DNA from: Acidisoma cellulosilyticum
GTDB taxonomy: Bacteria; Pseudomonadota; Alphaproteobacteria; Acetobacterales; Acetobacteraceae
Direction of reading: 5' to 3'
Assembly: GCF_020621385.1 (NCBI RefSeq)
Contig: NZ_JAESVA010000011.1
Coordinates: 62,001-126,000 of the forward strand
Length of the DNA: 64,000 bases
Shown one piece after another: positions 1 through 64,000 of this stretch (within the stretch, counting starts at the first letter, position 1; each line of letters begins with the position of its first letter). The position numbers and the translations under genes were made by a program. The notes beneath the pieces are model-generated. The model worked only from the letters and a program-made list of their open reading frames with translations. It ran no database searches and was not told the origin of the DNA.

Positions 1-331
1 CATGGGCCGGCACCTCAGCATGACCGAGCAGGAAGGCAATCTTCTCCCGGCTTTTGGGTGGATGCAGCGACAGCACATCGACGCCGAACATGGCATCCAG
101 AGCGATGCCGAGGGACGGTTCAGCCGCCGGGCGCAAGACCTGGACCGCCACATCATTCATGGCGGTGACGCGGTGATCCGCGTCCAGCCAGACGATACCC
201 GGGTTGAACTGCTCCAGCTTGTGTTGGAACGTCGACTCCGCAGGCGCTCGCGCTACGGTGCCATCTGGCTCCGCTGCCGGGATATCAGCTTGGGCAACGT
301 TGGCCGGCGGTGTCTGCGGCCCATTCTTCAT
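1..331 (-). CDS. rcoM: RcoM-like CO-sensing heme-PAS transcriptional regulator (C-terminal part outside window)
   Basis: Only the N-terminal part is present; the gene runs off the left edge. The visible ~110 residues are a PAS domain containing FQHKLEQFNPGIVWLD, an AMNDVAVQVL stretch and FGVDVLSLHPPKSREK. This pattern matches my recollection of Burkholderia xenovorans RcoM, a CO sensor whose PAS heme is bound by a His in the LHP motif; the corresponding His here is residue 90. The LytTR DNA-binding domain expected at the C-terminus is not in view. I chose the ATG at 331 because GGGGAG lies just upstream; an upstream ATG at 358 has no clear ribosome binding site. It is divergent from the cox operon, as rcoM often is, so it is the likely CO-dependent activator of coxMSL. 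Family call is by motif only. Confidence 0.8.
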   Translation of the reverse strand, partial: MKNGPQTPPANVAQADIPAAEPDGTVARAPAESTFQHKLEQFNPGIVWLDADHRVTAMNDVAVQVLRPAAEPSLGIALDAMFGVDVLSLHPPKSREKIAFLLGHAEVPAH

Positions 332-486
332 GCCGTCATCTCCCCCCGGTGGCGCCATGACTGCGAAACGTCTGACGCGCCGGAACGCTTGCCTTAACGG
401 CCTTTTTTACGCGCATCCGCGACTTCAGGGCCGCACCCTATGAAGGTTTGGTGGGCACCGCAAGGGCCGGCGCATCTCACGGGCGC

Positions 487-524
487 CAGGCAGGCTTTCA
501 GGCTGCCAATCAGGCGGTTCAGGC
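487..524. promoter_or_regulatory. CAGGC direct-repeat cluster upstream of coxM, candidate RcoM site
   Basis: CAGGC occurs five times on the plus strand within 38 bases (487, 491, 499, 511, 520). Three copies carry the longer form WTCAGGC, at 497-503, 509-515 and 518-524. It sits in the divergent gap between the rcoM-like gene and coxM. LytTR-type regulators bind short direct repeats about one helical turn apart, and RcoM is reported to need several such repeats, so this is a reasonable operator candidate. Spacings here (12 and 9) are uneven, so the assignment is tentative. Nothing else gene-like is visible in 359-653. Confidence 0.4.
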
Positions 525-653
525 AAAAATGGTTGATATCATCCCGCGCCTTCTTCGAAGGTTACGTCAAAGCCCGTCACTGGATCCCATTGTAACAACA
601 GTGGAATTCTTTCAATCCTGTCCAAGCGCGGCCAGGCTTGCAATGGAGGATCA

Positions 654-1520
654 ATGATCCCGCGCCCGTTCGCCTATCACGCGCCCGATTCCATTGGCGC
701 AGCAATTGCGCTGCTCAGCGACTTTGGTGATCAGGCCAAGCTCCTGGCTGGCGGTCACAGCCTGCTCCCCATGATGAAGCTACGCTTCGCGGCGCCTGAG
801 CACCTGATCGATCTTCGCCGTATCAAGGGGATCCGCGGCATTGACATGCAGGGAGACGAGATAAGCATCGGCGCCATGACAACCGAGCGGGAGATTCTGG
901 CTTCACCCCTCCTGGCGATGCATCTCCCACTATTGGTCGAGACCGCGCGGCAGATTGCCGATCCCCAGGTGCGTTACAAGGGCACGATCGGGGGAGATAT
1001 CGCGCATGGCGATCCCGGGAACGATCATCCGGCTGTCATGCTGGCACTTGACGCGCGTTTCGTGCTGGTCGGGCCCCATGGTGAGCGTGTGGTGCCTGCG
1101 GCGGACTTCTTTCTCGGAACCTATGTCACGGCGATAGAGCCGGATGAGGTGATGACGCAGGTCCGCATCTCCAAGCCGGCCGTCGGCAGTGGCGCCTGCT
1201 ACGCGAAGCTCAAGCGGAAGACAGGGGATTTCGCAACAGCAGCGGCAGCTGTCGTGCTGCGGATGGACAGAGGCATCTGCGCCGATATCGCGATTGCGCT
1301 GACGAATGTGGCACCCACTGCCATGCGGGCGGAGGCGGCGGAAAACGCCTTGCGCGGGCGACCGGTGGAGGACGCGGCCATCGCCGAAGCGGGCGACCTC
1401 GCCATGGCAGCCTGCGAACCCGCAGCCGATTTGCGTGGAGATGAAGCATACAAGCGCGCGATGGCAGGACAGATGGTGCGCCGTGCGCTCCGCACCGCTT
1501 TGTCGCGCTGCACCGGCTGA
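654..1520 (+). CDS. coxM: Aerobic CO dehydrogenase medium (FAD) subunit CoxM
   Basis: 288 residues, the usual length. This flavoprotein subunit passes electrons from the CoxS iron-sulfur clusters to FAD and on to the quinone pool. The two FAD motifs are in the positions known for Oligotropha CoxM: AGGHS at residues 32-36 and TIGGD at 111-115 (followed by [12 protein letters not shown]). The ATG at 654 follows GGAGG at a good distance. It is first in the plus-strand cox operon; coxS begins 13 bases downstream. The CoxL active site downstream shows this is a true CO dehydrogenase and not another xanthine-oxidase-family flavoprotein. Confidence 0.95.
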
Positions 1521-1533
1521 GGGAGAGACGCCT

Positions 1534-2055
1534 ATGGCCAAAAAAACCGTGGTCAGCTTCCGGCTGAACCAAGCCGATGTCGACGTTCTGGTGGAACCGC
1601 GTGAATTGCTGATCCATACGCTGCGCGACAAGCTGGACCATACGGGACCACATATCGGTTGCGAGACCAGCCATTGTGGGGCCTGCACCGTCGATCTTGA
1701 CGGGATGTCGGTCAAATCCTGTACGGTATTGACCGTGCAATGTGCGGATCTCGATGTTCTGACGATCGAAGGTTTCGCCAAGGGCGGCCAGCTGCATGCG
1801 CTGCAGGAGGGCTTCATGCAGGAGCATGGGCTGCAATGCGGCTTCTGTACGCCGGGAATGATTACCCGTGCCTATCGGCTTTTACAGGAAATTCCCGATC
1901 CGACGGAGGAGGATATCCGCTATTGGATGTCAGGAAATCTCTGCCGCTGCACCGGCTACCAGAATATCGTGAAAGCCATCCAATATGCCGCCGCCAAGCT
2001 GCGCGGCGAGGTGGTTGAGACATCGCATCCCATGATGGCGGAGGTAACGGTCTGA
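1534..2055 (+). CDS. coxS: Aerobic CO dehydrogenase small (2Fe-2S) subunit CoxS
   Basis: 173 residues. It carries two [2Fe-2S] clusters that link the molybdenum site of CoxL to the FAD of CoxM. The N-terminal plant-ferredoxin-type cluster uses Cys43, Cys48, Cys51 and Cys63 ([11 protein letters not shown]...C). The helical C-terminal cluster uses Cys102, Cys105, Cys137 and Cys139 (CGFCTPGM and CRCTGY). These positions agree closely with the characterised Oligotropha protein. The ATG at 1534 follows a GGGAGAGA site; in-frame sequence further upstream lies inside coxM. The stop overlaps the coxL start by one base, indicating translational coupling. Confidence 0.95.
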
Positions 2056-4475
2056 TGAACGAGATTGCTCGTGATCCGGCGGCAGACCTGGGTCGTCTGG
2101 AAAGACTGGAAGGCATCGGTTGCGCCCGCAAACGGCGGGAGGATCCGCGCTTTATCCAGGGTCGTGGCACCTATGTGGATGATATCCATCTGCCCGGCAT
2201 GCTGTTCGGCATCATGATCCGCAGCCCCTACGCCCATGCGCGCATCAAATCGATCGATACGTCGCGGGCCAAGGCCCATCCCGGCGTGCATGCGGTGCTC
2301 ACGGCCGAGGATCTGAAACCCTTCAAGCTGCATTGGATGCCGACCCTGGCAGGCGACGTGCAGGCAGTGCTGGCCGACGGCAAGGTCTCCTTCCAGAACC
2401 AGGAAGTTGCCTTCGTCGTCGCGGAGGACCGATATATTGCCGCCGACGCCGCTGAAATGGTGGAGGTGGAATACGAGGAATTGCCGGTCGTCGTTGACCC
2501 CTTCAAGGCCATGTTGCCGGATGCCCCGGTCATCCGCGATGATCTGGCCGGGAAGGACGTCGGTGCGCATGGCGCACGACGCCATCACAATCACATCTTC
2601 AATTGGCAGATCGGCGACCGTGACCGCACGGACCGCGCCTTCGACGCGGCCGCCGTCACCGTGTCCCAGGATATGCTTTATCCGCGTGTGCATCCCTGTC
2701 CGCTTGAGACATGCGGTTGCGTCGCCAGTTATGATGCGGTGCGCGGGGATTTGACGGTCTGGATCACCTCCCAGGCGCCGCATGTCGTGCGCACCGTCGT
2801 CGGGCTGCTGTCCTCCATTCCGGAATCGAAAATCCGTATCATCTCGCCGGATATCGGCGGCGGCTTCGGCAATAAGGTCGGCGTCTATCCCGGCTATGTC
2901 ACGGCGATCGCGGCTTCCATCGTGCTCGGGCGGCCGGTCAAATGGATCGAATCGCGCAACGAGAATCTCACCACCACGGCTTTCGCGCGTGATTATTGGA
3001 TGACGGGCGAATTGGCGGCCGATACGGACGGCCGCATCAAGGCGCTGCGTGTGAAGGTATTGGCCGATCACGGCGCCTTCGATGCTTGCGCCGATCCCAC
3101 TAAATGGCCGGCGGGCATGTTCCATGTCTGCACCGGCTCCTATGACATCGCCAATGCGCATGTCTCGGTCGATGGCGTCTATACCAACAAATTTCCGGGA
3201 GGCGTTTCCTATCGCTGTTCCTTCCGTGTCACGGAGGCAGTCTATCTGATCGAACGCATGATCGATGTCCTGGCGCAAAAGCTTGGCATCGATAAAGCGG
3301 AGATCAGGCTGCGGAACTTCATTCCCAAGGACAAGTTCCCTTATCACTCGGCGCTGGGCCTGGACTATGATTCGGGTGACTATACACCTGCCTTGCAGAA
3401 GGTCATGAAGGCGGTCGACTATGATGCGCTGCGGGCCGAGCAGGCAGCGAAGCGCGCTGACCCTGATTGTCCGACTTTGATGGGTATCGGTATCACCACC
3501 TTCACCGAGATTGTGGGCGCAGGCCCGTCCAAAAGCTGCGATATCCTCGGCATCGGCATGTTCGACAGTTGTGAGATCCGCGTGCATCCCGATGGATCGG
3601 CCATCGCGCGCATGGGGACGATCAGCCAGGGCCAGGGCCATCAGACCACCTATGCCCAGATCATCGCGACGGAGGCCGGCATCCCGGCGTCGGTGATCCA
3701 AGTCGAGGAAGGGGATACATCAACCGCGCCCTATGGTCTTGGCACCTACGGGTCACGCTCCACGCCGGTGGCCGGGGCGGCGGTTGCCCGCGCGTCCCAC
3801 AAGATCCGTGAGAAGGCCCGCAAGATCGCTGCCCATCTTCTGGAAGTCTCGCCCGACGACATGGAATTCGACCTTGATCAGTTTCGGGTCAAGGGTGACC
3901 CGGCACGCGCCAAAAGCATGAAAGAGATCGCCTGGGCAGCCTATAACAACGTGCCGGAAGGCATGGAAATGGGTCTGGAGGCTGTGGATTACTACGATCC
4001 GCCGAATTTCACCTTTCCGTTCGGCGCTTATCTGGCGGTCGTCGATGTCCTGAAGGCAACCGGTGAGATCAAGGTGCGTCGCTTCTATGCGCTGGATGAT
4101 TGCGGCACGCGGATCAACCCTATGATCATCGAGGGCCAGATCCACGGCGGCTTGACCGAGGGCTTCGCCGTCGCCTTCGGGCAGGAACTGCCTTACGACG
4201 AGCAGGGCAATGTGCTGGGCGGCACCTTGATGGATTACTTCCTGCCGACCGCTGTCGAGACCCCGCATTGGGAGACGGATTTTACCGTGACGCCGTCTCC
4301 TCATCATCCGATTGGCGCCAAAGGTGTTGCGGAGTCGCCGCATGTCGGCTCCATCCCCTGTTTCAGCAATGCCGTGATCGATGCTTTCGCGCATTTGGGC
4401 GTGACGCATACCGGCATGCCGCATAACGCCTATCGCACCTGGCAACAATTGCTTGCCCTGAATATCGCCGGCTGA
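2055..4475 (+). CDS. coxL: Aerobic CO dehydrogenase large (Mo-Cu) subunit CoxL, form I
   Basis: 806 residues, close to the 809 of Oligotropha CoxL. It oxidises CO to CO2 at a molybdopterin cytosine dinucleotide site bridged through sulfur to copper. The active-site loop reads SYRCSFR with the copper-binding Cys at residue 388, the same number as in the characterised enzyme. The conserved Glu of the GVAES motif is residue 760. The CSFR core is diagnostic of form I (true CO dehydrogenase), against GAGR in form II. The loop begins with Ser where form I proteins usually have Ala. The molybdopterin-contact segment GGGFGNK and the QGQGHQTTYAQI stretch are intact. Confidence 0.96.
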   Translation: MNEIARDPAADLGRLERLEGIGCARKRREDPRFIQGRGTYVDDIHLPGMLFGIMIRSPYAHARIKSIDTSRAKAHPGVHAVLTAEDLKPFKLHWMPTLAGDVQAVLADGKVSFQNQEVAFVVAEDRYIAADAAEMVEVEYEELPVVVDPFKAMLPDAPVIRDDLAGKDVGAHGARRHHNHIFNWQIGDRDRTDRAFDAAAVTVSQDMLYPRVHPCPLETCGCVASYDAVRGDLTVWITSQAPHVVRTVVGLLSSIPESKIRIISPDIGGGFGNKVGVYPGYVTAIAASIVLGRPVKWIESRNENLTTTAFARDYWMTGELAADTDGRIKALRVKVLADHGAFDACADPTKWPAGMFHVCTGSYDIANAHVSVDGVYTNKFPGGVSYRCSFRVTEAVYLIERMIDVLAQKLGIDKAEIRLRNFIPKDKFPYHSALGLDYDSGDYTPALQKVMKAVDYDALRAEQAAKRADPDCPTLMGIGITTFTEIVGAGPSKSCDILGIGMFDSCEIRVHPDGSAIARMGTISQGQGHQTTYAQIIATEAGIPASVIQVEEGDTSTAPYGLGTYGSRSTPVAGAAVARASHKIREKARKIAAHLLEVSPDDMEFDLDQFRVKGDPARAKSMKEIAWAAYNNVPEGMEMGLEAVDYYDPPNFTFPFGAYLAVVDVLKATGEIKVRRFYALDDCGTRINPMIIEGQIHGGLTEGFAVAFGQELPYDEQGNVLGGTLMDYFLPTAVETPHWETDFTVTPSPHHPIGAKGVAESPHVGSIPCFSNAVIDAFAHLGVTHTGMPHNAYRTWQQLLALNIAG

Positions 4476-4490
4476 GCCAAGGAAAGCGCC

Positions 4491-5111
4491 ATGAAGATCA
4501 CAATCGACAAAAGCCTTGACCTGGCGCTGAGCCCGGACCTGGCCTGGGCCATGCTGAACGATATCGAAGGTGTGACGGCGTGCCTGCCCGGCGCCAAGAT
4601 CACCGAGACGATTGACGAGACGCATTTTAAGGGCACGGTCTCGGTCAAACTCGGGCCCGCAACCGTCAGCTTTAAGGGCAATATCGAAATTGCCGAGCGT
4701 GACGCCAAGGCGCGCAGTCTGCATATCATCGGCACCGGCTCCGATATGGGTGGCACCTCTGGCGCCTCGCTTGATCTGCACGCGGTGGTGGAGGCGACGG
4801 ATGGCGGTTCGCGTCTCAGCGGCAAGTCGGACGTGACCGTGACCGGCAAGGTGGCGACCTTCGGTGCGCGATTGATGAACAGCGTGTCCGATGTGCTGTT
4901 GCAGAAGTTCTTCGCCAATCTGGCAATGCGGGCCGAGGCCTTGCAGGCGGCGCAGCCCCTGGTCGCCACCGCTGCGACGGAGAATGTCATGTCTCTGCCG
5001 GCGGCACCCGCCGCGCCCGCCGCCGAGACGAACCTCAACGCCCTGGCTTTGGCCTGGGCGGTGATCAAGGATTTCCTCGCCAATCTGTTCCGCCGCACGA
5101 AGGCGACATGA
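4491..5111 (+). CDS. coxG: CO dehydrogenase accessory protein CoxG
   Basis: 206 residues, SRPBCC/CoxG family. The N-terminal ~150 residues fit the family (start MKITIDKSLDLALSPDLAWAML, then CLPGAKI and FKGTVSVKLGP). An Ala/Pro-rich linker leads to a C-terminal segment around residues 180-200 rich in Leu, Ala and Trp, ending in basic residues, which could be a membrane anchor. CoxG proteins are reported to recruit CO dehydrogenase to the membrane, and a quinone-carrying role has been proposed. It follows coxL by 15 bases with an AAGGAA site and overlaps coxD by ATGA. Confidence 0.9.
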   Translation: MKITIDKSLDLALSPDLAWAMLNDIEGVTACLPGAKITETIDETHFKGTVSVKLGPATVSFKGNIEIAERDAKARSLHIIGTGSDMGGTSGASLDLHAVVEATDGGSRLSGKSDVTVTGKVATFGARLMNSVSDVLLQKFFANLAMRAEALQAAQPLVATAATENVMSLPAAPAAPAAETNLNALALAWAVIKDFLANLFRRTKAT

Positions 5112-6022
5112 CGGGCAAGGCTCCCGCAATGGGTGAAGGGCGAATGGCCGCCATCCAGGCGATGCAGCAAAGCCTGGAGGCTGCCGGTTATATTTGCGAG
5201 CGCGACCTGGCAGCGACCTTGCTATTGATGAGCGAGCTTCAACGCCCCTTGCTGGTGGAAGGCGCGCCCGGTGTCGGCAAGACCGAAATTGCCAAGGTCC
5301 TGGCGCGGACAAGAAAAACCAGCTTGATTCGTCTGCAATGTTTCGAAGGGCTGGACGTGCACCACGCCCTTTATGAATGGAACTACCAGCGCCAGTTGCT
5401 CGCGATCCGCATGGCCGAGGCTGCGGGGTCAAGCGCTTTGGATGAGGAAGCCTTGTTCTCGGGCAGCTATCTGCTCAAGCGCCCATTGCTGGAAGCCCTG
5501 CTGCACGCAACGCCCGCTGTCTTGCTGATCGATGAAGTTGACCGCGCCGATGAAGCTTTCGAGGCTTTTCTGTTGGAAGTGCTGTCCGACTATCAGGTCA
5601 GCATTCCTGAAATGGGCACCATTAGCGCCGTCAGTATCCCGCTGGTTGTTCTGACATCGAATGCGTCCCGTGAATTGTCGGACGCGTTGCGCCGGCGGTG
5701 TCTGTACCACTACCTCGATAGCCCGAGCTTCGCGAAGGAATTGGCGATCCTGCAGCTGCGCCTGCCGCAGATCGAGGATCGGCTGGGGCGGCAGATTGTG
5801 GAATTCGCCCAGGCTCTGCGGCAACTCGGCCTGAAGAAACAGCCCGGCCTGGCCGAAACGCTGGATTGGGCGGCGGCCCTTCTCGGGCTCGGCGTTTCCA
5901 GCCTGGATGAGGCCGGGTCCGACCGCATCAGGAACACGCTCTCCACCCTGCTGAAGACGCAGGAGGATGTGCGGGCGATGGAGCCGGTGGTGCTGGACCG
6001 GCTGCTGGCCTTGGCGGGATAG
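5108..6022 (+). CDS. coxD: MoxR-type AAA+ ATPase CoxD
   Basis: 304 residues. MoxR-family AAA+ ATPase that in carboxidotrophs is needed to mature the Cu-S-Mo centre of CoxL. The Walker A motif GAPGVGKTE is near residue 53, and Walker B LLIDEVDRAD near residue 138. The sensor segment VLTSNASRELSDALRRRC follows. The first ATG overlaps the coxG stop, so the start is well constrained. It is the usual partner of the von Willebrand protein encoded next (coxE). Confidence 0.92.
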   Translation: MTGKAPAMGEGRMAAIQAMQQSLEAAGYICERDLAATLLLMSELQRPLLVEGAPGVGKTEIAKVLARTRKTSLIRLQCFEGLDVHHALYEWNYQRQLLAIRMAEAAGSSALDEEALFSGSYLLKRPLLEALLHATPAVLLIDEVDRADEAFEAFLLEVLSDYQVSIPEMGTISAVSIPLVVLTSNASRELSDALRRRCLYHYLDSPSFAKELAILQLRLPQIEDRLGRQIVEFAQALRQLGLKKQPGLAETLDWAAALLGLGVSSLDEAGSDRIRNTLSTLLKTQEDVRAMEPVVLDRLLALAG

Positions 6023-6028
6023 CGCCGA

Positions 6029-7201
6029 ATGGCCGCATTCGCCACGACGCCCGGCGCCGCCGCTACCGCCCGTATTGCGGGTTTTGTTGCGACCTTGCGC
6101 AGCAATGGCTTCGTTATCGGTCAGCGGGAGACGGAGGATGCGCTGAGCCTGGCCGGTTCCGTGGGCATTATGGAAAGGCAGCCGCTGCGATGGGGATGGC
6201 GCAGCCTGCTCTGCACGCGCGCCGCGGATTGGGTGCGGTTCGATGATCTGTTCGACAGCTATTGGCTGCCGCCCAATAAGCAGGGCCTGGGCGAAACCCG
6301 GGCCGGTGGCGCCGGCCTCGTGACGATGGCCGAGGACGCATGGAACGGGGCAGGGCGCGCCGGCCCCGTGCTGCAACGGGATGAGGTCGAGGATGATACT
6401 GGCCTGCCGGGGGACACCGCTGCCCAGGACGGCGCCAGTGCGACGGCGACGATCGAAACCGCGGATTTCCGCTCGCTGTCGGATCGGCTGCAGACCTATG
6501 CCATTGAGGCGGCCATTCGGGATTTCGCGCGACGCCTCAAACGGCTGCGCATCCGGCGGGAGCAAAGCCGTCGGCGCGGCGCGCGGATTGATCTGCGGCA
6601 GACCTTGCGGCTGAGTGTCGGCACGGGGGGTTCTCCCCACACGCTGCGCTTTCGGGCGCCGCGTCGGGTGCGCCCGCGCCTGGTTCTCCTGCTTGACGTC
6701 AGCCGGTCCATGTCCCTGACCAGCTTCTTCTATCTGCGGGTGGCGCGTTCGCTGGCACTCGAATTGGGCGATGTGCATGTCTTTCTCTACCATACGCAGC
6801 TAACCCATGTGTCCGAGGCGCTCAGGGATTCCGACCCCTGGCGCGCGCAGGAGCGGTTGCAGCTTCTCTCCGCCGGCTGGGCGGGCGGCACGCGCATAGG
6901 CGAATGCCTCGGCAGCTTCAATCGCCTCCATGCCGGTCGCCTGGTTCATGCCCGCACGGCCGTGATCGTCGCGAGCGACGGTTATGACACGGGCCCTGCC
7001 GGAATCCTGGGGGCGGAGATGGCGGCGCTTTCCCGCCGCGCACATCGGATCATCTGGTTCAATCCGGCAAAGGCCGATCCGCGCTACGCGCCTGTCGCCC
7101 GTGGGATGCGCGAGGCCATGCCCTTTATCGATCTGTTGACGGCCGGCAATTCGCTCACCGCCTTGGAAGCTGCACTCTCGCAAGTGGTGGCAAGCCTATG
7201 A
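6029..7201 (+). CDS. coxE: von Willebrand factor A domain protein CoxE
   Basis: 390 residues. VWA/CoxE protein that works with CoxD in CO dehydrogenase maturation. The C-terminal half holds the VWA fold with a MIDAS motif, DVSRSMS (near residue 222), followed by the family's THVSEAL and GGTRIGECL segments. The N-terminal ~130 residues are the helical CoxE region, and a linker (about 105-145) is rich in Ala, Thr, Glu and Asp. It starts six bases after coxD and its stop overlaps the next ATG. Confidence 0.92.
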   Translation: MAAFATTPGAAATARIAGFVATLRSNGFVIGQRETEDALSLAGSVGIMERQPLRWGWRSLLCTRAADWVRFDDLFDSYWLPPNKQGLGETRAGGAGLVTMAEDAWNGAGRAGPVLQRDEVEDDTGLPGDTAAQDGASATATIETADFRSLSDRLQTYAIEAAIRDFARRLKRLRIRREQSRRRGARIDLRQTLRLSVGTGGSPHTLRFRAPRRVRPRLVLLLDVSRSMSLTSFFYLRVARSLALELGDVHVFLYHTQLTHVSEALRDSDPWRAQERLQLLSAGWAGGTRIGECLGSFNRLHAGRLVHARTAVIVASDGYDTGPAGILGAEMAALSRRAHRIIWFNPAKADPRYAPVARGMREAMPFIDLLTAGNSLTALEAALSQVVASL

Positions 7202-7827
7202 CCCAGGCCGCATATGTCTCGGCGGTCATTCTCGCGGGCGGCCTTTCCTCGCGCATGGGGGGTGCCCATAAGCTGCTGCTCGATATCGGCGGGGAATCGA
7301 TGCTGCGCCGCGTGGTGCGCGCTGTGCTTGCGGTGGGGCCGGCCGAGGTGGTGGTCGTTACCGGCCATCGGGCGCCAGAGATCCGGGCGGCGCTGGACGA
7401 TCTGGCCGTCCGCTTCGCCCACAACCCCGTCTTCGCGGAAGGCCAGCCGGGCTCCGTCGTGACGGGCGTGCGCGCCTTAAGCGCTATCTGCCAAGCGGTC
7501 ATGATCGTGCTGGGGGATCAGCCGATGCTGACGCCGGACAGCTTGCGCCATGTGATCGCGGCCTATGCTGCCATGCCCGCCGGGCGTTCGATCCTGGTGC
7601 CGACATGGAAGGGGCAGCGCGGCAACCCGGTGCTGTTCGCGTCCCACCATATTCCGGCGATCCGGGCAGGCGATCTCAAGCTCGGCTGCCGCCGCCTGAT
7701 TGAATCCTATCCGGATGAGGTCGCCCTGGTCGCGATGGCGGATGACGCCTTCGTGCGCGATTGCGACACGCCGGCAGACTACCAGGCCGTGCGGCGGCAG
7801 CTTGGGTTTGAACCGGTGGAGGTTTGA
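7198..7827 (+). CDS. MobA/MocA-like molybdopterin cytidylyltransferase
   Basis: 209 residues, NTP-transferase fold. The nucleotide-binding N-terminus reads ILAGGLSSRMG followed by a conserved Lys (HKLLLDIGG), and the substrate loop LGDQPMLTP is present. The close relative MocA attaches CMP to molybdopterin, producing the cytosine dinucleotide cofactor that CoxL requires. The place in the cox operon, overlapping coxE by ATGA, supports that role. GMP transfer (MobA) is less likely in this context. A dedicated cytidylyltransferase gene is common in cox and other xanthine-oxidase-family operons. Confidence 0.85.
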   Translation: MTQAAYVSAVILAGGLSSRMGGAHKLLLDIGGESMLRRVVRAVLAVGPAEVVVVTGHRAPEIRAALDDLAVRFAHNPVFAEGQPGSVVTGVRALSAICQAVMIVLGDQPMLTPDSLRHVIAAYAAMPAGRSILVPTWKGQRGNPVLFASHHIPAIRAGDLKLGCRRLIESYPDEVALVAMADDAFVRDCDTPADYQAVRRQLGFEPVEV

Positions 7828-7829
7828 GG

Positions 7830-8624
7830 ATGGGTGCTGTACCTGATCTGACCGAACTCATGGCCGCCATGAAACGGCAGGCCCAGCCATTTGCGCTGGC
7901 AACCGTCGTGCGGACGGCCTCGGCCACTGCCGCCAAGGCCGGGGCCAAGGCGGTGATCCTGGCGGATGGCACTGTCACTGCGGGCTGGATCGGCGGCGGC
8001 TGCGCACGCGGCGCCGTCTTGCGTGCGGCGCGCGCGGCTTTGGCAGATGGCCAGCCGCGGCTGATTTCGGTCCAGCCGGAAGATCAGTTGCAAGCGCATC
8101 ATGTGGTCGCCGGCGAAATACGCGACGGTGTTGAATTCGCCCGCAACGCCTGCGCGAGCCAAGGTGTGATGGATATCTTCGTCGAGCCGGTTCTGCCACT
8201 GCCGCGCCTGCGCGTTCACGGGGCATCGCCCGTCGCGCTCGTGCTTCTCCGCCTTGCGCCCGAGTTCGGCTTTGCAGTGACGGCGGAAGGGCCAGCCGAG
8301 GCGCTCGGTCAGTCCGAACCGACGAGTGCGCAAGACTATGTCGTGGTCGCAACCCAAGGCCGTGGTGATATCGACGCGCTGAAAGCGGCGCTGGCGGCTG
8401 ACGCCACTTACACGGCCTTCGTCGGATCGACGCGCAAGGTCGCGACGCTCAAGGCGGCGATGCTGGCCGAGGGTTATACCGCTGCGCAATTGGCCCGGCT
8501 GCACGGGCCCGCCGGCATGGCGATCGGTGCCGTGACAGCGGAGGAGATTGCCTTGTCGATCCTGGCGGAAATGGTGCGGGAGAGACGTGGGCGACCGTCG
8601 GCCGCCAAGGCTGATAACGCATGA
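7830..8624 (+). CDS. coxF: XdhC-family cofactor insertion/sulfuration protein, CoxF-like
   Basis: 264 residues, with both XdhC regions: an N-terminal domain with TVVRTASATAAKAGAKAVI and the signature GWIGGGCARGAVLRAA, and a C-terminal Rossmann-like region with TAFVGSTRK and GPAGMAIGAVTAEEIALSI. XdhC proteins bind molybdenum cofactor, help sulfurate it and insert it into xanthine-oxidase-family enzymes. I chose the ATG at 7830, seven bases after GGAGG; an in-frame TTG at 7824 is a worse choice. The gene overlaps its downstream neighbour by ATGA. The coxF symbol rests on operon position as well as family. Confidence 0.8.
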   Translation: MGAVPDLTELMAAMKRQAQPFALATVVRTASATAAKAGAKAVILADGTVTAGWIGGGCARGAVLRAARAALADGQPRLISVQPEDQLQAHHVVAGEIRDGVEFARNACASQGVMDIFVEPVLPLPRLRVHGASPVALVLLRLAPEFGFAVTAEGPAEALGQSEPTSAQDYVVVATQGRGDIDALKAALAADATYTAFVGSTRKVATLKAAMLAEGYTAAQLARLHGPAGMAIGAVTAEEIALSILAEMVRERRGRPSAAKADNA

Positions 8625-9070
8625 GTGACGTCGAGACGATGTATCATCAGGTGATCATCGACCGCGCGCGGCATCCGCGCCATCAACGGCGGCTGGAGCT
8701 TTTTGATGCTGAAGTGCAGGAGGTCAATCCCTTCTGTGGTGATCGCGTCATCCTGCGGTTGCAATGTGACGCGTCCAGACGTGTCGCTGTCATCGGCTAC
8801 GAGGCGCGGGCTTGCGCGATCTGCGTCGCCTCCGCTGACCTCATGGCCGAGATGGCACTGGGCATGGCGGCGGACGAGGCCGATACGCTTGCGGATGAAC
8901 TGGGGGCCGCGATCGCGGCCAATTCCTCTGCTGTATGGCGGGGACGTCTCGCGACGCTCGCATTGTTCGCACCATTGCATGACAGCACCTCCCGCATCGG
9001 CTGCGCCACATTGCCGTGGCGGGGCCTCGCCCGCGCGCTGAAACTGGGAGCCAAGGCAGATGTCCAATGA
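8621..9070 (+). CDS. SufU/IscU-like iron-sulfur scaffold-type protein in the cox operon
   Basis: 149 residues. The three Cys positions of the IscU/SufU fold are kept: Cys39 in NPFCGD (with Asp41), Cys65 in GYEARACAIC, and Cys128 in SRIGCATLPW. An extra Cys68 lies beside the second ligand, where SufU normally has Ser. The spacing between ligands 2 and 3 is long, as in SufU. SufU-type proteins either assemble Fe-S clusters or relay sulfur, often with Zn. Here it lies between two XdhC-type genes, with ATGA overlaps on both sides, so a role in supplying sulfur or Fe-S to CO dehydrogenase is plausible but inferred. Confidence 0.82.
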   Translation: MSDVETMYHQVIIDRARHPRHQRRLELFDAEVQEVNPFCGDRVILRLQCDASRRVAVIGYEARACAICVASADLMAEMALGMAADEADTLADELGAAIAANSSAVWRGRLATLALFAPLHDSTSRIGCATLPWRGLARALKLGAKADVQ

Positions 9071-9410
9071 AACGGTTTTTATGACGCGGCTGGGCGATAG
9101 CGAGGACGTGTTGGACCAGGTTCATGCCTGGCGCCAGGCGGGCGAGAGCGTGGCCCTGGCTACCGTCGTCGGCACCTGGGGCAGCTCGCCCCGGCCGGTC
9201 GGCAGCCAGATGGCGATCACCGCTTCCGGTCGTGTCACCGGGTCGGTGAGCGGCGGTTGTGTCGAAAGCGCTGTCATGGCCGCCGCCATGGTCACGCTAT
9301 CCGAAAGCCGGCCGCAGCTGCTCGATTATGGTGTTTCGACCGAACGGGCCTGGGAGGTCGGCCTCGCCTGCGGCGGTCAGTTGCAGGTCTTTGTCGAAGA
9401 GGTGGAATGA
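9060..9410 (+). CDS. coxI: XdhC N-terminal domain protein (CoxI, first half)
   Basis: 116 residues covering only the N-terminal XdhC/CoxI domain. It contains ALATVVGTWGSSPRPVGSQM and the signature GSVSGGCVESAVMAA, then LACGGQLQVFVEEV, where the domain ends. Its stop overlaps the start of a separate gene holding the C-terminal domain (ATGA), so the two may form a heteromer equivalent to one CoxI/XdhC. It also overlaps the scaffold gene upstream by 11 bases. Expected role: molybdenum cofactor handling for CO dehydrogenase. Confidence 0.85.
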   Translation: MSNETVFMTRLGDSEDVLDQVHAWRQAGESVALATVVGTWGSSPRPVGSQMAITASGRVTGSVSGGCVESAVMAAAMVTLSESRPQLLDYGVSTERAWEVGLACGGQLQVFVEEVE

Positions 9411-10102
9411 CACCGGAGATTCGCGCGGCGCTCACCCGCGCCCGCGCTGAAAAGCAGGCGGTGGTCTTGGCCACCGATCTGGCGACAGGCCAGCAAATAC
9501 TCTGGCCGGGGTCTGAGGTGCCGGGAGCTTTGGCGGAGGTCGCGGGTCAAGCGCTGGCCGCCGACAGGAGCATGACCGTCGAGCTGGATGGCGCGCGATG
9601 GTTTCTGCATGTCCATCAGCTACCCCTCCGGCTTTTCCTTGTCGGTGCCGTTCATATTGCGCAGGGCCTGGTGCCCTTCGCCGATTCGCTGGGCTTTCAG
9701 ATGATCGTGATCGACCCGCGCCCTGTGCTCGCGACCGTCGAACGTTTCCCTGGCATCACGCTGATGCCGGATTGGCCGGACGAGGCGCTTGATCGGGCAT
9801 CGCTCGATACCCGAAGCGCCGTGGTGGCGCTGACGCATGATCCGAAACTTGATGACCCGGCGCTGGACCGCGCGCTGCGCTCGGACGCCTTCTATATTGG
9901 CGCGCTGGGGTCTCGTCGGTCCCACGCCACGCGTCTGGAGCGGCTCACCCAACTCGGCCATGGGACAGACAGCCTCCGTCGCATCAAGGGTCCGGTTGGG
10001 CTGCCGATTGCCGCTGTCACTGCGTCTGAAATTGCGCTGTCAATCGCCGCTGAGATTGTCGCCGTGCGGCGCGGCAGCGGCCTGACCTGGGCAGGTCGCT
10101 GA
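9407..10102 (+). CDS. coxI: XdhC C-terminal Rossmann domain protein (CoxI, second half)
   Basis: 231 residues with the XdhC Rossmann-type C-terminal domain. Visible are LFLVGAVHIAQGLVPFADSLG, VIDPRPVLATVERFPG, ALTHDPKLDDPAL, YIGALGSRRSHATR and GLPIAAVTASEIALSI. In full-length XdhC/CoxI these features follow the domain encoded just upstream, so the pair is a two-gene version of one protein. The ATG at 9407 overlaps the preceding stop. It is the last gene of the cox operon. No clear terminator hairpin was seen directly after it. Confidence 0.85.
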   Translation: MTPEIRAALTRARAEKQAVVLATDLATGQQILWPGSEVPGALAEVAGQALAADRSMTVELDGARWFLHVHQLPLRLFLVGAVHIAQGLVPFADSLGFQMIVIDPRPVLATVERFPGITLMPDWPDEALDRASLDTRSAVVALTHDPKLDDPALDRALRSDAFYIGALGSRRSHATRLERLTQLGHGTDSLRRIKGPVGLPIAAVTASEIALSIAAEIVAVRRGSGLTWAGR

Positions 10103-10511
10103 CAAATTCGCGGCAAGCCATAGGTCAAGTGCGTCAACGGCTCCGCCTCGAAGGAGGCCTCATGGCTCCACTCTACTTGAGAATGAGAGCCTCCGGAAAA
10201 CCCGGCCGGTTCAGCCCGACATCCAGGCGACGAATGACAAAAGCCTGGCGCATTGCCGCCAAGGCGAGGTTGCGGTGCAGCCGGTCACTGACGGTCCAGC
10301 CAATAATGCGCCGGGAGAACAAATCCATCACGACCGCCAGATAGAGCCATGCGCGCTATGACTCAGTTAAATCCTGAGCCAATCCCGGAGTTGCGGCCAG
10401 TTCCGACGGTCACCGGCTAGTTCTGCTCGGCGCCCGAAATGTGGTTGCGACTCTGGACAATGGCAGGCGGTCAAAGTAGCCAGAGGCTTCCAGCAAAGGT
10501 TTAGGACTACC
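10103..10511. other. Intergenic gap holding an IS scar and the gntR leader
   Basis: About 410 bases between the cox operon and the HutC-type regulator. The middle holds a transposase fragment on the minus strand (separate entry). The remainder shows no gene-like reading frame. AGGA close before 10512 is the probable ribosome binding site of the regulator. Confidence 0.6.
10196..10350 (-). pseudogene. IS3-family transposase fragment (integrase core)
   Basis: Minus-strand translation gives WLYLAVVMDLFSRRIIGW followed by TVSDRLHRNLALAAMRQAF, the core of an IS3-family OrfB (DDE/rve) transposase. About 50 residues remain. Neither the N-terminal part nor the C-terminal part with the last catalytic Glu is present, and no inverted repeats were recognised. 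It is a dead insertion remnant marking a junction between the cox and sugar-amine loci. Confidence 0.75.
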
Positions 10512-11261
10512 ATGCCGCTGCGACGCCGTGGAGACTCCACGAATCTTCCCCGCTATCTCCAGGTGAAAGCGGCGCTTCTCGAAAAGCGATCGTCGATGTC
10601 CGCCTTTGCGACCTTCCCGTCGGAGCGTGACCTCTGCGAGGAGCTGAATGTAAGCCGGACGACCATTCGCCGTGCGCTCGCGGAGCTGGAGAAGGACGGC
10701 GCGGTGCGCCGTCTGGTGGGGAAGGGAACATTCACGGACGAGACCAAATATACCGATCATGCCATGCAGTCCTTTATCGGTTTCGATGAGGATGCCCGAA
10801 CGCAACACCGGTTGATTACAAACAAAATTTTGTCTCAGACCGTCATTCTTTGCCCGCCTGAGGCGGCGCAGCGGCTTGGCTTGCGCACCGGAGACCGTCT
10901 GTTTCTGTTAGAGCGCCTCCGCTTCATAGATGGTCTGCCGATGTGCCTGGTCACGGCGATGTTGCCGCTTGATCTTTGCCCGGGCCTCCTGGACCAGGAT
11001 TTTGCGAACAGTTCCCTCTACGATTTTCTGCGCCAGCATGACATCGTCACCACCCTGGCCAAGCGATCGATTGAGGTTAAGCCCGCCTCCATGGAAGAGG
11101 CCGCCCATCTCGAAATCTCGGATGGCGCACCTGTCTTTCTCTTTGAAAGCATCGGCTTTACCAGGGGCAACAAGCCGCTCGACTATGTCCGGTCGCGCTA
11201 CCCTGCCTACAAAGCCCGGTTTGAGACCGAAGTGCGCGGTGCCGCCAATGATGAGATTTAA
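10512..11261 (+). CDS. GntR/HutC-family transcriptional regulator with UTRA domain
   Basis: 249 residues. The N-terminal winged helix-turn-helix (about residues 12-75) contains FPSERDLCEELNVSRTTIRRAL and LVGKGTF. The C-terminal UTRA ligand domain (about 95-240) has FLLERLRFIDGLPMCLVTAMLP and ends in the family's YVRSRYPAYKARFETEV. HutC-type regulators (NagR, DasR, FrlR) sense sugar phosphates or amino compounds and control adjacent catabolic genes. The next plus-strand gene is a FrlB-like deglycase, and a palindrome of the HutC operator type lies just before it, so repression of that operon until substrate appears is likely. Confidence 0.88.
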   Translation: MPLRRRGDSTNLPRYLQVKAALLEKRSSMSAFATFPSERDLCEELNVSRTTIRRALAELEKDGAVRRLVGKGTFTDETKYTDHAMQSFIGFDEDARTQHRLITNKILSQTVILCPPEAAQRLGLRTGDRLFLLERLRFIDGLPMCLVTAMLPLDLCPGLLDQDFANSSLYDFLRQHDIVTTLAKRSIEVKPASMEEAAHLEISDGAPVFLFESIGFTRGNKPLDYVRSRYPAYKARFETEVRGAANDEI

Positions 11262-11326
11262 GCGGTCCCTCTCCAGCCAAGCCGCGCAATTTTATTGACA
11301 GACCCGGCCGGGACAAGACATTTATA

Positions 11327-11353
11327 ATACCATAGGTACAGGATTTTAGTACC
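11327..11353. promoter_or_regulatory. Possible secondary HutC-type operator
   Basis: ATACCA at 11327-11332 lies within TACC-ATA-GGTA (11328-11338). A GGTAC/GTACC inverted pair (11335-11339 and 11349-11353) overlaps it. The half-site resembles that of the stronger palindrome 350 bases downstream, so the same regulator could bind here. The symmetry is imperfect. Confidence 0.3.
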
Positions 11354-11677
11354 AGAAAGCGATCGCTCGGATAGCCTAACCTGTCGCCTGGCGGGGCCTC
11401 TTCTAAAGGTCGTGGATCGGCGACAGTCTTGTCTGGACTGGGACGGCAAACGAACAGTTTGTCCTCGGCGTAGAATTTTTCGAGCGCATATTCTGGTTCT
11501 TGCGGTTTTGCAGTCAGAATCACAGAATATGCCGACAATTTGCCTTCATGTGAACTTCCCAGTTTGGCCAGGCCGCAAGGTTTCCTGAACCAGCTGACGT
11601 TTGTTAAGGCTGAGCCTCCGATAATTCAACCTTGGCACAGAATAGCTCATTGACAATGCGATAGCCTGAGCGCAAAA

Positions 11678-11709
11678 AGATACCAGTGGTATCTCTTAAA
11701 AAGATACCA
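11678..11709. promoter_or_regulatory. Probable operator of the HutC-type regulator
   Basis: AGATACCAGTGGTATCT (11678-11694) is a perfect palindrome of 8-base arms around one central base. A third AGATACCA half-site follows at 11702-11709. The site lies 56 bases upstream of the deglycase ATG and 23 bases after a TTGACA hexamer. NagR/DasR/FrlR-type operators have the same general form (short GG/CC-containing arms with dyad symmetry). Position and form suggest that the regulator at 10512-11261 binds here and blocks transcription. Confidence 0.65.
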
Positions 11710-11749
11710 AAATGAGAAACGGACTGCGTTTCACGGCTATGAGGATGTC

Positions 11750-12763
11750 ATGAAGAACTTTGATGAAGATCGGTTTCTGCGCATTCAAACCGGGGCTGTT
11801 CGTCTGGCTAGGCCGATCGATGAGGCCATTGCCGCCGCAATCGCGGCTGGCGCGGATAGCTTGTTTTTTCTCGGCACCGGCGGGGCCGGAATTCTTATGG
11901 AACCCGCAACTCTGCTGATGGCAGAAAAGTCGCTGTTGTCGACTTTCAACATTAAGCCGGCAGAACTTGTGCTGACCGGCCACAAGCATCTGTCGTCCAA
12001 GTCCATCGTCGTGGTGCCGTCGCTTTCCGGCACGACGAAGGAAAGCGTTGCGGCCCTCAAGTTTTGCAAAAACCTGGGTGCAACGACAATCAGTCTGGTC
12101 GGTCATGCCGACTCCCCTCTCGGGCAAGGGGCGGATTTCAACTTCGTCAATTTTGCCGAGGATGACACATCCTGCGAATCATTCTATCTACAGTCCATCT
12201 TCATCGCCCTTAGCGTGATGAAAGCCAGAGGGGAAGCGCCGGACTATCAGCGCATTGTCAACGAGTTGGCAATGCTGCCTGCCCTGATGCTCGATGTGAA
12301 ACGGGCCATTGAGCCGCAAGCCGATCATCATGCAAAAGCGATTGCCGCTTCGGGTTTCCATATCATCTCCGGCAGCGGATCCACCTGGCCCGAGGCATTT
12401 TATTACGGCATGTGTATTTTGGAGGAGATGCAATGGATCAAGACCCGTCCGGTCCATGCGTCCGACTTCTTTCACGGGACTTTGGAACTCGTTGAGCAGG
12501 GTGTGAGTGTCATGCTCTTCAAGGGCGAAGACGGGACGCGGTCGCTGGTCGACCGCGCAGAGACCTTCGCACGAGACTATACAGATGCCGTGGCCGTTTT
12601 TGACACAAGGGATTGCGCGCTGCCTGGCATATCCGATGACGTCAGGGCTCTGATATCACCCATCCTGCTCGCCACGATGTTCGAAAGAATCAGCGCTCAT
12701 CTTGAGGTTCTGCGAAACCATCCGCTGACAACGCGGCGTTACTATAAAAAGGTCGCCTACTGA
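11750..12763 (+). CDS. SIS-domain sugar isomerase/deglycase, FrlB-like
   Basis: 337 residues, double SIS fold. The first SIS domain has FFLGTGGAGILMEPA and VVPSLSGTTKESV; the second has FHIISGSGSTWPEAFYYG and HASDFFHGTLELVE. The latter resembles the active-site region of fructoselysine-6-phosphate deglycase FrlB and related sugar-amine phosphate deglycases. Those enzymes split a phosphorylated Amadori product into glucose 6-phosphate and a free amine. A FrlD-like kinase encoded in the same locus strengthens the reading. GAGG five bases before the ATG supports the start. A glucosamine-6-phosphate deaminase-like activity is the main alternative. Confidence 0.75.
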   Translation: MKNFDEDRFLRIQTGAVRLARPIDEAIAAAIAAGADSLFFLGTGGAGILMEPATLLMAEKSLLSTFNIKPAELVLTGHKHLSSKSIVVVPSLSGTTKESVAALKFCKNLGATTISLVGHADSPLGQGADFNFVNFAEDDTSCESFYLQSIFIALSVMKARGEAPDYQRIVNELAMLPALMLDVKRAIEPQADHHAKAIAASGFHIISGSGSTWPEAFYYGMCILEEMQWIKTRPVHASDFFHGTLELVEQGVSVMLFKGEDGTRSLVDRAETFARDYTDAVAVFDTRDCALPGISDDVRALISPILLATMFERISAHLEVLRNHPLTTRRYYKKVAY

Positions 12764-12844
12764 GGGTCAGACCAAAGTCTTAGCTTGGCCATTGGCAAGG
12801 CGGTTCAATATTCGCCGCACTAATAATTCAAAAGGAGATAAGCT

Positions 12845-13990
12845 ATGGATGCGACGCGTGCTAGACTCCTGAATCGCCGCCTATTTTTGTCGACAACGCT
12901 CGCTGCGGGCGCAACCGTCGGGGCAGGAACCTTTGCGGCCCCCTCCGCGCAGGCCGAGGACGCCAATGAAGTCGTTGTGCTGGGATGGGTGCCTTACTGG
13001 CCGCCGGAGGCCGCCGCTCTCCTGAAGAAAAAGACAGGTTTGACGCTGCGAATACTTGGCGTTGATACCGATCAGGAGATGTTCACCAAGTTGAAGGCGG
13101 GCGGCGCGGGCCAGTATGATCTGGTCTATGCGAATGCTGGCTGGACGCCGCTCTACCACAAGTTCGGCCTCATCGAACCGATCGACCCGTCGGAAATCCC
13201 TGCCAATACCAATCTCTATCCTGAATTCCTGACGACCGCCTCATTGCCCTACGTAGCCGATCCCGGAAAGTCCTTGTTGTTTTATCCGAATATGTGGTCG
13301 CCCTTGGCAATGGTTTGGCTGCCCGCCATCGTCAAGCCGGAAGGCGAACCGAGCTGGACGATGTTTTGGGACAAGTCGGTGCCAAAGGGCTCGGTCATTC
13401 TGGCCGGTGGCGATGGCGACGATTTCCTCGCGATCGGCGGCCTCGCGCGGGGCGTTCCACGGGAGCAAGTCTATGCCATGACGCCGGGGCAGCTCAAGGA
13501 TGTCGTGGCATCGATGCGCAAATTGAAGCCGTTTCAGATCGTGGTCGGCGCCGAGCCGGAGTTTCGGGCGCGTTTCCGCCGTGGCGACGCGACCATCGGT
13601 CTGGCCTCCCAGATCGGCGCGGCGGCCCTCATCAATGCAGAGGCAAAGAAGGATATCGCCGAGGCCGCGATTCCCAAGGAAGGCAGCATCGGCTGGGTGG
13701 ATGGCGTCATGCTCGTGAAGGGCACAAAGAACCGCGCCAATGCCATGAAGTTTCTGAATTTCATCGGGTCTGACGTGGATTACGGCAAGATCATCTTTGC
13801 CGCGACGGGCGGCTCCCCCTGCAGCAAAACCGTGACGGAGGCACTCTTGGCTGAAGGCGGCGATACGGCGCAAATGGTCAAGACGATTCAGGCTGACAAG
13901 CCATCCGTCGCGGCGCAGATTGTCATGCAGGCGCCCCCGGCTGATCCCAATGCCTATGCCCAGGCATGGGATGACGTGATGGCGACCTGA
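12845..13990 (+). CDS. ABC transporter substrate-binding protein, polyamine/opine type, Tat signal
   Basis: 381 residues. A twin-arginine signal (LNRRLFLSTTLAAGA) ends near residue 38 in PSAQA-ED, so the protein is exported to the periplasm, probably folded. The mature part is a type 2 periplasmic binding protein of the PotD/spermidine-putrescine group (DLVYANAGWTPLYHKFGLIEPID, NMWSPLAMVWLP, GWVDGVMLVKG). A strong AAGGAGA ribosome binding site precedes the ATG. It is followed by its permease and ATPase. In this locus the ligand is more likely a glycated amine or opine-like compound than a plain polyamine. Confidence 0.85.
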   Translation: MDATRARLLNRRLFLSTTLAAGATVGAGTFAAPSAQAEDANEVVVLGWVPYWPPEAAALLKKKTGLTLRILGVDTDQEMFTKLKAGGAGQYDLVYANAGWTPLYHKFGLIEPIDPSEIPANTNLYPEFLTTASLPYVADPGKSLLFYPNMWSPLAMVWLPAIVKPEGEPSWTMFWDKSVPKGSVILAGGDGDDFLAIGGLARGVPREQVYAMTPGQLKDVVASMRKLKPFQIVVGAEPEFRARFRRGDATIGLASQIGAAALINAEAKKDIAEAAIPKEGSIGWVDGVMLVKGTKNRANAMKFLNFIGSDVDYGKIIFAATGGSPCSKTVTEALLAEGGDTAQMVKTIQADKPSVAAQIVMQAPPADPNAYAQAWDDVMAT

Positions 13991-14034
13991 CCTGGACCCG
14001 TTGAACAGCGCGGTACGGAAAGCGGCAAACTTAA

Positions 14035-15783
14035 ATGTCATCCATGGTGAGTAATGGTGTCCCAGCAACATCACGGCGAAAGCGCGTGATCAAGATTTCC
14101 CTGCCCAGGATCTCGCTTGATACGCCATGGATGATGGCGCCGGCCTTGGCTGTTGTTCTCGGAACCTTCGTGCTGCCTTTGGGTGTCATCCTTTGGTACT
14201 CGTTGCATGTCTCTATCTACGGAAGCCTTGCTCCCGGAATAAGTGCCGCGAACTACGTCAGGATTTTCACCAATAGCGCCTATTACGATACTTTGGCCAA
14301 TAGCATTTTATTTGTGGCCTGCGTCTCCGCGGCGATCGTCGTCATCGCTTTTCCGTTTGCCTATTACGTCGCGATCCACGTTCGCCCCCAGCGGCGGTCG
14401 CTATATCTGGTTCTAACCGCTTTGCCCTTTTTGACCAGCTATCTGGGAAAAGTCATAGCCTGGCTGAATTTGCTGGGACGCCACGGCATTTTAAATACGA
14501 CGCTCGTCAATCTGGGCGTGATATCGACGCCACTCGAACTTCTCAGCCGCGGGCGGTCCGCTGTCGTCATAACCTTCATCTATCTTTTGGGGCCGCTTGC
14601 CTTCCTGACCATCTACAGCGCGCTTGAGCGGATCGACCCCAATCTGTTTGAAGCGGCAGGCGACCTTGGCGCGCGGGGGCGGCAAACCTTCATAAGAGTT
14701 GTGTTGCCGGCCGCACGCAATGGAATTCTCGGCGGTTTCGCCCTTGTCTACATAACCTTGTTCGGTGACTACATCACCCCGGTTATGGTGGGCGGAACGG
14801 ATGGCGTGCTCTTCGTCAATCTTCTCGTCAACCAGTTCGGCGCCTCCATGCAGTGGGGTTTCGGCGCGGCGATGGCCGTGACCATGCTGGCGACGACGTT
14901 TTTGATCCTCGGCACCCTGAAGCGCCTTGGCGGAACCGTCCGGTCAGGTGAGTTCACAAGACGCGTGGTGAAGCCGGCGGGCTGGTTTTTGCGGATCTAT
15001 TCGATAGCTTTCCTGATCTTCCTCTATGCCCCCATCGTCCTGCTGCTTCTTTTTGCCTTGAACAGTTCGTCCAATGTCGGATTGCCGCTCACCGGCTTGA
15101 CGTTGAAGTGGTTTCGCGTGGCCTTCTCCGATCCGGCATTCCGCTCCTCATTGATCACGAGCCTGGAAGTCGGCAGTGCGGCTGCGGTAATCGGCACAAG
15201 CTTCGCGGCCTTGGCCGCCGTGTCTATTTCACGCAGATCCGGGCTTGTTCGAAACGGCGCGCTGTTCTTGCTGTCCGCGCCCATGCTGATGCCGCCGGTC
15301 GTGCTTGGGACGGGCATTCTGATTGCGATGGATGCCGTGGGCATGACCCGTGGGCTTTGGACCCTTGTCGCGGGTCATACGCTGCTGTCGCTGCCCGTGG
15401 CGCTTCTCGTCATCCTGGCTCGGCTTGAAGGCGTTGACACGAATCAGGAACTTGCGGCGATGGACCTGGGGGCGACACCCTTGAGAGTTCTGACACGCGT
15501 GACTTTGCCGCAAGCCGCGCCGGCACTCATCTGTGCTTTGCTGCTGACCTTCGCCTTTTCGCTTGATGAGTTCATTCTCACCTTCCTCATCACGGGCAGT
15601 CAAACCACGCTTCCCCTTTATATCTACGGAAGCATTCGCTTCGAGCTTAGCCCAAGCGTCATCGCGGGCACGTCAACGATCCTGCTGCTGTCCATAGCGC
15701 TGATTGGCTTGGGCGCATTGGCCTATCTTTTCAAAAGGAAGCGCATGACCAGTGCTGTGAATGGAGGTCTGGCCAATGTCTAA
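14035..15783 (+). CDS. Fused ABC permease, PotB-PotC type in one chain
   Basis: 582 residues, about twice the length of a single PotB or PotC. Each half has its own EAA coupling loop: EAAGDLGARGRQTFIRVVLP in the N-terminal half and AAMDLGATPLRVLTRVTLP in the C-terminal half. The halves join near residues 300-315, after GEFTRRVVKPAG. Many hydrophobic segments (about six per half) mark it as integral inner membrane. The fusion supplies both translocation subunits from one gene and fixes 1:1 stoichiometry. Its end overlaps the ATPase start by eight bases. Confidence 0.88.
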   Translation: MSSMVSNGVPATSRRKRVIKISLPRISLDTPWMMAPALAVVLGTFVLPLGVILWYSLHVSIYGSLAPGISAANYVRIFTNSAYYDTLANSILFVACVSAAIVVIAFPFAYYVAIHVRPQRRSLYLVLTALPFLTSYLGKVIAWLNLLGRHGILNTTLVNLGVISTPLELLSRGRSAVVITFIYLLGPLAFLTIYSALERIDPNLFEAAGDLGARGRQTFIRVVLPAARNGILGGFALVYITLFGDYITPVMVGGTDGVLFVNLLVNQFGASMQWGFGAAMAVTMLATTFLILGTLKRLGGTVRSGEFTRRVVKPAGWFLRIYSIAFLIFLYAPIVLLLLFALNSSSNVGLPLTGLTLKWFRVAFSDPAFRSSLITSLEVGSAAAVIGTSFAALAAVSISRRSGLVRNGALFLLSAPMLMPPVVLGTGILIAMDAVGMTRGLWTLVAGHTLLSLPVALLVILARLEGVDTNQELAAMDLGATPLRVLTRVTLPQAAPALICALLLTFAFSLDEFILTFLITGSQTTLPLYIYGSIRFELSPSVIAGTSTILLLSIALIGLGALAYLFKRKRMTSAVNGGLANV

Positions 15784-16906
15784 GGCCCTGGAATGTGTCG
15801 ATATCCGTAAACAATACGGGCAGGTTCTTTATAGCCTCGGGCGCCCGGAGAAAGGGATCGACCTGAGCGTCGCGAGTGGCGAGCTATTTGCCATCATCGG
15901 CCCAAGCGGCTGTGGCAAGTCGACATTGCTGCGCATCATAGGCGGTTTTATCACCGCGACGGCAGGCGACGTCCTGATCGGTGGAAAGAACGTCACCAAC
16001 CTTCCGCCGCATGCGCGGCCCACCAATACGGTTTTTCAGAATTATGCTTTGTTTCCGCATCTGACTATCGGCCAGAACGTCTCCTTCGGCTTGGAAATGG
16101 AGCAGATCAGGCCGGCTGAACGGCGGCCGAGGGTTGTGGCCGCGCTTGATCTTGTGGGGCTCGCCGGTTTCGAGAACCGGCAGGTTGGGGAACTGTCCGG
16201 CGGTCAGTTGCAGCGGGCCGCTCTGGCGCGCGCCATCGTCAAGCGTCCTTCGGTATTGCTGCTGGACGAACCGCTCGGCGCCCTGGACTTAAAGTTGAGG
16301 CGCCAAATGCAGGATGAAATCGTCAGCCTCAAGACAGCCCTGGGCACGACCATCGTCCATGTCACGCATGACCAGGAAGAAGCCTGTGCCATGGCGGATC
16401 GGATCGCTGTCCTCAATGCCGGCGTCGTTCTGCAAGTAGCGACACCGGTCGAATTATATCGCGCACCGAAAACCACCTTCGTCGCGGAATTCATCCACGC
16501 CGGCACAGTCATACGTGGCCATCTGTCGAGCGACGGACCATCGCTGAAGATAACGCGTCCAGGCTTGACGGTAACAAGCACAAGCGACCGACGGATCTCC
16601 GATCAGCCGCTGGCGGCGCTATTGCCCAGGCACGGGGCAGCGGTTCGGCTTGCGACGGACAAAGACCTGCTCGGTGACAATGAGGCAAGGGGACGGGTTT
16701 CCAGGCTAGCTTTCGGCGGAGCGGATTTCTCGGCCCAGATACGCCTGGCCGATGACTTTATCATCGGCTTGCAACTCTCCATCGAACGGGTCGCGGAACT
16801 GGGCCTGGCCGTCGGCAGCGATGTGGTGGCAAGCTGGCGGCAGGATCAGGTGCTTGTTCTTGAAGATGACATGCAAACTACTAAACCCGCCGCGATGGCA
16901 GCCTGA
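15776..16906 (+). CDS. ABC transporter ATPase, PotA/UgpC type
   Basis: 376 residues. Canonical nucleotide-binding domain: Walker A GPSGCGKST, Q-loop VFQNYALFPHLT, signature ELSGGQLQRAALARAI, Walker B VLLLDEPLGALD and switch VTHDQEEA. A C-terminal TOBE-like regulatory region follows (about residues 235-365). I chose the ATG at 15776 since GGAGG at 15763-15767 serves it; a longer in-frame start at 15761 would place that site inside the gene. It energises the fused permease just upstream and is followed by the AGE-family isomerase. Confidence 0.9.
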   Translation: MSKALECVDIRKQYGQVLYSLGRPEKGIDLSVASGELFAIIGPSGCGKSTLLRIIGGFITATAGDVLIGGKNVTNLPPHARPTNTVFQNYALFPHLTIGQNVSFGLEMEQIRPAERRPRVVAALDLVGLAGFENRQVGELSGGQLQRAALARAIVKRPSVLLLDEPLGALDLKLRRQMQDEIVSLKTALGTTIVHVTHDQEEACAMADRIAVLNAGVVLQVATPVELYRAPKTTFVAEFIHAGTVIRGHLSSDGPSLKITRPGLTVTSTSDRRISDQPLAALLPRHGAAVRLATDKDLLGDNEARGRVSRLAFGGADFSAQIRLADDFIIGLQLSIERVAELGLAVGSDVVASWRQDQVLVLEDDMQTTKPAAMAA

Positions 16907-16920
16907 CTGAGGATTTTCTT

Positions 16921-18156
16921 ATGACCGAGACGTCATCTGGCCTGGCTTGGCGAAACCGGCCGCATCATCGCGCTTGGCTGGTGCAGCAAGCCATGACGAT
17001 ATTCGAGCAATTCCAGAGCGCCGTCATCGATCCGGCCGGCGGCTTTTTTTCGCTTGATGATCAGGCGCGTCCGCGGCGTGACGATCCTGTCCGCGAACTG
17101 CTGACATCCGCCCGTCTGGTGCACAGCTTTTCGATCGCGCAGATGATGGGACAGCCGGGCGCGGCCAATATCGTTGACCACGGCATGGATGCGCTTTGGA
17201 ATCTGCATAGGGATCAGTCAACGGGCGGCTATCCGTGGGAAACCAGGGGCAGCAATACCAGCCGGCAAGCTTACGGCCATGCCTTCGTCCTTCTGGCGGC
17301 GTCAAGCGCGAAGATGGCAGGGCATCCCGATGCCGACCGGCTCATCGCGGATGTCACGGGGATCATGGTCGACAAGTTCTGGGATCCGGACCTTGGCGCC
17401 ATGGCCGAGGAGTTCGACGCTGATTGGCGGCCGCTTTCCAACTATCGCGGCCAGAACGCCAATATGCATTCCGTTGAAGCGTTCATGGGCGCATTCGAAG
17501 CGACCGGTGACAGCAATTACCTCGGCATGGCAGAGCGCATTGCAACCCGTCTGATCCATCACGTGGCAAGGTCGCATGATTGGCACGTGATCGAGCATTT
17601 TGACAGGCACTGGGTGCCGGATACTGTATATCGCGGTTCCGACATGTTCCGCCCGTTTGGCACCACCCCTGGCCATTCTCTGCAATGGTCGCGGCAGATT
17701 GCCCAATTGGACGCGCTTGGATCAGGCCGGCTGGGCTGGACGATGGATGCCGCGCGTTGCCTTTTCAAGCAGGCCATCACGGATGGCTGGGACAAGGATC
17801 AGGGCGGCTTTTACTACACATTGGACTATGACAATCAGCCGCTCATCCGCGACCGGCTGTGGTGGCCGGTCTGCGAAGCCATTGCGGCCTCGGCCTATCT
17901 GCATGTCCGCACGGAAGACGCCGTGTTTGAGACATGGTATCGTAAAGTCTGGGACTGGGCCGACCGGTACATGCTCGATCATAGAATCGGCGGCTGGCAT
18001 GGCGAACTCAACGACAGGTTGGTTCCTCATAGCCGGTTCTTTTCCGGCAAGACCGATATTTACCACGCATTACATGCCTGCCTTGTTCCGCTGCTTCCCG
18101 CACGCGGCGGCTTAGCCGCCATGACGAAGATGGCGGCTTCACCGACCGTGGGATAG
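16921..18156 (+). CDS. AGE-family aldose-ketose isomerase/epimerase, YihS-like
   Basis: 411 residues, (alpha/alpha)6-barrel family of N-acylglucosamine 2-epimerase. The family's active-site patches are visible: NANMHSVEAFMGAFEATGD, PGHSLQWSRQI and DYDNQPLIRDRLWWPVCEAIAA with KTDIYHALHA near the end. YihS-type members interconvert aldoses and ketoses such as mannose, fructose and glucose. It is 14 bases after the ATPase, so it belongs to the uptake operon. It could isomerise the sugar part of the imported compound before phosphorylation. Its stop region overlaps the convergent ROK kinase gene by 18 bases. Confidence 0.82.
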   Translation: MTETSSGLAWRNRPHHRAWLVQQAMTIFEQFQSAVIDPAGGFFSLDDQARPRRDDPVRELLTSARLVHSFSIAQMMGQPGAANIVDHGMDALWNLHRDQSTGGYPWETRGSNTSRQAYGHAFVLLAASSAKMAGHPDADRLIADVTGIMVDKFWDPDLGAMAEEFDADWRPLSNYRGQNANMHSVEAFMGAFEATGDSNYLGMAERIATRLIHHVARSHDWHVIEHFDRHWVPDTVYRGSDMFRPFGTTPGHSLQWSRQIAQLDALGSGRLGWTMDAARCLFKQAITDGWDKDQGGFYYTLDYDNQPLIRDRLWWPVCEAIAASAYLHVRTEDAVFETWYRKVWDWADRYMLDHRIGGWHGELNDRLVPHSRFFSGKTDIYHALHACLVPLLPARGGLAAMTKMAASPTVG

Positions 18157-19140
18157 CTGGCCTGCTTCTGCCATCGCCCGGGCAAAGAATGCCGCGCCGA
18201 CCACGCCGGCCGCATCCTCAAGCGTTGCCCTTACGACCTCGGCCAGATTGAAGCCCGGCAGAAGCCGGTCTTTCATGACGGCTTTGATATCATCGTGCAG
18301 AAGGGGCAGGAGAGCCGATACGCCGCCCCCCATGACGATTCTTTCCGGCGCATAGAAATGTTGAAGATTGACGAATCCAGCACCGAGAAAAAACGCTTCC
18401 TCAGCCAGAATTCTGATGGCGTCCTCATCACCCATCGCGATGGCCGCGGGCAGGTCCCGTCCCGATGGGGGACGGTCCGATACGAGTGAGGCGAGAATGC
18501 CGTTGGGATTTGCGGCGATCGCCGCCGTCATCTTTTTTGCCAGAGCCGTGCCGGATGCAACGGATTCCCAGCACCCTGTCTTTCCACATGAACAGACGGC
18601 GGATGCATCGGCGATGCGCGTATGTCCGATTTCCCCGGCCAGACCCTGCGCGCCTCTCAGCAGATTGCCGTCAACGAACACGCCGCCGCCGATCCCCGTG
18701 CTGATCGTCGCATAGACAAAATTGCGGCAGTCACGCGCCGCTCCTATTTTTCCTTCACCGATCGCCGCGACCTTCGCATCATTTTCCAGCCAGACGGGAA
18801 GTACAATCTCCTTTTGCAGGTGTTGGGCCAGCGGATAGTTTTTCCATCCATCCAGAGCGGGGATATTGAGAACCGTACCATTCAGGGCGGAGAATGTGCC
18901 CGGTATACCGATACCAATCCCCCGACAGTCATTGGTTCTGACCTCTGCGATCAAAGCGGAAATCTGTGCTAATACGCCGTCCGGGCCGTTTTCGGTATCA
19001 GTCGGCAGACGCTTCTGACCGAGAATAGTGCCGTCCTTATCAAGGCAGGCCGCACGAAGCTGCGTTCCCCCAAGATCGATCCCGATGAACTGACTGTGGT
19101 CGGCGAGGAGGCTTTTGGAGATCGCTGAACTGATCGTCAT
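18139..19140 (-). CDS. ROK-family sugar kinase
   Basis: 333 residues from ATG 19140. The phosphate-binding loop GIDLGGTQLRAACLD and the second loop STGIGGGVFVDG are present. So is the ROK zinc site, CSCGKTGCWES preceded by GEIGH. There is no helix-turn-helix N-terminus, so it is a kinase and not a ROK repressor; glucose, fructose, mannose or an N-acetyl-hexosamine are candidate substrates. A GTG at 19188 would add 16 residues but lacks a ribosome binding site. It follows the PfkB kinase gene on the same strand, making a two-kinase transcript convergent with the uptake operon. Confidence 0.8.
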   Translation of the reverse strand: MTISSAISKSLLADHSQFIGIDLGGTQLRAACLDKDGTILGQKRLPTDTENGPDGVLAQISALIAEVRTNDCRGIGIGIPGTFSALNGTVLNIPALDGWKNYPLAQHLQKEIVLPVWLENDAKVAAIGEGKIGAARDCRNFVYATISTGIGGGVFVDGNLLRGAQGLAGEIGHTRIADASAVCSCGKTGCWESVASGTALAKKMTAAIAANPNGILASLVSDRPPSGRDLPAAIAMGDEDAIRILAEEAFFLGAGFVNLQHFYAPERIVMGGGVSALLPLLHDDIKAVMKDRLLPGFNLAEVVRATLEDAAGVVGAAFFARAMAEAGQLSHGR

Positions 19141-19227
19141 CAAGGTAAAGACTTCTCGCAATGGGAAAACTGATAGTGTCGGGCTCACGCTGCGGCGACG
19201 CCGGCGCGTGCCGACAAAAAAGTCTCG

Positions 19228-20022
19228 CTAGATTTCGAGAGGCATCTGTGGAAATCCACCGATATGTGTGCAAGTCACTGCAGCGGCATCGCGGCCCGCC
19301 TCAAGGCATGCGTTAACATCCCGGCCGAGAAGCTGGGCTGCGAGGAAGGCGGCAATGAATGTATCGCCCGCACCGAGAGTATCCACAATTTTGGTTGTAT
19401 GCGCTCCAACCTCGAAGACCGAGCGTCCGTCGGATGCCAGACTTCCTATTGGGCCCATGGTCACGACGGCAAGTTTTGCACCTTGAGCTAAAGCGTGATT
19501 TGCGAGTGTGATAGCGCGGTCGCGACAAGGCCCGGCAGATGCAAAGGCAAGATCAAGCCCAGCCGCATTGCCGTTTACGGCGAGGTCCTGCGACAGGCTG
19601 AGGCCCATAGATTTGAGTTTTTCCTGACATTGGCCTGAATCGCCCATCCAACCGAGATGGATATGTCTCATGACATTGAGCTGTTCAAACTCCATCGGAG
19701 TTACCCGGTAGTCAAGGCAAACACCGAACTCCTCCAATCCGATGACACGGTCGCCCGTATCATCATGCGTCAGCTCGGTGAAGGCTGTTACCCCTTGTGC
19801 GATCCGCACATGACCGATGTCTACACCATTGGCGGCCAGTTCATTGATCGTCCTGCGGCCGGCATCATCATCGCCGACTGCGCCGAAATAGGCGCAGTGC
19901 ATCCCGGCACGAGCAAGATGCACGGCGACGTTGAGTGCGTTTCCACCCACGGTCGAGAGGCTGGTCGGGTGACCATATCGATCGATACAATTGTCGCCCA
20001 CAGTTGCAACCTTGATCGGCAA
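19228..20022 (-). CDS. PfkB-family kinase, fructoselysine 6-kinase (FrlD)-like
   Basis: 264 residues with the PfkB signatures GGNALNVAVHLARAG near the N-terminus and DTLGAGDTFIAAFLAAQ near the C-terminus. The opening VATVGDNCIDRYGH, then VGDDDAGRRTINELAANGVD and IAQGVTAFTELTHDD, parallels E. coli FrlD closely as I recall it. FrlD phosphorylates fructoselysine at C6 before FrlB deglycation. I start it at a TTG (20022), seven bases after GGGAG; another TTG at 20028 is too close to that site. Together with the FrlB-like gene it makes Amadori-product catabolism the best reading of this locus. Confidence 0.78.
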   Translation of the reverse strand: MPIKVATVGDNCIDRYGHPTSLSTVGGNALNVAVHLARAGMHCAYFGAVGDDDAGRRTINELAANGVDIGHVRIAQGVTAFTELTHDDTGDRVIGLEEFGVCLDYRVTPMEFEQLNVMRHIHLGWMGDSGQCQEKLKSMGLSLSQDLAVNGNAAGLDLAFASAGPCRDRAITLANHALAQGAKLAVVTMGPIGSLASDGRSVFEVGAHTTKIVDTLGAGDTFIAAFLAAQLLGRDVNACLEAGRDAAAVTCTHIGGFPQMPLEI

Positions 20023-20625
20023 GACCAAACTCCCAAAATCCCGTACTGTTCGATTGGTTTAGCAAATTACGTTGTTCTTGTCTTGCGATGTGGATGCTGC
20101 AGAAGCATTTTGAGATATGTTTGTTGATTTCCGCGAGGAGCCGGCCCGGGCCGGCCTGAGCTCCCCAAGGGGAACTGGGTTCATCCGCATAAAGCGTGCA
20201 GATCGACTGGCTGTCACATTGCATGAATCTGGCCATGAATCTGGGTCTTTCGCGATTTGTGGGGTCTTCCTCAAAGTTTGGGCGCGCCGCCTCGCGATGC
20301 GCTTCCGTGGCAAAGATCCGGAACGCCTCGATGATGGATGGATGATGCGCATGGTTTCGGCCTCTATGGCATAAAGCGATTTGTTCTGCTTTGCGTAATG
20401 ATAGGGCAACATTCTGCAATTTCATTCGTGGACGATCGAGAAATGGTCGGTGGAAGTCCAAATCAACCGACTGAAGACGCTAAAGCGCTCCATATATGGG
20501 CGCGCGAACACAGATCAGCTGCAAGCTCGCACAATGCCACTGCATCAGCCCACACTCTGAGGAATACACCATGATGTGCAGCGTGACACCAAAGATTCAA
20601 CGATGCCGAAATGAGGTGTTTTGAG
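20023..20625. other. Gene-poor stretch upstream of the kinase pair
   Basis: About 600 bases with no open frame I can assign. Minus-strand frames contain protein-like pieces (IIEAFRIFATEAHREAA) broken by stops and lacking known motifs, so a decayed gene is possible. A 16-base perfect palindrome, GCCGGCCCGGGCCGGC, lies at 20140-20155. The promoter for the kinase pair should be just above 20022. Confidence 0.4.
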
Positions 20626-20974
20626 GTGGCCGGCCTGAATGTCGGTGGGACGCGCATCCTGGTCTTTACCCTGTCAGGCCTTCTGGCCGGAACCGTGGAT
20701 TGCTGCTGACAGGAATGCTGGCCAATGCTGATCCCAATCTCGGCCTCGGCTACGAACTCGACGTCATTGCGGCGGTGGTGCTCGGCGGTGTCACGCTGAC
20801 CGGCGGTCGTGGCTCCATCGTCGGCGTGGTGGTTGGCGCGGCACTGATGGGGTTGCTGCGCAACGCGTTCGTGCTGCTCGCGTCTCCGGCTATTGGCAAA
20901 TCATAACAATCGGCGTCGTCGTTATCCTGGCCGTGGGTGCAGACAGCCTGAACCGAGCGATAGAAGAAGATTGA
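20626..20974 (+). pseudogene. Decayed ribose-type ABC permease (RbsC/FrcC C-terminus)
   Basis: Conceptual joining of three frames gives the C-terminal third of a sugar ABC permease: AGLNVGGTRILVFTLSGLLAG, then LTGMLANADPNLGLGYELD with VVLGGVTLTGGRGS, then SGYWQIITIGVVVILAVGAD ending at TGA 20972-20974. A one-base loss near 20697 and a second shift near 20880 break the frame, and the first two thirds are missing. It is followed nine bases later by a broken binding-protein gene, so an entire ribose-type transporter has been lost here. Confidence 0.8.
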
Positions 20975-20983
20975 GGGAGTGGC

Positions 20984-21157
20984 ATGAACTTTACCCATCG
21001 GCTTGTCCTGCTATCCGCCAGCGCATTGGCTGTGGCACCCTATCGCCAGGCCCGTGCGGACAGTGTTCCGCTGCCCGCTGCCACCACGGCGGTGGGCGGC
21101 ACGGTGGCAGCGCAAGGAAGGCATCACCAAGAGCTTCGTCGGCGCTCCGTTGAATGA
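20984..21157 (+). pseudogene. Truncated sugar-binding protein gene (signal peptide only)
   Basis: Begins MNFTHRLVLLSASALAVAP, a Sec signal peptide ending near QARADSVPLPA, as expected for an RbsB-type periplasmic binding protein after its permease. The frame then shifts: the original frame would continue as GITKSFVGAPLNEL while the open frame ends at 21157. About 58 codons remain of some 320. GGGAG precedes the ATG, so the remnant may still be translated. Confidence 0.6.
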
Positions 21158-21300
21158 GCTTCAGGAATCAACTGAATTCAAATCCGATTGTTTCAACGAC
21201 GCCCTTGGCATAGTTTTAGCGATTGAGTTGCTTCGATCGCGCAAAGCATGAGGCAATTTAGTGTCAGGGTTCTAGGTTGAACTTTTAAGGAACACGGGCA

Positions 21301-22353
21301 ATGGAATACCGACAGCTTGGCCGATCAGGCCTCAAAATTTCGACGATCACAATGGGCACTATGACCTTCGGGGGCGTTGGATGGGCCCAGAAGGTCGGTG
21401 ATGTTGGTGTAGGCGAGGCTCGCCGGTTGGTGGATCTCTGCATCGACGCAGGGGTCAATCTTATCGATACGGCGGATGCCTATTCTCAGGGCGTTTGCGA
21501 GGAAATTCTAGGCGAGATAATTGGCGGTCCGCGCAAACAAGGGGTACTGATCGCCACCAAGGTGCGTTTTCCGATGGGCGACGGACCAAACGATCTTGGC
21601 CTGTCGCGCCAGCATTTGATCGCGGCTTGCGAGGCGAGCCTCAGGCGCATGCGGACCGATGTCATTGATCTGTATCAGGTCCATGAATGGGACGGTCTGA
21701 CACCTGTGGAGGAAACGATGGAGGCGCTCGACACACTCGTGCGCCAAGGCAAGGTGCGTTACGTCGGATGTTCCAATTTCTCCGGTTGGCACATCATGAA
21801 GGCGCTCGGTATTTCCGAACGCGACCGTTACCAGCGCTTTGTCAGCCAGCAAATTCATTATACGCTGGAAACGCGAGACGCCGAGAACGAGCTGATTCCG
21901 ATCAGTGTCGATCAGGGCTTGGGCGTGTTGGTCTGGAGCCCGCTCGCTGGCGGTCTTTTATCCGGAAAGCATCGTCGCAATCAGGAAACGCCCGAAGGCA
22001 CGCGCCAATTCGCCGGATGGACGGAGCCGCCCATCCGCGACGAGGATCGGCTGTGGAATATCGTCGACACGCTGATCGAGATCGCAAGCGGTCGGACTGT
22101 ATCTGCCGCTCAGGTGGCGCTCGCCTGGCTTCTCGGCCGCAAGGGTGTGACCTCCGTTGTCATCGGCGGACGAACGGAAGCCCAATTCAAAGACAATCTT
22201 GCTGCGGCCGATTTGAAGCTGACCGATGAGGAGCGGGCTAAACTGGACAAGGTCAGCCTACCCTGGCTGAATTACCCCTATTGGCATCAGAGAAATACGG
22301 CCAGTGATCGCCTGAGCGAAGCTGATTTCAGTCTGCTCGCGCCCTATCTCTGA
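21301..22353 (+). CDS. Aldo/keto reductase
   Basis: 350 residues, AKR fold. NADPH-dependent oxidoreductase of unknown substrate. The catalytic tetrad is visible: Asp in LIDTADAYS, Tyr in the same segment, Lys in LIATKVRF and His in LYQVHEWDG. The cofactor-binding C-terminal region has LAWLLGRKGVTSVVIGGRTE. AAGGA lies upstream of the ATG. It is convergent with a second, distinct aldo/keto reductase at 22599-23579. The decayed sugar transporter just upstream suggests it once belonged to a sugar operon. Confidence 0.88.
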   Translation: MEYRQLGRSGLKISTITMGTMTFGGVGWAQKVGDVGVGEARRLVDLCIDAGVNLIDTADAYSQGVCEEILGEIIGGPRKQGVLIATKVRFPMGDGPNDLGLSRQHLIAACEASLRRMRTDVIDLYQVHEWDGLTPVEETMEALDTLVRQGKVRYVGCSNFSGWHIMKALGISERDRYQRFVSQQIHYTLETRDAENELIPISVDQGLGVLVWSPLAGGLLSGKHRRNQETPEGTRQFAGWTEPPIRDEDRLWNIVDTLIEIASGRTVSAAQVALAWLLGRKGVTSVVIGGRTEAQFKDNLAAADLKLTDEERAKLDKVSLPWLNYPYWHQRNTASDRLSEADFSLLAPYL

Positions 22354-22598
22354 GGCAAGGACGAGGCGATAAGACCGGTGGCGTCAGCATCCTGGACAAG
22401 CGTCTTGAGATGAGCGCCACCGGGTTGTCATAGGATGAGGTAACAATCTTAGAGCAGATCGGCAGGATGACGATCAGGTGAAATTGCCTTGTCACCACTG
22501 CAATATCGTAAGATCGAATTGAGAACGGGCCATACGAAAAAGGGGAGGGAGCAGGATCAATCATTTTAGGGACCATGATCTTGCTTCCCCGTGAGGGA

Positions 22599-23579
22599 TT
22601 AGACGAACCCTGCGACGGCGTGGGGAAGATAGGATGCTTCGAGCTGTTTTACCTCATCGCTCGTGAGCTCAATATCGACGGCTGCGACTGCGTCATCCAG
22701 GTGACCGGATTTGGTGGCACCGACGATTGGCGAGCTAATGCCGGGCTTGCCGAGCAGCCAGGCCAACGCCACCTGAGCGCGCGGGATGCCACGATGCTCC
22801 GCGACCGCCCGCACCGCATCCGTCACGCGACGGTCAGCCTCGCCGACATTTGCATAGAGCATTTTGCCGAATTCGTCCGTCTCGGAGCGGGCACTTGCCG
22901 CGTCCCAGTCACGCGTCAGGCGGCCCCGCGCCAGCGGACTCCAGGGGATGACGCCGATGCCTTCTTTCCGGCAGAGCGGTAGCATCTCACGCTCCTCCTC
23001 ACGGTACAGAAGATTGACGTAGTTCTGCATGCTGACGAAGCGGGTCCAGCCATGGCGTTCGGAGATCGCGAGGGCTTGCGCGAATTGCCAGGCGAACATG
23101 GATGACGCGCCAATGTAACGCGCCTTGCCGGCCTTCACCACATCATGCAGCGCTTCGAGCGTTTCCTCGATCGGTGTCGCATAATCCCAGCGGTGGATCT
23201 GGTAGAGATCGACGTAATCCGTGCCAAGCCGGCGCAGGCTGGCATCAATCTCGATCATGATGGCGCGGCGCGACAATCCGCCGCCATTGGGGCCGGGACG
23301 CATACGGTGCTGCACCTTGGTGGCGATCACCACTTGCTCGCGGGTCGCAAAATCCTTGAGCGCGCGGCCGACAATTTCCTCGCTCGTGCCATCGGAATAG
23401 ACATTGGCGGTGTCGAAGAAATTGATCCCTGCCTCCAGGGCCTGACGGATGAAGGGGCGGCTTTCGTCCTCCGGCAAAGTCCAGAGATGCGGACCCCTTT
23501 CAGGGATGCCGTAACTCATGCAGCCGAGGCAAATTTTGGAAACTTCAAGGCCTGTGCGGCCAAGGTTGACATATTTCAT
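22599..23579 (-). CDS. Aldo/keto reductase, divergent from a LysR regulator
   Basis: 326 residues. Tetrad residues lie in FFDTANVYSDG (Asp, Tyr), VIATKVQH (Lys) and LYQIHRWDY (His). The C-terminus has VALAWLLGKPGISSPIVGATK, the NADPH-binding loop. Overall it resembles the YajO/Tas-like or mogR group of aldo/keto reductases. It is transcribed away from a LysR gene across a 216-base gap, the standard layout for a LysR target. It is only moderately similar to the reductase at 21301-22353, so this is not a recent duplication. Confidence 0.88.
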   Translation of the reverse strand: MKYVNLGRTGLEVSKICLGCMSYGIPERGPHLWTLPEDESRPFIRQALEAGINFFDTANVYSDGTSEEIVGRALKDFATREQVVIATKVQHRMRPGPNGGGLSRRAIMIEIDASLRRLGTDYVDLYQIHRWDYATPIEETLEALHDVVKAGKARYIGASSMFAWQFAQALAISERHGWTRFVSMQNYVNLLYREEEREMLPLCRKEGIGVIPWSPLARGRLTRDWDAASARSETDEFGKMLYANVGEADRRVTDAVRAVAEHRGIPRAQVALAWLLGKPGISSPIVGATKSGHLDDAVAAVDIELTSDEVKQLEASYLPHAVAGFV

Positions 23580-23795
23580 TTGGCTAGTCTCCGCTGAGGA
23601 AGTTCCGGCTTATTGTCTGTTTCAAGGTCGGGAGCTTTTCCGTCATGAGAGATCTCCGACAACGAATTGGGGGTAGGTTCTGAAGGGCCCCTTTTCCCGA
23701 ACGCAGCCCAGTCTATCCCCCCGCTCTCTATTGTATTAGTAGGGTAATCATGCATGCGGTTATGACATTTTACCATTAATCGGGGGTGCCCAAGG
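23580..23795. promoter_or_regulatory. Divergent promoter region between aldo/keto reductase and LysR gene
   Basis: 216 bases, AT-richer than its flanks, which must hold both promoters and the LysR binding site. The tract near 23725-23760 (TTGTATTAGTAGGGTAATC) has the T-rich/A-rich look of such sites, but no clean T-N11-A dyad could be fixed. Confidence 0.4.
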
Positions 23796-24743
23796 ATGAC
23801 GCGCGAGGATCTTGGGGACATTCTCAATTTGATCGCCATCGTGGAGGAGGGGAGCTTCACCAAGGCTGCCGCGAGGCTCGGTGTCTCGCAATCGACATTA
23901 AGCCATGGCATTCGCAGGCTTGAAGAGCGTCTGGGTATCCTCCTTCTTGCAAGAACGACGCGCAGTGTCGCATCAACCCCGGCCGGGGAGCGGTTGATGG
24001 AGATTGTGCGACCCGCGTTCACGGATATAGCGGCGCGCCTGTCGGACCTGCGGTCCTCTCAGGCAAGGCCGGCCGGCACAATCCGCATCACAACGCCTGA
24101 ACACGCGGCAAGAACGTTGCTATTGCCAGCGGTAAAACTGTTTGTCGCGGATTACCCGGATATCACGGTGGAGCTGGTCATCGATTCCCATCTGACCGAT
24201 ATCGTGGCCGAACGATTTGATGCGGGTGTGCGGATCGGCGAGCTAATTGCGAAGGACATGATCGCGATCAGTATCGGTCCACCGATGCGTATGGCGGCAG
24301 TGGCGTCGCCGGCCTATTTCGCAAATTATCCTTTGCCGAAATCGCCGCGCGACTTGGCGGCCCATTGCTGCATCAATCAGAGATTGAGCGCAGGTTCGCT
24401 TTATGCCTGGGAGTTTGCAAAAGCGGGCCAGAAGCTTCGCGTTCGCGTTGGCGGCAATATCGTCCTCAATCGCGTTCCGCTGATCGTGGATGCGGCCCTG
24501 GCCGGTTGCGGTATCGCTTTTGTCATTGAAGACCAAGTGGAGTCCGAAATGAGAGAGGGAACCCTATTGCGGGTATTGGAGGACTGGTGCGAACCTTTCG
24601 ACGGCTATCATCTCTACTATGCGAACCATCGGCAACAATCATTGGCATTCTCCCTATTTGTGGAGGCGTTGCGTCGAACGGCCAGCACCGCAAGCTTGGC
24701 GCTTAATCGACTGGCATGGAGATCTGATGAAGACAAGCTCTAG
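23796..24743 (+). CDS. LysR-family transcriptional regulator
   Basis: 315 residues. The N-terminal helix-turn-helix has ILNLIAIVEEGSFTKAAARL, then GVSQSTLSHGIRRLEERLGI and LLARTTRSVASTPAGE. The C-terminal substrate-binding region follows (about residues 92-295, with RITTPEHAARTLLLPAV and FDAGVRIGELIAKDM). It probably controls the divergent aldo/keto reductase gene. Its stop overlaps the convergent sulfotransferase gene by four bases. Confidence 0.9.
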   Translation: MTREDLGDILNLIAIVEEGSFTKAAARLGVSQSTLSHGIRRLEERLGILLLARTTRSVASTPAGERLMEIVRPAFTDIAARLSDLRSSQARPAGTIRITTPEHAARTLLLPAVKLFVADYPDITVELVIDSHLTDIVAERFDAGVRIGELIAKDMIAISIGPPMRMAAVASPAYFANYPLPKSPRDLAAHCCINQRLSAGSLYAWEFAKAGQKLRVRVGGNIVLNRVPLIVDAALAGCGIAFVIEDQVESEMREGTLLRVLEDWCEPFDGYHLYYANHRQQSLAFSLFVEALRRTASTASLALNRLAWRSDEDKL

Positions 24744-26734
24744 GCACAAAGGCCGGCTGCGCGAAGTTCTGCGATCATCGGTTCCAGTTGCCTCTCATAT
24801 TGACGCCAGCGGCCGATGCCGTCTGCATTGATGGGTCGGAGAACCTGATCACGGCTCGCCGTGACGATGTGGCGCTTGTTCTCATAGAAGCGGGTACAGG
24901 CTGGATCTTGCGGAAGATCCAGGAACGTCATCAGCCGCGTCAGCGTGCCATCAAAATCTTCGACCCAGTCGGAGAGCGCGATGGTGATGATCGGCAGAAC
25001 ATCAATGGAAGCCCAATATCGCATATGGGCCTCGTGCTGGGCGATCGCCCAGCCGAGATCGCCGAGGTCATGGGCGTAAGGGTGATAGCCAAAGAAGCGG
25101 CGCCGAAATATGGACAGGCCGATATCACGCGGATCGCGGGTGCAGCGGATGACGCGGGCACCCGGAAGCACGCGGCTGAGAAAGCCCAGGTGAAGCCAAT
25201 TGGCGGGCATTTTGTCCAGGATGAATGAGCTTCCTGGTGCGAGCTTGTGCAGGTCGTTTAAGAATGCGGCGCCCAATTCCGTCAATTCCTGACGGCTAAG
25301 CTTGGCGAGCGTGCCAACGCCACTGCGATCCAGCGGCGCGCCGGCGAGGCGGCGCACGAGGGTATGAACGTCAAGGCGCTCCCCGGCGCCATGCACCCTA
25401 TGATGCGCCGATACGATCTGTTCTGTCAGCGTGGTCCCGGATCTGGGCATGCCGACGATGAAGACTGGCGCTGCATCGTCATTATCGGCCAAGGGAAGTC
25501 TGGCCAGCGTCTCGGCGGAATAGGCGTCGCGCAGCGCGGCGAGCACATCCGCATGGGCGGCCCGCGAGAAGGGCTGCATCCGGCCCAGAAGCCTGTGGCC
25601 AAGACGCCAGTGCTCGAAGGCGTCCGCCCGCCGGGCTTCCTGCGTCGCCAGATTGGCCAGGTTGAAATGAGTGATGATCCGATGCTCGGGCAGCGCCGCG
25701 CCTTCTTCATCGGCGAGGGTCGCGAGACGCGCCAATCGCGATGGTCGACGCTGATCCTGATCCGGAGCCAGGATAATCTCAAGCCATAGAAAGCGGATTT
25801 CCGCGTCACCCCGCGGCTCGGTGATTTGCTCCAGGATATTGCTCGCTTCCTGATGGCGGCCGAGCATATGCAGCGCGGCGGCGCGCTGGGCCTGCCAGTG
25901 CAGGCCTTCGCGGCCTGCGGGCGATGCGCCCTCAAGAAGCGCCAGTGCGGCCGCCCCATCCCGATCCAACAGCAGCAGATTGGCAAGGTTCAGCTTTACG
26001 GCCAAGGATTGTGGCGCGCGGAGGAGGAGGCTGCGCAGCCGCGCCGCGGCCTCGGCGTGTTCACCGCGCAAACCCAGAAGGGCGGCCAGATTGGCCTCCG
26101 CCAAAACATGGCCCGGTGCCTTGGCCAGCGCCGCGCGGAGCGTGACCATGGCGCCGCCGAAATCGCCGAACCGGTATTGCGCGACTGCCAGACCAACCAG
26201 GGTATCGGCATGTGCGGGACGAAGGCGGAGCGCGGTCTTGTAAGCGTCAAGCGCCGCCGTCACCTCGCCGGCGGCGGTTGCAGCCCTTGCCAGGGCGACA
26301 AATGCCTCAGCATCGTCAGAGATCGCCACCGCCTGCCGAGCCGATTGAAGGGCTTCGGCCGTATTCCCGAGTTCCAGCTCAACGATCGACAGATTGATAA
26401 GGGGAACGGACTGTCCCGGCATTCTGGCGGATGCATCGCGGAGCAGCGTGGCAGCCTCCCGATGGGCCGCTGCAGCGTGTAGACCAAGGGCCAGATGAAG
26501 GGCGGTCAACGGCTCGTCCGGCGCCCGCGCGTGAGCCTCTCTTAAAAAGGGCAGGCCCTTATCGGTGTCGCCGGCGCGGACCAATGCCAAGCCGTGCAGA
26601 CGAAGCAGATCGGGATCGCCAGGAGATGCCGTCAGCAGAATGCCAAAAGCCTCGGCCGCGTCACGGAAGGCACCAGCCTGATACTGGGCGAGAGCCCGTT
26701 GTAGCGCTTCCGACATCACAGTTTCGTGTTTCAC
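24740..26734 (-). CDS. TPR-repeat sulfotransferase
   Basis: 664 residues in two parts. Residues 1 to about 395 are degenerate tetratricopeptide repeats (ALAQYQAGAFRDAAEAF and similar). Residues about 418-664 are a sulfotransferase domain with the PAPS 5'-phosphosulfate loop GMPRSGTTLTEQI (near residue 427) and the 3'-phosphate motif IRCTRDPRDIGLSIF. Such proteins move sulfate from PAPS to a sugar, peptide or lipid acceptor, with the TPR part probably holding the acceptor or partner. The start is uncertain: GTG at 26734 or ATG at 26716, neither with a strong ribosome binding site. It is divergent from the Hint-domain gene 88 bases away. Confidence 0.85.
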   Translation of the reverse strand: MKHETVMSEALQRALAQYQAGAFRDAAEAFGILLTASPGDPDLLRLHGLALVRAGDTDKGLPFLREAHARAPDEPLTALHLALGLHAAAAHREAATLLRDASARMPGQSVPLINLSIVELELGNTAEALQSARQAVAISDDAEAFVALARAATAAGEVTAALDAYKTALRLRPAHADTLVGLAVAQYRFGDFGGAMVTLRAALAKAPGHVLAEANLAALLGLRGEHAEAAARLRSLLLRAPQSLAVKLNLANLLLLDRDGAAALALLEGASPAGREGLHWQAQRAAALHMLGRHQEASNILEQITEPRGDAEIRFLWLEIILAPDQDQRRPSRLARLATLADEEGAALPEHRIITHFNLANLATQEARRADAFEHWRLGHRLLGRMQPFSRAAHADVLAALRDAYSAETLARLPLADNDDAAPVFIVGMPRSGTTLTEQIVSAHHRVHGAGERLDVHTLVRRLAGAPLDRSGVGTLAKLSRQELTELGAAFLNDLHKLAPGSSFILDKMPANWLHLGFLSRVLPGARVIRCTRDPRDIGLSIFRRRFFGYHPYAHDLGDLGWAIAQHEAHMRYWASIDVLPIITIALSDWVEDFDGTLTRLMTFLDLPQDPACTRFYENKRHIVTASRDQVLRPINADGIGRWRQYERQLEPMIAELRAAGLCA

Positions 26735-26822
26735 CTGTAGTCGTGAGGCATAGTCAGCTTAGAACCAATATGTAACTATTGCCTGCAAATAATAAACGCA
26801 GCTTTGTCTCGAGGTTCAAGCA

Positions 26823-29363
26823 ATGGCTGATACCGATGCCTCTGTTTCCACGCAGAAAGAGTTCAACGATGCCATCCTGGCGATCGATGAGACGGCGCAA
26901 CCCGGCAGTTACACTATCAGCCTAACCGGCGACATCACTGAAAACCAGGCGGGCCAGCCTGGCCTTTATGTGCTGAGCACAGCGCCGGGCGTCGATGTCG
27001 TCATCGAGGGCAATGGCCATACCATTTCAGGCGAGGGCGAGCATGGCGGCCTCGCCATAACAACCGGCCATCTCTCGATCAGCGATCTCACGATTGAGGA
27101 TACGCTTGCGCAAGGCGGCGCCGGTGGCGGCAACGCCGGGGGCGGCGCGGGACTCGGCGGGGGGCTTTTCGTCGGTCCGGATGCGGTCGTCGATATTGAC
27201 GATGTGACGCTGTCCGGCGACGCCGCGAAGGGTGGTGCCGGTGGCGCGGCGGAGGTTGCGGGCGGATTTGGCGGCCATTCCAGTCTGCTCTTTCCAGCGA
27301 TCGGCGGTGGCGGTGCGGACGGCGATCCCGGAACGAATAGCGGAAGTTCGGACGAAGCGGGTGGCGACGGCACCAACGGAGCCGACGGTGGTTTGGGTGT
27401 CGCGGGTGGCAATGGCGGTTCCGGCGGCAGCGGCTTTCCGGCGCCTATCGATGGCGACGACATCAATGGGTCCGACGGCGGCAGTGGCGGTGACGGTGGG
27501 GATGGCGGCATCGGTGGTGCCGGCGGCGCTGGCGGTTCCGGCGGTGTGGGCGGAAACGCGAGCTTCTCGCCGCCGCCCATCAGCGGCGGCGATCCCGGCG
27601 CGGGCGGAGATGCCGGGGACGCGGGCGACGGCGGCTTTGGCGCCGGCGGTGGCGCCGGGGGAAATGGTGGCGGCGCCGGCGCGGGTTCCGTCGGTGCCGC
27701 TGGTCCGTTCGACTCTGGCATGCCGTCCGACGGTGGTGACGGCGGCAAGGGGTCTTCGGGCGGCGACGGCGGCTTCGGTGCAGGCGGCGGTGGAGGCGGT
27801 TCCGGCGGCCTGGGCGGCGGCGGCGGCTCCGGCATCGGCCTTGACGGGGCCAATGGCGGCAGTGGCGGCGACGGTGGCGACGGCGGCAATGGTGACTTCG
27901 GCGGCGGTGGCGCGGGCGGTGGCCCGGGCGGTGATGGCGGCGGTGCCGGCGGCACGGGCAGCGGAACGAATGACCCGGGTGATCCAGGCGACGGCGGCGA
28001 TGGTGGTCAGGCGGGTCTGGCCGGTTTCGGCGGCGGCCTCGGCGCGGATGGGTCGGACGGCAGCGCAGGGCCGACGGCCGACCAATCCACCAATCCCTTG
28101 CAGTCATTGGGCGGCGCGGGGGGCGGCGGCCTTGGGGCCGGCGGCGGCATCTTCGTCGCCGAGGGCGGCCAGCTGACCGTCGACGGTGCGTTGATTTCAG
28201 GTGGAACCGTCACCGGAGGGGCCGCCGGCGGCCTCAGCGCGGATGCAGGCAAAGCATTCGGCGACGGCGTTTTCATCCAGGGCGATACGGACATTACCTT
28301 CGCCCCCGCAGCGGACAAGACGATCGACATCGCAGACCAGATTGCCGACGAAAAGGGCTCCGGCGGCACGGCGGAGGGTGGTTTGATCATGAACGGCCCG
28401 GGCAATCTGACCCTGGGCGCCAGCAACACCTTCACCGGCGGCATCAAGCTGGAGCTAGGCAAAGTGACGCTGGCCGCACCCGATGCGGGCGGCAGTGGCG
28501 ATATCACCTTCACCGCAGATCAAAACGCGACGCTCGCCTTTACGGCAGCGGACAGCCCCGGGAACGAGATTGCTGGGTTCGGCAGCGACAACTTCATTGC
28601 CGTGACGGACGAGACGATCACCAGTTTCGCCTATGCCGGCGTGCCTGAGGCCGGCAACCTCCTGATCAATTTCGCGGATGGCCATTCGACTGAATTGAAT
28701 TTCCTCGGCGAATATACGGAGTCCGATTTCAAGATCGTTAACAATGACGAAGTCACCTTCGCTTGTTTCCTGGAAGGAACGCTGATCCTGACCCCGGACG
28801 GGGAGCGGCCGGTCGAGATGCTCAAGGCGGGCGATGAGGTGATCACCTGGACCGATGGCCAGCCTGAGAGAAGGCCGCTGCGCTGGACCGGTCATCGCCG
28901 CCTGACACCGACGCGGCACCCTAGGCCGGACAAGGTGCAGCCGGTCTGCATCATGCGGGGTGCCTTCGGCGCCGGACGTCCCTATCGGGACCTTTTTGTG
29001 TCGCCGGATCACGCCGTATTCGTGGACGGCGTTCTGATACCGATCAAGCATCTCATCAACGGGACAACGATCCGCGTTGCGCCGCGCGTCGGATCGATCG
29101 TCTATTTTCATCTTGAGCTCGACAGCCACGACGTCATTCTCGCTGAGGGTTTGCCCGCTGAGACCTATCTCGATACCGGGGACCGTGCGTCGTTTGAGGG
29201 TGGTGAGACGATGGCACTCCACCCTGTCTTCGGCAGCGAAGCGCGGGATGTGGCAATGATGCATGAGGCGATGGGCTGCGCGCCGCTACGCATCACCGGA
29301 TACGAGGTTGACCGGGTGCGTGACCGGCTGGCCGCATTGGCGAAACTTGCGGCCGTTGCCTGA
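26823..29363 (+). CDS. Glycine-rich repeat protein with C-terminal Hint domain
   Basis: 846 residues. Residues 1-90 look like beta-helix rungs (TISGEGEHGGLAITTGHLSI, ISDLTIED). Residues about 95-475 are an extreme glycine tract built of GGxGGxGG and GGDGGxG units with Ala, Ser and Asp. Residues 640-790 are a Hint domain of the self-processing (hedgehog/intein) superfamily: Cys648 in CFLEGTLI is the expected nucleophile, and SPDHAVFVDGVLIPIKHL carries His730. No Sec or Tat signal is visible. Hint proteins of this style are frequent in Acetobacteraceae. The Hint part may cleave or attach the glycine-rich part at the cell surface. A terminator-like hairpin follows the stop. Confidence 0.85.
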   Translation: MADTDASVSTQKEFNDAILAIDETAQPGSYTISLTGDITENQAGQPGLYVLSTAPGVDVVIEGNGHTISGEGEHGGLAITTGHLSISDLTIEDTLAQGGAGGGNAGGGAGLGGGLFVGPDAVVDIDDVTLSGDAAKGGAGGAAEVAGGFGGHSSLLFPAIGGGGADGDPGTNSGSSDEAGGDGTNGADGGLGVAGGNGGSGGSGFPAPIDGDDINGSDGGSGGDGGDGGIGGAGGAGGSGGVGGNASFSPPPISGGDPGAGGDAGDAGDGGFGAGGGAGGNGGGAGAGSVGAAGPFDSGMPSDGGDGGKGSSGGDGGFGAGGGGGGSGGLGGGGGSGIGLDGANGGSGGDGGDGGNGDFGGGGAGGGPGGDGGGAGGTGSGTNDPGDPGDGGDGGQAGLAGFGGGLGADGSDGSAGPTADQSTNPLQSLGGAGGGGLGAGGGIFVAEGGQLTVDGALISGGTVTGGAAGGLSADAGKAFGDGVFIQGDTDITFAPAADKTIDIADQIADEKGSGGTAEGGLIMNGPGNLTLGASNTFTGGIKLELGKVTLAAPDAGGSGDITFTADQNATLAFTAADSPGNEIAGFGSDNFIAVTDETITSFAYAGVPEAGNLLINFADGHSTELNFLGEYTESDFKIVNNDEVTFACFLEGTLILTPDGERPVEMLKAGDEVITWTDGQPERRPLRWTGHRRLTPTRHPRPDKVQPVCIMRGAFGAGRPYRDLFVSPDHAVFVDGVLIPIKHLINGTTIRVAPRVGSIVYFHLELDSHDVILAEGLPAETYLDTGDRASFEGGETMALHPVFGSEARDVAMMHEAMGCAPLRITGYEVDRVRDRLAALAKLAAVA

Positions 29364-29373
29364 CACCTGGCCT

Positions 29374-29399
29374 GGGAGCGGTCGGTTTTGACCGCTCCC
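29374..29399 (+). terminator. Terminator-like hairpin after the Hint gene
   Basis: GGGAGCGGTC and GACCGCTCCC form a perfect 10-bp stem around a GGTTTT loop, 11 bases after the stop codon. The downstream sequence has only a short T run (GCTTTT), so it is an intrinsic terminator with a weak tail. Confidence 0.7.
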
Positions 29400-29755
29400 C
29401 ATCATGCTGCTTTTGAGCCTGAGAGCCTTGATCTGCTTGGCGCAGATGTAAGCCGCTAGCCAGTCCGGGTCTGGCTTACACCCTGGATGCGGATGGCCTT
29501 TTTCATTCAGATCATGAGCGTTAAGTTTGAGCGACGAACCGCCGATATTGACGTCACGGTCTTCACAAAAAAACTGGGAATGCCTGCTGGCCGGTGACAT
29601 CGCACTAGCTTTTCTGCTGTCAGTCATGGGCAATCCGGCGATCAAAAGGCGGCTTTCCAAGCAACACTTTTTTGGTCGATGGCACGCTGATCGACGCGTG
29701 AGCCTTGATGAAGAGCTTCCGGCGCAAATAAGGCAAATAAGATGATCTATCAAAT
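29400..29755. other. Gap between Hint gene and insertion-sequence remnants
   Basis: About 355 bases. Minus-strand open sequence here has no recognisable domain and biased, non-protein-like composition. Given the transposase scars directly downstream it is probably decayed DNA. Confidence 0.4.
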
Positions 29756-29880
29756 TTAGACCGGAATGCGGAGCGCGATATGCACGGCCTTATTGCGCAC
29801 AGTGCCTTCGTCTCGCATTTTGACCCGCAAGGCGTCGAAGAAAACCAGCGGATAGACGGGCTGCAGAGGCCGTGGATGAT
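29756..29880 (-). pseudogene. IS256-family (mutator) transposase fragment
   Basis: Minus-strand reading gives [20 protein letters not shown] followed by [12 protein letters not shown]. This is the catalytic-Asp block of IS256-type transposases (normally [18 protein letters not shown]). Only about 40 residues survive and both ends are lost. Confidence 0.75.
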
Positions 29881-29984
29881 CGCGCATTCCTGGTTCGTCA
29901 GATCGCCGCGCACTCGCCAGTCTCCGCAAAGACCAGCTTTGAATCACACATTGCACCAAGCCGAAAGACCTTTTGTCAACAGAA

Positions 29985-30215
29985 CCTAATGTCACCGGAA
30001 TCGATGGATGGGTTTGGCGAAAGGGCTTCAACTATGGAACGATCATTGTCGATCTCGCGCGGCGCGAAGTGGCGAGGTTGCTGGCGGACCGTTCAGCGCG
30101 GATCTCTTCCGTCTGGTTCAGCAAGCACCCCGAACTGGAAATCATTAACCGCGATCGCGTCGGCCCTCACGCGGATGCAGCACATCAGGGTGCGCCAAAG
30201 GCACGTCAGGGGCCG
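29985..30215 (+). pseudogene. ISL3-family transposase fragment
   Basis: Translation from about 29985 gives [20 protein letters not shown] then ARREVARLLADRSA and a SRD-like INRDRVGPHADAAHQGAPKA. This corresponds to the central part of ISL3 transposases (GIDDWAWRRGxxYGTILVDLE...DR). The frame is open for about 80 residues only; start and end are missing. Confidence 0.75.
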
Positions 30216-30224
30216 CCCCCATTC

Positions 30225-30345
30225 CATTCGTGAAGCGCAGTTTCAAGAAATCGGAGCCAATAAAGACTTCGCTCTCTCGCCGCAGGCGCTTCAGTTCCGC
30301 AGCCGCGTCCTCACTCGGCGGCCGCCGATTCGGCTCGTCTGAAGG
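30225..30345 (-). pseudogene. Possible IS3 OrfA-like fragment
   Basis: Minus-strand reading contains PPSEDAAAELKRLRRESEVF, similar to the leucine-zipper/coiled-coil end of IS3-type OrfA. It is short and lies between two clearer transposase scars. The family call is weak. Confidence 0.3.
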
Positions 30346-30448
30346 GCTGAGCGCGTGAGCGGCGGCGACAAGGTTTAACGTATCGGTGGCGAGTGCAATG
30401 CGGCTGGGTCAGTGAGCGCGGTCCGATCAAGGTCTGGCTGCTCGCAAC

Positions 30449-30640
30449 ATGGGTGGCCACCGGAAGCCGGTACTGGCGTTGGTGCGTGACGCTATTGCCG
30501 AGCGTCTGGCTAGGAAGACGGTTTGGACGGTCAGAGCCTTGGCTGCCGATATGAAGACAGATGGCGTCACCGCATCACATGACAAAGTCTGGCGCTTTCT
30601 GCGACGCCAGGGCCTGACTATCAATAAAAGGCCGCACATG
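30449..30640 (+). pseudogene. IS630-family transposase fragment (N-terminal)
   Basis: Translation from 30449 gives GGHRKPVLALVRDAIAERLA then TVWTVRALAADMKTDGV and KVWRFLRRQGLTINKR. This is the helix-turn-helix N-terminal part of IS630-family transposases. The DDE catalytic part is absent. Confidence 0.7.
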
Positions 30641-30676
30641 ACCCGGTATGGAATAGTACTCTACCCTTGCTCTCTC

Positions 30677-31117
30677 TTAGTCGGCCAGCCTCACGCCGAG
30701 ATCACGCAGATGGGCGATCTCGCGCCATTTCCCTTCGAGATCTTGGTAAGGAAATGGGAGATCACCAAGGAAAAGTCCCCCAGGAACGATATTTGAGGAG
30801 AAGCTTCTGACGTTGTCGATCTTCAAGGCATTGCCATTCACGAGCGCCGAGGTTCCCGTCACCCAATCCGATACCTCTAGCGGCCCATGTATAAAGTAGC
30901 AGTGCCCATACAGGCTTGACGGAGGATCGCCAAGGATCTGCGAGCCATTATAGACAATCCCACGGCAGGTCGTGTTAATGATCTGTTGCGCAGACGTGTT
31001 CCAATAGCTGGGGGGCGACCATTGTGGGCCATTCGACGCGCAGGCGGCGAGGCCTAGCAAGCCAATTCCGCCGATGCCGAGTCGCTGCCACCAAGCTTGT
31101 TTAATGCCGTCCGCCAT
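30677..31117 (-). CDS. Putative lipoprotein of unknown function
   Basis: 146 residues from ATG 31117. The N-terminus (WWQRLGIGGIGLLGLAAC) is a Sec signal with a lipobox, LAAC, making Cys26 the lipidated residue. The mature part has two further Cys residues, Trp/Tyr-rich segments and no motif I recognise. An in-frame extension to 31381 exists but would bury the signal. It is divergent from gspE by about 190 bases. Its location beside a type II secretion operon raises the idea of an accessory or pilotin-like lipoprotein, but the secretin of this system has its own lipobox. Confidence 0.6.
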   Translation of the reverse strand: MADGIKQAWWQRLGIGGIGLLGLAACASNGPQWSPPSYWNTSAQQIINTTCRGIVYNGSQILGDPPSSLYGHCYFIHGPLEVSDWVTGTSALVNGNALKIDNVRSFSSNIVPGGLFLGDLPFPYQDLEGKWREIAHLRDLGVRLAD

Positions 31118-31308
31118 ATCGCATTCTTGCCTAGTGTTGATGTTGCGCTTGGCCGCGTTCAGGAAAGCGGTGGCGGCAGTCTTGGCTTCATCACAGAATA
31201 TTGTGACGCTGTCGCCTCCGAACGCCGCCTTTGTCCGTAACCTTGAAGGTAGCAAAAATTGGAGGGCGACCTGAATCAGACTTACTGGACATTCTTTTGG
31301 AAGCCAAT

Positions 31309-33075
31309 ATGCGCGGCATGAGACTTCCTTGGAAAGTTGTGAGCCCTGCCGCGAAGCCGACACCACAAACGGTCTCTTCAACGCGCGATGAGCGGCTTGC
31401 CCGACTTGCCCAGAGCCTCATTGATCTTGGGCAGGTTGATGCTCGGGGGATCGAGCGCGCAAGGCGGATCTCAGCCGAGAACGGGCAGAGGTTGGACAGC
31501 GTGCTGATCCAACTCGGCCTCGTGACCGAGCGAGGCCTTGCCTTAGCCTATGGCGAATTGCTCGGCATCCCGGTCGCGTCTCCCGCACGCTTTCCGACGG
31601 AGCCGTTGTTCCAGGACCGCCTCGCGGCCCGCTACCTCCGCCATATGCGGGCCCTTCCCGTCGCTGAAGAGGGTGATTGCTTGGTTGTCGCTTTGGCGGA
31701 TCCTCTCGACCGGTTCACGCCGGCCGCCATCGCCGCCGCGACGGAGCTCAGGGTCACCATCGAGGTCGCGGTCCCGATCGAATTGGAGGCCGCCTTCGAG
31801 CGCCTTTATCCGGTCAACAATCACGAAACGGACAGCGGGACCGCTATTGATCCGGAGGGTGAGGCTTCGGAGGACGATGCGGAACGTCTGAAGGATCTCG
31901 CCAGCGAGGCGCCTGTCATCCGCTTGGTGAGCCAAATCATCTCCCGCGCCGTGGAATCACGCGCTTCGGATATTCATCTCGAGCCCTTCGAGGATCGGCT
32001 GCGGGTCCGCTATCGGCATGACGGCCTGCTGCATGAGGTCGAATCGCACCCGGCGCGGCTGACGCCGGCGATCATCTCGCGGGTCAAGATCATGTCGCGG
32101 CTCGATATCGCGGAACGCCGATTGCCGCAGGATGGCCGCATCAAGATTCCCGTGCGTGGACAAGACATCGACTTCCGCGTCTCGACGATCCCGTCACTCT
32201 ACGGCGAAACCGTCGTCCTGCGTGTTCTCGATCGAGGGACTGTTTCGCTTACCTATGAAGCGCTCGGGCTGCCATCCGTCGTCATCACCCGGCTGAGCCG
32301 GTCGCTTCACCTGCCGAACGGGATCGTGCTGGTCACAGGACCGACCGGAAGTGGCAAAACCACCACACTTTATAGCGGTATTATCGAACTCAATGCGGTG
32401 CAGCGGAATATCGTCACGGTCGAGGACCCGATCGAGTATCAAATCCCAGGCATCACGCAGACACAGGTCAAACCGCAGATCGGGCTTAGCTTCGCGAATG
32501 TTCTCCGTGCGATCCTTCGCCAGGACCCGAATGTGGTGATGATCGGCGAAATCCGTGATCTGGAAACGGCGCAGATCGCGGTCAATGGTGCGCTCACAGG
32601 GCGCCTTGTTCTCTCGACATTGCATACCAATTCGGCAGCCGCCAGCATCACGAGGCTGCGTGATATGGGCCTCGAAGACTACCTGATCACGGCGGTGCTT
32701 CGCGGCGTCCTCGCACAACGTTTAGTCAGGCGACTATGCGAGGAATGCCGGGTCAAAATCGACGCGCCGCCCGAGATTGTGCGCCGCTTCGATCTGGAAG
32801 CGCGATGCGGTGGTCAACCCTTGCAACTGTGGCGGCCTGCAGGATGCCCCCATTGCCGGGATACCGGCTATCGCGGGCGGCAGGCGGTGGCTGAGTTCCT
32901 GGTGCCCGATGAAAAGATCGAGCGGCTGATCCTGGCGCGTGCTGATCAGGCAGAGATCGAGCGCGCGGCCATCGAGTCGGGCATGGTCACGATGTTCGAT
33001 GCGGGCATTGCCGCGGCCCTTGCCGGCACGACGACCATAGAAGAGGTGCTCCGGTCGTTGCGGGGCGAAGACTGA
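31309..33075 (+). CDS. gspE: Type II secretion ATPase GspE
   Basis: 588 residues. Cytoplasmic hexameric ATPase that powers the pseudopilus. Order: an N1E/MshEN-type region (ERARRISAENGQRLDSVLIQ), an N2E domain, then the RecA-like core with Walker A GPTGSGKTTTLYS (near residue 344), Asp box IVTVEDPIEYQI, Walker B MIGEIRDLETAQIA and His box LHTNSA. The zinc CM domain is present as a tetracysteine (LCEECR and GCPHCRD). I chose ATG 31309 because GGAAG precedes it by five bases; ORF sequence further upstream overlaps the probable divergent promoter. It opens the T2SS operon. Confidence 0.95.
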   Translation: MRGMRLPWKVVSPAAKPTPQTVSSTRDERLARLAQSLIDLGQVDARGIERARRISAENGQRLDSVLIQLGLVTERGLALAYGELLGIPVASPARFPTEPLFQDRLAARYLRHMRALPVAEEGDCLVVALADPLDRFTPAAIAAATELRVTIEVAVPIELEAAFERLYPVNNHETDSGTAIDPEGEASEDDAERLKDLASEAPVIRLVSQIISRAVESRASDIHLEPFEDRLRVRYRHDGLLHEVESHPARLTPAIISRVKIMSRLDIAERRLPQDGRIKIPVRGQDIDFRVSTIPSLYGETVVLRVLDRGTVSLTYEALGLPSVVITRLSRSLHLPNGIVLVTGPTGSGKTTTLYSGIIELNAVQRNIVTVEDPIEYQIPGITQTQVKPQIGLSFANVLRAILRQDPNVVMIGEIRDLETAQIAVNGALTGRLVLSTLHTNSAAASITRLRDMGLEDYLITAVLRGVLAQRLVRRLCEECRVKIDAPPEIVRRFDLEARCGGQPLQLWRPAGCPHCRDTGYRGRQAVAEFLVPDEKIERLILARADQAEIERAAIESGMVTMFDAGIAAALAGTTTIEEVLRSLRGED

Positions 33076-33078
33076 CCG

Positions 33079-34296
33079 GTGCCGATGTTCCGCTACCTCG
33101 CGATTGATGCGGCTGGGCGCCTGCAGCGCGGCGTCAGTGAGGCCGAGAGCGAGACGGCCCTGGTCCAAGCGCTGCGCCGAGATGGGCTCTCTCCCTTACG
33201 CGCCGAGCCGGATCGCGGGACTTCCATGATTGGGCGGATTGATTTGACCGTCACGCGTCGTGGATTTCGGCGCCAGGATGTCGCGAATTTCACGCGCGAA
33301 CTCGCCATCATGCTTGCCGCCGGACAGGACCTTGACGGCGCTCTGAGGTTTCTGACGGAAATGGCCCCCAACGCGCGATTGAAGCGCTCCTTGGGGGAGC
33401 TGCGTGACGCCGTCAGGGATGGCAGCCCTTTGGCCAGGGCGATGGCGGAGCAACCCAAGAGCTTCTCCCGTCTTTATGTCGGCCTTGTTCGGGCTGGCGA
33501 GGCCGGCGGCACCCTGGCCGCGACGCTGGAGCGGCTCGCTGTGGTGCTGGAGAGAGAACGCGGGCTGTCGTCTTCCATTCGCTCGGCGATGATCTACCCG
33601 ACATTGCTCCTGGTCGCGATGATCGGCTCGGTATCATTTTTGCTGACATCGGTGCTCCCGGAATTCGTGCCACTTTTTGCCCAGAATGGCGCGAAGCTGC
33701 CCGCCTCGACGCAGTTCATGATTGAGTCCGGCCATATCTTGTCGGTTTACGGGATCTTTATCCTTTTAGCCCTTGTGGTTGCCGGACTGGCCGCGCGTCA
33801 GCTTTTGAAATGGCCCTCCATACGGATGCTGGCCGACCGCCAGCTGCTACGCTTGCCCATCCTCGGCACATTGGCCCGGGAGATTTTGGCGGCGCGGTTT
33901 TGCCGGACCTTTGGGACATTGATGCTTAATGGCGTTCCGCTTATCCCAGCACTGACCATCGTGCGCGAGGTGATCGGCAATACCGCCGCCGTCGCTGCTA
34001 TGGATGCCGTCTCCGCCAGTGCGAAAAGCGGTGCCGGGCTGGCCACGCCTTTGTCGACGTCGAAGCTGTTTCCTGCCCGGATGATCTATTTGCTTCGCCT
34101 TGGGGAGGAGACCGCGCAGCTCGGCCAGCTTTGTCTGCGAGCCGCCGAAATCCATGAGGAAGAAACGCGGCTGTCTCTCCAGCGGCTTGTGGCGATGCTG
34201 GTGCCCGCCATCACCATCGTACTCGGCGCGGCCGTCGCCGGCATCGTCTCCTCTCTCATCCTCGCCATGCTGAGTTTGAACAATCTTGCCGGGTGA
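33079..34296 (+). CDS. gspF: Type II secretion inner-membrane platform protein GspF
   Basis: 405 residues with two repeated GspF/PilC cytoplasmic domains (each about 120 residues: FTRELAIMLAAGQDLDGALRF and FCRTFGTLMLNGVPLIPAL) and about three membrane segments. The last lies near the C-terminus (AGIVSSLILAMLSLNNL). It transmits ATPase motion to pseudopilus assembly. The start may be GTG 33079 or ATG 33085. The stop is overlapped by the gspH start. Confidence 0.94.
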   Translation: MPMFRYLAIDAAGRLQRGVSEAESETALVQALRRDGLSPLRAEPDRGTSMIGRIDLTVTRRGFRRQDVANFTRELAIMLAAGQDLDGALRFLTEMAPNARLKRSLGELRDAVRDGSPLARAMAEQPKSFSRLYVGLVRAGEAGGTLAATLERLAVVLERERGLSSSIRSAMIYPTLLLVAMIGSVSFLLTSVLPEFVPLFAQNGAKLPASTQFMIESGHILSVYGIFILLALVVAGLAARQLLKWPSIRMLADRQLLRLPILGTLAREILAARFCRTFGTLMLNGVPLIPALTIVREVIGNTAAVAAMDAVSASAKSGAGLATPLSTSKLFPARMIYLLRLGEETAQLGQLCLRAAEIHEEETRLSLQRLVAMLVPAITIVLGAAVAGIVSSLILAMLSLNNLAG

Positions 34297-34759
34297 AAGC
34301 CCGCGCCAGCTTGGCACCGTTGATGGGCAGGCGGGGTTTACACTCCTCGAAATGCTTGTCGTGATCGTCATCCTGGGCCTATCGATCGCCCTTGTGGTAT
34401 CGCGCGGTCCTGCGCGTAGCCTTGGCCTGGATAGTGAGGGCGCCGCCGAAGCCATCGCGCAAAACCTGAGGCTCGCACGATCTGAAGCCATATCCACCGA
34501 TCGTCTGGTGGCGTTCAGCCTTGATCCTTCCAACCGCGTCACGGCTCTGGACGGAAAACCCGGTACGTCTCTGCCGCCAGATGTCAGCGTCGCAATCACG
34601 ACCGCGACCGGCGGGATTGTCCGGTCACAGGCCGCCATCACCTTCGCACCGGACGGCAGCTCCTCCGGCGGACGCGTGATAGTGAGCGCCGGCTCCCGGC
34701 ATCTTCAGGTGCTGGTCGATTGGCTCACCGGACGGGTAAACGTGACCGATGCGCCCTGA
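34286..34759 (+). CDS. gspH: Minor pseudopilin GspH
   Basis: 157 residues. A 17-residue leader ending in Gly is followed by FTLLEMLVVIVILGLSIALVV, the class III signal that prepilin peptidase cuts before Phe. The soluble part fits GspH (LRLARSEAISTDRLVAFSL, ITFAPDGSSSGG). The start appears to be a TTG inside the gspF end, the only good start codon in frame before the leader. Confidence 0.88.
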   Translation: MPGESPRQLGTVDGQAGFTLLEMLVVIVILGLSIALVVSRGPARSLGLDSEGAAEAIAQNLRLARSEAISTDRLVAFSLDPSNRVTALDGKPGTSLPPDVSVAITTATGGIVRSQAAITFAPDGSSSGGRVIVSAGSRHLQVLVDWLTGRVNVTDAP

Positions 34760-35180
34760 TCGTGCGGCGGGGTTTACGCTGTTTGAGGTGATCGTCGCCA
34801 TGATCATAGCGGGCCTGGCCCTCGCGGCGCTTTTCTCAGGCGCGGTGACGGGGCTGCGGTCCGCGAGCTCGGCCAGCCATTACGTCGAGGCATTGGCTCG
34901 TGCCCGATCTCACCTGGCGGTCGCGGGCATAGGCATGCCACTCGCGGATGTGACGCAGGCAGGAGACGATGGCGGCGGTTTCCGCTGGCAGCTTCGTATT
35001 CGCCCGATCGCCACCGAGACGCTTCAGGGTGACGCCGGAAAGATTGGCGGCACCGGCAGAAACCCTCGCATCGCGCTCTACAGGATCGACGTGACCATCG
35101 GATGGACGATGGACGGCGGATTGCGGCAGGTCGACCTCAACACGCAGCGGATCGGCCCCGCCGCGGCTGTCACGCCATGA
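34749..35180 (+). CDS. gspI: Minor pseudopilin GspI
   Basis: 143 residues. Short leader (MRPDRAAG) then FTLFEVIVAMIIAGLALAAL, the prepilin processing and assembly segment with Glu at +5. The size and order (H-I-J) match GspI, part of the pseudopilus tip with J and K. It overlaps both neighbours. Confidence 0.85.
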   Translation: MRPDRAAGFTLFEVIVAMIIAGLALAALFSGAVTGLRSASSASHYVEALARARSHLAVAGIGMPLADVTQAGDDGGGFRWQLRIRPIATETLQGDAGKIGGTGRNPRIALYRIDVTIGWTMDGGLRQVDLNTQRIGPAAAVTP

Positions 35181-35776
35181 TCTGGCGCAGATCGGCCGAG
35201 GATGGCTTTACACTGCTAGAGGTCCTCGTTTCCCTGGTCGTGCTGGCGCTGATCATCCTTGGGCTTGCGCAGGGACTGCGTTTCGGTGTGCTGGCCCTTC
35301 ATCGGCAGTCCAGGGTGATAGACCAGCATGGCGATCTCGACGCCGTGGACCGCACGCTGCGCAATCTGATCGAGCAGATCAATCCAGGAAACGCCCATGA
35401 CGCTCCGCAGATAAAGGGCAACGCGACAAGCATGGAGTTTACCTCCGTGCTTCCCTATGGCGCCGCCGCAGCTCTCACGGATCGTCAGGCAGAAGTCCGA
35501 GTTCTGGTGAATAGCAGTCACCAGCTCATTCTACGCTGGGCCCCCTATAGTCACGCGACGTATATTATGCCACCTCAACCGACCGACACGACGTTGTTAC
35601 AAGGTGTCGAGCGCATCGAACTCAGTTATTGGTCAGGGACGGGCAAGGCTGGCTGGCGTAGTGTCTGGGACCGGCCTGACGTCCCGGCAATCATCCGCAT
35701 CCATATCGTCTTCCTCAACCAGGGCGGATTGCATTGGCCTGATATCGTCGCGGCCCCAAGCCGCAACAGACTTTGA
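35177..35776 (+). CDS. gspJ: Minor pseudopilin GspJ
   Basis: 199 residues from ATG 35177. The leader MIWRRSAEDG is followed by FTLLEVLVSLVVLALIILGL. The longer soluble domain (FGVLALHRQSRV, RTLRNLIEQINP, GVERIELSYWSGTG) is typical of GspJ. Overlaps gspI by ATGA. A 129-base gap with no gene follows before gspL. Confidence 0.87.
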   Translation: MIWRRSAEDGFTLLEVLVSLVVLALIILGLAQGLRFGVLALHRQSRVIDQHGDLDAVDRTLRNLIEQINPGNAHDAPQIKGNATSMEFTSVLPYGAAAALTDRQAEVRVLVNSSHQLILRWAPYSHATYIMPPQPTDTTLLQGVERIELSYWSGTGKAGWRSVWDRPDVPAIIRIHIVFLNQGGLHWPDIVAAPSRNRL

Positions 35777-35905
35777 ATAATGTCGGCAGCCTTGAACAAT
35801 CACCGGCGAGGAATGTGCATCTGTTCTCCTGCAAAGCTCGTAAATCCATTGTCCATCCTGATGTCCTTGCCCTAAGGAGGGCGTGAGGATTCGCAAAAGA
35901 AAGAT

Positions 35906-36952
35906 ATGTCCCTGGCAATTCTGAAGGAATTCATCAGGTGGTGGTTCCAACAGATGCTGGGCCTCCTGCCGCAGAGAATAAGCGGCGGACGGCACTGGGG
36001 TAACGCACTCATTCTGGACATCGGCGTCGATAAGTCACATTTTGTGCTGGTTCGGAGGCAGACGTCTCGGGAAACAACACTCGGACGTTTTGCATGGACT
36101 GAGGCTGGGCTGGCGGCCATTCGACGTGGGCGGCGCGTGCGGGGTTCGTCGCTCGACCTTCTCATACGACTGCCGGCCAAGCATCTGTTGGAACACCGTT
36201 TTCCAATTCCTTTAGCCGCTGAGCGCGATGCTGCGAATTTTTTGCGTTACGAGATTGATCGCGTGACGCCGTTCAACGCCGACGAACTGTTCTGGACATT
36301 CGAAACTGAGGGCCGCGATCGTGTGAATGGTCGTCTGTTCATTCGGCTCAGCATGCTGCCCCGGACCGAACTGGCGGTGCCGATTGCCTGGCTGACAGCG
36401 GCAGGGTTATCGCCCATTGCGATCGCGATGGTCTTGGAGGATGAAGACCCGCGATACCTGCCGCTTGCCGGGACGGCGATCGCTCGCCGGAAGATGCGGC
36501 GGTCCGTCGTTGGATTGGCGGCGGCCTGCGCCGTTATGGGTTTAATGGCCGTCGCTCTGCCCTTCGTTGTTCAGCAAGCACGACTGGAGGGTCAGGCAAG
36601 ACAGTCAGCGGTGCTGCTACCACGCGTGGCGGAGGTATTCGCGCTCCAGGCCCGTATCAAGGGTCAGGCCGCAGGTGCCGATGTGATTGCCGCCGAGCGC
36701 ACCCGTGTTGGTGACGCTCTGCAGGCATTGGCGGCCGTTACCGGGATTATGCCCGACAATTCGTTTTTGACGGCTTTGAGTCTGTCGAAGCGACGCCTGG
36801 CACTGACAGGACAGTCCGGCGACGCTGCGGGCCTGATCTCAGCCTTTTCTCGCGCAAAAACGATCACTGATCCGAATTTCTCCGCGCCGGTAACGGCTGC
36901 GCCGAACGGCCAGGGCAATCTGTTTTCCATCACCGCCAGCGTGGCCCCTTGA
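35906..36952 (+). CDS. gspL: Type II secretion assembly protein GspL
   Basis: 348 residues. The N-terminal cytoplasmic part is actin-like and has the PilM/GspL segment NFLRYEIDRVTPFNADELFW (residues 111-130). One membrane helix follows near residues 200-222, and then a periplasmic PilN-like part to the C-terminus. GspL links the GspE ATPase to GspM and the platform. AAAGAAAGAT before the ATG may be its ribosome binding site. Confidence 0.82.
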   Translation: MSLAILKEFIRWWFQQMLGLLPQRISGGRHWGNALILDIGVDKSHFVLVRRQTSRETTLGRFAWTEAGLAAIRRGRRVRGSSLDLLIRLPAKHLLEHRFPIPLAAERDAANFLRYEIDRVTPFNADELFWTFETEGRDRVNGRLFIRLSMLPRTELAVPIAWLTAAGLSPIAIAMVLEDEDPRYLPLAGTAIARRKMRRSVVGLAAACAVMGLMAVALPFVVQQARLEGQARQSAVLLPRVAEVFALQARIKGQAAGADVIAAERTRVGDALQALAAVTGIMPDNSFLTALSLSKRRLALTGQSGDAAGLISAFSRAKTITDPNFSAPVTAAPNGQGNLFSITASVAP

Positions 36953-37524
36953 TCGCCGGTCTGCCCACGGGGCGACGGGGGCAATGGCTCGCGTTGGCAC
37001 TCACGGTCGCAGTGCTTTTTGCCCTATGGGCGGGGATCGTGGCACCGCTGGTCTTCTGGTACGGTACCCGGTCTGACGAGATTGAGCAGCGTGCGCTGCG
37101 GATAGACCGCATGATACACCTGACGCAGGGCATTCCGGCGCTTCTGGCGCAGGCGGCCAATGCACGCAGTCATCAAAGCGCTTTGCGCAGCGATCTGCTG
37201 CCCGCGTCAAGCGACGCTGTCGCGGCGGCGGCCTTGCAGCAGACCCTTCAGGTTGAGGCGAATGACGTTTCGGCGCCCCTCAGCAGCATCGAGACACTGG
37301 CCGTCGAGCCGCGCGGCAAATATCGACGTATCGCCTTGCGCGTCACGCTATCTGCGACCTGGCCACAGTTTCTCCACCTTCTTCAGGCGTTGGAGCAGGG
37401 AACGCCGCGTGTCTTGATCGATGACCTGCAGCTCAGCGCATCGCCCGTTCTGTCTCGTCCGGCCGGTGTTCCGGTGAATGCGACCTTTACCATCCTGGCC
37501 TTCCGGAAGGCGGATGTCTCATGA
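36949..37524 (+). CDS. gspM: Type II secretion protein GspM
   Basis: 191 residues. A short N-terminus, one membrane helix (about residues 12-35, LALALTVAVLFALWAGIVAP), a helical stretch and a ferredoxin-like periplasmic domain fit GspM. The start is a TTG overlapping the gspL stop. It is the expected partner of GspL. Confidence 0.8.
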   Translation: MIAGLPTGRRGQWLALALTVAVLFALWAGIVAPLVFWYGTRSDEIEQRALRIDRMIHLTQGIPALLAQAANARSHQSALRSDLLPASSDAVAAAALQQTLQVEANDVSAPLSSIETLAVEPRGKYRRIALRVTLSATWPQFLHLLQALEQGTPRVLIDDLQLSASPVLSRPAGVPVNATFTILAFRKADVS

Positions 37525-38216
37525 CGTCCTTCGTTTTCCCCGTGCTGGGCGGTATCGCCACCGTCTTGGCCGCCACGATCGCGATAGAAATCAGCGGCGC
37601 GGGTCACCAGACTGAGAATCTGAAGGCCCTGGCATCGACAGCCCGTCACGACACTGCGTGGTCCGCGGATCTGGACGGCACCGAGAGTTGGCCGAGATGG
37701 ATTGAGATCAGCCTCGCCCGTCCTTTGTTCGAGCCAGACAGGCGGCCGCCGGCGGCAGCAGCCGGCGTTGTGTCGAACGACATGCCGCGATTGACCGGAA
37801 TCATCATCACGCCGACCGCGCGCTCCGCGATCTTCGTCGCAGCGGCGGGCGGGCGGGCGATCGTCGTCATGCAGGGCGCCCGCATCAACGACTTTGTCGT
37901 GAGGTCGATCGACGAGGACAAGGTCACCCTGGTGACGTCAACCGGTATCAGGATCGTGCGTCCGAGCTTCGCCATGTCCAAAGCGTCTTCAGATGGGGAG
38001 ACGGGTTTGCAACCCTTGACCCTCGCGCCCGCGGTTTCGGCCTATGCGCCGTCGCAAACGACCCGCCAGACTATTCCGTTTGCGTCAATTCCTGGCTTGA
38101 ATGGACGACCCTTGGGTCTCGTGGCTAGCCCTGACCAAACCTCGCCTCCTGCTGGAGCTGCACTGGACATCGCGCCAGGTTTGCCGCCCCGCGCCCCATT
38201 CGGAAGTTCGCCATGA
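37521..38216 (+). CDS. Type II secretion GspN/GspC-like protein
   Basis: 231 residues. An N-terminal membrane helix (about 5-25) is followed by SLARPLFEPDRRPP and then a small beta-rich domain (PRLTGIIITPTARSAIFVAA, INDFVVRSIDEDKVTL). This corresponds to the homology region of GspC or the GspN proteins of compact alphaproteobacterial systems. The C-terminal ~75 residues are Pro/Ala/Ser-rich and lack a PDZ domain. It would connect the inner-membrane platform to the secretin encoded next. Overlaps gspM and gspD. Confidence 0.75.
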   Translation: MTSFVFPVLGGIATVLAATIAIEISGAGHQTENLKALASTARHDTAWSADLDGTESWPRWIEISLARPLFEPDRRPPAAAAGVVSNDMPRLTGIIITPTARSAIFVAAAGGRAIVVMQGARINDFVVRSIDEDKVTLVTSTGIRIVRPSFAMSKASSDGETGLQPLTLAPAVSAYAPSQTTRQTIPFASIPGLNGRPLGLVASPDQTSPPAGAALDIAPGLPPRAPFGSSP

Positions 38217-40513
38217 AGCGCCTGCTGACCCTTACATTGGCTTTTTCCATCGTTGGCTGCGCGCAGCAGGCCAGCATGCCGACGGAGCGGCTGTCGCCCC
38301 CGATCCTGCCGTCTTCGGATCACCAGGATTCGCGCGTCGACGGACCGATCGGCGCGACCAATCTTCTGCCAGCCTCCAGCCAGTCCTACGGCGCGCCCGC
38401 GACAGTGTCGCTGCCGGCGACCGCGGACAGCAGCGGTGGCGGCACAGTCTCCCTCGTTTTCTCCGACACGGATATCCGGGAGGTGGTCGCCCAAATCCTC
38501 GGCTCTATTCTCCAGGTGAGTTACACGATTGATCCGGCCGTGCATGGGACTGCGACGCTTCATACGGCTGGCCCGCTGGCCCGTTCGCAACTGCTTCCGA
38601 CGCTGCAGGCCCTTCTGGCGCAAAACGGCGCAACGCTGGTTCAGTCCGGCGGCCTCTATCGCGTTATTCCCACCCCCGCCGGTGTGGCCAGCAGCACGAT
38701 CGCCGGTAGCCCCAATACCTCCGGCAGCCAGCTCTATCAGCTCCGCTATACCTCGGCCGTTGATCTCGCTCGTGTGTTACAACCCTTTGTCGGCCAGAAT
38801 GCCAAGATCATCGCCGATCCGGGCAGTAATAGCCTGGTGATCAGCGGCGATCCCGATACGCGTGCGACCCTGGCGGCCCTGGCGCAGGCATTCGACATCG
38901 ATCTTCTCGCCGGCCAATCCTACGCTCTGCTGCCCACGCCCGAAGGCGCGGCTCAGGATTTCGCGACGTCGTTGCAAAGCGCGCTGCGGAGCCAAGGGGG
39001 TGGCCTGTCGAATATCGTGCGGGTGGTGCCGATGGAGCGGATTAGTTCGGTTCTGGTCGTCGCGTCACAACCCCAGTTCATCCAGCAGGCGCAACGCGTG
39101 TATCAGCTTCTCGTGCGCCAGCAGCGGCTCACGGTACGAAGCTGGCATGTCTATTACCTTCAGGACAGCAAGGCGGAAGACGCGGCTTATATTCTTCAGC
39201 AGGCATTCACGCCGGGCAACATCACGGCGTCGCCGAGCAGTTCGGACCAGAGCAATGCGAGCGCTGGGTCGGAAAGCCACGGCAATGGAACCACGCCGAT
39301 GGCCGATACCGGTAGCGGCGGATCCTCGCTGAACGGTCTTGGGTCTTCTGCCGGCATCGGCACAGGCAGCTCTCTCGCCAGTGGCGGGTCGCAAAGTTCC
39401 GGCGCGTCACCGCAAGGCGCTAGCCAGAGCACGACCCCCGCGCAGACCCCTTCCAATCCGCTGCTCGGCGGTCTGAGCCCGACGGGGGGAAGCGGCGGTG
39501 GCGGCGATGACGCCGGCACGGATGCGATCAGGATCATCCCCGATCCCCAGAACAATTCGGTGATCACCTATACGACGCAGGAGGAGGAGGATGTCGTCGA
39601 GGCGATGCTTCGCAAGATTGATATCCTGCCGCTACAGGTGCGCATCGATGCGACGATCGCTGAGGTGACCCTCAACAACCAGTTACAATACGGGACGCAA
39701 TTCTTTTTCCAGTCCGGAGGCGTCAACGGGATACTCAATAATGCCGCCGCCACGACGTCCTACGCGGTTCCGAGAGCGGTCGCGCTCGCGACCACATTTC
39801 CGGGCTTTATTCTGAGCGGCAACGGCGCCGGCGGCGCGCCCATCGCTCTTCAGGCCCTGCAAGCCGTGACGACCGTGCATGTTCTGTCGTCACCCGAGCT
39901 GATGGTTCTGGACAATCAGACGGCACATTTGCAGGTGGGCGATCTGGTGCCTTACCTTACGTCCAGCTCGCAAAGCACCATTACGACCAATGCGCCGGTC
40001 ATCAACAGCGTGAGTTATCAGCCGACCGGCGTCATCATGAATGTGACGCCGCGCGTCAATAGTGGTGGCCTCGTGACCCTCGATATCTCGCAGGAGGTCA
40101 GCGCGATCGATTCCTCGGTCAGCACCACGACGACGGGAATTTCGTCACCGACCTTCTCAGAGCGCAACGTGACCTCCCGCGTCGTCATCCAGGATGGTCA
40201 GACGGTTGGACTGGCAGGGCTGATCACGGACAGCGCCACGAAAAGCAACTCCGGGATTCCCTTCCTTAAGGATATTCCAATTCTGGGTCTGCTCGCCGGG
40301 ACCCAGAGCAACCAGCGGACAAGGACAGAGCTTCTGGTTCTGATCACGCCCCATGTCTTGTACAACCAGCGGGACGCGCGGGCGCTGACATCGGACCTGG
40401 AGGATTTGCTGAAGAACGCGGCAGCCGTGCCGACGGAGCTTAATGGCCAGCGATCATCCGGGTCGGACGATCCGAATGAGCGCGTGCGCCGGGCCCTGCA
40501 ATTCGGCCAATGA
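38213..40513 (+). CDS. gspD: Type II secretion secretin GspD with its own lipobox
   Basis: 766 residues. The signal sequence ends in IVGC, a good lipobox with Cys16, so the secretin is probably lipidated, as in the liposecretin HxcQ. N-domains follow (VSLVFSDTDIREVVAQILG for N0; N1-N3 to about residue 470). A Ser/Gly/Ala-rich insert lies at about 340-436. The secretin domain occupies about 475-740, with VLSSPELMVLDNQTAHLQVG and VGLAGLITDS. No separate pilotin gene is recognised. Overlaps gspK by ATGA. Confidence 0.93.
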   Translation: MKRLLTLTLAFSIVGCAQQASMPTERLSPPILPSSDHQDSRVDGPIGATNLLPASSQSYGAPATVSLPATADSSGGGTVSLVFSDTDIREVVAQILGSILQVSYTIDPAVHGTATLHTAGPLARSQLLPTLQALLAQNGATLVQSGGLYRVIPTPAGVASSTIAGSPNTSGSQLYQLRYTSAVDLARVLQPFVGQNAKIIADPGSNSLVISGDPDTRATLAALAQAFDIDLLAGQSYALLPTPEGAAQDFATSLQSALRSQGGGLSNIVRVVPMERISSVLVVASQPQFIQQAQRVYQLLVRQQRLTVRSWHVYYLQDSKAEDAAYILQQAFTPGNITASPSSSDQSNASAGSESHGNGTTPMADTGSGGSSLNGLGSSAGIGTGSSLASGGSQSSGASPQGASQSTTPAQTPSNPLLGGLSPTGGSGGGGDDAGTDAIRIIPDPQNNSVITYTTQEEEDVVEAMLRKIDILPLQVRIDATIAEVTLNNQLQYGTQFFFQSGGVNGILNNAAATTSYAVPRAVALATTFPGFILSGNGAGGAPIALQALQAVTTVHVLSSPELMVLDNQTAHLQVGDLVPYLTSSSQSTITTNAPVINSVSYQPTGVIMNVTPRVNSGGLVTLDISQEVSAIDSSVSTTTTGISSPTFSERNVTSRVVIQDGQTVGLAGLITDSATKSNSGIPFLKDIPILGLLAGTQSNQRTRTELLVLITPHVLYNQRDARALTSDLEDLLKNAAAVPTELNGQRSSGSDDPNERVRRALQFGQ

Positions 40514-41316
40514 TGGGTGTCATTCCGGCGAGGACGAGGCAGGAGGGCGGCTTCGCCCTGCTCATCGTGCTTTGGGCCCTTGTCCTGCTGACGCTGATTT
40601 TCACGCGCCTTGTCTCGGCTGGCCGCACAGAAACGGAGGTTGCCTTCAACCTCCGCGCTGCGGCCCAGATGCAGACCGAGGCGGACGGTCTCGTCTATAG
40701 TACGATATTCAGTCTCCTTGGCCCGGCCGCTAGCCAGTGGAAAGCCGATGGCACCATCCACCGCGTCTCGCTCTCGAATGGAAGCGCCGAGATTGCAATT
40801 GTCGATCTCGGTGGCCGGGTTAATCCCAATACCGCTTCAGCGCCGCTCCTGACGGCTTTGCTTCATCAGGTCGGAGCGGACGTGGTCACGGCGGATGCGG
40901 TCGGTGAAGCCATTTCGGATTGGCGTTCTCCTGATGCCCAGGGGCGATTTGAGGCGCCACAGTATCATGATGCCGGGCTGCCTTACATTCCGCCGGGCGC
41001 GCCGTTCAACAGTCTGACGGAAGTCAATCTTGTCTTGGGCATGACCCCGGCGCTCTTTTCCAGGCTGGCACCTCATCTTTCGATCTACAATCGCGACAAC
41101 ACGGACCCGGCGATTGCCGATCCCGCGGTCCGGGCCGCACTGAAACAGGTTGGGATCGATATCGACGCAGCGCAGACAAAGCGTCCGCTCCGAGATGTTT
41201 TTATTACAACGAAGATCGTGTCAAAAGACGGAAAGATCGCAATAAGACAAGCAAATGTCGAATTACAGACGTCGTCTTCAGGCCTTCCATTCAAAGTTCT
41301 CACTTGGGCAGATTAA
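40510..41316 (+). CDS. gspK: Minor pseudopilin GspK
   Basis: 268 residues. A 14-residue leader precedes FALLIVLWALVLLTLIFTRL; as usual for GspK, the +5 Glu of other pseudopilins is absent. The large soluble domain has VDLGGRVNPNTASAPLLTAL and AISDWRSPDAQGRFEAPQY. GspK caps the pseudopilus tip with I and J. It is the last plus-strand T2SS gene before the ferritin-like gene. Confidence 0.9.
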   Translation: MMGVIPARTRQEGGFALLIVLWALVLLTLIFTRLVSAGRTETEVAFNLRAAAQMQTEADGLVYSTIFSLLGPAASQWKADGTIHRVSLSNGSAEIAIVDLGGRVNPNTASAPLLTALLHQVGADVVTADAVGEAISDWRSPDAQGRFEAPQYHDAGLPYIPPGAPFNSLTEVNLVLGMTPALFSRLAPHLSIYNRDNTDPAIADPAVRAALKQVGIDIDAAQTKRPLRDVFITTKIVSKDGKIAIRQANVELQTSSSGLPFKVLTWAD

Positions 41317-41478
41317 AAATGCCAACCCCGAAAAGGCTGTTTTGAATCTGTCACGCGCTCGTGAGAGCAACGCGCTGCGATTTTATTACTTGGACGTTGC
41401 ATCCGGTTTATGTTGCCCATCGTAAAATGGAAGCGTCGCAATTTTTGCGGCAAAAGAACCATGATGGAGGATACCCGA

Positions 41479-42372
41479 GTGGCCGACTCATCCGAGACCA
41501 TCGAAGTCAACCGCGGAACCAATCGTCGCGGCTTAATGAGGAATGTGGGGCTGGGCCTTGCGGGAACAGCCCTTGCCGCCGCTGGTACCGCGGGCCTCGG
41601 TTTGGGCACAACCCCCGCGCGTGCAGACGCGACGCTTGATGGCGAAATTCTGAATTTCGCTCTCAACCTCGAATATCTCGAAGCGGAATTCTATCTCCGT
41701 GCCGTCACCGGCAGCGGCATTCCGTCAAATCTGACAGGCGGCACTGCCACCGTGACGGGCGGTTCTCTCGTTCCGTTCCAAAACACCGCGATTGCTTATC
41801 TTGCCCAGAAGATCGCGGTCGATGAATTGGCACATGTCACCTTCCTGCGAACCGCTCTCGGCTCGGCCGCGGTCGCTGAGCCGAATATCGATCTGAGCGA
41901 CAGCTTTACGACATTGGCCATCGCCGCCGGCCTGATCGTCGCGGGCCAGACCTTCGACCCCTTCTCGAGCGAGACGAACTTCCTGATCGGCGCTTATATC
42001 TTTGAGGATGTCGGCGTCACGGCCTATGCCGGTGCTGCAGCCTCCTTGACGGCGGCCACTCTGCCCTATGCCGCGAGCATTCTCGCGGTCGAGGCATATC
42101 ATGCGGGTGCTATCCGCGGACGTCTCGGCGAAATCGGCGGATCGGCCGCGACAAATATGATCTCGGCGCTTCGCCAGACCTTGTCCGGGGTTGGTGATAA
42201 CGGCCTCAACTACCAGAGCAACATGTTCAACTTCACGAACGTGGACAGCAACGGCCAAGCCTATCGCCGGACTCCGCAGCAGGTGCTGAGCATCGTCTAC
42301 GGTGGCGGCACAAACAATGGTCTATTCTACCCCAACGGCATGAACGGTGCCGTCACGACGACAACCTCCTAA
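41479..42372 (+). CDS. Tat-exported ferritin-like domain protein
   Basis: 297 residues from GTG 41479, chosen because GGAGG at 41466-41470 sits eight bases upstream; ATGs at 41461 and 41464 are alternatives. The signal peptide carries NRRGLMRNVGLGLAGTALAA and ends near PARADA, so it is a Tat substrate. The mature protein is a four-helix ferritin-like fold with paired ExxH motifs (DELAHVTFL and VEAYHAGAI) plus ALNLEYLEAEFYLRA and FEDVGVTAYA as further metal-ligand helices. It belongs to the periplasmic or secreted ferritin-like group related to desiccation proteins. It lies between gspK and gspG, making it a candidate T2SS cargo. Confidence 0.82.
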   Translation: MADSSETIEVNRGTNRRGLMRNVGLGLAGTALAAAGTAGLGLGTTPARADATLDGEILNFALNLEYLEAEFYLRAVTGSGIPSNLTGGTATVTGGSLVPFQNTAIAYLAQKIAVDELAHVTFLRTALGSAAVAEPNIDLSDSFTTLAIAAGLIVAGQTFDPFSSETNFLIGAYIFEDVGVTAYAGAAASLTAATLPYAASILAVEAYHAGAIRGRLGEIGGSAATNMISALRQTLSGVGDNGLNYQSNMFNFTNVDSNGQAYRRTPQQVLSIVYGGGTNNGLFYPNGMNGAVTTTTS

Positions 42373-42382
42373 TCGCCGGTCC

Positions 42383-42419
42383 TGTCAGGCAGCGGATAGG
42401 TATGATCCGCTGCCTGACA
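42383..42419. terminator. Bidirectional terminator hairpin
   Basis: A 15-bp perfect stem (42383-42397 with 42405-42419) encloses a 7-base loop. It lies between the convergent ends of the ferritin-like gene and gspG. The left arm contains GTCAGGCAGCGGAT and the right arm its exact complement. No long T tract flanks it on either side. Confidence 0.75.
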
Positions 42420-42427
42420 ATCTCTCC

Positions 42428-42943
42428 TCAATTGCAAATTTGGGCGTCGCCTGAAGCCGTTCCGCTCGGACCCAGGGAACATAGATCGTAATCGTGACCG
42501 CTTCTCTCCGAAGGAGACCGGTACACGTAAGGATGGTTCCACGGATCCAGCGGCGATTGCGAGGATTGCAGATAGGGGCCGTTCCAATTGCCGACATCGG
42601 CGGGGGCCTGGACCAGCGCCCCTAATCCTTGGTCTGTCGACGGATAGCTCCCTACGTCAAGCTTGTACATGTCGAGCACGGATTGCAGCCGGGCAATCGA
42701 CTGATGGGCGATGGATACGCGCGCACCGCCGAGTTGCCGCAAGACCGCGGGTGCAACGAACCCGATAAGAAGCCCCAGGATGACAATAACGACCAGGAGT
42801 TCGAGGAGCGTGAACCCATCGTCGCTCCTGCTGCCACGCGGCGTCTCCTGAGGACCGGTCTCATTTCCGGAAATCCGCGTATTTACACGGCATCCTGGAT
42901 GAGTAAGCTTCCTGAGGATGGCTGCGAAGGCTCCTGGCATCAT
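42428..42943 (-). CDS. gspG: Major pseudopilin GspG, cysteine-pair variant
   Basis: 171 residues from ATG 42943 (AAGGA upstream). The leader is unusually long (about 43 residues) before FTLLELLVVIVILGLLIGFV. The body fits GspG: MYKLDVGSYPSTDQGLGALV and PWNHPYVYRSPSERSGHDYD. The C-terminal loop, which binds calcium in classical GspG (SLGADG...), reads SLGPSG here. It is bracketed by Cys155 and Cys170, suggesting a disulfide in place of calcium. It is the only core pseudopilin gene on the minus strand. Confidence 0.9.
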   Translation of the reverse strand: MMPGAFAAILRKLTHPGCRVNTRISGNETGPQETPRGSRSDDGFTLLELLVVIVILGLLIGFVAPAVLRQLGGARVSIAHQSIARLQSVLDMYKLDVGSYPSTDQGLGALVQAPADVGNWNGPYLQSSQSPLDPWNHPYVYRSPSERSGHDYDLCSLGPSGTASGDAQICN

Positions 42944-43352
42944 GATTCCTTTTCTTTCTTGTATGGCGCTAGTCGCATCAATATACAATTTGCCGCCACG
43001 GGTTCTGCCGGCGATCAATGCCGTTGAAGGGGGTCGTGTCGGCACTATTCATGAAAACCTTGATCACTCACAGGATCTCGGTGTCATGCAAATCAATACG
43101 CTGTGGATTCACCCACTGGCTCTTTACAGCCGTCGGGCTGATTTGGATGTGAGAAACAGGCTGATTGCCGATCCATGTTTCAACATCGCGGCCGCAGGCG
43201 CCATTCTGTCCAGCTATCTTGCCGAGGAGCATGGCGACCTCATGCGCGCGGTGGGTGACTACCACTCCCACACGCGTTTGCTCAATCTCTCCTACCGCGC
43301 GAAGGTCATTCGCTCCGCGGCAAGGCTTTTTGAACCTGTGCCTGGCCGTTAG
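42942..43352 (+). CDS. Lytic transglycosylase (SLT, VirB1/IagB type)
   Basis: 136 residues from ATG 42942, or 144 from ATG 42918. A short hydrophobic N-terminus (MIPFLSCMALVASIY) may be a signal sequence. The catalytic Glu lies in PAINAVEGG, and the family's GVMQINTLWI and ADPCFNIAAAGAILSSYL segments follow. Such small transglycosylases open peptidoglycan for secretion machines. The gene starts inside the 5' end of gspG on the other strand, so the two start codons overlap, and its role is most likely to help the T2SS cross the cell wall. Confidence 0.85.
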   Translation: MIPFLSCMALVASIYNLPPRVLPAINAVEGGRVGTIHENLDHSQDLGVMQINTLWIHPLALYSRRADLDVRNRLIADPCFNIAAAGAILSSYLAEEHGDLMRAVGDYHSHTRLLNLSYRAKVIRSAARLFEPVPGR

Positions 43353-43469
43353 CGCGGATCCCGGTCAGATGGAATCATCTGTCCGGGTGAAGATGCTCGC
43401 AAAAACAATAAACCAGAGCGGCAGCTGTCAGCGTAAGCGAACAGGAAAAGCTCTAGGGTCGCCCTTTCT

Positions 43470-44465
43470 TTACCGGGGCAATGCCACAAGATCGATATGG
43501 TCGGTTTCGCGCTCCAGAATGACGGTCATGATCCTGTCAACGTCCCGGCCACAGGGGTTAAGAGTGCCATCCGGCTCCACGATCGAAAGGTCGTAGTCCA
43601 GGGCCGTGATCCATTCCAAATATCCCTTGCCCGTTATGCCGGAGATTCCCGGCATCATTGATGGGCCAAATTCAGTGACGATCACCGGGCGGTTGCGTCT
43701 GATCGTCTCTATGCCACCGAGCAGAGCGTTGTATTCTGCCCCCTCGACATCGACTTTGATAAAATCCACGCGATCTTGCTCGCCGAGGAGTGCGTCCAAG
43801 CGGACGCAAGCCACCGTTTCCGCGTCCAATAACTGTCTGACATCTGCGGGTAAACCGGATGTCGTTCCGTTGGAATGCGAGGTGTTCAGGATAAGAAGTC
43901 CGGTCTCCCGCCCTGCGGCAGTTTGCACAATCCGCACATTCTCAAAGCCGTTTGCTCGCCGGCTGGCTTCGATCAGTCGGACGTTTCGTGGATTAGGTTC
44001 AATAGCCAGGACGCGTCCGGTTGGCCCGACAAGCGCAGCCGACAGCATCGTGAAATAACCAATATTGGCGCCGATATCCAAGACGCTCATGCCTTCCTTA
44101 AGGACGGACTGAAAGACATGAGCGACCTCACGCTCGTAATTGTCCTCGCGCACGTATCGTCCGACAGAGGCATCGTCGGATGACGAGTAGATCGAGAATT
44201 CTGCCAGGCGTGTGAGCACGACATCGTCTGACAAAGCGGAATGGCCAAGCCGCCGCCGCGCGAATTCGAGACTCGTGAGATAGCTTGCGACGATGCTCGA
44301 AAGCTCCTCTCCGGCGCGGCTTGAATGACCGCGCCACTCCTCCTGATTGGGCATGCGACCGAGCAGAAGCCGAAAGCAGGCGAGGATGTCAGACTCCGTA
44401 GCGGTACTGCTGTACGGAAATTCCCATGGCGCAGGCTCGGTCGACCGCGCGCCGCGCTTTCTCAT
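43470..44465 (-). CDS. FkbM-family methyltransferase with DUF4214-like N-terminus
   Basis: About 331 residues if ATG 44465 is used; an in-frame extension to 44540 exists and neither start has a clear ribosome binding site. Residues about 20-75 resemble a DUF4214 unit (FRLLLGRMPNQEEW then ASYLTSLEFARRR). The rest is a class I SAM methyltransferase of the FkbM type: SVLDIGANIGYFTMLSAAL, RVLAIEPNPRNVRLIEAS, then VDFIKVDVEGAEYNALLGG. FkbM enzymes usually O-methylate sugars in glycans. It is divergent from the giant FkbM-GT4 gene across 210 bases. Confidence 0.8.
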   Translation of the reverse strand: MRKRGARSTEPAPWEFPYSSTATESDILACFRLLLGRMPNQEEWRGHSSRAGEELSSIVASYLTSLEFARRRLGHSALSDDVVLTRLAEFSIYSSSDDASVGRYVREDNYEREVAHVFQSVLKEGMSVLDIGANIGYFTMLSAALVGPTGRVLAIEPNPRNVRLIEASRRANGFENVRIVQTAAGRETGLLILNTSHSNGTTSGLPADVRQLLDAETVACVRLDALLGEQDRVDFIKVDVEGAEYNALLGGIETIRRNRPVIVTEFGPSMMPGISGITGKGYLEWITALDYDLSIVEPDGTLNPCGRDVDRIMTVILERETDHIDLVALPR

Positions 44466-44675
44466 GAAGGGCAATCGGATAGCACCTGCTCCATTTTGGA
44501 ACGGATTGTCACATAAACTGGTCCTATGCCAGCTAACCAAACTTGTCGAGTGCTGCTTGGCACCATCAGGCGCGTCCCGGGTAAGGTGCCGCTCCGGCCT
44601 TGCATGGGCTCAAGGACATCGGCAATCTGGCCCGGATTGGGCCCCCCTCGAAGTCCCAGTCACGGGAGGCTAGTC

Positions 44676-47600
44676 GTGACGTTTGTGTCTTACGCCCAGA
44701 ATTTTGAAGACGTGATGCTTTGGCGAGCATTATCGGGTGTCGAGAGGGGCTTCTACATCGATGTCGGAGCGGCTCATCCCGATATCGATTCTGTAACGCG
44801 CGCTTTCTATGATCGGGGCTGGACGGGACTTAACATCGAACCGACCGCCGAATACAGCCTCCGCTTGACCGCAGCGCGTCCGCGTGATCGCAATCTTCGC
44901 TTGGCAGTCGGCGAGCATCCGGGCCGCGCCACATTTTTTGTTGTGGACGGCACCGGCCTGTCCACGCTCGACGCTTCAGCCGTTGCCAGCTTGCAGGCCG
45001 CCGGAATGGAGGTTCGACGTGACGAGGTCGAAGTCGCAACGCTCCGTGATCTCTGGCTGCAATACGCCCCCGCAGAGGTGCATTTTCTAAAGATCGACGT
45101 TGAAGGGGCGGAACGCGCGGTACTGGCTGGTGCCGACTTTCATAAATGCCGGCCTTGGATCGTCATCGTCGAAGCCACGGCGCCGATGTCCACCGTTGAG
45201 ACCCACAAGGACTGGGAGCCGCTTCTCCTGCAGAACGGCTATGGTTTTGTCTGGTTCGATGGCCTGAACCGGTTTTACGTCGCAGACGAGAGGCGCGATC
45301 AGCTCGCGCCGGCGTTTCGGACGCCGCCCAATGTTTTTGATGATTTCATTCGGGCCGGCGATAGCGAATGGGCGCGGCGCATTCATCAGGCTGAAACCCG
45401 CGTGACGGCGCTTCAAGAACGCGCTGTGCTTGCGGAAACGCGCATAGAACGAGAGGTCGCTGCAGCCGAGACACAGATCAAACGACGTGACGTGGAGATC
45501 GTGAATCTGCGCGCATCATTGCGTGCCGAAGAGCAGAAGCTGGCGGCGGCGCAGGCTGCCGCAGAGGCGGCTGAGGCTGCCGCGGCGACGGCTCAGGGGC
45601 AAGCGATCGCGCAGTCCAATAGAGCGGAGTCGGATTCGGAAAGGGCATCGATCTATCAAAGGCGCGAGGCCGAAGCCCGCGCGGCGTTCGAGGCGATCCG
45701 CAGTAGCACGTCATGGCGCGTCACAGCGCCGTTGCGCAAACTGCGCTCGAAAGCGGCATCGCCCGGCCCAGTTCTGAGCGAGCCATTAGCCGTGCTGCCC
45801 CCGGCTGTTCTCGCCTTGCCACACGAGCCTGCTGTGGCGTTACCCATCACGCTGCCGGCGCTGCCGCCGCCACCACCGCAGTCATTTCTTGGGCAGAACC
45901 GGCGCGTCGTCCATCAGTTCCATTCCGGCTCGGCGGTGGGAGACGCGATCACGAATGCCATGTTCCTGACGCGCCGACATCTGCGCGCCATGGGCTACGA
46001 GAGCGATATCTTCGTCGAACATCGCGATGTGAACCTGGCCGCGGAACTGCGGCTCATGGCCGAACTGCCGATCCATGATCGCTATGTGCTGATCGTCCGC
46101 TATTCGATGGGGTTCGACGCGTTTGGCCAGATTGCCAGCCTGGCTGCGCCCAAAATTCTGCTCTATCACAACATCACCCCTCCTCAGTTCTTCGAGGGGA
46201 TTCCTTCCTTGCAACACTATACCGCGCTCGGTCGCGCGCAATTGCCCGAGTGGCGCAGCCGCGTCGTGACATCTCTCGCGGATAGCGACTACAATGCCAT
46301 CGAGTTGCGCAATCTGGGCTTCGATCCCGTTCAGACCTGCAATCTGTTGCTTGATATTGATGCGATCGCTGCACGTGCGGCCCTTCACAAGGCGCCGAAA
46401 GGCGATATTTTCACCATTCTATTTGTCGGCCGCGTCTGCGCGTCTAAGGCACAGGCCGATCTTGTCGAGGTCTATGCGGCCTTTCGCGCGCGCTTCGCCA
46501 AGCCCTCGCGCCTTGTCATTGTCGGTCGGCACGGTGGGGTCGAGGACGCCTATGTCACAGACGTCAAGGCGCGCATCGCCGCTCATGGGATGACCGATGA
46601 TGTGCTGCTCACCGGTCTGATTTCGGATGAGGAGCGGGACCGCTGGTACGCGGCAGCGGATGTCTATCTGTCGATGAGCCTGCATGAGGGTTTCGGCGTG
46701 CCGCTGGCCGAGGCGATGGTCTTTGACCTTCCTGTGCTGGCGCGGCCGGCGGGGGCTGTGCCCTATACTCTCTGTGGCACGGCTGGCCTTCTTGAGGACG
46801 ACAGCGCTGACGCAGTCGCGACCAGGCTGATCGATTTGGCGGAAGATACCGATTGCCGCCGCAATATGCTTGCGCGGCAGCAATTGGCCTTGCGGCAATT
46901 CGCGCTGGATCAGCAGAAGCCGGCCCTGTTGCAGGCGCTGGCGGCTGCGGGCGCCGCGCCGCCGGCCGTGCCGGAAGCGCGAACACTTCTGCTCGCCAAC
47001 GCAAACTTCGTCGTGACCGGGCATGTGAACGGCAGCTACAGTCTGGCGTCTATCAATCGCGGCCTTGCGCTTACCCTGGAGGAGGCGAAAGGCGGTTCGG
47101 TTCGGCTATTGCCTGTCGAGGGCGCGCCGACCGATGGGCTGACGCAAGTGCCGGCGGCGGAGATGGTGGCGCTGACCGATCTGATGCGGAGACCGAAATC
47201 GGGGACCGGGCCTGAGATCGTCATCAGCCAGCACTATCCCGTCTTCGTTCCGCCCGATGCCGGTGACTTGCTGCTCGCCCTCTTCTTCTGGGAAGAGTCT
47301 GTCATCCCTGCGGCGACTATTGCTGTCCTGAACGCCTCGTTCCGTGGCGTTCTTGCGCCGTCGCATTTTGTGGCGAAGGTGCTTCTCGATTCCGGCTTGA
47401 CGATCCCGCTGCGTGTGGTCGGCTACGCGCCCCGCCTGGACTCTTTCCGCGCAATCGGTGCCGCGCACGCCGTCCGCGACGCGGGGCCCTTTACCTTTCT
47501 CCATGTCTCATCGGGGTTTCCGCGCAAAGGCGTCGATGTGCTGTTGGCGAGTTATGCGGACGCATTCCAGGCGCAAGACAATGTCCACCTGATCATCAAG

Positions 47601-49210
47601 ACCTTTCCCAACCCGCACAACGAGGTCGCGTCGCAAATCGCGGACCTGCAGGCGGCAAATCCAGATCTCGCTCAGATTACCCTGCTCGATCGGGATATGG
47701 ATGAGACGGATCTTTTGGAGCTCTATCGCAGCGCCAATGCCATGGTTCTGCCGACGCGCGGTGAAGGTTTCAATCTGCCCGCCGCCGAGGCGATTGCCGC
47801 GGGCTTGCCGGTGATCGTTACCGGGTTTGGCGGCCATATGGATTTCTGCGGAGCGGATCGCGCGCGTTTGATCGACTATCGCTTCGACCGCTCCGGCAGC
47901 CATCTTGCAAAGTCGGGCTCGGTCTGGGCGGAGCCCGACGCCTCTGATCTCACGCAAGCGCTGCAAGAGGCGTTCCGCAAAGGGCCGGTGGCGGCAAAAG
48001 CGGCCGCCCTCGACGATACGGATGCTTTTGCCCGCAGGGTGGCAAGCGCTTCCGTGGACATCCTCATGAATCCGCCGCCGCCGCCGATGCGGCTTGGTTG
48101 GATGTCAAGCTACGATGTCCGCTGTGGAATTGCCGAGTATTCACGGCACCTCATAGAGGCCCTCCCGGCCTCGGATCGGATCGGATCTGTCACCATCTTC
48201 GCAGATAAGAGGACAAGCGCTCAATCCCTCACCGACAACGGCCATAAGGTGATGGCAAGCTGGACACTCGGTCTTCCGGACGGCATCAGGCCAATCGAAC
48301 ATGCCATTGCATCCGATGACCCACATGTTCTCGTCATCCAGCATCAGCCCGGATTGTTTCAATGGCAGGAACTGGCGAAGCTTGTTTCTTCCGCAGCTTT
48401 GCGCGCCCGGATCGTTGTCCTGGTGCTTCATTCGACGACGCGCATTTGGGACATTCCGGAAGAGCTGCGGCCGCCGGTAATCGCTGCTTTGAACAGCATC
48501 GCACGTGTTATTGTGCATACATTGGATGACCTCAACCAGTTAAAGAAACTGGGTCTGATTGAAAACGTGACGCTATTGGCACACGGTGCGCGGGTGCCGG
48601 AATCCGAACCGACGCCGGCACGCGCAATCACCCGTAGCTCATTCCCCGTGATCGGGTGCTATGGCTTTTTTCTGCCGGACAAAGGCATCCCGCAGCTTAT
48701 TGAGGCTATCGCGTTGCTGCGCTCGGAATATCCAAGCATCAGGCTCCGCCTTGTCAACGCCGATTACGGGATACCGGAGTCAGCCGCGCAAATCGCTCTG
48801 TGCAGGGCATTGGCGGAGAGCAAGGGTCTCGCCGATGCGGTCGAGTTCCATACGGACTTTCTTCCCCATGCCGAGTCACTCAGCCTACTGGCCGGATGCG
48901 ATGTTGTGGCACTGCCCTACCAAACATCGAAGGAAGCATCCAGCGCCGCGCTCAGAACCGCACTTGGCGCCGGCGCTCCGGTTGTGGTGACCCCCTTGGG
49001 GCTATTCAACGAGGCCGCCTCGGCGGTGGCTCGTCTTGGTGGCACAGATACCGCGAGCATCGCCGAAGGCATTGGCCTCCTATTGGAAGACCAAGAGCGA
49101 CGTGGCGCGCTGAAACGTGATGCCCGCACATGGCTTGAGGAGCGTGCTTGGCCTTCGGTCGCTCTGAAATTTCAAAACATGCTGTTGGGTTTACACGTCC
49201 AAAAGCAGAT

Positions 49211-49223
<13 letters not shown>
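44676..49223 (+). CDS. Four-part glycan enzyme: FkbM methyltransferase, coiled coil, three GT4 glycosyltransferase modules
   Basis: 1515 residues from GTG 44676, six bases after GGGAGG. Residues 1-205 are an FkbM methyltransferase (GFYIDVGAAHPDIDSV, VHFLKIDVEGAERAVLAG). About 236-340 is an Ala/Glu-rich coiled coil, followed by a Pro/Ala linker. Three GT-B/GT4 modules come next. The first (about 406-760) has LHEGFGVPLAEAMVFDLPV near 668. The second (about 775-1130) has TRGEGFNLPAAEAIAAGLPV near 1026. The third (about 1138-1505) ends in PYQTSKEASSAALRTALGAG. The first two have the E-x7-E-type donor motif; the third is less canonical. It may build and cap a short glycan. Confidence 0.85.
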
Positions 49224-51114
<1,891 letters not shown>

Positions 51115-51413
51115 TCAAGGTTCGCCCCGTTCCTGATACTCTGATACCCGGTTCCGTCTTGATGGCAAGAGGCAAGCCTCTCATTGAGGTAGGGCAAAGT
51201 CGTCCTGCTTCGTCGCGGCGCGGCGATCGCCTGTCGCGCTGCATCTGCTTCAGCTTTGCGGGCGTTAATCTAAATTGGATTTGCCACGATACTGGGGGAG
51301 GGCCGATCACGTTGATGGAGGAGCCGAAGCCATGTATCCCTCTGTCATTGAGCTCTCTCCAAGTTTTGCTGCTTTGCAACAGGGATGGGGGCAAGCTAGA
51401 AGACGGGGTTATA

Positions 51414-54400
51414 ATGTCTAGCATTAAGCGCATAATTTCTGGACCAGCGAAGAAGCTGCATACAGCGGTCAGGGTTATACGTCATCAACGCGCTGATTTG
51501 CTGCCCTTGTTGGGCAGAAACCTCCGCCCCGCGCGCACCGCACGAATCCTGAAGCTGAACGCTGAAATCACCAAGCTGGCCCAGGATATCGGTGGTTCAT
51601 ATGTCGGGAATTCAAGCCCCACAGTCTCAGCCGTTCCGGATTCAAAGGCGGTTGTGGTCTCCATAATCATTACGACGAGCGGCGATGAACCAGCCTATCT
51701 ACTTGATACAATCGAAAGCCTTCGGTGGCAAAGTTCTCAGAACTGGGAAGCCATTGTTTGTGTCATAAAGGAAGGACAGGACGGCAAGCGATGGAATCGC
51801 CTTCGCTCGATACGGCCGCTTTGGTCGGGCGCTCGGGTTGTTCGTCTACCGGGGGTATCGACGTCGCGTGGGTCCGCTCTTCAGAGCGCCGTGAAACAAG
51901 CAAAAGGCGCTTTCACGATTGTACTCGACGCAGGCGATCTGCTTTCCAAAGATGCCATTGCTATCCTCCTCGACCAGATAGCAAGCTACCCAGATTCGGT
52001 GATGATCTATGGTGATGAAGCTAGCCGCGTGACTGGGGGGGAGCCGATCAATCTAATTGCCAAGCCGGGCTGGTCGCCGGAAAGGCTCGCGAGCTACAAC
52101 TACTTTGGCCGTCCATCGGCCTTGAGGCGAGAGTCGATCCTAGCCGCAGGTGGCTATGCCGGCGATCTAGGGCTGGCGACTGAGTGGGACATGGCGCTCA
52201 GGCTCGCACGTCCCTTCGCTGAGACCGCAAACGCCCGAGGCATCAGGCATATTCCAAGCGTCCTCTGCCATCGCATCCATGACAACGATCGTCCATCACC
52301 GGAGGACGCGCGATCAGTGCAATTCCGCCTGACCGCAGAGCGCCACTGGTCGCGACAGGCGATCAAGGCTGACATCAAAACCTCGCCTCATGGCGTCCAG
52401 CTTGCGACTTGGCCGATCACGCGGCCGCCGCTCGTCTCAGTGATCTTGGCGGACCCTCATGACGCAAGAGCTTTGGGTCGTTTTTGCCTTAAGATGACGC
52501 AGGTTGTCACCGCTGCACCTATCCAAATCGTTATTGTCGATCCTGGGCGGCAGGAACCGGAATGTCATGCTCTCTATCGCACCATCGAAGCGGCGGGCGG
52601 AGCGGTGGTCCAGTCCACACCAGACAGGGGCTATTATCATGCTTGCAACGTCGGTGCGGCTGCCGCGCGAGGTGAGCTTTTGCTGTTCCTGCGGCTTGGC
52701 GTTGAATTCCAGACGCTAGACTGGCTCGCAGAACTCGTTCGGCACGCGATCCGACCTGGCGTTGGTGTGGTGGCTCCAAGATTTGAACCGCTTGATGATG
52801 GGCGGTTCGGCGCCCCAGAAAATCCGATTTATTTCTCTGGCCCATGCCAGATCATCAGACGAAATGTCTTTAACCGTATCGGCGGATATGATGAACGATT
52901 CCAATTGATGCATGGCGACGCCGCGTTGAGTTTGAGTGCCAGTACGTTTGGATATCGCAATATACAGGTAGAACCGTCATTAGCTTGGGACGATAAATTC
53001 CAAATTCAGAATATCGAAGTTGATGATACATCTATTCTGACGTCCCAGATGGATGCGCTCGGAATCGGCGGTCTTAGGCCCTATGCGATCGGGCCAGGGG
53101 CGGCGGGCAGTTCTCAGCAGAACGGTCCACATCAATCATGCGATCTGCCGACGAGGTCTCGGACTCTGGACCTGAACAATGATCGCGAGATGAGCTGCAG
53201 TGTGGGACGGCCAATCACTGAAATCGTCGTCGAGGCTGATGGGGATCTTCGTATCACCGACATTTCGGCAGCCGCCCGCTTTATAATTACGCTGCTAAGA
53301 CGTCGCGTTTCACTTCGACAGCGTTTTCCGATGGCACTGTCAGATGGAGCAAATGGCGCGTTCTGCCGCTGGTTGACCGACGATGACGAGGCGTCTTTTG
53401 GTCTCGAACCGGAGGAAAAGGCAATAATTCTTGGCGCCTTTGAGGCGGATTTGTCAAAGAAAGGGCGCCAAGTAGCCTTTTATAGCGAGGCTTTACGAGC
53501 ATCCTCTCCGCTCTTTCTTTTACCAGAAGGAAGGGGTGCTTTGGCGACTATTCTTTTTGCCGCTGTCGATTCTCGTGTTTTGACGCTTGAGGAAGTCTGG
53601 TGGACAATGCTTCAGTCAGCTGAATCTATTGGCTCAGAAATGATTCAGACTTGGCTTTACACACCGGACTGGCAGAGTAAATTTCCTGCGGGCCTTAATG
53701 TAGCGGGAAAAGGGCCCGTTTCTCGCTGGATCCGTGATCGGTTCAATACATCTGCAAGCTATGTCGATGAGCTTTCATGGCCATTATCAACCAGACAGCT
53801 AACCAATGAGTCGGATCGATTGATCGAGGAGGAGAATGAGCCATCGATCAATTCGACGATTGAAGGGGTCAATATTCTTGCTCATTTTACCTATCCGTCT
53901 GGACTGCGCGTGTCAGCGGAAAATATCGCCGATAGTCTGAGAAGCCAGAACGTCCCGTTATCCTTACGAAACGTGCCGGTTAACCTGTCTTGGGATGAGC
54001 CGGAATTCGAACGATATAGCGGGGTCGAAAGCTATGACTTGTCCATCATTCACGTTCAGCCCGAACCCTACTTCGCCGATGTTTTTACGCGGGCAGGTAT
54101 AAGCGAACGCTCTCCAATGACCTATCGCATTGGCTATTGGTATTGGGAATCGGAGGATATCCCTGAGGCCTGGGACTTGGCCGCGTCCAAATGCGACGAA
54201 CTCTGGACAGCCACATCTTTCGTAAGTGATGCATTGAAGTCTCGCTATGCGAAACCGGTTCATATTTTGCCGCCTGGTTTCCAAATTCCCGAATTCCGTA
54301 TGAGTTCAAGATCGCACTTCGGATTGCCCGAAGGACCTTTCATGTTCCTGTTTATGTTTCATATGACGAGCGCGATCGAGCGCAAGAACCCGCTTGGTCT

Positions 54401-54944
54401 AATCGCGGCATTCCGCGCTGCCTTCGATCCGAAAGATGATGTCATGCTCGTCATCAAGACGACATTCGGTAACGACCATCCGACGCAGCTTGCCGGCCTT
54501 CGTGCGGCGGCAGCAGGTTTCCCAATCTACATCATCGATGATGTTTACGATCGTAGCGATACGCTTAGTCTTATGAGCATATGCGATTGTTACATCTCCC
54601 TGCATCGTAGCGAGGGCCTGGGACTGACAATGATCGAAGCGATGCTTTTGGGCAAACCGTCAATCGCTACCGGTTATTCCGGGAATGTCGACTTCATGAA
54701 TGACAGTAATAGCCTCCTCGTAGACCATCGTGTCGTGACATTGGATCGTGATATCCCTAATTATCGTCGCGGTTTGCGATGGGCCCAGCCATCAATCGAT
54801 CATGCTATCGTTCATATGCGCTATGTTTTCGACAATCGAGACGCAGCGCATGATCTTGGCTTGCGCGGGCAAGCAGACCTGCAGACCAGGATGAGCCATC
54901 ATCAAGCGGGTTCCGCCATGGTTCGGCGTCTTGCGGCGCTGTGA
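51414..54944 (+). CDS. Multi-domain glycosyltransferase (two GT2-like and one GT4 module)
   Basis: 1176 residues from ATG 51414; an open extension to 51159 is not protein-like. Residues about 80-300 are a GT2 fold (VVVSIIITTSGDEPAYLLD; FTIVLDAGDLLSKDA supplies the acidic motif). About 325-520 is a second GT2-like domain (PLVSVILADPH, GGYDERFQLMHGD). A middle helical region without a clear family follows. About 800-1176 is GT4-like, with LHRSEGLGLTMIEAMLLGKP. It is less GC-rich and uses more A/T-ending codons than its neighbours. With gmd-rmd adjacent, it may polymerise rhamnose-containing glycan. Confidence 0.8.
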   Translation: MSSIKRIISGPAKKLHTAVRVIRHQRADLLPLLGRNLRPARTARILKLNAEITKLAQDIGGSYVGNSSPTVSAVPDSKAVVVSIIITTSGDEPAYLLDTIESLRWQSSQNWEAIVCVIKEGQDGKRWNRLRSIRPLWSGARVVRLPGVSTSRGSALQSAVKQAKGAFTIVLDAGDLLSKDAIAILLDQIASYPDSVMIYGDEASRVTGGEPINLIAKPGWSPERLASYNYFGRPSALRRESILAAGGYAGDLGLATEWDMALRLARPFAETANARGIRHIPSVLCHRIHDNDRPSPEDARSVQFRLTAERHWSRQAIKADIKTSPHGVQLATWPITRPPLVSVILADPHDARALGRFCLKMTQVVTAAPIQIVIVDPGRQEPECHALYRTIEAAGGAVVQSTPDRGYYHACNVGAAAARGELLLFLRLGVEFQTLDWLAELVRHAIRPGVGVVAPRFEPLDDGRFGAPENPIYFSGPCQIIRRNVFNRIGGYDERFQLMHGDAALSLSASTFGYRNIQVEPSLAWDDKFQIQNIEVDDTSILTSQMDALGIGGLRPYAIGPGAAGSSQQNGPHQSCDLPTRSRTLDLNNDREMSCSVGRPITEIVVEADGDLRITDISAAARFIITLLRRRVSLRQRFPMALSDGANGAFCRWLTDDDEASFGLEPEEKAIILGAFEADLSKKGRQVAFYSEALRASSPLFLLPEGRGALATILFAAVDSRVLTLEEVWWTMLQSAESIGSEMIQTWLYTPDWQSKFPAGLNVAGKGPVSRWIRDRFNTSASYVDELSWPLSTRQLTNESDRLIEEENEPSINSTIEGVNILAHFTYPSGLRVSAENIADSLRSQNVPLSLRNVPVNLSWDEPEFERYSGVESYDLSIIHVQPEPYFADVFTRAGISERSPMTYRIGYWYWESEDIPEAWDLAASKCDELWTATSFVSDALKSRYAKPVHILPPGFQIPEFRMSSRSHFGLPEGPFMFLFMFHMTSAIERKNPLGLIAAFRAAFDPKDDVMLVIKTTFGNDHPTQLAGLRAAAAGFPIYIIDDVYDRSDTLSLMSICDCYISLHRSEGLGLTMIEAMLLGKPSIATGYSGNVDFMNDSNSLLVDHRVVTLDRDIPNYRRGLRWAQPSIDHAIVHMRYVFDNRDAAHDLGLRGQADLQTRMSHHQAGSAMVRRLAAL

Positions 54945-54983
54945 GTTGTAATCGCGAGAGGTAAGATTGCGCGATGAAAAATC

Positions 54984-55796
54984 GTGCAGCTTGTAGAACA
55001 TGAGAGGATCAAGGAAATTAACGATGGCACCGTGAGTGCAATTTCTCCCGACTCGTTATACGTCATCTTGCTGGCGCCTTTCGTTGGCAGTTTCCTTGGT
55101 GTCCTGATAAAGCGGCTGCCGAAGCGGCTGCCGGTCGCCTTTGACCGGTCACGCTGCGATGATTGCAATCATATATTGGGGCCGCTTGATCTCGTTCCGC
55201 TGATCAGCTTTGTTGCCCTTCGCGGAAAATGCCGGTTTTGTAGCGCGCCGATAGGACTGTTTTACGTCTCGATCGAACTCGCGGCGCTCACGATTGCCGT
55301 GATCGCAATCGCGATGAGCGTCGATCCGGCAGTGATGTGGTTTGGATGCGTCCTGGGTTGGGCGCTTTTGGCCCTTGCCTGGATCGACTGGGGATACATG
55401 ATCCTGCCGGACGTCCTGACCTTGCCGCTTATCCTACTGGGGCTTTTCGCGACATATTGGCTCGACCCGGGCGATATCACGGATCATGCATTGGCCGCGG
55501 CCTTCGGTTACCTGGCCTTTCGCGCTATCGCTGTCCTCTACCGTCGGATTCGTGGTCGGGACGGTTTGGGTGAAGGTGACGCCAAGCTGATGGCGGCAGC
55601 CGGCTCCTGGGTCGGCATTGGACCTCTGCCTTACATTCTGATCGGCGGCGCTGTTTTGACTTTAGCGGCGGCCGCCTTGAAGTCTTGGTGGTCGCGTCAA
55701 TCTATCGAGCCTAGGATGCGGCTTCCCCTCGGCGCTGGCCTGTGTCTGGCTTTGTGGATTGTATGGGTCTTTGCGAGCAGCTCTATAATGCGTTGA
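54984..55796 (+). CDS. gspO: Prepilin peptidase / type IV leader peptidase
   Basis: 270 residues, about eight membrane segments. It removes the leaders of GspG-K and N-methylates the new N-terminal Phe. The zinc-type tetracysteine is present (CDDCNHILGPL and CRFCSAPIG). The two catalytic aspartates lie in AWIDWGYMILPDVLTLPL and GEGDAKLMAAAGSWVG. The start is uncertain: GTG 54984 is used here, and a GTG at 55032 would also give a complete protein. It is separated from the T2SS genes by the glycan block but is the only such peptidase in the window. Confidence 0.92.
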   Translation: MQLVEHERIKEINDGTVSAISPDSLYVILLAPFVGSFLGVLIKRLPKRLPVAFDRSRCDDCNHILGPLDLVPLISFVALRGKCRFCSAPIGLFYVSIELAALTIAVIAIAMSVDPAVMWFGCVLGWALLALAWIDWGYMILPDVLTLPLILLGLFATYWLDPGDITDHALAAAFGYLAFRAIAVLYRRIRGRDGLGEGDAKLMAAAGSWVGIGPLPYILIGGAVLTLAAAALKSWWSRQSIEPRMRLPLGAGLCLALWIVWVFASSSIMR

Positions 55797-56326
55797 TGCG
55801 AGGGTTTCAGTCCTATGTGTTTGCTGCCAACATTTGATGGAGTGGATCAAGCCGGAATCTTTTAGGCTCACTTGTCCAGCATTGTCTGACCCGACAGGCG
55901 CGAGACGGAAATCATGCCGCTGGCACCTGAAATACGGTGCTTGGGGGCAGCGTTGAGCATGGCCTTGTTGTTTGGCGGTTGAACCATGGAGAAGCCACCG
56001 CCCGCGAGGGCAATGCGCCAGGCGATGTCAAAATCCGACGGATGCAGTGGCAACAAGCGCAGCAGCAGAAAGGCGATGCTGACGACGAGCATGCCGAGTG
56101 ATGTGAGTAACGCCGCCGGATAGCGGTCTGCCATGCGGCCGACCAGGGGCGCCGTCACCACGATTGCGATGGGCCAGGCCGTCATGATCAATCCGGTTTC
56201 CACAGGACCGCGATGACTTCGACAAGCCATCGTCGGACGAAAGCAAAAGCGCAGGCGCAACTGACGTCATAGCGGTCTTACAGAGAAAGGCGGCTGTATG
56301 GCGATCTTTTGGCCCGCAGCGGCCAA
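55797..56326. other. Gap holding a decayed MFS gene
   Basis: About 530 bases between two genes. Most of it is covered by the MFS remnant (separate entry). The remaining ~70 bases on the left and ~130 on the right show no gene or clear hairpin. Confidence 0.5.
55868..56190 (-). pseudogene. MFS drug-efflux transporter fragment (EmrB/QacA type)
   Basis: Minus-strand reading gives ETGLIMTAWPIAIVVTAPLV then GRMADRYPAALLTSLGMLVV and GGGFSMVQPPNNKAMLNAAP. These are consecutive parts of the second half of a 14-TM MFS exporter. About 110 of some 480 residues are left and both ends are missing. Confidence 0.72.
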
Positions 56327-57076
56327 TTAGATAACCTCATTGAAGGGGATCTCTGCGCGATTGGCCGCTTTCATGACATGGAGATGCATGAAATAGGCAG
56401 CATCCTCGGCCGAATGTCTTTCGATCGCCCTGAAGATATTCTCATGCTCATTCAAGGGTTCTGACAGCCGCCGGTGAGAGGCAAGCGGCAGACGAAGGTT
56501 TTCGCGGAAGGTGGCGCCGAACTGGTCATAAAGATCCAGCAGAAGCTGGCTGCCGGAGCAGGTCAGAATCATGCGATGAAATTCGAAATCGCATTGCACA
56601 TAACTGACCAGGTCCTCATCGCGGACGGCACTGCGGCTGGCCGCAATATTGGCAGCCATTTCATCGATTTGACTTTGGGTCGCGCGGGTCGCCGCGATCC
56701 GCGCCCCGTATCCTTCGATCATGAACCGAAACTGATAGATCTCTGACTGCTCATAGCCTTTGCCGGATTTCGGCTGGCTTCCATGAGCCTCCGTCCCCTC
56801 CGTATCGGCGACAATCGTTCCCTGCCTCGGTATCGTTCTTAATACGCCGAAGGCTTCGAGGATTGACAGCGCCTCTCGCAAGGACGAGCGACTGACTTTC
56901 AAGGTCTTGGCGAGATCCCGTTGCGGTGGCAATGCTTCGCCGATCGGCCATTTGCCCGCCTTGATCAGGCCGTGCAGATGGCGGGAGGTCGCGTGGGCAA
57001 CCTGAACCTCGGAAGATGGGGCTTGCTCAACCTGCCCGCAGACGTCGTCGCTGGTCACCTCAGGCAGTCTCCTCAC
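56327..57076 (-). CDS. GntR-family regulator with FCD domain (FadR subfamily)
   Basis: 249 residues. Winged helix (about residues 28-95): LPPQRDLAKTLKVSRSSLRE and TIPRQGTIV. FCD ligand domain (about 110-240) with metal-site candidates in CDFEFHRMIL, NEHENIF and MHLHVMKAA. FCD regulators sense small carboxylic acids. It starts at a GTG and is divergent from the peptide-type ABC operon. A FadR-like GGTCCGACC site lies about 20 bases upstream, consistent with control of itself and the operon. Confidence 0.88.
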   Translation of the reverse strand: MRRLPEVTSDDVCGQVEQAPSSEVQVAHATSRHLHGLIKAGKWPIGEALPPQRDLAKTLKVSRSSLREALSILEAFGVLRTIPRQGTIVADTEGTEAHGSQPKSGKGYEQSEIYQFRFMIEGYGARIAATRATQSQIDEMAANIAASRSAVRDEDLVSYVQCDFEFHRMILTCSGSQLLLDLYDQFGATFRENLRLPLASHRRLSEPLNEHENIFRAIERHSAEDAAYFMHLHVMKAANRAEIPFNEVI

Positions 57077-57365
57077 GCGTTATAGGCCTATCGTCTGGTC
57101 CGACCTGAGCTTGGCCAGTTCTCCAATCGCACCTGAAACATCCCCAGCGCACAGATTTAGTCAAGAGGCTGTCTTATAAAACCCAGAATTTTTGGGTGTA
57201 ATTGCATTATTTATAATCAAATGCCAAAAAAATCAGCGGAATAATTTTTACATTTATCATCTTGACGCAAAATTGTGCGAATGTTCATATATCGTGGTCG
57301 GGCCAGAGAGCGCTTGTCTGTATCTCACGCCCCAGCAGCGGATTCAATGGAGGCTTGTTGCACAG
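57077..57365. promoter_or_regulatory. Divergent regulatory region of the peptide-type ABC operon
   Basis: 289 bases, AT-rich in the middle (57170-57260). A TTGACG hexamer at 57262-57267 is followed after 17 bases by TCATAT, a plausible but weak plus-strand sigma-70 promoter. The FadR-like box is at its left end. Confidence 0.45.
57095..57106. promoter_or_regulatory. FadR-type operator-like site
   Basis: CTGGTCCGACCT contains the palindrome GGTC-C-GACC (57097-57105). This is the core of classical FadR and related FCD-regulator boxes. It lies 20 bases upstream of the FCD regulator's GTG, so autoregulation is the simplest reading. Confidence 0.55.
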
Positions 57366-59021
57366 ATGACGAGTTCGAACGACCGCGCGAGCGGAATGAC
57401 CCGGCGCGGGTTTATCCAGACAGCCGGTGCGGCTGGTGTTGCGACAGCAGCACTTGATATTGGAGGCGCGACCGAGGCCTCCGCTGCTCGCGCCAATACC
57501 TTGGTGATCGCATCTCCGTCGACCCCGCAAGGCATGGACATGGAGTTCGACGTCAGCCTGGGATTTGTGGATTGCCTCGGTGCACTGTACGATGATCTTC
57601 TCGCCTATGAGAAAATTCCTGATCCGAAAAGCCCGGATGTCTTGCGCGAAAATCTCGGCCTTTATCCGGATCGCCCGGGCGGATTGGCTTTGCAGGGGCG
57701 CCTGGCGGAAAGCTGGGGCGTCAGCGGCGATGGCCTGAAGGCAACGTTCAAGCTGCGCGAAGGAGTCAAAAGCAACTGGGGCAATACGCTCTCGGCGACC
57801 GACGTGAAATGGACCTGGGACCGCAAATTCGCGGAGAAAGTGCAGGGTGCGTTCAATACCTCTGTCCTTGGTCTGACCAGCCCTGACCAGATCAAGATCG
57901 AGGGTGACAACGTCATCTCGTTCAATTTCGAGAAGCCCACGCCCATTCTGTTCCGGCAGCAGGTCAGCCCGGCCAACCCGATCTTCGATTCGACGAAGTT
58001 GAAGGAAGTCGGTGGTACCGATGATCCCTGGGGCACGAAATTCCTCCAGAACGATAGCGCGGGTTTTGGTCCCTATCGGCTGAAGCAGATCGTTCGCGGT
58101 CAGCAGGCGATCTTTACCGCGCGTGACGATTATTATGGCGCCAAGCCTTTCATGAAAAACGTCATCATGAAGGAAGTGCCGAACTCGGCCAGCCGCTTGT
58201 CTCTTCTGCAGGGCGGGGCCGTGGATATTGCGCAGTTCCTGGAGCCACGTGAATATATATCCTTGAAGAATTCAAAGAAGGCGACCTTTGACGCCGTCGA
58301 TGCGTCCTATCTGATGTGGCTTTCCATCAACTGCACCACCAAGCCGTTTGATGACGTTCGCGTCCGCCAGGCGATGAATTACGTCATCCCCTACAAAGAC
58401 ATTATCGAGACGGTTTATTACGGCCTGGCGACGCCGATGACGGCTCCGATGCCGCATATCTATCCGATGGCCGACAACAGCTACGCATATGAAGAGAACG
58501 TCGATAAGGCAAAGCAGCTTCTTGCTTCGGCTGGACTAAAAGCCGGCTTCACGACGACGCTGAGCTACAATGCGGGCGACCCGACGCATGAGCCGATCGC
58601 GCTCATCTATCAGACGGCACTGGCCAAAATCGGCATCAAGATCGTGCTCGACAAGCTTCCCGCCGGCGTCTTCTATGACTATGTCGCGAAACGCTCAAAG
58701 CCCTTGATCTTGTATCTAGATTCGCCCTGGACGTCTGACGCCGGCTATGCACTTGAGCTCTATTTCGACAGCCGCAGTTATATTGACTACAGCAATTATA
58801 CGAATGCGAAAGTGAACGATCTTATCCGCACGGCGCTGGTGACGCTGGACGATGTCGATCGGAAGAAGAACTTCACGGAAGTGCAGAAGATCGTCATGAA
58901 CGAGGCGCCTTGGGGCTTCTTCACCTACCCTCAATACTGCCTCGCGCGCGCACAAGATCTGAAGGGCTTCACCTATTACACGGCCAATAACCTTCGGTTC
59001 CAAGACTTCTACAGGGCATAA
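57366..59021 (+). CDS. ABC transporter substrate-binding protein, family 5 (peptide/opine type), Tat signal
   Basis: 551 residues from ATG 57366. Twin-arginine signal TRRGFIQTAGAAGVATAAL, cleavage near residue 38-42. The mature part is an SBP_bac_5 protein (LAESWGVSGDGLKATFKLRE, DVKWTWDRKFAEKV, FGPYRLKQIVRGQQAIF, DDVRVRQAMNYVIPYKD). Family 5 proteins bind peptides, nickel, opines and other larger ligands. GGAGG lies 12 bases upstream, a little far. The downstream SDR and GatC-like protein suggest the ligand is an amide-containing compound. Confidence 0.88.
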   Translation: MTSSNDRASGMTRRGFIQTAGAAGVATAALDIGGATEASAARANTLVIASPSTPQGMDMEFDVSLGFVDCLGALYDDLLAYEKIPDPKSPDVLRENLGLYPDRPGGLALQGRLAESWGVSGDGLKATFKLREGVKSNWGNTLSATDVKWTWDRKFAEKVQGAFNTSVLGLTSPDQIKIEGDNVISFNFEKPTPILFRQQVSPANPIFDSTKLKEVGGTDDPWGTKFLQNDSAGFGPYRLKQIVRGQQAIFTARDDYYGAKPFMKNVIMKEVPNSASRLSLLQGGAVDIAQFLEPREYISLKNSKKATFDAVDASYLMWLSINCTTKPFDDVRVRQAMNYVIPYKDIIETVYYGLATPMTAPMPHIYPMADNSYAYEENVDKAKQLLASAGLKAGFTTTLSYNAGDPTHEPIALIYQTALAKIGIKIVLDKLPAGVFYDYVAKRSKPLILYLDSPWTSDAGYALELYFDSRSYIDYSNYTNAKVNDLIRTALVTLDDVDRKKNFTEVQKIVMNEAPWGFFTYPQYCLARAQDLKGFTYYTANNLRFQDFYRA

Positions 59022-59026
59022 CACGC

Positions 59027-60001
59027 GTGGACGCTCAAGAGGGGCCGCAGCGAACGCCGCCTGACCGCAACCCCTGGCATCAGACCCTGTGGTCCATTGT
59101 CCAGGCGCGGCCGAGATTCGCGATCGGCTATATCATCGTGGCTTTGGTCATGATCGGGGCGATCTTCGCCCCGGTTCTGGCGCCTTATAATCCCGTCTCG
59201 GCCAATCCACAGTCGGCCCTTCTGTCGCCGAGTGCGGCGCATTGGTTCGGCACGGACGCGGTCGGCATGGATGTGTTTTCCCGCTGCCTCTATGCGCCAC
59301 GTATCGATCTGACGATCGCCGTGTCAGGCACCTTGATTTCGGCCGTCATCGGCAGCCTGATCGGAGCCTGGGTCGGTTTTCATGGACGCAGCAAGGGCGT
59401 GCGGCAGGGTATCGGCTTCGTCATTATGCGCGCGGCCGACGTGTTGCAGGCCTTTCCGGTCTTCGTGCTTGCCATCGCCCTTGTCGCAAGCCTCGGCCAA
59501 AGCATCCAGACGGTGGTGATCGCCATCGCTTTCGTGAATATTCCGATCTATCTTCGGCTGATGCGGTCTCAGGTTATCTCCATTCGCGAGATGAAATTCG
59601 TCGAAGCAGCGGAAGTCGCCGGCGTCTCCCACAGCAAGATCATCCTGCGCCATGTCATTCCGAACGCCATGGCGCCGACCCTGGCCCAGCTTTCGATCAA
59701 TATCGGATGGTCCGTCATCATGACGGCCGGTTTGAGTTTCATCGGCGCCGGCGTCAGGGCGCCGACACCCGAATGGGGTAGCATGATCGCGGCCGGATTC
59801 CAGAACATCGTGACCGGGCAATGGTCTCCCTCGGTTTTCCCGGGCGTTGTCCTGGCGATCACCGTCTTCGGATTCTCTCTGGTCGGCGCGAGTGTCGAAA
59901 CCTTCGCAGATCCCGCCAAGGTTCGCCGTCTGGTCGCGGACATCGCCGCGCGGAAGAGACGCGCTTCGGCGCCGCGTGCCGCTTTGGGGCGAGGTCAGTA
60001 A
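59027..60001 (+). CDS. ABC permease, DppC/OppC type
   Basis: 324 residues. N-terminal OppC motif region with LAPYNPVSANPQSALLSPSA then WFGTDAVGMDVFSRCLYAPR, typical of this subfamily. The EAA loop is VEAAEVAGVSHSKIILRHVI, and GLSFIGAGVRAPTPEWGSMI follows. About six membrane segments. GTG start five bases after the binding-protein gene. Here DppC precedes DppB, the reverse of the usual order. Confidence 0.9.
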   Translation: MDAQEGPQRTPPDRNPWHQTLWSIVQARPRFAIGYIIVALVMIGAIFAPVLAPYNPVSANPQSALLSPSAAHWFGTDAVGMDVFSRCLYAPRIDLTIAVSGTLISAVIGSLIGAWVGFHGRSKGVRQGIGFVIMRAADVLQAFPVFVLAIALVASLGQSIQTVVIAIAFVNIPIYLRLMRSQVISIREMKFVEAAEVAGVSHSKIILRHVIPNAMAPTLAQLSINIGWSVIMTAGLSFIGAGVRAPTPEWGSMIAAGFQNIVTGQWSPSVFPGVVLAITVFGFSLVGASVETFADPAKVRRLVADIAARKRRASAPRAALGRGQ

Positions 60002-60002
60002 C

Positions 60003-61016
60003 ATGTCAGGTCTCCCTAAATTTCTGCTGCGGCGGCTGGCCTATCTCATTCCCCAGCTGTTCGGAATTCTGCTGCTCAGCTTTTGCCTGATCAAAACCAT
60101 TCCCGGAAATCCGGCGGTGCTGATGCTGGGGCCGATGGCGCAGCCGGATTCTATCGCAGCACTCACGAAGCGGCTGGGCCTGGATCAGCCTTTGCCGGTG
60201 CAGTTCCTGATTTATCTGAAGGATCTGGCTCATGGCGATCTCGGCACATCCTGGCAGACGACACGACCGGTCCTGAGCGATCTGATCGACCGCTTTCCGG
60301 CGACGATCGAACTCGTGACCTTCGGACTGCTGGTCGCGATCCTCATCGGCGTGCCGCTCGGCATTCTGTCCGCCATGCGGCAGAAAAGCGTGACCGCGCG
60401 CATCGCTGAACTTTATGGTCTGGTGACAGGCGCACTGCCGGATTTCTGGATCGGGCTGCTGCTGATCTTCGTCTTCTATACGATTTTGGGCTGGGCACCG
60501 GCGCCGCTTGGCCGCATCGACATCGCGGTGATCGCGCCGCCGACCGTGACCGGGTTCCTCACGATCGACAGTCTTCTCGACGGAAACCTGGATGCCTTCT
60601 TCTCTGCGATCTCGCATCTGGTGCTGCCGGTGCTGACGCTCGGCCTGATCAATGCCGGCCCGATCATGAAGATGACGCATTCTACTATGGAGCGGATGCT
60701 GCAATCGGATTTCAGCCGGTTCGAGGTGATGAGCGGCCTGCCGCGCCGGCTGGTCATGCGGCATGCGCTGCATAACGCGCTGCCGCCCATCCTCACGATC
60801 ATCAGCGTTCTGTACGGCTTTCTGCTGGGCGGTGCGGTCCTGGTCGAGATTGTTTTTTCATGGGGCGGGGCAGGGCAATATGCCGTGCAGGGTGTGCTGA
60901 ACGCCGATATCTACCCTGTCCTCGGCTTCGTTCTTTTTGCCGCCGTATTCTCGCTCTTTGTCTATCTGCTTGTCGATATCGCGTATTTTCTGCTTGACCC
61001 AAGGATCGGGCGATGA
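60003..61016 (+). CDS. ABC permease, DppB/OppB type
   Basis: 337 residues from ATG 60003. The N-terminus FLLRRLAYLIPQLFGILLLS and the region LGLDQPLPVQFLIYLKDLAH with GDLGTSW are typical of DppB. The C-terminus has VEIVFSWGGAGQYAVQGVLN and ends in DPRIGR. About six membrane segments. It overlaps the next ATPase gene by four bases (ATGA). Confidence 0.9.
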   Translation: MSGLPKFLLRRLAYLIPQLFGILLLSFCLIKTIPGNPAVLMLGPMAQPDSIAALTKRLGLDQPLPVQFLIYLKDLAHGDLGTSWQTTRPVLSDLIDRFPATIELVTFGLLVAILIGVPLGILSAMRQKSVTARIAELYGLVTGALPDFWIGLLLIFVFYTILGWAPAPLGRIDIAVIAPPTVTGFLTIDSLLDGNLDAFFSAISHLVLPVLTLGLINAGPIMKMTHSTMERMLQSDFSRFEVMSGLPRRLVMRHALHNALPPILTIISVLYGFLLGGAVLVEIVFSWGGAGQYAVQGVLNADIYPVLGFVLFAAVFSLFVYLLVDIAYFLLDPRIGR

Positions 61017-61987
61017 ACGGGCCGCTTGTCAATGTCACGGACCTGCGGGTCGAGTTTCCCTCACTGACGGGGCCCGACGTTGCGGTGATCTCTGGCCTCG
61101 ACCTTGCCATCGAGCCTGGCCAGGTGGTGGGGCTGGTGGGAGAGGCCGGTGCTGGCAAGACGGTCCTCGCCCGCAGCATCATGCAAATGGTGCCGGAGCC
61201 CGGGCGCGTCACCAAGGGCCGTGCGGAACTGCAGGGCGAAGACCTGCTGACCATGTCGGAGCGGCGCCTGCAGCGCGTGCGTGGCGCCAGGATATCGATG
61301 ATCACCGCCAATCCGCGCGGTGAGCTCAATCCTCTGCTGCCGGTCGGCGAGCAGATCGCCACCATGGCCCGCGTCCATCTGGGACAAGGTCGCAAGGAAT
61401 CCCGTGAAACCGCGCGGGCGATGCTGAGAAAGGTGCAGATCTCCGATCCGGACCGCCGATACGCGGCCTATCCGCATGAATTGAGCGGCGGCATGGCGCA
61501 GCGCATTGTCATCGCGATCGCGCTGGTCTGCGGACCGCAGGTGGTGATCGCGGATGACGCGACCAGCGGTTTGGATGTCACGGTTCAGGCGCAGATCCTG
61601 ATGCTTCTGCGTGACCTTGCCCGCGAGCAGAACAGCTCGATGCTGCTGATCACCCGTGATGTCGGGATCACCGCGCATGTCTGCGACCGAATCGCTGTCA
61701 TGCATCAGGGCGAGATTGTCGAGGCCGGCGACCGGCAGGCCGTGTTTCTGCGTCCCGCGCATCCCTATACGATCATGCTGCTGGCCGCCTTCTCCCATAA
61801 TAAGCGCCTGAGGGCCTTATGGTCGCATGCCGATGCGGACAAAGCCGCGCCGGCACGAGGAGAGCAGGCCTGCAGCTATGTCGGCCGCTGTCCCTTGGCC
61901 CAGGCCCGCTGCCGTGCTGAAAAGCCCATGCTGCGGATGATCGCGCCCGGACATGAAGCACGATGCCATTTCCCGGTGGTAAGATGA
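61013..61987 (+). CDS. ABC ATPase, DppD/OppD type, with degenerate catalytic residues
   Basis: 324 residues. Walker A is GEAGAGKT and the signature is ELSGGMAQRIVIAIAL. Walker B reads VVIADDATSGLD, where the usual catalytic Glu (ADEPT) is Asp. The switch His is Arg (LLITRDVGITAHV instead of ITHDLG). The C-terminal oligopeptide-transporter Cys cluster is present (ACSYVGRCPLAQARC). The two changes suggest this nucleotide site is weak or inactive, with the partner OppF-type subunit doing most hydrolysis. Confidence 0.9.
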   Translation: MNGPLVNVTDLRVEFPSLTGPDVAVISGLDLAIEPGQVVGLVGEAGAGKTVLARSIMQMVPEPGRVTKGRAELQGEDLLTMSERRLQRVRGARISMITANPRGELNPLLPVGEQIATMARVHLGQGRKESRETARAMLRKVQISDPDRRYAAYPHELSGGMAQRIVIAIALVCGPQVVIADDATSGLDVTVQAQILMLLRDLAREQNSSMLLITRDVGITAHVCDRIAVMHQGEIVEAGDRQAVFLRPAHPYTIMLLAAFSHNKRLRALWSHADADKAAPARGEQACSYVGRCPLAQARCRAEKPMLRMIAPGHEARCHFPVVR

Positions 61988-63018
61988 AAAAACTCGTTGA
62001 AGTTGTCGGCCTCAAGAAGCACTTCCCGATCAGCGGAAGCAAGAAGGTTGTCCAGGCCATCAACAATATCTCTTTCCATGTCATGCCGGGCGAGACGGTC
62101 GGCCTGGTCGGCGAAAGCGGCTCCGGCAAAACGACCGTCGGGCGTTGCCTGCTGGGTCTGACGGACGTCACCGACGGGTCTATCCTTTTCGAGGACCAGG
62201 ATCTGGCCGGGCCGAAAGTCCGCAAGAAGCATCTCGGTGACCTGCAGATCGTCTTTCAGGAATCGATGGAGGCGCTTAACCCGCGCCTGCCGGTTTTCCG
62301 CTCGGTCGAGGAGCCGCTGACGACTTTGGGTTTCGATGCCGCGGCGCGCGCGGAGCGGGTGCGGGAGGTGATCGATCGCGTGGGCCTCTCGCAAAGGCTC
62401 GCGAAGCTTTATCCGGCCGAGCTCACCGGCGGCCAGTTGCAGCGTATCGGCATCGCACGGGCGATCGTGACGCGGCCCAAGCTGCTGGTTCTGGATGAGC
62501 CGACATCGATGCTGGATCCGACATCGCGTGCCGATATCATCGAGCTGCTGATCTCGCTCCAGGCCGATCTTGGCATGGCGTCGCTGTTCATCTCTCATGA
62601 TTTGAGCACGCTGCGGCATGTCAGCCAGCGTGTTGCCGTGATGTATCTTGGCATGATCGTGGAGCAGGGGCCGGCCAGGGAGGTTTTCGGGCGTCCGCGG
62701 CATCCCTACACGGTCGGTCTGCTGTCATCGGTGCTTTTGCCCAACCCTGACCTGCCTCGCCCCGTTCCGGTGGCGTTGAAGGGGGAGATACCAAGCCCGA
62801 TCGACCTGCCGACCGGATGCTTTCTGGCCTCCCGCTGCCCGCTGGCGATCGAGCAATGCCGTGCCGCGATGCCGCCGGCGCATCCCGTGGGCGAGGATCA
62901 CTTCGTCCATTGCATCCGCCACGAGGCGCTTGGCCATAGCGATGAGATGAGCCGGGTCTTCGACGCTTTTGAGCGCGAGACCGAACGAATCCTCAGCATC
63001 GGCGCGAGAACGAACTAG
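61984..63018 (+). CDS. ABC ATPase, DppF/OppF type
   Basis: 344 residues from ATG 61984, which overlaps the previous stop. Canonical motifs: Walker A GESGSGKTTVGR, signature ELTGGQLQRIGIARAI, Walker B LLVLDEPTSMLD, switch LFISHDLSTLRHV. The C-terminal region has the family's Cys-containing LASRCPLAIEQCRAAMP. It is the competent half of the ATPase pair. Confidence 0.92.
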   Translation: MKKLVEVVGLKKHFPISGSKKVVQAINNISFHVMPGETVGLVGESGSGKTTVGRCLLGLTDVTDGSILFEDQDLAGPKVRKKHLGDLQIVFQESMEALNPRLPVFRSVEEPLTTLGFDAAARAERVREVIDRVGLSQRLAKLYPAELTGGQLQRIGIARAIVTRPKLLVLDEPTSMLDPTSRADIIELLISLQADLGMASLFISHDLSTLRHVSQRVAVMYLGMIVEQGPAREVFGRPRHPYTVGLLSSVLLPNPDLPRPVPVALKGEIPSPIDLPTGCFLASRCPLAIEQCRAAMPPAHPVGEDHFVHCIRHEALGHSDEMSRVFDAFERETERILSIGARTN

Positions 63019-63046
63019 GCCTCGGCGGACAAATCAGGAGAGCATC

Positions 63047-63793
63047 ATGGGACGGCTTGAAGGCAAAAAGAGCATCGTGACCGGCGGCGGTCGCGGCATT
63101 GGCGCGGCCATTGCGAAGGCTTTCGCGCGGGAAGGTTCGGATGTCGTGGTGCTGGACCGGACAGCCGCTGACGGGGCCGAGACCGTGGAGGCTATTCAGC
63201 AGTCCGGCGGCCGTGCTTTCGCCGTGGGCGCCGATGTCTCGGACGAGCAGGCGGTCGGCCAAGCGATCGCGGAAGCCGAGGCCTGGCTGGGCCAGATCGA
63301 TATCCTGGTCAATAATGCCGGCATTCAAACCGTCGGCCTGATCAAGGATATGTCCGTCCAGATGTGGGACGAGATGATTGCGGTCAATCTGCGCAGCGTG
63401 TTCCTGTGCACAAGGCTTGTTCTGCCGGGCATGCTGGAGCGCCGCTGGGGACGTATTATCAATACGGCGAGCCAGCTTGCGCATAAGGGGGCGGCGGAAC
63501 GCGGCCATTACGTGGCGGCGAAAGCCGGCGTCGTTGGCTTCACAAAATCCCTGGCCTGGGAGGTCGGGCGTTCCGGCATCACGGTCAATGCCATCTGCCC
63601 CGGCCCCATCGATACCGACATTACGCGGACGATGTCGCAGGACCTTCTGCAAGCCAAGATCGACGAATTGATCATCGGACGCCTTGGCACCGTTGACGAG
63701 ATTGCGCCGACCGCCGTGATGCTGGCTTCCGACGAAGGTGCCTATTATCTTGGCGTGACGCTTAATCCGAATGGCGGGGACTACCTGATATGA
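63047..63793 (+). CDS. Short-chain dehydrogenase/reductase
   Basis: 248 residues from ATG 63047, six bases after AGGAG. Cofactor motif VTGGGRGIGAAIAKAFA, NNAG motif ILVNNAGIQTVG, and catalytic residues Ser in NTASQLAHKG and Tyr/Lys in HYVAAKAGVVG. The C-terminal GPIDTDITRTM fits FabG-like classical SDRs. As part of the ABC operon it probably oxidises or reduces a hydroxy or keto group of the imported compound or its breakdown product. Confidence 0.9.
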   Translation: MGRLEGKKSIVTGGGRGIGAAIAKAFAREGSDVVVLDRTAADGAETVEAIQQSGGRAFAVGADVSDEQAVGQAIAEAEAWLGQIDILVNNAGIQTVGLIKDMSVQMWDEMIAVNLRSVFLCTRLVLPGMLERRWGRIINTASQLAHKGAAERGHYVAAKAGVVGFTKSLAWEVGRSGITVNAICPGPIDTDITRTMSQDLLQAKIDELIIGRLGTVDEIAPTAVMLASDEGAYYLGVTLNPNGGDYLI

Positions 63794-63984
63794 CGCGCCC
63801 TGTTTTGAGCGAGGCGGAGATCCGCGGCCTGGCCCTGCGCGCTGGGTTGGAGCCGACGGAGGGCCGCCTCGCGGAACTGGCGGAGGGTGCGAGGCATCTT
63901 GCGGTCATGCTGACGGATCTCGACCGCGATCTTGACCGCAGCGTCGAATCGGCAGTCATCTTTTCGGCGGAGCGGTCGCGTTGA
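63790..63984 (+). CDS. Small AtzG/GatC-like protein
   Basis: 64 residues, mostly helical. The opening LSEAEIRGLALRAGLEPTEG then LAELAEGARHLAVMLTDLDR resembles GatC-like subunits (AtzG) that accompany amidases such as AtzE. The gene overlaps the SDR stop by ATGA. A further coding start, TTG at 63981 reading NTVPN, appears to begin the next gene, which would be an amidase if the assignment is right; it is cut off by the window edge. The family call rests on length, pattern and context. Confidence 0.55.
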   Translation: MTRPVLSEAEIRGLALRAGLEPTEGRLAELAEGARHLAVMLTDLDRDLDRSVESAVIFSAERSR

Positions 63985-64000
63985 ATACCGTCCCCAATTT

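What the first reader, a model, noticed from the sequence alone, without database searches (positions are those of the whole stretch)
41479..42372. Ferritin-like Tat protein embedded in the T2SS genes
It sits between gspK and gspG, with a Tat signal and paired ExxH diiron motifs. T2SS systems export folded proteins that arrive through Tat, so this is a strong cargo candidate. Secretion of a ferritin-like protein by a dedicated T2SS would be novel.
Basis: inference. Interest (0 to 1): 0.7.

Follow-up and report, generated by a model that had tools for sequence, protein, structure and literature searches.

The report
Exported ferritin-like protein in secretion locus
A metal-binding ferritin-like protein carrying an export signal is encoded inside a type II secretion locus, and related bacteria often keep the two together, which makes it a good but unproven candidate for a protein released to the cell surface.

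Summary
The gene is real: window 41479-42372 (+) encodes a 297-aa Ferritin_2 protein (PF13668, E 5e-38) with a twin-arginine signal and a complete dinuclear-metal ligand set. It is the only Ferritin_2 gene found in its genome, inside a near-complete T2SS locus (31231-55796), between gspK and a convergent gspG.

Of 249 genomes of the family (probably Acetobacteraceae), 28 carry the protein; 25 of these carry the T2SS, against 62 of 221 without it. In 16 of the 28 (12 of 17 genera) a T2SS gene lies within about 10 kb, in at least six gene orders. In one genome an extra gspC sits 119 bp upstream of the ferritin gene. Aerophototrophica has it in a T2SS locus with a PhoX phosphatase.

Against a strict link: 12 of 28 show no T2SS gene nearby, three show no T2SS, and many relatives are actinobacterial. 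A giant glycosyltransferase is an equally strong partner (16 shared genomes). Characterised relatives are desiccation-related phosphatases, so "ferritin" may mislead.

Best reading: Tat-exported cargo of this T2SS acting at the cell surface. Secretion itself is untested.

The parts
41479..42372 (+). Ferritin_2 protein, 297 aa, Tat-type signal peptide, predicted four-helix bundle with dinuclear-metal ligands, no cysteine
   Evidence: AlphaFold2 mean pLDDT 84.9, helices 53-77, 103-130, 165-187, 195-218
41479..41625 (+). predicted twin-arginine signal peptide, N-RR-GLM motif at residues 15-20, likely cut after A-R-A (residue 49); placed by eye
   Evidence: RR kept in 115 of 121 rows
42383..42419 (.). 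15-bp perfect hairpin between the convergent ferritin and gspG genes, possible two-way terminator (no T run)
   Evidence: -29.4 kcal/mol, z -4.97; not listed by the T-run terminator scan
31231..33075 (+). gspE ATPase
   Evidence: PF00437 over cut-off; TIGR02533 under its cut-off
33079..34296 (+). gspF
   Evidence: PF00482 over cut-off; TIGR02120 under its cut-off
34286..34759 (+). gspH
   Evidence: PF12019 E 1.3e-10
34749..35180 (+). gspI (by position; N-methylation motif)
35177..35776 (+). gspJ (by position; N-methylation motif; start codon not settled)
35906..36952 (+). gspL (PilN-like domain, by position)
36949..37524 (+). gspM
   Evidence: NF040576 over cut-off
37521..38216 (+). gspC-like, named by position between gspM and gspD; no Pfam or NCBIfam hit
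38213..40513 (+). gspD secretin
   Evidence: TIGR02517 over cut-off
40510..41316 (+). gspK
   Evidence: PF21687 over cut-off
42428..43045 (-). gspG major pseudopilin
   Evidence: TIGR01710 over cut-off
42918..43352 (+). lytic transglycosylase (SLT), recurrent neighbour of gspG
43470..44540 (-). FkbM-type methyltransferase
44526..49223 (+). giant FkbM plus three GT4 glycosyltransferase stretches; recurrent partner of the ferritin gene
49211..51114 (-). NDP-sugar epimerase (49211-50218, named by reading the sequence) and GDP-mannose 4,6-dehydratase (50137-51114)
51159..54944 (+). GT2/GT4 glycosyltransferase
54984..55796 (+). gspO prepilin peptidase, completing the T2SS set
   Evidence: PF06750 and PF01478

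Best explanation
The protein is a Tat-exported, dinuclear-metal Ferritin_2 protein. After folding and loading metal in the cytoplasm it crosses the inner membrane by Tat, and the T2SS encoded around it most likely moves it out to the cell surface or the medium. There it probably acts with the surface polysaccharide made by the neighbouring glycosyltransferases, in protection against drying or oxidative stress, by metal chemistry or by hydrolysing phosphate esters. Shown: the gene, the family, the ligand set, a Tat-type signal, the T2SS locus, and recurrent linkage in other genera. Inferred: passage through the T2SS, surface location, metal content and catalytic activity.
For: Co-occurrence: 25 of 28 ferritin genomes have the T2SS against 62 of 221 without ferritin (one-sided Fisher p 3.7e-10); by genus 17 of 17 against 33 of 85, p 1.0e-6. 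Linkage: a T2SS gene within about 10.5 kb of a ferritin copy in 16 of 28 genomes, 12 of 17 genera (14 and 10 if two gspC-only cases are dropped), in at least six gene orders. Linked copies lie on several branches (14 changes, at least 10 forced by starred branches). Within the genus the four genomes with the window-type T2SS have the gene; the fifth, G004, has only the other T2SS type and lacks it. In G091 an extra gspC-like gene lies 119 bp upstream of the ferritin gene on the same strand, while the main T2SS locus has its own gspC-like gene between gspM and gspD. Another lineage, Aerophototrophica crusticola, has the gene beside gspK and a PhoX phosphatase between gspM and gspC. Tat then T2SS is an established route (PlcH, PlcN, PA3910, PA4140; PMC4899797, passages). 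The protein has no cysteine.
Against: No secretion experiment exists here. 12 of 28 ferritin genomes show no T2SS gene near any of their copies, including G083, G098, G113 and G243, whose contigs are long; five of the 12 are limited by contigs under 10 kb (G069, G172, G189, G231, and one of G135's four). G135, G189 and G231 have ferritin but no GspD or GspG, although G189 and G231 are 73% and 67% complete. 62 genomes have the T2SS without ferritin. The glycosyltransferase is as strong a partner (16 shared genomes, p 1.5e-11) and stays with ferritin where no T2SS gene is near (G243, G107, G113). The sphingomonad, actinobacterial and acidobacterial copies seen are not T2SS-linked. Co-occurrence tests ignore shared ancestry.
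Confidence: 0.55

Rival explanations
1. The protein is a periplasmic stress protein. It and the T2SS are both parts of a surface-polysaccharide and stress island, so they travel together without the ferritin passing through the T2SS.
For: Ferritin lies by the giant glycosyltransferase in genomes with no T2SS gene near it (L103, L107, L108); 16 of 26 glycosyltransferase genomes carry ferritin. Tat alone delivers to the periplasm.
Against: Linked loci without the glycosyltransferase in the fetched stretch (L045, L075, L112, L117) still have ferritin among T2SS genes. The extra gspC beside ferritin in G091 is not explained.
Confidence: 0.3
2. Neutral hitch-hiking: the gene sits in the locus by history and has no functional tie.
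For: Within the genus a single ancestral arrangement would explain four genomes. Unlinked relatives exist.
Against: Linkage in 12 of 17 genera with different gene orders; a rough chance estimate gives about 2% per genome and p about 7e-17 for 12 of 17, under assumed locus and genome sizes and independence.
Confidence: 0.07
3. The protein is an accessory part of the T2SS machine (assembly or cell-wall passage) rather than cargo.
For: Its position among gsp genes, like the recurrent lytic transglycosylase.
Against: 62 of 87 T2SS genomes lack it, the own genome's second T2SS locus has none, and actinobacterial loci carry it without T2SS genes nearby.
Confidence: 0.05

Closest known systems
Ferritin_2 family PF13668: RvFeMP-1 (RvY_06210), DRB0118, PCC13-62, Rds1
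   Same: Same Pfam family; signal peptide; E, ExxH, E and an acidic helix-4 ligand (PMC11616004). RvY_06210 (8kce, 8w9k) is the top Foldseek hit (probability 1.00, E 0.049).
   Different: RvFeMP-1 has an IgG-like domain and uses D135 and D162 at the metal site. Here, judged by spacing only, the D135 place is G179 and helix 4 carries E205xxH208. The Foldseek match is weak (E above 0.001).
Tat-dependent T2SS substrates of Pseudomonas aeruginosa (PlcH, PlcN, PA3910, PA4140)
   Same: Exported by Tat, then by the T2SS; three of the four are named phospholipases C or a phosphodiesterase/phosphatase (PMC4899797, passages).
   Different: No sequence relation was tested. Those are shown by experiment; this one is not. 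No ferritin-like T2SS substrate turned up in the paper searches.
Surface-retained T2SS cargo with a Tat signal, PnlH of Dickeya
   Same: Tat signal and surface location as a T2SS effector (PMC12802150, passages).
   Different: PnlH keeps an uncleaved signal. Here an A-R-A site suggests cleavage. That PnlH is encoded beside its own T2SS is recalled, not looked up.

Membership tests
Ferritin_2 (PF13668) | whole-protein score over the Pfam cut-off | tested here: met
   130.7 bits against 24.7
Ferritin_2 (PF13668) | four-helix bundle with conserved dinuclear-metal ligands | tested here: met
   model helices; ligands kept in 115 to 121 of 121 rows. Metal binding itself not tested
RvFeMP-type metallophosphatase | metal site with the helix-3 second acid (D135) and helix-4 aspartate | tested here: inconclusive
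   by spacing G179 stands at the D135 place and E205/H208 in helix 4; no superposition made
RvFeMP-type metallophosphatase | phosphatase activity | not testable with these tools
   needs an assay
Iron-storage ferritin | 12- or 24-subunit shell storing iron | not testable with these tools
   no multimer prediction; no PDB sequence hit for the protein at E 1 or less
Type II secretion system | secretin, ATPase, platform, pseudopilins, prepilin peptidase | tested here: met
   gspD, E, F, G, H, K, M and O over a Pfam or NCBIfam cut-off; C, I, J and L by position
T2SS cargo | signal peptide for Sec or Tat | tested here: met
   RR motif and hydrophobic stretch read from sequence; no signal-peptide predictor was run
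T2SS cargo | loss of secretion in a T2SS mutant | not testable with these tools
   bench test needed

The most novel reading that the evidence does not exclude
A surface-protection module in which a T2SS, a large multi-domain glycosyltransferase and a Tat-exported dinuclear-metal Ferritin_2 protein work together. The metal protein is secreted by its own T2SS, in one lineage with its own GspC adaptor, and acts in the polysaccharide coat during drying or oxidative stress. To my knowledge it would be the first ferritin-fold T2SS cargo.
Probability: 0.4. Interest if true: 0.7.

Novelty: new variant of a known kind. Interest (0 to 1): 0.52.

Why it matters
PF13668 proteins occur in tardigrades, resurrection plants, fungi and desiccation-tolerant bacteria, and their physiological role is open (PMC11616004). 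A genetic tie to a T2SS gives a concrete place of action, the cell exterior, and a direct test. It would also extend known T2SS cargo to a ferritin fold, and an extra GspC beside a single cargo gene would be a clean case for testing GspC as a cargo selector.

Tried and rejected
Accessory T2SS part: rejected as the main reading because 62 of 87 T2SS genomes lack the gene. Iron-storage ferritin: no PDB sequence hit with the protein at E 1 or less; the profile search found three hits with E 0.46-0.59, taken as chance; Foldseek put RvY_06210 first, with aldehyde-deformylating oxygenases and phenylacetyl-CoA monooxygenase among the next rows and all 133 hits above E 0.001, of which the top 50 were shown. 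Promoter scan of 40400-43500 found no sigma-70-like site, and the DNA just before and at the start of the gene matched 2 of 7 genomes, own included, so own promoter or read-through from gspK stays open. Class-wide survey: 2 of 289 genomes, own included.

Paper searches: ferritin-like with type II secretion and Tat listed 13 papers; I opened only PMC12502724 (Asaia released proteins), whose main text has 'ferritin' once, for Dps; the other 12 were seen as listings. Ferritin-like domain with secretome and type II secretion system gave 0 papers; type II secretion with Acetobacteraceae and ferritin gave 0. PF13668 gave 6, of which I opened PMC11616004 (abstract, sections 6, 9, 12, passages) and PMC4480369 (one table passage: PF13668 counted in two predicted fungal secretomes). 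One search gave 3, one opened for passages (PMC12802150); one search gave 6, one opened for passages (PMC4899797); one search listed 12 of 926, none newly opened; one search gave 1, not opened. The library lacks most subscription journals, so absence there is weak.

Rows dropped or labelled by hand: in the ferritin tree proteins under 200 aa and repeats with the same core were left out (135 to 120, plus the query); 8 copies with short flanks were left unlabelled. The L141 label rests on one gspH match and may be chance. In the GspD tree I labelled L149 (G021) as linked although its ferritin lies on a neighbouring contig beside gspG, and L132, L136 and L137 as not linked although ferritin in those genomes lies beside other T2SS genes. 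Named loci that repeat G-handle contigs were removed from the neighbour count and the GspD tree.

Full report
OBSERVATION. The frame 41479-42372 (+) is open, starts with GTG preceded by GGAGG at 8 nt, and encodes 297 aa. The 91% identical orthologue of G003 has no in-frame start upstream of the same GTG. Pfam gives Ferritin_2 (PF13668) alone, E 5.2e-38; NCBIfam gives nothing. It is the only Ferritin_2 gene found in the window's genome. Residues E65, E116/H119, E176 and E205/H208 form the E / ExxH / E / ExxH set, kept in 119, 121/121, 121 and 120/115 of 121 aligned rows; R16 and R17 are each kept in 115. The AlphaFold2 model (62-sequence alignment) has mean pLDDT 84.9 and pTM 0.81, with long helices 53-77, 103-130, 165-187 and 195-218 and a low-confidence N-terminus. 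The protein has no cysteine.

LOCUS. gspE, F, H, I, J, L, M, C, D and K run on + from 31231 to 41316, then the ferritin gene. gspG follows on the minus strand and gspO, the prepilin peptidase, lies at 54984-55796. gspI, gspJ, gspL and gspC are named by position. Between ferritin and gspG is a perfect 15-bp hairpin. Around them are a lytic transglycosylase, an FkbM methyltransferase, a 1565-aa protein with an FkbM domain and three GT4 stretches, GDP-mannose dehydratase and another glycosyltransferase.

RECURRENCE. Among 60 relatives, 9 (own included) have the protein. Contigs of G001, G030, G077, G091, G107, G158, G206 and G243 have the same lengths as named records (L023; L030; L028; L024 and L027; L031; L026; L025; L022). 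Most of these are titled Acetobacteraceae, Acidisphaera or Rhodospirillales, so the family is probably Acetobacteraceae; this is inferred from the records, not stated by a tool. In 249 genomes of the family, 28 have the protein (17 of 102 genera) and 87 have a GspD relative at E 1e-60 or better (50 of 102 genera). The overlap, counted by me from the two lists, is 25 genomes and 17 genera; one-sided Fisher p is 3.7e-10 by genome and 1.0e-6 by genus. These tests ignore ancestry. The three without GspD (G135, G189, G231) also lack GspG, and all are of one genus, g18; G135 is 99% complete, G189 73%, G231 67%. A fourth g18 genome, G021, has both.

LINKAGE. I fetched stretches around all 46 ferritin places (own from the window) and searched them with the window's genes. 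A T2SS gene lies within about 10.5 kb of a copy in 16 of 28 genomes: G000, G001, G002, G003, G010, G021, G022, G030, G077, G091, G123, G126, G132, G158, G187, G206. None was found in 12: G069, G083, G098, G107, G108, G113, G135, G155, G172, G189, G231, G243. Contigs under 10 kb limit G069 (5.8 kb), G172 (8.5 kb), G189 (4.1 kb), G231 (8.5 kb) and one of G135's four (4.8 kb). G077 and G091 are linked by gspC only. The orders differ: K-ferritin-G (own genus); ferritin-slt-G-K-D (G022, G030, G132, Pararoseomonas L029); D-G-slt-ferritin (G010); H-ferritin-L-M-C (G126, Rhodopila L045); K-ferritin-slt-G (G123); ferritin-D (G187); F-E-O-G-slt-ferritin-ferritin (G206). In the ferritin tree of 121 rows, 23 linked rows need 14 changes of state, at least 10 forced by starred branches, against a shuffled mean of 21.4. 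The counts cannot tell gain from loss, and the tree is a quick one.

WITHIN THE GENUS. The GspD tree puts the window's GspD with those of G003, G002 and G001. The genome's second T2SS, on the same contig at 149-151 kb, groups with the only one found in G004, the one genus member without ferritin. Its locus has no ferritin match (L123). So window-type T2SS and ferritin are present or absent together in five of five genomes. That is also what joint loss of one linked block would give.

ORPHAN GSPC. In G091 a 214-aa GspC-like protein (L104:731-1375) lies 119 bp upstream of the ferritin gene on the same strand, while the main T2SS locus (L162) has a 194-aa GspC-like protein between gspM and gspD. 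Neither has a Pfam hit; they are named by similarity to the window's positional gspC and, for L162, by place. In G077 a gspC-like gene diverges from ferritin and is followed by a PF04185 phosphoesterase. Whether G077's main locus has another gspC could not be seen, because its contig ends after gspD. GspC's role in cargo choice is recalled.

OUTSIDE THE FAMILY SAMPLE. Of the 80 best named loci, 9 show T2SS genes. Six are contigs already counted (L023 = G001, L024 = G091, L025 = G206, L026 = G158, L028 = G077, L030 = G030); the new ones are L029 (Pararoseomonas), L045 (Rhodopila) and L075. L075, Aerophototrophica crusticola (Rhodospirillaceae), has gspD, gspL, gspM, a PhoX phosphatase on the other strand (E 3.9e-143), gspC, gspK, then ferritin; its gspC scores under the Pfam cut-off (PF11356, E 3.1e-4). 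55 loci are actinobacterial, without T2SS matches. In such one-membrane cells Tat export alone would place the protein outside, so a T2SS would give a two-membrane cell the same result. That is inference.

GLYCOSYLTRANSFERASE. The C-terminal 965 aa of the giant protein match 26 of 249 family genomes at E 1e-90 or better; 16 of these also have ferritin and 10 do not (my count), Fisher p 1.5e-11. In G243, G107 and G113 ferritin stays beside it with no T2SS gene in the fetched stretch. In the 16 fetched T2SS stretches without ferritin (L123-L138) no match to it was listed. This is the main support for the rival reading of a surface-stress island.

ACTIVITY. PMC11616004 (abstract, sections 6, 9 and 12 and passages read) reports that PF13668 proteins RvFeMP-1, RvFeMP-2 and DRB0118 dephosphorylate metabolites, that DRB0118 inactivation lowers desiccation survival, and that true substrates are unknown. 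RvY_06210 is the best Foldseek match of the model, at a weak E of 0.049. By spacing, helix 4 here carries E205xxH208 and the place of RvFeMP-1's D135 is G179, so the site looks more like a classic di-metal carboxylate centre. No superposition was made, so activity is open.

VERDICT. The cargo idea is partly supported: the association is real and repeated, the secretion step is untested. I place cargo at 0.55, periplasmic member of a shared island at 0.30, chance neighbour at 0.07 and T2SS part at 0.05.

Noticed in passing
G000 contig C11:139000-158900 (L123), outside the window: A second T2SS locus lies about 47 kb beyond the first on the same contig, with its own gspG, slt and gspO and no ferritin match; its GspD groups with G004's.
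   Followed up: partly
window 44526-49223: A 1565-aa protein with one FkbM domain and three GT4 stretches recurs beside the ferritin gene across genera and is listed in none of the 16 fetched ferritin-less T2SS stretches L123-L138.
   Followed up: partly
window 26823-29363: 846-aa glycine-rich protein with a weak pectate-lyase-like adhesive domain (under cut-off) and a C-terminal Hint_2 domain, upstream of the T2SS; another possible surface protein.
   Followed up: no
L075:12306-14936: PhoX alkaline phosphatase encoded inside the T2SS locus of Aerophototrophica crusticola, on the strand opposite to the gsp genes, near the ferritin gene.
   Followed up: partly
   Followed up: no
L020, L080: Two sphingomonad Ferritin_2 copies have a Cys after the signal (LAAC, LSAC), so they look like lipoproteins; both loci hold two copies in tandem.
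   Followed up: no
Actinobacterial loci such as L065:740-1297 and L055:11730-12566: Genes that look like tatA/tatB and tatC (named by eye) each lie within 6 kb of ferritin in 6 actinobacterial loci; an ECF-sigma-like gene (named by eye) recurs in 12 loci of several phyla.
   Followed up: no
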